A stretch of DNA of 24,863 nucleotides, from IMG/VR virus record IMGVR_UViG_3300020167_000006, positions 1 to 24,863 of that record; one strand, 5' to 3'. The translations under genes and the position numbers were made by a program. Shown here piece by piece: positions 1 to 24,863 of this stretch (its first letter is position 1; every line of letters begins with the position of its first letter). Under the pieces are notes generated by a model. That model saw nothing but the letters and a program-made list of their open reading frames with translations, did no database searches and had not been told where the DNA came from. Source of the DNA: a virus.

Positions 1-141
1 ATCGTATTGTCGGCGCTGCTCAGCAATCGACGCGGCAGAGGCTTGTCCAGAGGCTTGAGCGGCAGTGTCAGCAGCGTTGGACGAGGATTCCGCGCCAAGC
101 AGCGAACTCCCTATGATTGCGGCTGGCAGCATCCATGGCAT
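1..141 (-). CDS. Phage virion-type protein, N-terminus only (cut by window edge)
   Basis: Only the first 47 codons are present; the frame is still open at base 1. The ATG at 141 follows the cupin stop by one base and has an AAGGAG ribosome site about 7 nt upstream, so the start is well supported. The visible part begins with a hydrophobic stretch (MPWMLPAAIIGSSLLG), then an Ala/Ser/Gln-rich helix ending in EQRRQYD. Many phage structural or DNA-ejection proteins start with a short hydrophobic segment followed by an Ala/Gln-rich helix of this kind. In P22-like phages the genes after the tail plug encode ejection proteins, which would fit. That role is inferred from position; the family cannot be named from 47 residues. 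Confidence 0.75.
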   Translation of the reverse strand, partial: MPWMLPAAIIGSSLLGAESSSNAADTAAQASGQASAASIAEQRRQYD

Positions 142-142
142 A

Positions 143-505
143 TCAGTTCTCCTTACGCAACGTCTGCGCGATAACTTTTACTTGTGATTCAATAGCCGGA
201 ACGATAAGCAAGCTGTCGATTTTGCTTTCGTCTACGCAATCTGTGGCGTGTATGCAGTACCAAATAACGTCCGTCAAGGATCTCACGCCGTGGTGCTGGT
301 TGGCCTTGATCGTAATGCAAGCTGGGGCCGTAATGACCTGAGTACCCGCTTCCGTGATCAGTTCAACCGATCCCTGCGCCAGAATGGACAGGTGGTCAAA
401 ATGATGGACATGCTGCACCAACCAATTCCCAGCGGGAATAATGGTTTCCTTGGCGTACACACCGCCGCCAAAGTGATGCCGAATCTCAGGTTCTATGAAA
501 CTCAC
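143..505 (-). CDS. Small cupin-fold protein, 120 aa
   Basis: A single-domain cupin. Motif 1 is seen as G26, H32, H34, H38 and G45, which matches the spacing G-X5-H-X-H-X3-E-X6-G except that His38 replaces the usual Glu. The second-motif histidine is H71 or H72 in the NQHHGV segment. This would make an all-His metal site in a beta-barrel. The start is GTG at 505, overlapping the upstream stop (GTGA), with GGAGG just upstream. Substrate and role are unknown. Cupins of this size occur as isolated genes in phage structural regions. It could be a virion enzyme, a host-surface or metabolite modifier, or a non-catalytic binding protein. Confidence 0.8.
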   Translation of the reverse strand: MSFIEPEIRHHFGGGVYAKETIIPAGNWLVQHVHHFDHLSILAQGSVELITEAGTQVITAPACITIKANQHHGVRSLTDVIWYCIHATDCVDESKIDSLLIVPAIESQVKVIAQTLRKEN

Positions 506-837
506 GACACCTCCCGCCCACTTGCACGAATGTTGATGGCCGTGGCCGTTCCAGCGATGGTGGAGATAAACCCGCTTGCCATCAGCACCTGGCCGACAAT
601 CTCGGGGAAAGTGTACACCTCAGACGCGGCCAGAGTCTTGGTCTTGGTGACCAAGTTTTGGTTGCCAGCCGTGTCTGCCGCCGTGACCAGGTTAACGCTC
701 AGGGTTGCAGCCGTTGCGCTGAAGTTGGTCGCCGTGAACTTGTCGATGATTGTGGTGACGTTGGTTGCGGTGTATTGGGTTACTTGAGTTGCTTCGGCTG
801 TTTTAGCCGGTATCAGCACTTTTACGGTTACGGTCAT
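502..837 (-). CDS. Small Thr/Ala-rich beta protein, 111 aa, unknown function
   Basis: ATG at 837 with an AGGGGC ribosome site; the stop overlaps the cupin start. The protein is rich in Thr, Ala and Val with alternating hydrophobic residues, which suggests beta-sandwich structure. It has no signal peptide, membrane segment or cysteines. Composition and size resemble the other small beta-rich proteins of this block (for example 8135-8560), so a virion accessory role is a reasonable guess. I do not recognise a named family. Confidence 0.7.
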   Translation of the reverse strand: MTVTVKVLIPAKTAEATQVTQYTATNVTTIIDKFTATNFSATAATLSVNLVTAADTAGNQNLVTKTKTLAASEVYTFPEIVGQVLMASGFISTIAGTATAINIRASGREVS

Positions 838-864
838 TTCAGTGCCCCTGTTTGTTAAGCACGA

Positions 865-930
865 CTAAGTGGTCAGCAAGTCAGCCGCTTGCAGCGCGAC
901 CAACATGATGATGTAAGTGATTGTGGTCAT
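865..930 (-). CDS. Candidate 21-residue hydrophobic micropeptide
   Basis: The ATG at 930 overlaps the stop of the preceding small gene (ATGA), a typical coupled arrangement. The peptide is mostly hydrophobic (TYIIMLVALQ core) with Ala-Asp-Leu-Leu-Thr-Thr at the end, long enough for at most one membrane crossing. It lacks the charged residues expected of a full holin. It may be a real membrane micropeptide or a degenerate remnant of a longer membrane protein. Confidence 0.35.
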   Translation of the reverse strand: MTTITYIIMLVALQAADLLTT

Positions 931-1088
931 GTGTTGGTTTCCACTTGTTCGTCAACGGCAATCTTTTGCGCGTCAACCTGCCCTTGTAGTTTGCCTATCA
1001 ATAGCGCCACATCCTTAAATGGCAAATCCGACAACGCACGGCCAATTAAATTGATTTCGGCCAATGAGACTTTAAGTTCATAGCTCAT
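927..1088 (-). CDS. Small phage protein, 53 aa, unknown function
   Basis: ATG at 1088, three bases after the tailspike stop, with a weak GGAT-type ribosome site inside the tailspike end. It reads as a small amphipathic helical protein: SYELKVSLAEINLIGRAL, then DLPFKDVALLIGKLQGQV and an acidic tail. The motif F-K-D-V-A-x-L-I-x-K-L-Q-x-Q is typical of small phage proteins in which a helix packs on itself, but no function is assigned. It is coupled to the micropeptide downstream and is too short for ordinary gene callers. Confidence 0.6.
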   Translation of the reverse strand: MSYELKVSLAEINLIGRALSDLPFKDVALLIGKLQGQVDAQKIAVDEQVETNT

Positions 1089-1091
1089 AAC

Positions 1092-2630
1092 TTATCCGTT
1101 GTAATAAGGAACAACAATTTTTGTAGTGCCCAAATAACCAATAAGGTATCCAAGTGGATTTGCCGTCAAAGCAGATGCAGCACCATTGGCGCCTATGGTG
1201 GCTTGCGTAGCTGCGCCAACGTTTAAATACCCACTCGCGGCAGCAGCCGGTGTCCCTTTGAACGTCATGCCAGCAGATGACAAACCGAGATACGTTGTCA
1301 TTACCTCACTACCGGGAGCAGCAAAAGCATCCGCTATTTGGAAGTTCAAAACGCCGTTTGTGTTTTCTATGTAAACGGCCCTTGAATTAACCCCATCTCC
1401 TATAGTTCGATACATACGGATAGATGGGTTAGAACTAGCCAAACCTGTTTTTATTTGAGTCGTGGTAAGCCAAGATAGGTCAGGCTTAATTGTCATCTGT
1501 CTAGCCATCATTTCTGAGGCGGCGGTGACTTGGAAAAATCCGTTCGATCCGTCACCCTGATAGTCGATAGCAAAATCAGAAACAGCACCCTGCGCTATTT
1601 TTAAGCCCCTGCGCCATTGGGTGGCTGTGCCACCCCCACTGATTACGTATATCGCAGCAGGGCCGACTTTATATAACCCTCCGGTGCTAATATAAAGACC
1701 GTAATGCGATTCTGCTGCTGTAGGATCCAGCGGGTCATCAGACTTCAAATTGTTGACATCTATTTCAAGTCCTATAGTCAGCGCCATTGCGTCTGCTGCG
1801 TTTTGCTGGACTACTAGATTTGCACCTTGCACCCCGTTGGTTCCACCACCACCAGTTTGACCTTGCCCGTATATGGCAACCCGGTGCGTAATGTTTGTTC
1901 CGTCACCTCCTTTAGCAAAAAAGCAATTCATAAACTGAGCATAGGTTGCCAAGCTAGCCGGGACATTAGCCGCCTGTTTTAAATTGGCGATGTACACCTG
2001 TGAAGCATTTATATTACCTGTCCACGTAATCGTTTGTGCCGCTACGGGTGACAGAATTGCCCCCGGCTCGTAAATAATTTCTATGTTTTCTGGTATTGTT
2101 AAATTTGTCCCGAACTTATACGCTGCTCCTGTGTAGGGGAAAATAAGACGCTTACCCGCTGCCGCCGTTAGTGCTAAAACAATAGCTGCGTAATCATCGG
2201 TTACACCATCACCAACAGCGCCAAAGTCCTGAACGCTCACACTCTCACGCAGCTTCGCTTGCACCGTGGTGGCGACTGCTCCTGAACCTGCGGGGTCATA
2301 TTCAACATTAACAGCATTTGATGTAATGCCAGTGCCGTTAATGCCGGTAATGTTGTCCCACGTTGCAATAAGCACGTCGGTTGACGTAAATAACGAAAAC
2401 TTATAGTTTTCGCCCGCGGTCAACCAAATTTCTCCGGTAGCAACCCGGCCAGCCGAATTAAGAATAATTGGGTTTGTGTGCGGGGTAGCGCCTGACGCGC
2501 TAGTGTAGGCGGCTTGCGGAGTGGTTGTTCCCGCAGCGTAAGAATACAACTTGCCACCCGACAAAATAACGCCGTTGTTGTCAAAAAATTGTTGCCCGGC
2601 GCCAGCAAGTGCGGAAAGATTTACGCTCAT
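1092..2630 (-). CDS. Tailspike with virion-binding N-terminus and beta-helix, 512 aa
   Basis: Receptor-binding and probably glycan-degrading tailspike. Residues about 12-97 form the widespread phage adhesin N-terminal module (FFDNNG, GGKLYSYAAGTTTPQ, NSAGRVATGEIWL, WDNITGI) that attaches spikes to the virion. Residues 131-150 carry the pectate-lyase-type entry to a right-handed beta-helix (VSVQDFGAVGDGVTDD). The middle is Gly/Asn/Thr-rich, as expected of a parallel beta-helix. The last residues (KIVVPYYNG) match a C-terminal tail common in phage fibre proteins. ATG at 2630 with AAGGAAAC upstream. Catalytic residues cannot be assigned by eye. The central part is visibly more AT-rich than neighbouring genes, which suggests exchange of the receptor-binding part. 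Confidence 0.88.
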   Translation of the reverse strand: MSVNLSALAGAGQQFFDNNGVILSGGKLYSYAAGTTTPQAAYTSASGATPHTNPIILNSAGRVATGEIWLTAGENYKFSLFTSTDVLIATWDNITGINGTGITSNAVNVEYDPAGSGAVATTVQAKLRESVSVQDFGAVGDGVTDDYAAIVLALTAAAGKRLIFPYTGAAYKFGTNLTIPENIEIIYEPGAILSPVAAQTITWTGNINASQVYIANLKQAANVPASLATYAQFMNCFFAKGGDGTNITHRVAIYGQGQTGGGGTNGVQGANLVVQQNAADAMALTIGLEIDVNNLKSDDPLDPTAAESHYGLYISTGGLYKVGPAAIYVISGGGTATQWRRGLKIAQGAVSDFAIDYQGDGSNGFFQVTAASEMMARQMTIKPDLSWLTTTQIKTGLASSNPSIRMYRTIGDGVNSRAVYIENTNGVLNFQIADAFAAPGSEVMTTYLGLSSAGMTFKGTPAAAASGYLNVGAATQATIGANGAASALTANPLGYLIGYLGTTKIVVPYYNG

Positions 2631-2641
2631 GTTTGTTTCCT

Positions 2642-4591
2642 TTATTTTGCTTCTAGTCTAGCAGACAGCTTTTCAATTGTTGCTAACGCTTTTTGTAGTG
2701 ACATAACCGTTATTGCAAGCACCGACCTGTCGTAATACCCCCAGGGCTTACCTTCTTCTGGTTCAGGTGCCGCTTCTGGCCCAATAGCTGCATTGACGTT
2801 TTGCGCGTAGAAACCAAGCTGCCGGTCTGCACCAAATGTTTTTTTCTTTTCGTCGTTGTAATACCAGTATCCCGGCTCCAACTTTTTAAGCATTGCATCG
2901 GGGTCGGTTGGAACACCGTCTTTTGTTTTCCACGTTTCATCAGATACCGATGAAATAACACCCGCAGCGGAAAATGTTGCAGCGCCAGCGCCGTAATTTG
3001 AGAATGTGACAACGCCCGTTGCGCTCAGCGCCCCGGTGACGGCGAGGCCGGTGTTGGAAACGCGAGCAACTTCTGTCGTGTTGACCCCCAGTATCAACGG
3101 GTCTGCCGCGCCTTGCGTAGTAACCCACAGTTGAGCAGCGGTGTGGTTTCTGTATATCGCCCCCTTGTTGCTGCCAGACAACTGAAAGTAGATGGATGAA
3201 TACCCACTTGCATTTGTGGAGTTGACCAAAAAGTTATTGTTGTCGGAATTCCCGGTAATTGCACCCGTCGCACTTACCAAAGTAAACGCACCCGTAGCCG
3301 GGGTAGTAGCGCCAACCGTTCCGTTGATGTTGATCGACGCTGTGCCGGTCAGGTTGGTGACGGTTCCACTGGACGGTGTGCCAAGTGCGCCGCCGTTCAC
3401 CACAAACGCGCCAGCCGTTCCGGTATTGACCCCGAGCGCGGTAACAACACCCGTTCCAGTAGTTATGGTAGACGGAGCGACACCAGCACCACCGCCCTGC
3501 ACCAGCGCACCCGCTGCAAGAGCAGCAGACGTAGCCCAGGTTGACGCGCTGGAGAAGTAAGGTATGCCACCACTTGTCCCGGCAACAGTCAGCGCGGGAG
3601 TTGTGGTAGCCGTTGCAACGGTGATAATCCCGCCAGTAAAGCTGACGCTGGTAACGCTGCCGCTGCCCTTGTTGTTGAACGTAGTCCAATCCGTGCTGGT
3701 CAGGTAGCCGTTGACCGACGTTGTGGCGGCGGGCATTGAAATGGCCGGTGTCGCCCCTCCAGAGGACACAACGGGGGCCGTTCCGGTCACGCTGGTCACC
3801 GTGCCGCCCGATCCGGTCGCAGATAGCGTTCCAGCGGCAAAGGACACGCCAGTGCCGATAGTGACGTTGCTGAACCCGCCAGACCCGTTGCCGTACAGAA
3901 TTGATGCGCCGCTGGTCGCGGGGGCGTAGTCGGTGCCGGATGCCGCTGCGCTGATCGCCGTGCCGTTGCCTTTAAGCAGGCCGGTAACGGTTGTAGAGAG
4001 CGTGATCGCCGGGGTCGTTGTCGCAGTCGCCACCGTCCCCGCCAGCCCGTTGGCGGACACCACAGACACGCCCGTAACGGTTCCGCCCCCATCGGTAGAC
4101 CATGTAGGCGTTCCAGCGCCGCCGCTAACCAAAACTTGGCCGACTGTTCCAGCCGGGCTAACCGCCAACGCGGATCCGGTGCCGTAAGTTATACCGCCCG
4201 CTGTTGGGCTACCGTCAAGGTTGTAGTTGGCGATGGTGCCGGTCTGCACAATTGGATTAAGGTACGCGCCTTGAATCGCCGCCTCAGCATTGTCAAACCG
4301 CGCCATCATTGACATCAGTTGCGCTGCGTCTAGGGTAGCAAGAAAGTCACCCGATTGATCCTCGTACTGCGGGGCGATGTTCTGGTTGATCTGGATTAGC
4401 AACTCGGCCAAGTCGGGCTGGTTAGGCGGCCCAATCTGCAAGTCATCAAGCGTAGTAGGGTTGTTGCCGCTGCCGGTTAGGATAAACAGGTTGAGAAAGA
4501 ACCGATACCATTCCCGCGCCATGAGGCCGGTGCGTTCGTCAATGAACGGCACCCGAGGCGCGGGGATGTTGGTGATGTTAAGGTTTGCCAC
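2642..4591 (-). CDS. Tail fibre with C-terminal S74 intramolecular chaperone, 649 aa
   Basis: Long fibre. The N-terminus (about 1-110: PRVPFIDERTGL, REWYRFFLNLF) is a conserved phage module thought to anchor the fibre to the virion. About 110-540 is a repetitive Gly/Thr/Ser/Val shaft (GTVTSVTGTAPVVSSGG-type units). The last 100 residues are a peptidase S74 domain beginning at Ser550 (SDETWK, then LEPGYWYYND, GFYAQNV, YDRSVLAITVMSLQ). In this family the domain trimerises the fibre and then cuts itself off at that Ser using a nearby Lys; S550 and K555 fit. GTG start at 4591 overlaps the stop of the gene before it (TAGTG) with no strong ribosome site, so translation is probably coupled. Confidence 0.88.
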   Translation of the reverse strand: MANLNITNIPAPRVPFIDERTGLMAREWYRFFLNLFILTGSGNNPTTLDDLQIGPPNQPDLAELLIQINQNIAPQYEDQSGDFLATLDAAQLMSMMARFDNAEAAIQGAYLNPIVQTGTIANYNLDGSPTAGGITYGTGSALAVSPAGTVGQVLVSGGAGTPTWSTDGGGTVTGVSVVSANGLAGTVATATTTPAITLSTTVTGLLKGNGTAISAAASGTDYAPATSGASILYGNGSGGFSNVTIGTGVSFAAGTLSATGSGGTVTSVTGTAPVVSSGGATPAISMPAATTSVNGYLTSTDWTTFNNKGSGSVTSVSFTGGIITVATATTTPALTVAGTSGGIPYFSSASTWATSAALAAGALVQGGGAGVAPSTITTGTGVVTALGVNTGTAGAFVVNGGALGTPSSGTVTNLTGTASININGTVGATTPATGAFTLVSATGAITGNSDNNNFLVNSTNASGYSSIYFQLSGSNKGAIYRNHTAAQLWVTTQGAADPLILGVNTTEVARVSNTGLAVTGALSATGVVTFSNYGAGAATFSAAGVISSVSDETWKTKDGVPTDPDAMLKKLEPGYWYYNDEKKKTFGADRQLGFYAQNVNAAIGPEAAPEPEEGKPWGYYDRSVLAITVMSLQKALATIEKLSARLEAK

Positions 4592-6228
4592 TAGCTACCC
4601 GTTGGGGTAACAAACAGTTCAGCGCCCATGATGGCGATCTTGACAGGATCTGTAGCCGACAACTCGTACACGCGGTCGCGGATCTTCTCGGTCATGCCCA
4701 ACCGCCGCCAGATGGTGCGATAGCCGTAATTGCCAATCGCGCCCATCGACTTCCAATGCTCGTTTGACCAGGTATGCCCCGCATCGTCCGACCAGCGCAG
4801 CATGACCTGCGGATCGTAACCCGGCGCGGCGGCGTAGGCTTCGGTTTCCAGCGCATAGCCGTTGTAGTCCTCGGCAGGCTGCACTTGGGTCACCAACGGC
4901 TCGTTACCGTCACCGACCTCGGTAACTAATTGGTCACCGGCTTGCGTAACCAGATAGCCCTGCACAAACTCGGCCACAATGATGTCGCCCGCTTCGGTGG
5001 CGAGGTCTTCGGCATCGTAAGCGGGATAGGCATTTAGGCCAACACCCGTTTCTGCATCCAATTGAAGCGAATGGTGCGCGGTGCGCTTGAGGTTGTTCTG
5101 CCCCGTAGCAAGCGCCCGCCACGACCGTAGCCACTTCTGGATCTGGCCGTCGTCAGCGTAGACATCAAGATCAAAGGCGTACAGTCGCCCATCGGAGTAA
5201 TCGCCCACCACAATCTCGTCGTTGAACGACATCTGGCAGTTGCTGCGGTGCCGCGTAAACTGTCCGCCGGCAAACCCAGCGCGTTCATGCCACAACTGGG
5301 TTGAAACGTCATACACCCAAGTAGCCTCAGCCGACGGGAAGACCAACACATAGAACGGATGGCCGTCCTGCTGGTAGGTGTATCCAATGGCATCTGTGAT
5401 GTCGCCATAGCCCTGAATAGCGTACTCCACCGCGTTGGTAGAGAGTCGGGCGGGCGTGTAGCCGTTGGCCCGATAGACAATCCCGCGCCCCCGAGCGTCT
5501 GAGCCTAGCCAGAACACGCTGTTGTCCAGTTTCGCTACAGAGTACGCGGCCTCGCACCCAACTTCCATGAACGCGCCTTGAATCCGCGCCATCGGGAAGT
5601 CCGGCGTTCCCGCGTCATACCAGACCTCAACGCTGGTGGTGCCAAACAGGAAAATCTCTCGGTGATCTACAATCAGAGCCACCACGTTGTCGGGGTAGCC
5701 TTCTGCGCTGGCAAAGTCCAGCGGGTCAATTAGCGTTCCTTCCAGCAAGCTGGTGACCCAGAACTTCTGGCTGTTTGGCTCAGTAAACACAAAGTAGCCA
5801 TCCAGATACCCGACCGATCCAGCACCGGGGAAATCCGTGTCAGTAATCTGGGCAAACACGCTTGTCGAAGTGTTGTAGATAAACCCGTCAGGGTTGCAAG
5901 CGATGAATATCTGCGTCCCGTTGTCTGCCATGCTGACCGGGCCTGTACCAGACACGGTGCCCAGCAAGGTGGCTGCGTAGCTTGTAGACAGGCTGTAAAA
6001 CTCGCTGCCCGACACCACATACGCAACGCCATTGGTGACCCACAGGCCGCGTATAGGGCCGTTGCCGACAGTTGCAAGCACCCGAAGGCCGGGACACCGC
6101 AGCAGGAAGCCCGCCTCTTTTCCGCCGCTGCCCTCTGGAATAGCTTCGGGGAACAGGTTGACCATGCGGTTGTCTGCCGCATTGATCGACCGAGCAACGT
6201 AACTTCCGCCGAGGATGGGCGTTTTCAA
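4591..6228 (-). CDS. P22 gp10-like tail hub / packaged-DNA stabilisation protein, 545 aa
   Basis: Recognised as the P22 gp10-type plug family. The N-terminus reads TPILGGSYVARSINAAD, then VNLFPEAIPEG and CPGLRVLATV, followed by repeated short beta-blades (VTNGVAYVVSGSEFY; VDHREIFLFGTTSVEVWYD; SDARGRGIVYRANGYTP; SCQMSFNDEIVVGDYSDGRLYAFD). In P22 this protein forms a ring under the gp4 connector and keeps packaged DNA from leaking. The C-terminus (DPQVMLRWSDDAGHTWSNEH, IWRRLGMTEKIRDRVYE) is the conserved end of the family. The start is TTG at 6228, directly abutting the upstream TAA. No in-frame ATG lies near, and the conserved N-terminus starts here. It sits between a fibre-like gene and the S74 fibre. 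Confidence 0.87.
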   Translation of the reverse strand: MKTPILGGSYVARSINAADNRMVNLFPEAIPEGSGGKEAGFLLRCPGLRVLATVGNGPIRGLWVTNGVAYVVSGSEFYSLSTSYAATLLGTVSGTGPVSMADNGTQIFIACNPDGFIYNTSTSVFAQITDTDFPGAGSVGYLDGYFVFTEPNSQKFWVTSLLEGTLIDPLDFASAEGYPDNVVALIVDHREIFLFGTTSVEVWYDAGTPDFPMARIQGAFMEVGCEAAYSVAKLDNSVFWLGSDARGRGIVYRANGYTPARLSTNAVEYAIQGYGDITDAIGYTYQQDGHPFYVLVFPSAEATWVYDVSTQLWHERAGFAGGQFTRHRSNCQMSFNDEIVVGDYSDGRLYAFDLDVYADDGQIQKWLRSWRALATGQNNLKRTAHHSLQLDAETGVGLNAYPAYDAEDLATEAGDIIVAEFVQGYLVTQAGDQLVTEVGDGNEPLVTQVQPAEDYNGYALETEAYAAAPGYDPQVMLRWSDDAGHTWSNEHWKSMGAIGNYGYRTIWRRLGMTEKIRDRVYELSATDPVKIAIMGAELFVTPTGS

Positions 6229-7191
6229 TTACGCCGTGACCGCTTTAATGACCGCGAAAGCGATCACAATTGCTTCGCTCAACGAACCTGCGGTAATATT
6301 CCGCACGTTGATGCTGGCCGAACCCGCCGCAGATTGAGCATTGAGAAGGTACGAACCGGCAGTGCCTGCGCTGATATGGTTCATTATCAGAATGTCACCA
6401 GCCTCAATGACCGTGTTGGTGAGCGTAAAGCTGACGGTGGTATCTGAAGCAAGCGCCGCCGCGTTCAGCGTAATCTGGCCGGTTGATTTGCTTAACGTCA
6501 CGCCGGTTGCCTTGCTAGTCGCTTGGGTAACCGTTCCACCAGCGCCGGTTGCATAGCCTTGTTTTCCGGTGCTACTCAACGTCCCCGTTACCGCGACGCC
6601 GGTCGAACTGAAATCAGCAACAAGCGACGTTGCGCCACCCATACTGTTTACGTGAATAGTGAACTTTGATGCCAGCGTGCCGTGAAATTGGTTAATCCTG
6701 TATTCAGCACCTGACGCGGCATACAGTTGTCGAGTTTCGGCGGTTGCGGTAGCGTTGGATGTGATAATCGGTATATCGGAAGTCGGAGTTAAGCTACTCG
6801 CACTCAGCGCCCCAGTGACCGTTAGGCTTGTTCCTGTGGCTGCTCCAATGTTGGGCGTCACCAATGTTGGCGTATTGGCAAATACATTTGCGCCTGTCCC
6901 TGTCTCGTCCGTTAAGGCTGCGGCAAGATTTGCGCTTGATGGCGTTGCCAGAAAGGTTGCCACACTTGCACCCAATCCAGACACGCCCGTTGCAATCGGC
7001 AATCCGGTGCAATTGGTCAATGTTCCAGAGGTCGGTGTGCCGAGGATCGGCGTAACAAACGTCGGGCTGGTAAACAGCTTGGTGACCGACAGTTGTTTTG
7101 TCGTGCTGGTTGTTGCTTGCACAATCGGCAGCACATCGGCGCCAGCTTGCGAAGCGGCAACGGGGAGAGCAGAAATTGCGATATTAGCCAT
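6229..7191 (-). CDS. Fibre-like virion protein, 320 aa
   Basis: The N-terminus has the pattern ANIAISALPVAASQAGADVLPIVQ...TKQLSVTKLF, a motif found at the start of many phage fibre-like proteins. The middle carries Thr/Gly/Ala fibre repeats (TPNIGAATGTSLTVTGALSA). The last 105 residues form a compact module ending INVRNITAGSLSEAIVIAFAVI that recurs in the protein at 17948-18361. I chose ATG at 7191, one base after the gp4-like stop. A GTG 15 bases further upstream is possible but overlaps that gene. It lies between the connector and the plug genes, so it is probably part of the tail or a decoration. Confidence 0.75.
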   Translation of the reverse strand: MANIAISALPVAASQAGADVLPIVQATTSTTKQLSVTKLFTSPTFVTPILGTPTSGTLTNCTGLPIATGVSGLGASVATFLATPSSANLAAALTDETGTGANVFANTPTLVTPNIGAATGTSLTVTGALSASSLTPTSDIPIITSNATATAETRQLYAASGAEYRINQFHGTLASKFTIHVNSMGGATSLVADFSSTGVAVTGTLSSTGKQGYATGAGGTVTQATSKATGVTLSKSTGQITLNAAALASDTTVSFTLTNTVIEAGDILIMNHISAGTAGSYLLNAQSAAGSASINVRNITAGSLSEAIVIAFAVIKAVTA

Positions 7192-7192
7192 G

Positions 7193-7906
7193 TTAGTAAT
7201 TCCCACTAAATATGTTAAACCTCTGGCGGGTTGCCACGATGCTGTACGGCAAACTCATTACATCGTCAGGGTTGTTGATCCGCTTGATGTTGCGCTTGGA
7301 AGCCATTGCAATCCGTTGCACCGTGGCCGGTGGCTCCACGCCAAACTCGGCAGCAATCTCACACGCAAGGTTGAACCGGAACGCACGAAGGTAGCCGGGC
7401 GGAATGACCAAAACCGTTGCCAGAGTCGCTGGCTCAACCAACTCGGTAACGCTGATGAAGTGCCACTCCAGCGCCTTGGTCGGCACGGGGTAGATGTACA
7501 TGTCCATATTGGGCATGTCCATGTTTACCCAGATCACCTGCGGATACGTTGAGGTCACCGTCTTGACCGCGATCCCATCGTACTGCTGCTGATTGATAAT
7601 CTTGATGCCAAAACTGATGTTGTTGGCTGGATCTCGAAAGTACGTTGCGTCATCCAGCAACACCGGACGGTTGCCCACAAAATCGCCGGTTGGGCCTATC
7701 GTGCGGCTTTTTTGATTCGCAGGCCAGGTAAACATTTGGTCTTGCGTTGAAAACACCGACAGGCGTTCAGCCGACCAGCTATCTAGCATCTGGTTCATCG
7801 CGGTCAACGCATCGGCTGACGTTTCTGACGATGGCGTTTCGCCTTCGGCCAATTGACCGATAAGGCGCAACGCTCCGTTGATCTGGTCGCCAGCGGAAGT
7901 GGTCAT
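7193..7906 (-). CDS. P22 gp4-like head-tail connector (tail accessory) protein, 237 aa
   Basis: Recognised by the gp4-type N-terminal helical pattern: DQINGALRLIGQLAEGETPS, then DALTAMNQMLDSWSAERL, and a C-terminal helix IPPGYLRAFRFNLACEIAAEFG near residue 165-190. In P22, gp4 binds the portal from below and starts tail assembly; some gp4 proteins also have muramidase activity, which cannot be judged here. P22 gp4 is about 166 residues, so this one is longer, with an inserted beta region (about 60-150). ATG at 7906 overlaps the upstream stop (ATGA). Position directly after head genes and before the gp10-like gene is as in P22. Confidence 0.85.
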   Translation of the reverse strand: MTTSAGDQINGALRLIGQLAEGETPSSETSADALTAMNQMLDSWSAERLSVFSTQDQMFTWPANQKSRTIGPTGDFVGNRPVLLDDATYFRDPANNISFGIKIINQQQYDGIAVKTVTSTYPQVIWVNMDMPNMDMYIYPVPTKALEWHFISVTELVEPATLATVLVIPPGYLRAFRFNLACEIAAEFGVEPPATVQRIAMASKRNIKRINNPDDVMSLPYSIVATRQRFNIFSGNY

Positions 7907-8088
7907 GCCGCAAGTTCCTTACGCGGTCGCCCGCGAGGTTTAGCCAATTCGTTCAGGACAGGTTCGCTGGGTGTCAGCAACGCACCTACGTCATAGCGTT
8001 CCCAACCGTTTTTTTCGTCAGCCTCGGCCTCAACTTCAGCAATAGCGACCTTGGTGCCGTGAACGGGATGCCGCATGTAGATGACCAT
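7903..8088 (-). CDS. Small protein with C-terminal AT-hook-like motif, 61 aa
   Basis: ATG at 8088 has GGAGAAG about 5 nt upstream; an earlier in-frame TTG at 8100 lies on the ribosome site and is rejected. The N-terminus (MVIYMRHPVHGTKVAIAEVEAE) looks beta-strand rich and the middle is acidic. The end, KPRGRPRKELAA, contains the GRPRK core of an AT-hook, which binds the minor groove of AT-rich DNA. Small proteins of this shape are frequent between coat and connector genes of podoviruses. Whether this tail contacts packaged DNA or another virion protein is inference. The stop overlaps the gp4-like start. Confidence 0.72.
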   Translation of the reverse strand: MVIYMRHPVHGTKVAIAEVEAEADEKNGWERYDVGALLTPSEPVLNELAKPRGRPRKELAA

Positions 8089-8102
8089 ATGCTTCTCCAA
8101 AT

Positions 8103-8128
8103 CCCGCCCCCTATTGCTAAGGGGCGGG
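8103..8128 (-). terminator. Hairpin terminator after the 141-aa gene
   Basis: Perfect 8-bp GC-only stem (CCCGCCCC at 8103-8110, GGGGCGGG at 8121-8128) with a 10-nt loop. On the leftward transcript it sits 6 nt after the 141-aa gene's stop and is followed by ATTTGG, so the U-tract is weak. It may act as a partial terminator or an mRNA stabiliser between head and tail genes. Confidence 0.55.
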
Positions 8129-8134
8129 TGTTAC

Positions 8135-8560
8135 TTAGCTAAGGCGATACAGCGTCCAAGTGGCCGCAGCCGTCCGACGAGCGCGGAACCGCGCCGACGA
8201 AACAACGGTCACGGCGCTGTTTGCAGCAACAGTGACGTTACCCACTAGCGTCCAGCCCGTACCAACCGCAATCGTCGCATCTTCCGCATCCACTGTGGAC
8301 ACGTTGATGAAAGAAAAGTCAAACGATGCGTTGTTCTGCATGTTGGTAAAAGTTGCATCCATCAGCGCCCCGGTGGGGAGCGTCAGGGTACAAGCCGCCG
8401 CGCCAGCCTGGTTGATGGTAATAATACCAGCAGCGAGTTGCGCTACGGTCAGCGTTGCAGTGACCGAAGCGGTTGCCGGGGCAACTTGCGGGATGAATTC
8501 TATTTCATTCTGGTTGCCATCGGTCAACTGATAACCACCACCAACTGAGGGGAGTGCCAT
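8135..8560 (-). CDS. Probable head decoration or fibre protein, 141 aa
   Basis: ATG at 8560 with a strong AGGAGC ribosome site. The N-terminus (LPSVGGGYQLTDGNQNE) leads into a Thr/Ala/Val-rich region with alternating residues (SVTATLTVAQLAAGIITIN; TLTLPTGALMDATFTN; WTLVGNVTVAANSAVTVVSS) ending FRARRTAAATWTLYRL. This is a beta-sandwich-like pattern common in head-decoration proteins encoded after the coat gene. It is set apart by hairpins on both sides, as if expressed at its own level. The exact role is unknown. Confidence 0.7.
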   Translation of the reverse strand: MALPSVGGGYQLTDGNQNEIEFIPQVAPATASVTATLTVAQLAAGIITINQAGAAACTLTLPTGALMDATFTNMQNNASFDFSFINVSTVDAEDATIAVGTGWTLVGNVTVAANSAVTVVSSARFRARRTAAATWTLYRLS

Positions 8561-8585
8561 GATTGATGCTCCTAAAAGGTTGAAA

Positions 8586-8608
8586 TACCCCCGCGTTATG
8601 CGGGGGTA
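8586..8608 (-). terminator. Hairpin terminator after the coat gene
   Basis: Perfect 9-bp stem (TACCCCCGC at 8586-8594, GCGGGGGTA at 8600-8608) with a 5-nt loop, 6 nt after the coat stop. On the leftward transcript it is followed by TTTCAACCTTTT, a loosely U-rich run. It is probably a partial rho-independent terminator that lets coat mRNA exceed downstream tail mRNA. Confidence 0.65.
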
Positions 8609-8614
8609 GTTTGG

Positions 8615-9826
8615 TTAGCCCCAGATCCGGCAAGCCATCTGCGGACGGATGGTGGCAAAGCCGTACAGTACGTCAACACGGCAAGGCATACGGTCGTTGT
8701 TGATATCGTACTGACGCACGATCCGCATCGAGATCCCGTTGTGAACCTGACGCGAAGCCATGTCCACGCCCTGCGGCAACAGCAGGTCAGCCGTTGCCAT
8801 CGTGATCGCGTTCTTGTGATAGACCAAGTTTTGCGGGTACACGGTGGATGCCGTACCAAGGAACGTAATAACAGCAGACGCAGCCGGGAACGAGTCCACA
8901 GTCGCCAGAGCATTCGTCGCGGTGTAGATGGGCGGCGAGATGTTGATGGTAGCTGAGGTGCTGGTCAGGGTCTGATCTGCCGTCACAACGAACTGTTGCA
9001 AGCTGCCGGTGGATTGGCGGGTTTGCGGGTTGACACTGTAAACACTGGCGATGGTGAAAATATCACCTTGCTTGATGGTCTTGGTGCCGCTCGTGTAGGT
9101 GATGTCAAGCGTTGCTACACCTTGCGTGGTCGGCGGGGTCGATGCCGATACGATAGGCGCAACAGGCAGGCTACCCACGGTGTGCGTAGCAATCGACTGG
9201 CTCATGTTGACTTCATCAAAGCCCAACACGTTCTCGCCCATCATTCCGGATTTGAACTGGCTTGAAATCGTGCCTGTCGGGTTAAAGAAGCCCTTCATGC
9301 CTTCTACCAGACCAGCGTTGGCAGCGGGGTTAACCGTTGCGTAGCGCGGGGACAGCGGGGAAGCATATTCGTTCAGTTTCTGCCCAGCCTGCAACAGAAC
9401 GAGCGAACTGGCCGGGGTCGTGCCGGGGGTGCCAACAGACGAGTAGATCGACTTGTAGGCGGTAGCCAGATCCGCGTCCACGCTGGAGGCGAGTTGCGAA
9501 ATACGCGGCTTGAGGACGCGTTCCGCAAAGTCGTCCAACTGCATGGTCAGTTCGGCAGAGGTAAAGTTGATGCCGATGTGCTTCTGGCTGGACACCGACA
9601 GCGTGGTGTACTGCTCGTTGTCGTCCTGCACTTGCAGAGCGGCACCGTCGGTCACCAAAGCGCGATCCGGCAGACGAATCCGCAGGGTGGAGCCAATCTT
9701 GGCACCTTCGGCTGCAAAGCTGTCGTCGTACTCTTTGTTGACGTTGCGGGAAAGTACCAGGTTGTTCTCCAGAATTTCCAGAGACTTCCGGGTAATCATG
9801 TCAATGGTAAGCAGGCTGTTAGCCAT
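8615..9826 (-). CDS. Major capsid (coat) protein, P22 gp5-like, 403 aa
   Basis: HK97-fold coat protein of the P22 gp5 type. The N-terminus (MANSLLTIDMITRKSLEILE, then ENNLVLSRNVNKEYDDSF and GSTLRIRLPDR) is the conserved N-arm. The middle has QKHIGINFTSAELTMQLDDF and RYATVNPAANAGLVEGMKGF. The C-terminus (DINNDRMPCRVDVLYGFATI, then RPQMACRIWG) matches the family end. It is close to the P22 coat length (430 residues). The central part (about 215-300) is Thr/Ser-rich, at the place where gp5 carries its inserted I-domain. ATG at 9826 with AGGAG upstream. It lies directly after the scaffold gene, as in P22, and is followed by a hairpin. Confidence 0.93.
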   Translation of the reverse strand: MANSLLTIDMITRKSLEILENNLVLSRNVNKEYDDSFAAEGAKIGSTLRIRLPDRALVTDGAALQVQDDNEQYTTLSVSSQKHIGINFTSAELTMQLDDFAERVLKPRISQLASSVDADLATAYKSIYSSVGTPGTTPASSLVLLQAGQKLNEYASPLSPRYATVNPAANAGLVEGMKGFFNPTGTISSQFKSGMMGENVLGFDEVNMSQSIATHTVGSLPVAPIVSASTPPTTQGVATLDITYTSGTKTIKQGDIFTIASVYSVNPQTRQSTGSLQQFVVTADQTLTSTSATINISPPIYTATNALATVDSFPAASAVITFLGTASTVYPQNLVYHKNAITMATADLLLPQGVDMASRQVHNGISMRIVRQYDINNDRMPCRVDVLYGFATIRPQMACRIWG

Positions 9827-9844
9827 GAAAACTCCTAAAAGTAG

Positions 9845-10606
9845 TTAGCGGTTCCTCGCTTCCTGCTTTTTCATTTGTCTTGCTCTTTCAGCGTCAATCC
9901 ACTGGCTTGTGGTCATGGTTTTGATTGACCTTGGGTCTGTGGTATCGAAACCGCTGGAGTGACCTCCACGGGCGGTGACAGGTGAAATCGGCGCAGGTGC
10001 GCTGGATGTACGTTTTGTAACGGGTTCAGAAGCGACTTTTGCTTCCAGTTTTCCAATCTCTTTGGCTTGCAAAAAAGGCGTAAGGCGGGCGATGCGGTCA
10101 GCTTCCTTTGGATTTGTGCCGAGATAATATGCAATATCTGGGCCGTTTTCCGCAGCTTGAATTGTCTGGGCCATCACATCAGTAATCGGCAGTTTTGGGT
10201 TGTACGCGACTTGTTCGAAGTCCTCGTATTTGGCCCGTGCGTCCTCTTCTTTTTCGTGATAGCTACCAAGCAACTCTTGTTGCTGTTTCGCGTACTGTTG
10301 CTGCTCAACAATTTTTTGCGCCTTGGAAGTCGTCAATGCCTCAACGTATTCCTCGGTCGTCGTAAACTGTTCAGGCGTAACATGCTCCACAGGGACGGGC
10401 TTTGGTGCTTCGGCCTGCCGTGCTTCGCGTTCCCACTTCCTCTGCTCTCTTGCGAGCCTCTTCCCGATAGCCGCGTCCAATTCCTCTTGCGAGAAACTTT
10501 TCGGTGACTCCGGTTGTGCTTCTACCGGCGCTACAATCTCAGGTTCAAGTGCCGCCGTGGCAACCTGTTCCGGCGCGGGTACTTCCGCTAGTACTTCTTC
10601 AGACAT
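9845..10606 (-). CDS. Scaffolding protein, 253 aa
   Basis: A highly charged, helical protein encoded immediately before the coat gene, as P22 gp8 is. It has a Pro/Glu-rich disordered start, then SFSQEELDAAIGKRLAREQRKWERE, a hallmark of phage scaffold proteins, Gln-rich coiled coil (about 105-135), and a basic C-terminal helical segment (SQWIDAERARQMKKQEARNR). In P22 a basic C-terminal helix-turn-helix binds coat subunits and the scaffold leaves the prohead before packaging. ATG at 10606 with AAGGAA. No cysteines are present. Assigned from motif, composition and position. Confidence 0.87.
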   Translation of the reverse strand: MSEEVLAEVPAPEQVATAALEPEIVAPVEAQPESPKSFSQEELDAAIGKRLAREQRKWEREARQAEAPKPVPVEHVTPEQFTTTEEYVEALTTSKAQKIVEQQQYAKQQQELLGSYHEKEEDARAKYEDFEQVAYNPKLPITDVMAQTIQAAENGPDIAYYLGTNPKEADRIARLTPFLQAKEIGKLEAKVASEPVTKRTSSAPAPISPVTARGGHSSGFDTTDPRSIKTMTTSQWIDAERARQMKKQEARNR

Positions 10607-10648
10607 GGCTTGATTCCTTGGAATCCCTGGCGTTCCGCGCCAGTGCGG

Positions 10649-11137
10649 TTAGGCAGTCAATGCAGCTACTTTTTCTTGAAAAACCGCAATTCGTGCGGCC
10701 AATGTCTTTTGCGCGGAGGCCAACGCAGCCTCGTTAGCCTCAAGCCGCGTTTCGCGTTCGGTTGCAGAAATCTCCCGCGACTCAAGCGACCGCGCCGTCA
10801 AATCTTGATTATTGACGATCTGCGCGCTGGCGTCGTCAAACGCCGTTTCGCGGGCGTTAAGTTCCAGTTCCCGAGCGTTCAACGCAGAAGATTTAACTTT
10901 TGCCATAGCCAATTCTGCGCGGCCCAGCGCCAACATTTCAGCGGAATCGGTTTTGGCCGACTCAAGCGCAGCCGCAGCGGCGGTTCGCAGGTTACTTGCA
11001 TCCTCAACCGCCGACATCGCTCCTTGGCGTTTTGCCAATTCGTCCCTAACGGCGATAAGATTCAGCAAGTCCTGAGACAGTTGCGTGGTAATGTATTTCA
11101 CCACATCAAGGGGTTGGTTATCGTGGACGACATCCAT
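10649..11137 (-). CDS. Coiled-coil protein upstream of scaffold, 162 aa
   Basis: After a short N-terminal region (MDVVHDNQPLDVVKYITTQL) this is almost continuous Ala/Glu/Arg helix with heptad character, including near-repeats LNARELELNARETAFDDA and ESREISATERETRLEANEAA. ATG at 11137 is preferred because AGGTG lies 7-8 nt upstream; the longer frame would need a TTG overlapping the previous stop. The family is not recognised. A long parallel coiled coil next to the scaffold gene suggests an assembly chaperone, a second scaffold, or an internal head protein. Confidence 0.72.
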   Translation of the reverse strand: MDVVHDNQPLDVVKYITTQLSQDLLNLIAVRDELAKRQGAMSAVEDASNLRTAAAAALESAKTDSAEMLALGRAELAMAKVKSSALNARELELNARETAFDDASAQIVNNQDLTARSLESREISATERETRLEANEAALASAQKTLAARIAVFQEKVAALTA

Positions 11138-11148
11138 AATGGCACCTA

Positions 11149-11454
11149 TCAAGCGTAATAACTGATGTTAAGTTTGGCACCGCCCGCTTGCTCGAAAAAT
11201 TGAATTTTCGTCAAGTCGCCGTCGTATTGAAGTGTGGTGCCAGCCGCCAAAGGCATACCTACAGTAGCCGAAGGCGCTGTGCCATCATCTCGCCAACGAA
11301 CAGCTTGGCTTTCGGGAGTGATGATGGCAATTGCGGGACGACAAGACAGCCCTTGCACATCGGTTGTTGGTACAGTAAGATTTGTCGCGGAACTTAGCGT
11401 AGTAATCTGCTGATAACCAAGTCGTGTGGTGATTGCTTTCAGATTTAGCGCCAT
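11149..11454 (-). CDS. Small beta-rich virion-type protein, 101 aa
   Basis: Compact beta protein: GYQQITTLSSATNLTVP, then AIAIITPESQAVRWRDDGTA, AGTTLQYDGDLTKIQFFEQ and NISYYA. The W-R-D-D-G-T-A segment followed by an Ala/Gly turn and a final aromatic strand is a pattern I associate with small phage head-region proteins of unknown function. ATG at 11454 follows the previous stop directly (TAAATG) with AGGAAGAT upstream. A decoration or structural role is inferred from context. Confidence 0.72.
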   Translation of the reverse strand: MALNLKAITTRLGYQQITTLSSATNLTVPTTDVQGLSCRPAIAIITPESQAVRWRDDGTAPSATVGMPLAAGTTLQYDGDLTKIQFFEQAGGAKLNISYYA

Positions 11455-12558
11455 TTAGGATCTTCCTGTAAAGGATCTTAGCCCGATTATTGTCTCACCC
11501 GTGCTGGGAGTCAAGGAGCCAATATACTCCCCGCTAGGGCCGTAGACCACCCCCGCCAAAACGTAGGCCGGGTCTGGGTACGCAGAAAACGGGGCATCTT
11601 CAAAAAGTGTGCCCGGCCCGGCCAGAAAATTCGTGGTAAATGACCGCAGCCCTACGGATGGAGCATTTGGGCTGGATGCCAACGTTCCAGTAAAAATCCC
11701 GCCTGGGCCGTACACTAGCCCCGCCAAGACATCCGCTGGCGCGGGGTAGGTGGCTGACCGATCAGCCGTACCATCTACGGTCGAGCCTTGCCCAATCAGC
11801 GCCCCCGTCGTGTCGTGCGGAACCGGCCCCGCCGAACGGAACGCTGCACCAATGACCACCGACCCGGCACCGACCAGGCTTCCGGTGGTGTCGTGGGGAA
11901 CGAAGCGTTTTGCCGCACCAGAGATCGTTGATCCCGCCCCGGTCAGCGTTCCCGTGGTCGGGTGTGGCGTGTTGTGGCGGGCGGTGCCAGACAGGGCCGC
12001 GCCCGCGCCGGTCAGGGTTCCGGTGGTCGCATGGGCGCGGAATCGGCGTGAGGTTCCCGCAACCGCAGACCCTTGGCCGGTCAACGCTCCGGTGGTCGTG
12101 TGCGGAACAGCAACGGGTGAGCGGTTAGCCGACCCGACAATGACCGACCCCGCCCCCGTCAGAGTGCCGGTAGTCGGGTGTGCGCGGAACCTTCTGGAAA
12201 CGCCAACAACGACCGATCCCGGCCCCGTAAGCGCCCCGGTGGTTGTATGAGGGACGGCAGCGGGGGAATGGTTAGCTGACCCTGCAATCGTTGAGCCGGG
12301 GCCGACCAGAGCGCCCGTGGTGGCGTGAGTTCGGAACCTAGTTGAAGCCCCTACAACTACCGAACCGGGGCCGGTCAGAGCGCCCGTCGTGATGTGGGCT
12401 ACAAACCTGTTTGCCGCCCCAACGATGGCCGAACCGGAGCCAATTAGCGCCCCGGTAGTTGCGTGGGTTACTCCGCCCCCGCCCCTTGGTACTGTCGGAT
12501 CGGACAGTACAATATCATTCGGGTTTGTTTCCCCTGTGTAGAGGAAAATATCCGGCAT
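11455..12558 (-). CDS. Ten-repeat Gly/Thr-rich protein, 367 aa
   Basis: After a 30-residue N-terminus (GETNPNDIVLSDPTVPRGGG), residues 31-270 are ten tandem units of 23-26 residues with consensus H-x-T-T-G-x-L-x-G-x-G-S-x-x-x-G-x-x-x-R. Units 3, 5 and 9 carry a 3-residue insertion. The C-terminus has two copies of a second unit (VLAGLVYGPGGIFTGTL and VLAGVVYGPSGEYIGSL), each followed by a G-L-R-S-F-T element. Such regular Gly-turn repeats suggest a beta-solenoid or fibre shaft. ATG at 12558, two bases after the previous stop. No named family recognised. It lies inside the head-gene block rather than with tail fibres, so a head fibre or decoration is a possible role. Confidence 0.75.
   Translation of the reverse strand: MPDIFLYTGETNPNDIVLSDPTVPRGGGGVTHATTGALIGSGSAIVGAANRFVAHITTGALTGPGSVVVGASTRFRTHATTGALVGPGSTIAGSANHSPAAVPHTTTGALTGPGSVVVGVSRRFRAHPTTGTLTGAGSVIVGSANRSPVAVPHTTTGALTGQGSAVAGTSRRFRAHATTGTLTGAGAALSGTARHNTPHPTTGTLTGAGSTISGAAKRFVPHDTTGSLVGAGSVVIGAAFRSAGPVPHDTTGALIGQGSTVDGTADRSATYPAPADVLAGLVYGPGGIFTGTLASSPNAPSVGLRSFTTNFLAGPGTLFEDAPFSAYPDPAYVLAGVVYGPSGEYIGSLTPSTGETIIGLRSFTGRS
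11749..12468 (-). repeat. Ten in-frame tandem repeats (69-78 bp) in the repeat protein
   Basis: Direct repeats coding the ten His-x-Thr-Thr-Gly units. At DNA level each contains GTTCCGCA/GCGCGGAA-like and CGCCCGT/CCGGTGGT-like blocks, with many third-position differences, so the copies have diverged under selection for protein sequence. Unit number may vary between relatives by recombination or slippage. Confidence 0.85.
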
Positions 12559-12560
12559 GA

Positions 12561-12968
12561 CTACACCGCGACTACGGTATCAGTCGTTGTTCCGGCTACG
12601 TCCGGGGAACCCGGCAGGTACGCCCTACAGAAAAAATACCCCGCGTTGCTGCCAACGGTAAACGAATAGTTCCCGCTGGCATCGCTGTAAGTGGTTGCAA
12701 TGTACGCTTGCGTGGCATCTGCATTAAACAAATCCACTCGGCAATTGGGCAACGCAACGCCGGAACTGTTCTTTGTGACCCCCACCGGGGCCACGGTGTT
12801 GATTGTAAAATTGCCTTTATATTGAGGCCGGATAAATTGCGGTACTTTTTTGAGCCAATCGCCGGGAGTGCTACCCAAACTTTTCGGACGACGGTAAAGA
12901 GTCCGCACAGCCCCGTGGCCGGTCATCATAACCATTGGGTTTCGTCCTCTGACGAACTCCGCGCCCAT
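12561..12968 (-). CDS. Virion-type protein with carboxypeptidase-regulatory-like beta domain, 135 aa
   Basis: The N-terminal 50 residues are basic (YRRPKSLGSTPGDWLKKVPQ). The rest is a small beta-sandwich like the carboxypeptidase regulatory / Cna-B fold: GVTKNSSGVALPNCRVDLFN, then TTYSDASGNYSFTVGSN and FCRAYLPGSPDVAGTT. The S-D-A-S-G-N-Y-S-F turn is the hallmark of that fold. These domains bind sugars or stabilise extracellular proteins and occur on capsid decoration proteins. ATG at 12968 overlaps the previous stop (TAATG). A surface-exposed head protein is inferred. Confidence 0.75.
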   Translation of the reverse strand: MGAEFVRGRNPMVMMTGHGAVRTLYRRPKSLGSTPGDWLKKVPQFIRPQYKGNFTINTVAPVGVTKNSSGVALPNCRVDLFNADATQAYIATTYSDASGNYSFTVGSNAGYFFCRAYLPGSPDVAGTTTDTVVAV

Positions 12969-13579
12969 TACTGGCTGCTAAACCCTACGATAAGCATATC
13001 CGTGCCAGAAATTAACAGCCCACCGTTTTCGCCTACGTTCAAGTTGACCCGGTTGATTAGCGAAGTCGTTGTCCAAATCCCCGCGCCGGTACTGATGCTA
13101 GGCGCAGTAGCGGCGGTTTCGCTTACGTCCGCAGATTGATAACTGACACCATGAGCCTGACCGTTGACGTTGCGGACATCAAACACGATCAGCGACCGGG
13201 GGCCAGCAATGGCAACCGCAGACACGACAATCCCCGCAGCGGACGTAGCAACGGCGGTCTTGGTCGTAAACGTCCCAGCCGGTGCCAACGTGCTGACCGT
13301 GTAGGAATAAGCGGTTGTACCCGTATCACCGTTAAATTGCAGTCGAGCGAAACCCGAAGCCGTATACCCCGCAACGCGCACATAGATACGCAAAAACGGG
13401 TCTGTGGGAATTGACACGGAAGGCAAATCCGCCGCGTTTGCGGAAAGCGAGGTGTAGCTGGTAGCGGTTGTCCCGCCCCACGCTGCCATTGCGGTGTTAA
13501 TCCACCGCCGCGCACGTTTCTTCGATTCGTCCCATTGCTCGTCAAGCGGAACGTGCCACGGGATAACCCGACTCGTCAT
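12968..13579 (-). CDS. Beta-rich protein, 203 aa, unknown function
   Basis: The N-terminus is unusual: RVIPWHVPLDEQWDESKKRARRWINTAMAAWGG, a charged amphipathic helix with several Trp. The rest looks like a beta-sandwich: PFLRIYVRVAGYTASGFARLQFNGDTGTTAYSY, then GIVVSAVAIAGPRSLIVFDVRNVNG and LINRVNLNVGENGGLLISG. It resembles the neighbouring 194-residue protein in style (viral jelly-roll-like) but not clearly in sequence. ATG at 13579 overlaps the previous stop (ATGA). Virion role inferred from operon position. Confidence 0.72.
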   Translation of the reverse strand: MTSRVIPWHVPLDEQWDESKKRARRWINTAMAAWGGTTATSYTSLSANAADLPSVSIPTDPFLRIYVRVAGYTASGFARLQFNGDTGTTAYSYTVSTLAPAGTFTTKTAVATSAAGIVVSAVAIAGPRSLIVFDVRNVNGQAHGVSYQSADVSETAATAPSISTGAGIWTTTSLINRVNLNVGENGGLLISGTDMLIVGFSSQ

Positions 13580-14160
13580 GCCGAGGCTCCCATATTCATG
13601 TCAATCAATGCGAACTGATGGCAGGTGATCGAGTTTGCCGCGTTTGCCACCGACCAAGTGCCAAACAGGTCAACGACGAATGCTGCCGTGCTATCAAAAC
13701 CTGTCCCGACCACCGGGGCCGTGTTGTAGGGCAGCACATGGCTTGTCGCGCCGCCCGCAGTAGGCAACGGAGCGCCGATTACCGCTTCCGAAGTCCACAG
13801 CCCTTGCCCGATCACGTTTGCCGTAGTGGTTGCGCCAACGGCGCGGACAGTAATGTCCACGTCCAGCACCCACCCGACGTTCGTTTTGGCGACAATGTTT
13901 AGCGTCATCGCGCCGCCGTTGAACACAACCACCGAGCCAAACCGCACATCCAGCGTCAGCGTTCCCGGCGTAGTAACCACCGTGCTGATCCGGCCCGAAG
14001 CGCGCAGCTTGAACAGCTTACCCGCCGAGGTAAAGTAGTTTGCCGGCAGGGTTGGTTTTGCAATCGCGGGGAGCAGAGAAGTCGCAACTGTACTGTTTGC
14101 AAGCGCAGTTCCGTCAATCGGTGAGTTGTTGAGGGTTTGGAGCCAAGATACGCCGGGCAT
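13576..14160 (-). CDS. Beta-sandwich virion-type protein, 194 aa, unknown function
   Basis: Starts at ATG 14160 with a strong AAGGAGAAAG site. After PGVSWLQTLNNSPIDGTALAN the sequence alternates in beta style (LRASGRISTVVTTPGTLTLD, VRFGSVVVFNGGAMTLN, WVLDVDITVRAVGATTTANV) and ends with FALIDMN. The pattern S-A-G-K-x-F-x-L-x-A-S-G-R-I-S-T followed by T-P-G-T-L-T-L-D-V-R-F-G is reminiscent of phage jelly-roll decoration or baseplate proteins. No named function. Part of a run of beta-rich proteins between portal and scaffold. Confidence 0.72.
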   Translation of the reverse strand: MPGVSWLQTLNNSPIDGTALANSTVATSLLPAIAKPTLPANYFTSAGKLFKLRASGRISTVVTTPGTLTLDVRFGSVVVFNGGAMTLNIVAKTNVGWVLDVDITVRAVGATTTANVIGQGLWTSEAVIGAPLPTAGGATSHVLPYNTAPVVGTGFDSTAAFVVDLFGTWSVANAANSITCHQFALIDMNMGASA

Positions 14161-14172
14161 TTTTCTTTCTCC

Positions 14173-14565
14173 TTAAGCCGACAACGCGGCGTAGGTCAGG
14201 GATGAGCAGGACACGGTATCCCCCGGCGCGACGGTCAGGCCGTTGGTCATGTTGATGTCGGATGCCGAGGCCGCGACCGCGCAATGGATCACGATCACCG
14301 CGCCCGTTGCCTGGAGCGTTGCAAACGCAACCGGCGAGGCGTTGCCCGTGGCGTTTGTATCGCTGGTGATTGATCCTGCCGTTGCCGTGCCGCCCGAAGA
14401 CGCACCAAACGGCGTGGCGTTCAAGCCAAGCGTTGCAACGGCTGTTCCGGGGGACGCAACAGAACTTGGCGAGATCCTGAACACCAGACTGCCGGATGCG
14501 CCAAGCAGCGTGGTGACCGCATCAGTCGCCGCGTTCTTTGCTGCTGTCGAGTGTGTGACCGCCAT
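14173..14565 (-). CDS. Small Ala/Thr-rich beta protein, 130 aa
   Basis: ATG at 14565 with AAGGAG about 6 nt upstream, lying inside the end of the preceding 56-aa gene (44-nt overlap). The N-terminus is a short helix (THSTAAKNAATDAVTTLLG), followed by low-charge beta sequence (SLVFRISPSSVASPGTAVAT, VIVIHCAVAASASDINMTNG) ending GDTVSCSSLTYAAL. This pattern is common to phage virion proteins encoded with head genes. The exact role is unknown. Confidence 0.72.
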   Translation of the reverse strand: MAVTHSTAAKNAATDAVTTLLGASGSLVFRISPSSVASPGTAVATLGLNATPFGASSGGTATAGSITSDTNATGNASPVAFATLQATGAVIVIHCAVAASASDINMTNGLTVAPGDTVSCSSLTYAALSA

Positions 14566-14692
14566 CTTGAATCTCCTTTAACTGCTCGTCCGTGACTTGA
14601 CCGACCAATTCAAATTGCTCGACCTTGCCGGTTTCTTTTCGCTTGATCTCAATGGTAAAGCGAAGTTCGCCCGTTGGCCCCACCAAGTTCAT
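14522..14692 (-). CDS. Small acidic/basic protein, 56 aa
   Basis: ATG at 14692 overlaps the stop of the DUF5856-like gene (ATGA). A longer reading frame starting at 14782 would lie deep inside that gene and is rejected. The protein is short and charged: LRFTIEIKRKETGKVEQFEL reads as a beta hairpin, VTDEQLKEIQDGGHTLDSS as a helix and turn. It lacks its own ribosome site and is probably translated by coupling. Function unknown. Confidence 0.65.
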   Translation of the reverse strand: MNLVGPTGELRFTIEIKRKETGKVEQFELVGQVTDEQLKEIQDGGHTLDSSKERGD

Positions 14693-15051
14693 GCCAGAAA
14701 ACGCAATTTGTACAGCGTGGTCAAGTACAACTCCACGATGTTGTCGATCAGTTGCTGAAGCGATGTGTCGGTTTTTTCGCACACATCATACCGAGCCGCC
14801 TCAATTTCTTTTAGCTGGTCTTCCAAAAACTCAATGATGTTGCCCGTCTTTTTGGCAGACATCAGCGAGATCGGGCCAATCAGTCCGTGGCGACCTTGAT
14901 AGGCTTCCGCAAACGCGTCGGCGTGGTCGATAATGCTGTCGTAAAACGTGTTCAACGCCATGTGCTTGGAAAAACTACGGGTGTTCAAGTGGACGCTATG
15001 CGCCACATCCCGCGCCAAAAACAACGCACCTACAAAATCGGCGGCTTTCAT
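14689..15051 (-). CDS. Ferritin-like/DUF5856-type helical protein, 120 aa
   Basis: All-helical protein with the pattern FVGALFLARDVAHSVHLNT, then SFSKHMALNTFYDSIIDHAD, FAEAYQGRHGLIGPI and a C-terminal helix LQQLIDNIVELYLTTLYKL. It resembles phage DUF5856 proteins, whose shape suggests a four-helix bundle related to Dps/ferritin (H-x-x-H-L-N-T, Y-Q-G). Function is not known. ATG at 15051 overlaps the stop of the HNH gene (ATGA). If the HNH gene were absent, this gene would follow the portal gene directly. Confidence 0.75.
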   Translation of the reverse strand: MKAADFVGALFLARDVAHSVHLNTRSFSKHMALNTFYDSIIDHADAFAEAYQGRHGLIGPISLMSAKKTGNIIEFLEDQLKEIEAARYDVCEKTDTSLQQLIDNIVELYLTTLYKLRFLA

Positions 15052-15554
15052 TGGGGCATTCCTTCAGATGCAAACATACCGTGATGTTGGCGTCTTGCAA
15101 TTTTAACCGCGCTAATGGCGTCGGTTAATTTGACAAACCGGCCTAAATTTACACAAGTTCGATCCGCGTACACCCGAGCAACCCATTTTTTTTTGGCCTT
15201 GTCCCAAGTAACTCCTTTTACCCCAGAAGTGTTGTCTGGCCTTAGTTTACTGTTGTACGCATTTTCAGCGCGGGTAGCAGGTCGCAAATTATCAACCCGG
15301 TTATCGTTTGGGTTTTGATTTATGTGGTCGATCAACTCAGGCACATACCCATAATGGTACAGATACACTAATCGGTGAGTGCGGTAGACCTGACTATTAA
15401 TCATTATTTGTCTATAGCCGTCAGTTTTTCTGAACGTACCCGCTTCGTCGCCAATGTTAATTTTGCGGCTGACTTTCTTACGCCAATATAATTTTCCGTT
15501 TTCATACCGGAACAAATCCTTGATTTGGGCTTGCGTTGGGTGGCATAGGCGCAT
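15048..15554 (-). CDS. HNH homing endonuclease with AP2 DNA-binding domain, 168 aa
   Basis: Free-standing phage HNH endonuclease. Residues about 10-50 are the usual N-terminal strand region (LFRYENGKLYWRKK). The HNH core is at about 58-95, with H60 (RTHRLVYLYHYGYVP), D76-H77-I-N79, N85 and N89 (NRVDNLRPAT). The AP2 domain is at about 108-162 (SGVKGVTWDKAKKKWVARV, then LGRFVKLTDAISAV). The start is ATG 15554 with CAGGAGA; an open frame continues upstream to 15752 but only as antiphase of the portal. It overlaps the portal end by 53 nt and the next start by 4 nt. It is visibly more AT-rich than the portal, which fits a mobile intruder. Confidence 0.9.
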   Translation of the reverse strand: MRLCHPTQAQIKDLFRYENGKLYWRKKVSRKINIGDEAGTFRKTDGYRQIMINSQVYRTHRLVYLYHYGYVPELIDHINQNPNDNRVDNLRPATRAENAYNSKLRPDNTSGVKGVTWDKAKKKWVARVYADRTCVNLGRFVKLTDAISAVKIARRQHHGMFASEGMPQ

Positions 15555-17709
15555 TTTGCGTCTCCTGAGGCTCGTTCTCAGGTATGTTATCACGGTTACT
15601 AACCATAGGGTTACCGGAAACAATATCGCCGGTAGCCATCGCCGCGTGTAGCGTTCCCATAACAATATCGTGAATTTGATCTTCACCCATTGAATTTTGC
15701 ACCGCCGAGATCCGCTTGGTTTCCGCGTCGTAGGCTTTGACCTCGCTGTCAAACTGCTTGATTTTCAAATCTTGGGCTTCCATTGACTGCCCAACATTCT
15801 TGAGCATCTGGTGCATCTGCTCCATCTCCTGCGCCATTGCCTGCATCTGCTGGTTGGCCGCTTGCAGCGCCGGATCGTCCTCGTTGGACAACAGTTTTGG
15901 ATCAATGGTCTTGGCAAACCGTGCGGCCATCTCTTGCGCGCCCGGCCAATCCATGTGCTTGATGAACAGGTCGCCAGCCACCGCCCACAGTTGCGGGTTG
16001 CCTTGCAGCAGTTGGCTCATCGCGTCCAGCGACTCCTGCCGCTTGGTCATGTAGCTTGGGCCGGTCGTGACCGCAACATCGTACTTGCCGACGTTGGGGT
16101 TGTAGATCTTCTTGATGACGATGCCAGCTTCGTTCTGGATCCGCTTGACCGGCATGGGCTGCATCGGGTCGATCATGGCTTGGTCTGTCTCACCATCTAT
16201 GCCAATGATGCGGGCAATGCGCTGCGTGTCGTAGATTTTCGGAATCAGATCGACCAATTGCCGCGTGGCGTACCGGATCGCCCGCGCCAGATTGTCCACA
16301 TAGTGGTAGGTGCCGGTGTCGGCTTGCTTCTCGCGGGCCAGAATCGCCCGCCCAGAACGCTCGTTGCTCGTGGCACCAAGGCTTGAGTCATACTGCCCGG
16401 TAGAACTCTTGATGTCGTCCGCAGCGCCCGCCTTGGCTTGCAACAGGCCGGTTGAGGCCATTGGGGGCTGCGATCTCGCTGGGAGCGGCAGCGGCCCGCC
16501 TTGGCCGTCGGTCACATCGGGGTTGACCTCAAGGTAGGGCCAGTTGTTGATGTTGGCCGTCTTCCATTGCTGCTCGTAACCCTCAAACTGACCGCCGTAC
16601 CCGATAAACGGTGCCTTGGGCGCCAGCGCCAGCATCTCGGCCTCTTGGCTAACCCAGTAGTTGTACATCCGTTGCGCGTCTTTGGCGTTTCGCACCAGAC
16701 CGCTAACGTACATCCGCCCGTCTATCTCAAATTCGTTGCCAATTACGCGGATTACGGGGATGTATTTGCCCGCCCAATCGCGCTCTTCCAGCACCTCAAA
16801 CCCGTTGGTTTTGCACCATTTGACCGTGCGAACGTCCACATCGCGGGTTTTTATGGCTTGCAAACCCATCATTTCAGCCTGTTTTGCCTCCGGCGAACCC
16901 GCCATTGCGGTGATTCCGCCGTGGTACTGGTTCAGCTTCTTGGCTTCGTGCTTGATGTAGAAATACTCGGCAATCCGCACCGTGTCTTGATTAATCCACG
17001 CGTTCAGTTGCCCGTCGCCCACACCGTATTCAAGGCTGGACAGGGGCGAGGCATCGGGAAACTCGCGTTCGTACTCTTCTTTGGTCAACTCTTGGTTGAT
17101 GAAGCACCATTCCGCATCCGATCCGCACGGGTCTTGGATCGTCGGATCCATGTACACGCTGAAACTGTCCCGAATGCGCCCAATCCGCAGATCCTGCTCA
17201 AAGGTGTTGTCGTCGCAGTACTCGGTCAGGATGCGGAAGTACCCTTCGCCAAACGTGACCTGGTTGTCGCAGGCCGTGTCGTAGGCTACGTCAGCGTCCG
17301 AGATATATTCGATGTGCCGCACCAGACCGTTGAAGATCTCGGCTACTTCGATGTCGGCTTTGTCGTCAGCGGGGATGACTTTGCCGCTAGGCCGGTTCTG
17401 GCGCTGGTCGTTGGTGACTTGCAGCACATGCTGCGGCAGTTTGTTGATCGTCAGGCAAGGCCGAGCGTTGATCGTCTGGCCTTGGATGCTGCCACGGGTC
17501 GCCAAAACGTCGGCGGGCCACTGCCACTGGTTGTCAGGGCTGGCCGCACGAAAACGCAGGTCGTCTAGTTCGTCCTCACGCGAGTCCGAGTAGGCAGAGA
17601 TCGCCATCGTCAGGCGAGTACGCATGGTCGCCAGCATCTCGCCGTGGCCCCGCGTGCTGCCCGTGGCGATGACGCCTGCTTCGGTAACCCCGTTGTCCTG
17701 ATAGGCCAC
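15502..17709 (-). CDS. Portal protein, P22 gp1-like, 735 aa
   Basis: Dodecameric portal at one capsid vertex, through which TerL pumps DNA. Length (735) and motifs fit the P22 gp1 family: N-terminal AYSDSREDELDDLRFRAAS and NDQRQNRPSGKVIPADD, then VTFGEGYFRILTEYCDD, SVYMDPTIQDPCGSDAEW, the basic SNERSGRAILAREKQADTG and the clip/crown region ending in a long helical, Gln/Met-rich coiled coil (NQQMQAMAQEMEQMHQMLKN). The start is GTG at 17709; its first base is the last base of the upstream TAG (TAGTG). A weak AAGAG lies upstream. Its C-terminal tail is Pro/Asn-rich and unstructured and overlaps the HNH start. Confidence 0.93.
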   Translation of the reverse strand: MAYQDNGVTEAGVIATGSTRGHGEMLATMRTRLTMAISAYSDSREDELDDLRFRAASPDNQWQWPADVLATRGSIQGQTINARPCLTINKLPQHVLQVTNDQRQNRPSGKVIPADDKADIEVAEIFNGLVRHIEYISDADVAYDTACDNQVTFGEGYFRILTEYCDDNTFEQDLRIGRIRDSFSVYMDPTIQDPCGSDAEWCFINQELTKEEYEREFPDASPLSSLEYGVGDGQLNAWINQDTVRIAEYFYIKHEAKKLNQYHGGITAMAGSPEAKQAEMMGLQAIKTRDVDVRTVKWCKTNGFEVLEERDWAGKYIPVIRVIGNEFEIDGRMYVSGLVRNAKDAQRMYNYWVSQEAEMLALAPKAPFIGYGGQFEGYEQQWKTANINNWPYLEVNPDVTDGQGGPLPLPARSQPPMASTGLLQAKAGAADDIKSSTGQYDSSLGATSNERSGRAILAREKQADTGTYHYVDNLARAIRYATRQLVDLIPKIYDTQRIARIIGIDGETDQAMIDPMQPMPVKRIQNEAGIVIKKIYNPNVGKYDVAVTTGPSYMTKRQESLDAMSQLLQGNPQLWAVAGDLFIKHMDWPGAQEMAARFAKTIDPKLLSNEDDPALQAANQQMQAMAQEMEQMHQMLKNVGQSMEAQDLKIKQFDSEVKAYDAETKRISAVQNSMGEDQIHDIVMGTLHAAMATGDIVSGNPMVSNRDNIPENEPQETQNAPMPPNASPNQGFVPV

Positions 17710-17849
17710 TACTTGCTCTTCTTGTTCATCGCGCCGCGTTTAACCGAGTAGGCAATGGCAACGGCCTGCTTGACCGGCTTGCCCGCAGCAACCTCGGCCT
17801 TGATGTTCTTGCGGAAGGCAGTGGGCGACTTTGACTTGACCAGTGGCAT
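17709..17849 (-). CDS. Small basic phage protein before portal, 46 aa
   Basis: Basic protein of the pattern MPLVKSKSPTAFRKNIKAEV, then AAGKPVKQAVAIAYSVKRGA, ending in a Lys-rich tail. The arrangement S-x-x-A-F-x-x-N-I-x-x-E-x-x-x-G-K-P-x-K-Q-A-x-A-I-A-Y is found in many phages next to packaging or portal genes, function unknown; it may bind nucleic acid. ATG at 17849, TAG overlapping the portal GTG start. Too short for most automatic calls but well supported by its recognised pattern. Confidence 0.78.
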   Translation of the reverse strand: MPLVKSKSPTAFRKNIKAEVAAGKPVKQAVAIAYSVKRGAMNKKSK

Positions 17850-17851
17850 GG

Positions 17852-17951
17852 TTAGCACTTCCATCGTTTGAGAGAGGCTTTTGCACGTTCAGCGGGGCCG
17901 CTGGCGTTCTTGACTACCCCGGCCAACCGCCAAAGACACGCTTTTTTTCAT
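17852..17951 (-). pseudogene. Frameshifted small Cys/Arg-rich gene (32 aa if corrected)
   Basis: ATG at 17951 overlaps the upstream stop (ATGA), and the region ends with TAA just before the 46-aa gene. The length, 100 nt, is one base too many. The start frame gives only 20 residues, MKKSVSLAVGRGSQERQRPR. Dropping one A from the A7 run (T7 on the + strand, 17942-17948) gives MKK-ACLWRLAGVV, then KNASGPAERAKASLKRWKC, a coherent 32-residue peptide with Cys at both ends and a pattern (AGVV.NASGPAERAKASLKRW) seen in small phage proteins. Most likely this is a homopolymer sequencing error or recent mutation; transcriptional slippage on A7 is the alternative. Confidence 0.6.
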
Positions 17952-18361
17952 AGCAAATGAATAATAGCAAAGTTCAACACAACCGCCTCAGACAATGGCG
18001 TAGCTGCGGTGATGTTTCGCAGGTTAATCGCCGCCGAACCCGCAATCAAACTAGTAACCCACACGTTGTACGAGGCCACCGTTGCGCCGCTTGCAATCGT
18101 CAGCAACAGCGTGTCTTTAGCCGAGATGTATGAATTTGTCAGCGTAAAGCCCACGTTGGTAGCACCGTTCAGCGACGCGTTGTTCATCGTGATTTGGCCG
18201 CAGGGCGCGTTCAACGTAACGCCCGTTGATTTGCTGCTTGCCTGCGTTACGGCCCCTTGCGCTGCGGCGGTGTAACCCAACGTCACGTTTGCGGCAAGCG
18301 TATCCGCACCACTAATGTCTTGGTCAGAATACGCAATACCAATAGACTTGCTGTTAGCCAC
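17948..18361 (-). CDS. Small fibre-like protein, 137 aa, paralogue of the 320-aa protein's C-terminus
   Basis: The last 100 residues (TQASSKSTGVTLNAPCGQIT, ATNVGFTLTNSYISAKD, AAINLRNITAATPLSEAVVL) align with the C-terminal module of the 6229-7191 product. Its N-terminus (NSKSIGIAYSDQDISGAD) resembles that of the next gene. Start is GTG at 18361, two bases after the previous stop, with no clear ribosome site, so it is probably coupled. The fold looks like a beta-sandwich; a fibre-tip or decoration role is inferred. Unusually placed between terminase and portal. Confidence 0.75.
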   Translation of the reverse strand: MANSKSIGIAYSDQDISGADTLAANVTLGYTAAAQGAVTQASSKSTGVTLNAPCGQITMNNASLNGATNVGFTLTNSYISAKDTLLLTIASGATVASYNVWVTSLIAGSAAINLRNITAATPLSEAVVLNFAIIHLL

Positions 18362-18363
18362 GT

Positions 18364-18750
18364 TTAAGTGGCCGTGGTAACGGCAGTCCAGGCGGTGGCA
18401 CCGTCTGTGTTTGAATACAGGCGGGTGCTGACGCTAGAGCCATCCGATCGCAGGTAGAGCGAACCTTTGGCTGCGGTGATCGTCGGTGCGCCCGAGCCAA
18501 GGTAAAGCCCAAACCCTGCCGTAGCGGTTGCCAGCACGGCAGCAGAGCCGCCAGCGGTAATTGCCGTGGCGTTGATTGCAGTCACGGTGCCGGTGCCGGA
18601 AACGGTCGTTCCGGTAACCGCGCCCGTTGACGTTACGGACGTAAACGAACCCGCCGCTTTGGTTGTGCCACCAATGACGGTGTTGTCAATTGTCCCGCCG
18701 GACAGCACGGGGTCAGAAAACGCTACACCTACTGATACGTTGTTTGGCAT
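18364..18750 (-). CDS. Small fibre-like protein, 128 aa
   Basis: N-terminus NNVSVGVAFSDPVLSGGTID, then GTTKAAGSFTSVTSTGAVTG, a fibre-type unit also seen in the S74 fibre (ATTPATGAFTLVSATGAITG). The C-terminus is GLYLGSGAPTITAAKGSLYL, then RSDGSSVSTRLYSNTDGATA: the A-x-x-G-S-L-Y-x-R-x-D-G motif widespread at the end of phage fibre or head-decoration proteins. ATG at 18750 with a poor GGGG-type ribosome site. Probably a virion surface protein. Confidence 0.75.
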   Translation of the reverse strand: MPNNVSVGVAFSDPVLSGGTIDNTVIGGTTKAAGSFTSVTSTGAVTGTTVSGTGTVTAINATAITAGGSAAVLATATAGFGLYLGSGAPTITAAKGSLYLRSDGSSVSTRLYSNTDGATAWTAVTTAT

Positions 18751-18770
18751 GTCAAGACCCCATCCATGAG

Positions 18771-18860
18771 TTAGTTACGGTGCGTGCCTGAGAAAATACC
18801 AAAGTTTTCCCAATGCCCCTTGTACCTCTGTTTTGTCAATCCGTCAAACAGGTCGCGCAT
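18771..18860 (-). CDS. Candidate 29-residue peptide after terminase
   Basis: ATG at 18860 shares one base with the large terminase stop (TAATG), a typical coupled start. It reads MRDLFDGLTKQRYKGHWENF then GIFSGTHRN, a balanced mix of charged and aromatic residues with no low-complexity bias. It fills an otherwise non-coding gap before the fibre-like gene. No family recognised; could be chance. Confidence 0.42.
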   Translation of the reverse strand: MRDLFDGLTKQRYKGHWENFGIFSGTHRN

Positions 18861-20446
18861 TAGTGTCCCATCCAGCCAGTATTAACGTGGTGGTTCTGAG
18901 CGTTGACCCGCCGATCCGGTGCCTCTAGCTGCACTTCTTTTGGCCAGACCAGTTTAAGGTTAGGCTCCTCAATCCGCGCAAGGGAGTCGATCATGTCCTT
19001 GTGGGCGCTAACAGGGAACGGCAGGTACTCCTGTTCAATGAAGTCATGCACCAGGTTCCGCGTGTTTTTCTCGTAATCGGTTACATAAAAACTCTTGGGA
19101 AAGTAAATCCTCCCCTGCTCAAATATCGGAATTAGCCGCGAGATACGGTCATCCTTACCCGTCCTGCCCGCAACCTCCATGATATCGAAGCGATACCCCT
19201 CAGCCTCTTGCACGGACTTGATGTGCTGGATATCGGCCATCAACCCGTACTGTTCCCACCGCACCTGCTTGGGTTTCCATTTGCGATGCAGTTCAATCAG
19301 CCGAGCCGCACGCTCAGTCAGGTTCAGCCGATCACGAACCATGTCCAGCACATAATAGTTCTGGTCTTGACCCAACCCGATCACCCACATCGCCGTGTAG
19401 TCAGAGTCCTTGCGCTTGGAGTTTGCTGAGTCCACCAAAATGTAGTTGTTCGTCTTCGTTGGTTTCTTGGTGTAATACCGCAACCACTCGCGCTGAAACC
19501 CCTGCAACGAATCGGCCTTCGGGTTCAGCAATATCTGCGCGGCATAGGTGTACGGCCCCATGTCCTTGCGCTTCTGGTGGTGCGTCAGGTCGTCCCACAC
19601 AATTGAGTGACCCTCTTCAACGCCACCAATCCTGCCCGGATACTCCCGCGCCTTCAGCGTCCCGCGATCCGTCAGCGTTTTATAGGCATCGTTGAAGTGC
19701 CACCGCGTACCGGCCCCGCGTTTTATCCCCGGCGTTGTCCCAAGGTTATACGAACGCTCCATCTCCACCATGACCTTGGCGATCATTTCGGGAGTTGTCA
19801 CGGAACCCGCTACCACAACGTCATCGTAGTGCAGCACCTTGAAGTGCTTCGATGTCGGCTGGCCGTCCACCAACCCCCACGCCTCCACCGTTGCCTCATT
19901 GGGGTTCGACTTACGCTTAACGATAATCCCGTCATCCTCCGACCACTTCGCAGCCTTACGGATATCCTTGCCGTACAGCACATCGGGGAACGCCGCGTGC
20001 AGCGTAAGGTTCTCTTCCAACTCGCGCATGATCTGACGCAAAAACGCTTTCGCAATGGGCCGCGTGTGGGAGAAAATCCCGATTGTTATCTCGGGGTCTT
20101 TCAGGATGCTCTGAATCGACAACCCAAACGTAATCGTGGAGGACTTCCAGTGTTCGCGTGACCACAGATCCAGATACCCGTTGGGGTTCGCCTCGACCTC
20201 GCGGCACCGATCAAAAGCAAACGAGTTATCCACAAACCCCGGTCGTCCGACGCACGGCAGCATATCCACGCGATTACACACCCGCACCATCAGATAATAC
20301 AAATCCGCGCAGACCAGCATCCTCACGACCTGGTTCAGTTTCCCCTGCTGCCGCCCGATCTCCTCCAACTCATCCCAATACCGAATCGCGCCTTCGACCG
20401 GCAGCGCGTGCAGCATCTTCACCTGCTCTGGAGTCAATTCGCTCAT
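18860..20446 (-). CDS. terL: Terminase large subunit (packaging ATPase/nuclease), 528 aa
   Basis: Motor that cuts concatemeric DNA and pumps it through the portal. The ATPase half has a Walker-A-like element at 94-104 (LWSREHWKSST), followed by SIQSILKDPEITIGIFSHT, and a Walker B at about 203-210 (KVLHYDDV). The RNase-H-like nuclease half has D339 (ILVDSANSKRKDSDYTAMW), E398 (VRWEQYG) and D484/D487 (AHKDMIDSLAR). Length is close to P22 gp2 (499). ATG at 20446 overlaps the TerS stop (ATGA) and lacks a ribosome site. The Walker A lacks the classic GKT and is of the variant W-x-K-S type found in many phage terminases. Confidence 0.94.
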   Translation of the reverse strand: MSELTPEQVKMLHALPVEGAIRYWDELEEIGRQQGKLNQVVRMLVCADLYYLMVRVCNRVDMLPCVGRPGFVDNSFAFDRCREVEANPNGYLDLWSREHWKSSTITFGLSIQSILKDPEITIGIFSHTRPIAKAFLRQIMRELEENLTLHAAFPDVLYGKDIRKAAKWSEDDGIIVKRKSNPNEATVEAWGLVDGQPTSKHFKVLHYDDVVVAGSVTTPEMIAKVMVEMERSYNLGTTPGIKRGAGTRWHFNDAYKTLTDRGTLKAREYPGRIGGVEEGHSIVWDDLTHHQKRKDMGPYTYAAQILLNPKADSLQGFQREWLRYYTKKPTKTNNYILVDSANSKRKDSDYTAMWVIGLGQDQNYYVLDMVRDRLNLTERAARLIELHRKWKPKQVRWEQYGLMADIQHIKSVQEAEGYRFDIMEVAGRTGKDDRISRLIPIFEQGRIYFPKSFYVTDYEKNTRNLVHDFIEQEYLPFPVSAHKDMIDSLARIEEPNLKLVWPKEVQLEAPDRRVNAQNHHVNTGWMGH

Positions 20447-21069
20447 ATCGGCCCGAGCGTACTCGGTTCGTGCAGCGTCCGCCGGGGAGGACTATCGGGA
20501 GGGATAATCCCGTGCTGCTCACGCGTTCCGCTGGGCGCGGACTCTCGCACCACCTCCCCGGCTTGGCTAACTTCGCTTTCATACTCTCGCTGTGCAACGA
20601 TTTCCACCGCAACGGGGTCGCTTTCCGCAACGACCTCGCCGCCAATAATCTTTTCCGCCGCAACCGGCGCGGCCAACCTCGCCAGCAACGCACCGGCCAG
20701 CCCGATCAATCCCGCATCGGCCCCAAACGCCGCCGACTTCTCAATCGCTACCCGGTCGCCATACTGCTCCCGGCTCCACACCTTCGCCTCGTCCCGCCGC
20801 CACGCACTCCGCAGCTTCGCAACCGCAACATCGTCCGGCATCGCCTGATCCACAATCTCCCCGCCTTCGTGGAACCGCACTTCCGCCCGCGCCTTCAACG
20901 CATCCTGATACCCGCCCCACCGATCATCCGAGGCCCGCAACCAGTTCAGCACCGCACCCAACGTCCAGATCCGGTTCCCACACGCCCCCACCAGCCCGAC
21001 CTCCACCACATCATCAAAAAACGCCTCCAACTCCTCCTCGTCCACCCGAGTAAGCGAGTCCCGCGTCAT
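20443..21069 (-). CDS. terS: Terminase small subunit, 208 aa
   Basis: Assigned from sequence pattern and position just before terL. Helical DNA-binding-type N-terminus FFDDVVEVGLVGACGNRIWT, then LGAVLNWLRASDDRWGGYQD, ALKARAEVRF, HEGGEIVDQA, and KLRSAWRRDEAKVWSREQYGDRV. The last is the K-L-R-x-x-x-R-x-x-x-A-K-x-x-x-Y-G-D-R pattern that ends the core of many small terminases. The C-terminal third is Ala/Glu-rich and Pro-rich. I chose ATG 21069 because GGAG lies 4 nt upstream; ATGs at 21087 and 21138 are weaker alternatives. Confidence 0.8.
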   Translation of the reverse strand: MTRDSLTRVDEEELEAFFDDVVEVGLVGACGNRIWTLGAVLNWLRASDDRWGGYQDALKARAEVRFHEGGEIVDQAMPDDVAVAKLRSAWRRDEAKVWSREQYGDRVAIEKSAAFGADAGLIGLAGALLARLAAPVAAEKIIGGEVVAESDPVAVEIVAQREYESEVSQAGEVVRESAPSGTREQHGIIPPDSPPRRTLHEPSTLGPI

Positions 21070-21335
21070 CCGGCTCCGTATCCCCATAGCCCCGTTATAC
21101 GCCCCAATCCGACTGACCGCAACCACAGCCCATACCATCCCCTACCCCGCATCCAGAAAACGCAGCCTGACCGCCTTGCCGCCAATCCTTGGGCACTTTG
21201 CGGAAATGGCAAAACCTGAATTTTTTTGCGCGCCAAAAATTTGCGAAAGGTATGACGGGGAGTCCCAGACCTGCACACGGTCGGCCAAGGCCCTTGCTCC
21301 CCCGGCCCGCCGGAATCAGCCCGACGAGCCAGCAT

Positions 21336-21363
21336 TGACCACGGCTGACCACGCTTGACCACG
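21336..21363. repeat. Three TGACCACG direct repeats, exactly 10 bp apart
   Basis: TGACCACG occurs at 21336-21343, 21346-21353 and 21356-21363, each separated by two bases, so all copies face the same side of the helix. It lies about 270 bp upstream of the terS start. Arrays like this bind oligomeric proteins. A TerS recognition (pac-type) site or an operator for the late block are the two main options. Confidence 0.7.
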
Positions 21364-21539
21364 GTCGCCCGGCGGATTTGCCTGCGATCCGGGCCGAAAA
21401 CGCTGTAGCCCCTATGATGCATGGGAGCGATTGCTTATGCGTATCATGCGCTTAGCATTGCGTCCGGCCTTTATTCGGCATCTATTCGCCCCTTGTTGCT
21501 GGCCTGCAACTGTGTCCAGGTAGCTGCGCCATGCAAATC

Positions 21540-21579
21540 CATTGCGGCACATGCGGCAGCATTGCGGAACATTGCGAGA
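21540..21579. repeat. Four phased CATTGCG-type decamers
   Basis: Back-to-back ten-base units CATTGCGGCA / CATGCGGCAG / CATTGCGGAA / CATTGCGAGA. More CATTGC or GCAATG copies flank them (for example 21456). Helically phased direct repeats suggest a protein array along one DNA face. Confidence 0.65.
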
Positions 21580-21604
21580 CTCCGCACATGCTGAATTAGG
21601 CGGT

Positions 21605-21632
21605 TTCACAATGAGCCGCAATGCATTGTGAA
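21605..21632. promoter_or_regulatory. Operator-like 9-bp inverted repeat
   Basis: Perfect dyad TTCACAATG (21605-21613) and CATTGTGAA (21624-21632) with a 10-nt spacer. The right part also contains the palindrome CAATGCATTG (21619-21628). A third half site TCACAATG is at 21752-21759. Arm length and spacing fit a dimeric helix-turn-helix or ribbon-helix-helix repressor. Confidence 0.6.
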
Positions 21633-21682
21633 GCATTGCCAGAATCTCCTAAAAGGAAAGTTAAGAGAAAGGAAGGAATTTT

Positions 21683-21817
21683 ATGCATATAAATCACTTA
21701 AAAAGAATTTACTCTCCTGGGCGCGTGCAATGGATTACAAGGTTTCGACCGTCACAATGTGTCGCAATGCGCTCCAATGCATCGCGCAGACTATATGCCG
21801 AGAATCCGACACATTGA
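21683..21817 (+). CDS. Candidate 44-aa basic peptide in control region
   Basis: ATG at 21683 has a strong purine-rich ribosome site (AAAGGAAGGA) 5-6 nt upstream, the best in the region. The 44-residue product is Arg-rich with two Trp/Phe clusters (MHINHLKRIYSPGRVQWITR, then FRPSQCVAMRSNASRRLY). No family recognised. Because it runs over the ATGCAT repeats, coding potential may be accidental; a leader peptide is another possibility. Confidence 0.35.
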   Translation: MHINHLKRIYSPGRVQWITRFRPSQCVAMRSNASRRLYAENPTH

Positions 21818-21851
21818 CGAAACGCCGACACTTTCTGACGAGATGCCGACA
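21806..21851. repeat. Three CCGACA iterons about 20 bp apart
   Basis: CCGACA at 21806-21811, 21825-21830 and 21846-21851. The first two copies continue as CA(T/C)(A)TT... and end in GACGA, giving imperfect units of 19 and 21 bp. Roughly two helical turns apart, just before the early genes, in the manner of replication iterons or tandem operators. Confidence 0.55.
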
Positions 21852-21977
21852 GGTGGATTGTGGGCGATTTATGCATATGATTGATTTGCTAGGGAAAATT
21901 ATATGCATCAATCTGGCACGGGTTATGCATACAGACAGGTGCAGGAATCGACTAACGAACGGGATAGGGGCGACAAA

Positions 21978-22220
21978 ATGAACCAAGAGTACACGGCAAA
22001 CCGCGACATGATGGAAGCCACGGCACAGGCAATTGCCGAGGATATTGCTTATCAAGCGGCATTAGACACGTCGAATGCTGCATTGAAAGTGTATCAAGTA
22101 GCTGTGCAGGCATACCGCAATCGCACAATCGGCGATGCCGAATTCATTGCGGCACAGGATATTTACCGCGCTGCCGAACATGCTTTCGACCTAGCTTTCG
22201 CGGCAATAGCTAACGGCTAA
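21978..22220 (+). CDS. First early gene, 80-aa helical protein, unknown function
   Basis: ATG at 21978 with AGGGG about 7 nt upstream; a longer frame from 21903 starts on an ATGCAT repeat without a ribosome site and is rejected. The product is Ala-rich and almost entirely helical (MMEATAQAIAEDIAYQAALD, then AALKVYQVAVQAYRNRTIG, IYRAAEHAFDLAFAAIA). The acidic and hydrophobic faces suggest a small oligomeric helical bundle. Being first behind the control region it may be an early host-takeover or regulatory protein; this is inference. Confidence 0.65.
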   Translation: MNQEYTANRDMMEATAQAIAEDIAYQAALDTSNAALKVYQVAVQAYRNRTIGDAEFIAAQDIYRAAEHAFDLAFAAIANG

Positions 22221-22233
22221 AAAGTATCGGGGT

Positions 22234-22253
22234 ATGCGCCTTTCGGGGTGCAT
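22234..22253 (+). other. Intergenic hairpin, TTTCGG loop
   Basis: 7-bp stem ATGCGCC / GGTGCAT (one G-U pair on the rightward transcript) with loop TTTCGG. It lies between the 80-aa and 74-aa early genes, 14 nt after the first stop. No U-tract follows, so it is more likely an RNA processing or stability element than a terminator. Confidence 0.5.
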
Positions 22254-22294
22254 TCTCGGGCGCTTTGCTCGATAACTGAACGGGAGAATAGATC

Positions 22295-22519
22295 ATGAAA
22301 ACGGCAGACTTTCGCAGCATCGCAAAGGTAACTCCAACGCGGTACGCGGACGCGGAAACCGGGTGCAATCTTTACATCGGGCATATCGGGCACGGGCATT
22401 GGCAGGTTGTCGCGGAACAGGACGGGCAGATGAACCAAACTGGGCCAATAGCTAAGACCAAGATGGAAGCGTTCAGCATCCTGCCCAGCGTGGCGAAAGT
22501 GTGGGGATTCGACGCCTAG
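22295..22519 (+). CDS. Small early protein, 74 aa, unknown function
   Basis: ATG at 22295 with GGGAGA about 7 nt upstream. The sequence alternates in short strands: KVTPTRYADAETGCNLYIGH, then IGHGHWQVVAEQDGQMNQTG, followed by a helix (KTKMEAFSILPSVAKVWGF). Two His-Gly segments (GHIGHGHW) stand out as a possible metal or nucleic-acid contact. No named family. Set between the two similar hairpins. Confidence 0.7.
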   Translation: MKTADFRSIAKVTPTRYADAETGCNLYIGHIGHGHWQVVAEQDGQMNQTGPIAKTKMEAFSILPSVAKVWGFDA

Positions 22520-22529
22520 TCTGCAATCC

Positions 22530-22549
22530 TAGCGCCTTTCTGGGCGCTA
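22530..22549 (+). other. Intergenic hairpin, TTTCTG loop
   Basis: Perfect 7-bp stem TAGCGCC / GGCGCTA with loop TTTCTG, 10 nt after the 74-aa gene's stop. Same architecture and near-identical loop as the hairpin at 22234, suggesting a repeated functional element. Confidence 0.55.
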
Positions 22550-22608
22550 CAGAGTGCGGATTACGGAGCCTGACCGATTCGGGCGCATAGATTGGGGGAT
22601 TGGCAGAT

Positions 22609-23028
22609 ATGAACACGATCAAAGAGTTTTGCAGTCAGTCGAATGTACCGGAAGCATTGGTTCGCGCAGTTGTTCGGCAGGTTGGCGGATGGGACAGCTT
22701 CCGCGAAATGGCCGAGGACGTGGCGAATCATGGCGCGGATAGCGGATTCTCGGGATTCTGCTATCACTCCGAAACCGTGAAATTCGCCAAAGCCAATTTC
22801 GAGAGCATCTACGAACTGGCCAGCGGGATGGCTCAGGACTGCGGTTATGACAGCGTGATAACGATGGTGGCCGGGTTCCAATGCCTGAAGGACTGGGATC
22901 GCGCCGAAGTCGAGCGGGCGCTGTTCCTCAAGAACAAGGGCGAAGCGGAAACTCCGGTTTATAACGCGCTGGCATGGTTCGCCCTCGAGGAAGTCTCGCG
23001 CAACTACGCCGACACGGTGGCAGCATGA
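22609..23028 (+). CDS. DUF7222-like early phage protein, 139 aa
   Basis: ATG at 22609 with GGGGG 10 nt upstream; a TTG at 22600 is too close to that site. Helical protein with pattern NHGADSGFSGFCYHSETVKF, then VAGFQCLKDWDRAEVERALF and PVYNALAWFALEEVSRNYAD. The H-G-A-D-x-G-F-x-G-F, S/T-E-T-V and A-L-A-W-F/Y-A-L-E-E-V-x-R-x-Y elements recall a family of unknown-function phage proteins I associate with DUF7222, from memory. Its stop overlaps the next start (ATGA). Role unknown; early operon context suggests DNA metabolism or host control. Confidence 0.7.
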   Translation: MNTIKEFCSQSNVPEALVRAVVRQVGGWDSFREMAEDVANHGADSGFSGFCYHSETVKFAKANFESIYELASGMAQDCGYDSVITMVAGFQCLKDWDRAEVERALFLKNKGEAETPVYNALAWFALEEVSRNYADTVAA

Positions 23029-23387
23029 GCCTATTTAACACCACCACGCCGCGCACCGATGCGGCCCTGGCGCTAGTCGCAAAAGCCCGAGAAACCGAGT
23101 CCGACTACAAGTGCCACGATCCGCTGATAATTTCGCACGTTTCGCTGGAAATGGATTACAACGGACTACGCGCTGAGAACGAGCGGCTGCGGGAGGCGCT
23201 GGCGCAGGCCGTGCGTTATGTCGAAGTGCAGCACGCCTATCGGGGTGCAATGACGGCGGCAGAGGTTGAAGCGGCGATTATTGCCAATGCCTCCCTTGCC
23301 GAGGTTCGCATAGGGGCGAACTCATGCAACACGCTTGCGGCTTTTGATTTGTTCAAAGCCCGCGCAGCACTAGGGGCGGCATTATGA
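23025..23387 (+). CDS. Early protein with short coiled coil, 120 aa
   Basis: ATG at 23025 overlaps the previous stop (ATGA); no own ribosome site, so translation is coupled. N-terminus NTTTPRTDAALALVAKARET, then a leucine-type coiled coil YNGLRAENERLREALAQAVR, followed by Ala-rich helix (GAMTAAEVEAAIIANASLAE). The L-R-A-E-N-E-R-L-R-E-A-L segment is widespread in small phage proteins that dimerise. Function not known. Ends overlapping a membrane micropeptide. Confidence 0.68.
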   Translation: MSLFNTTTPRTDAALALVAKARETESDYKCHDPLIISHVSLEMDYNGLRAENERLREALAQAVRYVEVQHAYRGAMTAAEVEAAIIANASLAEVRIGANSCNTLAAFDLFKARAALGAAL

Positions 23388-23443
23388 TCGCGCTGGCCGT
23401 GTTCCTGTGCTTGGCGCTACTTGTAATTATTTTCGACCTATAG
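23384..23443 (+). CDS. 19-residue membrane micropeptide
   Basis: ATG at 23384 overlaps the previous stop (ATGA) and has AGGGG about 7 nt upstream. The product, MIALAVFLCLALLVIIFDL, is one continuous hydrophobic segment of transmembrane length with a lone Asp near the end. Both coupling and ribosome site support translation. Function unknown; might be an inner-membrane effector or the remnant of a longer gene. Confidence 0.5.
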   Translation: MIALAVFLCLALLVIIFDL

Positions 23444-23452
23444 GGGGATGAT

Positions 23453-23665
23453 ATGAATAAATTTTACGTTACAGGTGGTGCAGATCAATACTGGATGCCG
23501 ACAAAAGCGCGGACGTTTCGCGGCGCGTTACGAGCGGCAATGGCGCGGTATCAGAGTGCCTACGGCGGGCGGATTGAGGTGGCCGAGTTGCTGGACGGCG
23601 AGTACTGGGTTGTTGCGATCAAGCGCGGCTTTAACTCGTGGGATTATGCGGGAGCCGGAAAATGA
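23453..23665 (+). CDS. Small early protein, 70 aa
   Basis: ATG at 23453 with GGGGG 5 nt upstream. Sequence: KFYVTGGADQYWMPTKARTF, helix GALRAAMARYQSAYGG, then beta pair RIEVAELLDGEYWVVAIKRG and WDYAGAG. This compact beta-alpha-beta arrangement is typical of small phage proteins of unknown function. The stop overlaps the next start (ATGA). Confidence 0.68.
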   Translation: MNKFYVTGGADQYWMPTKARTFRGALRAAMARYQSAYGGRIEVAELLDGEYWVVAIKRGFNSWDYAGAGK

Positions 23666-23868
23666 CCGATCCAAAACCGAGAATGAAGCGCCTCTGCCTC
23701 ACGCTCGACGACTATACGATCTTGGAGGCCAAACGCCGAGGGGACGGCAACCTATCGCTAGGCATCCGGCGGGCGTTCAGTCCTCCCCAGGTTCTCGGCC
23801 CTGACGCTTCAGGAACTCAGGATGCTGCGCCGCACGATACTTCTCCACGGCAATCTGCGCCGATATAA
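23662..23868 (+). CDS. Ribbon-helix-helix-like small DNA-binding protein, 68 aa
   Basis: ATG at 23662 overlaps the previous stop (ATGA). Residues about 8-39 look like an Arc/CopG-type unit: strand MKRLCLTLD, helix 1 DYTILEAKRRG, turn GDGN, helix 2 LSLGIRRAF. The L-x-L-D-D-x-T/x and G-D-G-N-L-S-x-G-I-R-R-A pattern is common in phage/plasmid RHH regulators. It would bind DNA as a dimer and is a candidate for the operators in 21400-21860. The Pro/Ser-rich tail after residue 40 is antisense to the DUF3987 gene's end and may be unstructured. Confidence 0.68.
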   Translation: MTDPKPRMKRLCLTLDDYTILEAKRRGDGNLSLGIRRAFSPPQVLGPDASGTQDAAPHDTSPRQSAPI

Positions 23869-24863
23869 TCTGATCCTCGAAGCGCCCGTCGAAGGCGCGA
23901 GGATTTACCTCGTATTCCGAGGATAGGCCGGACGACCGAATTATCGGCCCCATTGGTCGCACCCAGCCCGCGCCCTCCACACGCACCCAGAATTCCTTCC
24001 ATTGCTGAATCGTCAGGCTGCGCTTAAAGTTTCCCCACGCGGAATTCAGCTTGTGCGGCTTGATCGTCCGGATATTGCGGGCCAGCACGAACTCGGCGAA
24101 CGTCCGCACGGATTTATCCTCGTCGCCGTATTGATCCAGCGTAGAGTAAAAGTGCAGCATGTGCGGCCACAGGCAGTCGCGCATGTACTCCCAGGCAAGC
24201 GCCACAGTGTCGCGTTCAATGGTCGCAGTGATAACGTCACGGCCCGCTGCGGCGCATTGGATAGCGTGCATTGTGAGGGCGATGCGGGGCAGGTAGGCCC
24301 GCCACTTAGAAAGCGACTGCCGCGCGCCTGCGGGGAATTGGGGAATGCCGCGCATGTGCGTAATCCAATCCGTGGCCTCGCGCCGGATCGTATGGGCCTC
24401 GTCCGATAAGATGCAATGGTCGAGGTGCGGTTTCATTGCGTACAGAGTGTGCAGGATTGCGCGCCATTCGCTGATCGCGCCCCGATCTGCGGGCTGTTCG
24501 GATTCCTCGTTCGCGGGGCCGGTCGAGTTATAGACCAACACGCGCTGCATGAGGCCATCCGAATCAAGATTCAGCTTTACGGCGGCGCGGCGGATTGCAT
24601 CGGGCTGAGAACCGCCAATAATGCTCACGCCGGTATTGGGGATCGTCCGCAGCTTACCGACCAGAATGCCGATAAACTCCGCGCCGTCCCATGCACTGAG
24701 CCAGAATTGCCGGTCAGAACCCTTTCCGCCGCTTTTGTACTGATCCATGCTCATCAGCCAGGACAGGAATTCGTCCGCATAGCACATGGCCCCGCGTGTC
24801 GTCGCCTCCTGCTGCTCTAACAGGCCCTCCGCCGTTGTCCCGTTGAAATACAGCATCTCATTT
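23777..24863 (-). CDS. DUF3987-type replication (primase/helicase-like) protein, C-terminal part
   Basis: The frame is open through the right edge, so the N-terminus is missing. The visible part has ATTRGAMCYADEFLSWLMSM, then GSDRQFWLSAWDGAEF and NTGVSIIGGSQPDAI, the Walker-B-like and sensor region of DUF3987 proteins found with phage primases and helicases (D-E-F/L-x-x-W-L and S-I-x-G-G-x-Q-P). The C-terminal 200 residues are helical and end REPGED. It probably acts in phage DNA replication initiation. It converges on, and overlaps by 92 nt, the RHH-like gene. Confidence 0.82.
   Translation of the reverse strand, partial: NEMLYFNGTTAEGLLEQQEATTRGAMCYADEFLSWLMSMDQYKSGGKGSDRQFWLSAWDGAEFIGILVGKLRTIPNTGVSIIGGSQPDAIRRAAVKLNLDSDGLMQRVLVYNSTGPANEESEQPADRGAISEWRAILHTLYAMKPHLDHCILSDEAHTIRREATDWITHMRGIPQFPAGARQSLSKWRAYLPRIALTMHAIQCAAAGRDVITATIERDTVALAWEYMRDCLWPHMLHFYSTLDQYGDEDKSVRTFAEFVLARNIRTIKPHKLNSAWGNFKRSLTIQQWKEFWVRVEGAGWVRPMGPIIRSSGLSSEYEVNPRAFDGRFEDQIISAQIAVEKYRAAQHPEFLKRQGREPGED

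Follow-up and report, generated by a model that had tools for sequence, protein, structure and literature searches.

A probable sigma-54-type early promoter with a putative superimposed operator in the ATGCAT cluster of an uncultured phage

The conserved part of a dense ATGCAT cluster in an uncultured phage is best read as a sigma-54-type, enhancer-dependent early promoter with an operator superimposed on it, a reading that we consider probable from sequence comparison. The DNA analyzed, referred to here as the window, is a 24,863-nucleotide phage fragment from IMG/VR (IMGVR_UViG_3300020167_000006). Its late genes, beginning with terminase, extend leftward from 21138, and its early genes, which are small, extend rightward from 21978. 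Of the region between these two blocks, the right half is probably the control unit of the early operon.

Results

Composition and conservation of the ATGCAT cluster

All seven ATGCAT palindromes of the window were found within 514 bp (21417-21930), as the original prediction had stated, and none occurs elsewhere in the 24,863 b (Table 1). The total for the whole window was at chance level (7 seen, 7.7 expected). The grouping of the sites was examined by randomization: none of 2000 random placements gave seven sites inside 514 bp, and in 2000 dinucleotide shuffles the region never gave seven sites (mean 0.94, maximum 6). It was also borne out that three of the palindromes lie inside an identical nonamer, TTATGCATA (at 21681, 21869, and 21923), which has no further copy in the record.

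Five IMG/VR contigs (L004-L008), the terminases of which share 98-99% identity with the window's terminase, were used as near relatives. L005 and L006 are the same over the aligned region, and hence the six phages aligned, the window included, comprise five distinct near genomes. The alignment showed that the seven sites are not one set, and that the trio at 21871, 21903, and 21925 stands apart from the other four. The trio was present in every near relative, with spacings of 32 and 22 bp (both 22 bp in L005/L006), or about three and two helical turns. The multi-site operator originally proposed fits three of the seven sites, which every near relative retains at fixed, helically phased positions over the putative promoter. 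The other four lack the conservation in related phages that the original prediction called for: most near relatives are without three of them, and L005/L006 are without the fourth. These four sites lie in less conserved neighbouring segments, and their role may be different from that of the trio.

Table 1. Positions of the features discussed, in window coordinates; negative numbers are relative to the predicted transcription start
Feature	Position	Strand	Description	Conservation or evidence
Small terminase subunit	20443..21138	-	First late gene, divergent	Pfam Sf6_terminase 6e-8; PHROG 1482
ATGCAT 21417	21417..21422		Outside promoter unit	Alignment: kept in 3 of 4 other distinct relatives, missing in L005/L006
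ATGCAT 21621, 21683, 21777	21621..21782		Exchangeable cassette	Alignment: first two common to L008 only; third in window only
Three tandem 16-bp dyads TGMCGR-N4-YCCGACA (repeat family D3)	21796..21851 (starts 21796, 21815, 21836)	+	Putative enhancer (UAS), -144 to -89	
ATGCAT site 1 (TATGCATA)	21871..21876		Centre -66 (-56 in L005/L006)	In all near relatives
ATGCAT site 2	21903..21908		Centre -34, abuts -24 element	Invariant in all near relatives
ATGCAT site 3	21925..21930		Centre -12, overlaps -12 element	Invariant in all near relatives
Sigma-54-type -24/-12 promoter core TGGCACGGGTTATGCATA (putative)	21914..21931	+	GG at -25/-24, GC at -13/-12; transcription start predicted near 21940	
First early gene, 80 aa	21978..22220	+		Swapped for other genes in some relatives
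68-aa RHH-like protein	23662..23868	+	Candidate TATGCATA-binding repressor	

The cassette at about 21541-21788 contained CATTGCG/CACAATG repeats in the window and L008, and a different segment with TTGGTCAA-type repeats was found in L004-L007. The swapped repeats could be matched to different binding proteins.

Many 6-bp palindromes were avoided in the near genomes, and ATGCAT was among them, with 6 copies seen and 23 expected outside the control region; retention of the trio is therefore likely to be under selection. Strongly avoided palindromes in the near-relative contigs included GGGCCC, CGTACG, TGCGCA, and CGCGCG, which suggests restriction pressure. ATGCAT is the motif of the methyltransferase YhdJ in enterobacteria, and the sites might act as an epigenetic switch, in which a host orphan adenine methyltransferase of the YhdJ type would modify them and so alter binding at the promoter. 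Selected retention of a motif that is scarce elsewhere in these genomes would agree with such a switch. However, the stronger avoidance of many other palindromes points to general restriction avoidance, and methylation needs no fixed helical phasing, so that we regard the switch as very improbable.

Replication origin as an alternative explanation of the repeats

The original prediction had also seen the signature of a replication origin in this region. The repeats would then be initiator-binding iterons with an AT-rich unwinding region at about 21660-21710, with early transcription merely starting nearby. The neighbouring iterons that had been noted are real (21796-21854), and several repeat families and dyads do occupy the non-coding DNA that separates the divergent gene blocks. 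The cumulative GC-skew minimum was located at 21539 in the window and at 25203 in G003, inside or no more than 0.5 kb from the promoter core. However, although the minimum falls in the region, it coincides with the point where transcription diverges, which explains it equally well, and a skew switch independent of gene orientation was not obtained. No DnaA box was found in the control region of the window, the cassette repeats are exchanged between near relatives, and the conserved elements show the geometry of a promoter. The origin signature therefore found no specific support, and we consider an origin an improbable explanation of the cluster.

Two other non-coding elements were observed on the terminase side of the region. 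A block at 21240-21310, upstream of the small terminase gene, had 59 of 71 columns invariant, and a similar-looking block was seen in L149; it is possibly a packaging (cos/pac) site. Repeats of TTGACCACGG, 20 bp apart, adjoin the small terminase gene at 21335-21364 and are partly kept in relatives; these are possibly terminase-binding sites.

A probable sigma-54-type promoter core in the near relatives

The probable early promoter centers on the 18-bp block TGGCACGGGTTATGCATA, which was identical in all six phages aligned; that is, 18 of 18 columns were invariant in the five distinct near genomes. Within it TGGCACGGGTTATGCA, likewise invariant, has GG at -24 and, after ten intervening bases, GC at -12. 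At sigma-54 promoters, the GG and TGC of the -24/-12 elements are the conserved positions (PMC3844500). The core matched the extended consensus YTGGCACGrNNNTTGCW at 15 of 16 positions, the exception being A for T at -15, and its -12 element is ATGC, versus the preferred TTGC. When the window was scored with a sigma-54 matrix, the weights of which are approximate and follow the published consensus, the core was the best site (18.2, versus 13.3 for the next). A sigma-54-type site occurs once per genome, and no sigma-70 promoter was found. Site 3 of the trio is contained in CTGGCACGGGTTATGCATA, and the 18 invariant columns begin at TGGCAC. The predicted start lies 38 nt upstream of the ATG at 21978, which is preceded by AGGGG.

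The gene immediately after the promoter varies: its product has 80 aa in the window, 54 aa in G003, and 70 aa in G001. The dyads, the trio, and the promoter keep their positions while the first early gene is swapped.

The exact 18-mer was also found outside this group of phages. The copies in viral contigs L086, L089, and L091 are in a different context and were taken as chance or unproven, and a match in L101 was judged to be chance. The copies in an unrelated phage pair (L087, 2016-2033, minus strand; L093, 1956-1973, minus strand) were likewise taken as chance or unproven. These two lie in an apparently non-coding stretch adjoining TATGCAG...CTGCATA, and represent either chance or a putative second sigma-54-type promoter.

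Sigma-54-type sites at the homologous locus of distant relatives

The loci of more distant terminase relatives were also searched, with the near ones left out. The region tested was the strand opposite terminase, 0.5-2.5 kb upstream of terminase, which was chosen after the first cases had been seen. Sites scoring at least 15 numbered 9 in 227 kb at this divergent early-strand locus versus 6 in 2.89 Mb elsewhere (19-fold, p = 2e-7, some of the relatives being mutually related). At a score of at least 14.5 the early strand gave 9 sites with the correct spacing, while six other spacings gave 1-3 sites. The late strand gave no site with the correct spacing, and 30 column-permuted matrices gave at most 2 sites. 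Only a minority of the distant relatives carried a sigma-54-type site, and many were without one.

Among those with a site, L015 had a perfect one between a terS-like gene and the first early gene. L022 and L027 had YTGGCACGGTATCTGCW sites 40-50 nt before an early start codon, and L149 had CTGGCACGCTTCTGGCT at that position. TGTGAC/GTCA half-sites were present about 80-180 bp upstream in L015, L022, L027, and L149, and inverted TGAC/GTCA half-sites were enriched upstream of several distant-relative promoters. No ATGCAT-type cluster was found in the control regions of the distant relatives.

These data also bear on another explanation, namely that the TATGCATA sites bind a positive regulator of phage or host origin, and that the TGGCAC block belongs to its site or to a phage-specific promoter and is not a sigma-54 element. 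Such a regulator would suit the invariance of ATGCAT at three positions, its overlap with the putative -12 element, and the substitution, in this genus, of ATGC for the preferred TTGC. However, the spacing-specific enrichment of sigma-54-type sites was obtained in relatives that have no ATGCAT cluster, and the site occurs singly, unlike phage-polymerase promoters. A positive regulator of this kind seems unlikely to us.

Dyads at enhancer distance

Upstream of the trio, the three tandem dyads (TGCCGAGAATCCGACA, TGACGAAACGCCGACA, and TGACGAGATGCCGACA) begin at -144, -125, and -104 in each of the five distinct near genomes, and the sequences searched contained no further copy. Sigma-54 enhancers mostly lie about 80-150 bp upstream of the promoter (PMC3844500). 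The dyads are thus at the usual distance of a sigma-54 enhancer and constitute a putative activator site. One dyad strand recalls published NifA/PilR-type sites (PMC6058289), which we treat as a lead only. The dyad array was not found in a search of 369 genomes from one candidate host class. The GAFTGA motif of sigma-54 activators was not seen in the phage sequence available, and consequently the activator would be a host protein.

The trio as a putative operator and the 68-aa protein

Because the TATGCATA trio is helically phased and overlaps the -12 element, we infer that it is a repressor operator, at which a bound repressor may exclude the sigma-54 holoenzyme. The original prediction had named the RHH-like protein at 23662 as a candidate binder. 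This 68-aa protein was found in all six phages, its near-relative copies being 67-85% identical with a nearly invariant N-terminal half. Its gene and the trio co-occur in all near relatives, and no significant match to the protein was found in the other loci fetched. By eye it resembles a ribbon-helix-helix protein, and the structure model, a weak one (mean pLDDT 69), has two helices following an extended segment. However, the RHH assignment gained no match in the profile library and no usable match in the fold search, and the fold is putative. The candidacy is thus favored by the distribution of the protein and not by its fold assignment, and it is the best candidate for the TATGCATA-binding repressor.

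About 5.0-5.6 kb beyond the promoter core, L095, L096, L098, and L100 also encode small HTH proteins of two types (49-52 aa, Pfam HTH_28). They are absent in G001 and are possibly another regulator.

Other early genes and the host

A 210-aa protein, similar by eye to a DNA polymerase sliding clamp, was observed about 0.4-1.2 kb after the promoter core in L095 and L099; G001-G003 have this clamp-like protein, and the window does not. Pfam matches identified an integrase-like tyrosine recombinase in L096 (early region of G005) and L099, and in L096 also a C5 DNA methyltransferase. On account of these genes, the phages may be temperate.

Deposited phages gave no DNA match, and their terminases were only about 25% identical. 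The spaced ATGCAT/TGGCACG pattern had no match in genome contigs, so that neither an integrated copy nor a host was obtained. Terminase relatives in bacterial genomes were found in Gallionella, Castellaniella, Desulfovibrio, Paraburkholderia, and others, a spread too broad for the host to be named from them.

Discussion

The following mechanism is proposed for the early promoter. Host RNA polymerase carrying sigma-54 would occupy the promoter in a closed, inactive complex. From the dyads, an enhancer-binding protein of the host (an AAA+ activator) would loop over and open the promoter upon a host signal, and the early genes would start. In a step of which we are less confident, the promoter would be shut off by a repressor that binds TATGCATA and covers the -12 element together with the flank of the -24 element; the 68-aa RHH-like protein of the phage itself may be this repressor.

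Phage early genes are normally transcribed by host polymerase with the housekeeping sigma-70, and no activator is needed. An early promoter of the sigma-54 type would, if the reading is true, be silent until an ATP-driven activator answers a host signal, and would tie the decision of the phage to a signalling pathway of its host. More broadly, the early operon of an uncultured clade of tailed phages may be controlled by host sigma-54 together with an enhancer-binding protein of the host, and the onset of infection or induction would then depend on the signalling state of the host. In the genus studied here, the promoter would be fused with a phage operator, one element joining host signal and phage feedback. 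We advance this broader proposal tentatively and rate it at slightly below an even chance. No phage precedent for a sigma-54 early promoter was found in the open-access literature searched; most subscription journals lie outside that literature, and a precedent may exist.

The control region can be compared with three known systems. It is like lambda-type early control regions in lying between divergent late and early blocks, in having a putative promoter overlapped by repeated candidate operators, and in its exchangeable neighbouring segments. However, lambda-type early control uses sigma-70 early promoters with operators, whereas neither a sigma-70 promoter nor a recognisable CI/Cro gene was found here. 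The operators of small RHH repressors (Arc, Mnt, CopG, and omega) are likewise short palindromic boxes with helical spacing over a promoter, and a small conserved RHH-like gene is present in the early block. In contrast to those operators, the promoter here is of the sigma-54 type, and both the RHH fold and the binding of the 68-aa protein are putative. Compared with bacterial sigma-54 (RpoN) promoters with upstream activator sites, the putative promoter differs in being a phage early promoter, in the ATGCAT palindrome superimposed on its -12 element, and in that no activator was found in the phage sequence available. However, it shares with them GG at -24 and GC at -12 at the exact spacing, tandem dyads at enhancer distance, and a short leader.

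Follow-up and report, generated by a model that had tools for sequence, protein, structure and literature searches.

Why should a short intergenic segment of a viral genome carry the same heptamer at one helical turn after another, and which protein would read it? The window analysed here is an entire IMG/VR virus record of 24,863 bases. From its letters alone, the original prediction had pointed to four CATTGCG-type decamers without spacers and had named a TerS ring, a replication initiator or early small proteins as possible readers. The comparisons below make it likely that the repeats are initiator-binding sites (iterons) of a phage replication origin, read by the C-terminal winged helix of a DUF3987 helicase; both the binding of the boxes and the origin activity are deduced from sequence.

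The box array and its surroundings

The repeated stretch (21540-21579) reads CATTGCGGCA CATGCGGCAG CATTGCGGAA CATTGCGAGA, that is, four units of a 7-bp box followed by 3 bp, with a step of exactly 10 bp. The predicted phase is therefore exact, but the units are not uniform: CATTGCG itself occurs in three of the four decamers (at 21540, 21560 and 21570), and the second, at 21550, contains CATGCGG, a variant with one base deleted. The repeats are also more numerous than predicted, as these four form the left end of a set of twelve CATTGCG-type boxes, on both strands, that extends over about 240 bp to 21779. The boxes are stepped by 10 bp inside each group, with the exception of a single box at 21726, and the set flanks the most AT-rich 80 bp of the window (Table 1). 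A motif-blind detector, which pairs heptamers with at most one mismatch at distances of 10, 11, 20 or 21 bp, on both strands and within 350 bp, gave CATTGCG (score 9) as its sole match across the 24.9-kb window.

The boxes lie in a divergent region. The structural genes (terL, terS, portal, major head, head closure and tail) are transcribed leftward and the early genes, starting at about 21.9 kb, rightward, with the boxes in the intergenic space between terS and the early block. Cumulative GC skew is lowest near 22 kb, a pattern for which divergent transcription may be the source. No Rfam family matched 21100-22100 at the gathering threshold, and a known RNA element was therefore rejected as the identity of the repeat region. 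A search of the intergenic region against 50,697 phage records found no relative.

Table 1. Coordinates of the boxes, the allelic segment and the neighbouring genes in the window
Feature	Position	Strand	Remarks
terL	18860-20446	leftward	
terS, Sf6-type	20443-21138	leftward	
Distal array, three TGACCACG units	21336-21363	+	starts at 21336, 21346 and 21356 (10-bp steps); in all six genomes; membership of the origin uncertain
Allelic segment, entire	21530-21788		matched by L006 alone; TGGTCA-box replacement of the same layout in L002-L005
Left array, CATTGCG three times and CATGCGG	21540-21576	+	exact 10-bp steps; all four boxes identical in L006
Two inverted boxes, CACAATG (21607) and CGCAATG (21617), as read on the + strand	21607-21623	-	10 bp apart; second box CATGCGG-type in L006
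Two direct boxes, CATTGTG (21624) and CATTGCC (21634)	21624-21640	+	10 bp apart
AT-rich, partly purine-rich tract, candidate melting region	21636-21715		AT 0.71 versus 0.44; highest 80 bp in the window
Lone inverted box, TGCAATG	21726-21732	-	outside the 10-bp register
Right array, inverted CACAATG (21753), CGCAATG (21763) and TCCAATG (21773)	21753-21779	-	10-bp steps
DUF3987 replication helicase, C-terminal 361 residues, candidate initiator	23777-24862	-	truncated by contig end
C-terminal domain of the helicase, predicted winged helix, candidate box reader	23777-24157	-	AlphaFold2 pLDDT 71

Two alleles of the segment and of the helicase gene

Five close relatives (L002-L006) were identified through TerL, at 98-99% identity. 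Their intergenic regions align with the window on either side of the allelic segment, but within it only L006 matches (87-91%). We refer to the CATTGCG boxes of the window and L006 as allele A, and to the TGGTCA boxes of the other four genomes as allele B. In L002 the B segment consists of TTGGTCAggcTTGGTCAaacgTGGTCA, a purine-rich tract and then TTGACCAcggTTTGACCA in inverted orientation, and both alleles share a phasing of about 10 bp and boxes inverted around a purine-rich tract. TGGTCA-type boxes were the top matches of the detector in L002, L003, L004 and L005, and the origin segment of L006 was missed. Since the score of the L002 array was equalled in 6 of 200 shuffles, position is needed beside score. 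Between the window and L006 the boxes agree at 80 of 84 positions and the spacers at 133 of 156 (p = 0.019, with a box set partly chosen by eye).

The second 10-bp array that had been noticed nearby is present, as three TGACCACG units. It had been described as unrelated to the first, which is too simple: TGGTCA/TGACCA is the box of the other allele, which occupies the same place in the relatives. This distal array, B-type by sequence, is complete in the window and almost complete in L006, although both use CATTGCG boxes, and its persistence in the A phages counts against the proposed origin reading. None was detected in the other TerL relatives compared; the array may serve another protein or be the remnant of a recent B-to-A exchange. 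Its 10-mer TTGACCACGG recurs in the origin array of L002.

Two further elements adjoin the segment. A further repeat set occupies 21806-21851, where CCGACA and TGACGA take turns at steps of about 10 bp in a 21-bp unit; it is kept in the window and its five relatives, in degenerate form in L002, and the more distant L016 has a similar TGTCGA set adjoining its own box array. The sequence TGGCACGGGTTATGCA at 21914-21929 (+) resembles a sigma-54 -24/-12 site, with one mismatch to the consensus. All six genomes, the window and L002-L006, have it once and without variation, some 50 nt before the ATG of an early gene, and the 18-mer is also intergenic in L118 and L124, two contigs without similarity to the window.

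The gene that follows the box alleles encodes a DUF3987 protein. The window fragment, which was itself scanned against PHROGs only, matched the DNA helicase family phrog_2373, and the complete homologues in L006 and L004 matched PF13148 (7e-40 and 1e-40; 138 and 140 bits versus a cut-off of 27). Identity of the fragment is 96% with the L006 protein and 35-36% with those of L002-L005, and each of the six genomes combines its box form with the corresponding DUF3987 allele (A in two, B in four; at most five genomes are independent since L003 and L004 are near-identical). When the L006 and L004 proteins are compared, the match amounts to 85% over the N-terminal 160 residues, 24-30% over the helicase part and 47% over the C-terminal domain. 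The P-loop of L006 reads GDSGDGKS; the B-type helicase of L004 (3785-5848) has GDPSTGKG instead, an unusual P-loop without Ser/Thr after the Lys.

The box segment lies about 2 kb downstream of the helicase gene, with small genes between them. Across 15001-24863 of the window, the bins matched by L006 alone are those of the box segment and the DUF3987 gene and nothing else, and the intervening 2 kb breaks the allele pattern, with parts matching L005, L003 and L004. Left of 15001, where few relatives give coverage, five more 200-bp bins have L006 as their sole match; three of these lie where the compared L004 stretch ends or past that point. On the right arm of L006, the parts unshared with any B genome are the first 300 bases, 901-2100 (the ERF/YqaJ recombination cassette), 4801-6300 (the DUF3987 part) and the partially matched 8401-8800 (the origin segment); one small-gene block is common to L005 only. 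The ERF and YqaJ cassette (886-2297 of L006) stands where the B phages carry other genes, and the window ends before it.

The core genes follow another pattern. In the terL/terS tree, the partner of L006 is L005 (support 100) and that of the window is L002 (support 76), so the nearest core relative of each A phage is a B phage. As the core tree pairs A with B, boxes and helicase would have been exchanged together in at least one lineage, and the box segment and most of the helicase gene appear to have moved jointly among related phages. No co-variation with box form was seen in the six genomes for TerS and the neighbouring small genes.

The putative reading domain and arrays beside other DUF3987 genes

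The AlphaFold2 model of the C-terminal domain has mostly winged helices as its best structural matches, none of which reaches Z of 8, and Foldseek gave no match to it at E 0.001 or better. The full-length helicase model was poor (pLDDT 52), and the fold search rested on the C-terminal domain; a PDB sequence search with the helicase alignment gave a single match (E 0.86), taken as chance. No relative of either helicase allele was found in genome_contigs, and tblastn against named phages produced only weak matches, in three records for the A allele and two for the B allele. By its Pfam name DUF3987 is still of unknown function. It has been described as a predicted helicase whose fusions with primases terminate in a winged helix that may serve to recognise origins (PMC5862659). 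For a PICMI satellite, PMC10803314 reports that deletion of the primase lowers replication, the gene class being found with DUF3987 and DUF5906 models.

A phage from another metagenome, L093, separates the domains of the protein. Its DUF3987 helicase domain resembles A (74-76%) and not B (23-29%), while its C-terminal domain stands at 45% to A and 52-53% to B. Downstream of the gene, a pair of TTGTCAA boxes (4747, 4757) and a pair of inverted copies (4897, 4907) surround a pyrimidine-rich tract; the score of this array was equalled in 2 of 300 shuffles, and position is again needed beside it. The L093 box TTGACAA agrees with the B box TTGACCA at six of seven positions (p 0.0035 for a random heptamer) and with the A box at two. 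Residues 50-62 of the predicted winged helix form a helix that contains IQQRREFW in both B and L093 and, in A, IQQWKEFW. These resemblances lend moderate support to the C-terminal domain as the putative box reader, the three C-terminal domains being nearly equidistant.

Arrays also occur beside other DUF3987 genes. The phage records sampled for such loci numbered 14, of which 12 were drawn from 256 matching records; the partial L113 and the window group, in which the origin is not adjacent to the gene, were left out of the 20 loci tested. Strict arrays (score of at least 6) were present in the flanking kilobases at 5 of the 20, in four lineages and always on the downstream side: L093, L063 (AATTGGC), L097/L098 (TCAATTC) and Moraxella phage Mcat10, L109 (TGTCTGC/GCAGACA). 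In L093, L063, L097 and L109 the array is directly downstream of the gene. Two of the 20 reached a score of 4, and 13 had no array. Among control kilobases from TerL relatives without a detected DUF3987 gene, 4 of 807 scored at least 6 (Fisher test p = 0.0002, with L098 merged with L097 because of their same boxes). Three of these four are self-overlapping palindromes and the fourth, in the TerL relative L016, is possibly a real origin. There (121-280), both strands of the DNA upstream of terL carry TGCGTCA boxes in steps of 10 bp, possibly as another origin allele, and the replication gene is off the contig.

The array of L063 was spotted before its helicase was identified; a PF13148 search of 40 records (39 of the 75 TerL relatives, and L093) found two matches, and L063, with its weak similarity to DUF3987, was not one of them. 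On visual inspection, boxes lacking a strict array score were noted in Sinorhizobium AP-16-3, Rhizobium RHph_TM3_3_14B, Pseudoalteromonas C7, Vibrio 1.030 and L066; they were not counted. Loktanella pCB2051-A has no array but long inverted repeats instead, and pattern scans for further relatives returned the known contigs and six others without similarity to the window. In Mcat10 the GCAGACAA boxes (3541-3813, both strands) run from the end of the DUF3987 gene to near the annotated attL, placing an origin candidate and an attachment site side by side. The association of arrays with DUF3987 genes is real but by no means general, at any rate where strict phasing is required.

A candidate origin and its alternatives

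The initiator proposed in the original prediction is supported by the complete agreement between box form and helicase allele, and by the position of the boxes on either side of the most AT-rich tract. The early small proteins named beside it are unlikely readers, since the first early region (22001-22266) is shared with L005, a bearer of the other boxes. That shared region also weighs against the boxes being operators of a phage transcription regulator acting between late and early genes, with the alleles as two regulatory specificities. We regard this as unlikely, although the segment does sit between divergent gene blocks, where regulators bind, and further phased repeats (21806-21851) adjoin it: the gene that co-segregates is a helicase and not a regulator, no sigma-70-like site was found in 21100-22000, and an AT-rich core between inverted arrays, with the same layout at other DUF3987 genes, fits an origin better.

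A partition or other maintenance site, or a site for a host protein, would make the linkage to the helicase a matter of chance or of shared transfer, which the small number of genomes and the difference in the ERF/YqaJ cassette between L006 and the B genomes might allow. This is quite improbable, because two blocks exchanged around unexchanged DNA, in two core backgrounds, are hard to obtain by chance, a host protein would need no new box in such close phages, and no partition protein was among the genes scanned. Less probable still is a packaging (pac/cos) site bound by a TerS ring, despite the distance of only 400 bp to terS and the ability of ring proteins to contact phased repeats: TerS of the window is 88-90% identical to that of the five relatives, four of which (L002-L005) have completely different boxes, and the terL/terS relationships contradict the box alleles, so that TerS was rejected as the reader. 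That the 10-bp period reflects chance or coding is scarcely credible, even with two small ORFs overlapping the left array (21421-21594, +; 21412-21636, -), as none of 300 dinucleotide shuffles reached the score (the top one scored 8), the L006 counterpart is interrupted by stops in most frames, for which a coding origin was rejected, and the whole segment is replaced in four of the five relatives.

The reading as an origin served by the helicase can be set against known systems. In lambda, the O gene itself contains the iterons, of about 19 bp, and the helicase that is loaded is a separate host protein; the likeness consists in a phage initiator on repeated sites beside an AT-rich stretch, but the boxes described here are intergenic, and no O-like match was among the early genes scanned. 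The alpha protein of phage P4 unites helicase and origin recognition, acts at ori and crr, has its own primase domain and belongs to a satellite. Boxes in more than one cluster, and the probable union of both functions in one protein, recall this arrangement, whereas the primase domain and the satellite lifestyle set P4 apart. The alpha protein and its cognate site are mentioned in PMC6092414.

The closest layout is that of the SaPI and PICI Rep-ori systems. PICI origins have two iteron sets flanking an AT-rich region (PMC6092414) and the iterons of SaPI Rep lie downstream of its gene (PMC7581432). Two sets of short boxes around an AT-rich region are likewise found in the window, the B allele and L093, with a candidate initiator helicase encoded nearby and iteron sequences specific to the lineage; the C-terminal domain, known there as the reader, would have this role here on account of its predicted winged helix. 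The origin immediately 3' of the gene recurs in L093, L063, L097 and L109, whereas in the window it is about 2 kb downstream. Differences are the exact 10-bp phasing, the DUF3987 type of helicase instead of DUF927 or D5_N/Primase_Cterm types, and the nature of the element, as the phage encodes its own head, portal, tail and both terminase subunits, where a satellite depends on a helper for structural proteins. The best reading of the candidate origin is thus a SaPI/PICI layout in phages rather than satellites.

Two other systems resemble single aspects. The isolated C-terminal domain of SCCmec Cch2 binds AAGTG direct repeats downstream of its gene (PMC7581432), which parallels the predicted use of a C-terminal domain on downstream repeats by a candidate self-loading helicase; Cch2 is a D5-type helicase of a chromosomal cassette, with three iterons on one side only. 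In the Vibrio cholerae PLE, iterons and initiator (RepA-ori) are swapped as a replication module, with escape from the origin-directed nuclease Odn as a plausible driver (PMC7145576; PMC8263062). The joint exchange is alike, but the PLE is a satellite whose RepA_N initiator lacks a helicase and whose iterons measure about 30 bp.

We propose that the DUF3987 protein acts as a hexameric replication helicase that loads itself. Its C-terminal winged helix would bind one box per helical turn, the 10-bp spacing placing adjacent subunits on the same side of the double helix. The complexes formed on the two inverted arrays would be oriented towards one another, with the AT-rich tract between them, and would open this tract and move off as two forks. 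A recombinant would be viable only if both segments change together, as the box has to fit the domain that reads it. The two natural alleles amount to a ready-made exchange experiment, in which close relatives supply two sets of boxes and two domains to read them, and give a clear yes/no prediction on binding and replication.

No paper recognised as describing a DUF3987 origin box came up in the literature searched, which is not proof of absence. As a tentative generalisation, which may well prove too broad, DUF3987 proteins might include a wide phage class of initiator helicases that load themselves and recognise helix-phased boxes, specific to each lineage, by means of a rapidly evolving winged helix at the C-terminus. 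In such a class, origin specificity would be switched by the joint exchange of the array and the helicase-reader segment, perhaps as a way of evading satellites, nucleases directed at the origin or rival phages in the same cell.
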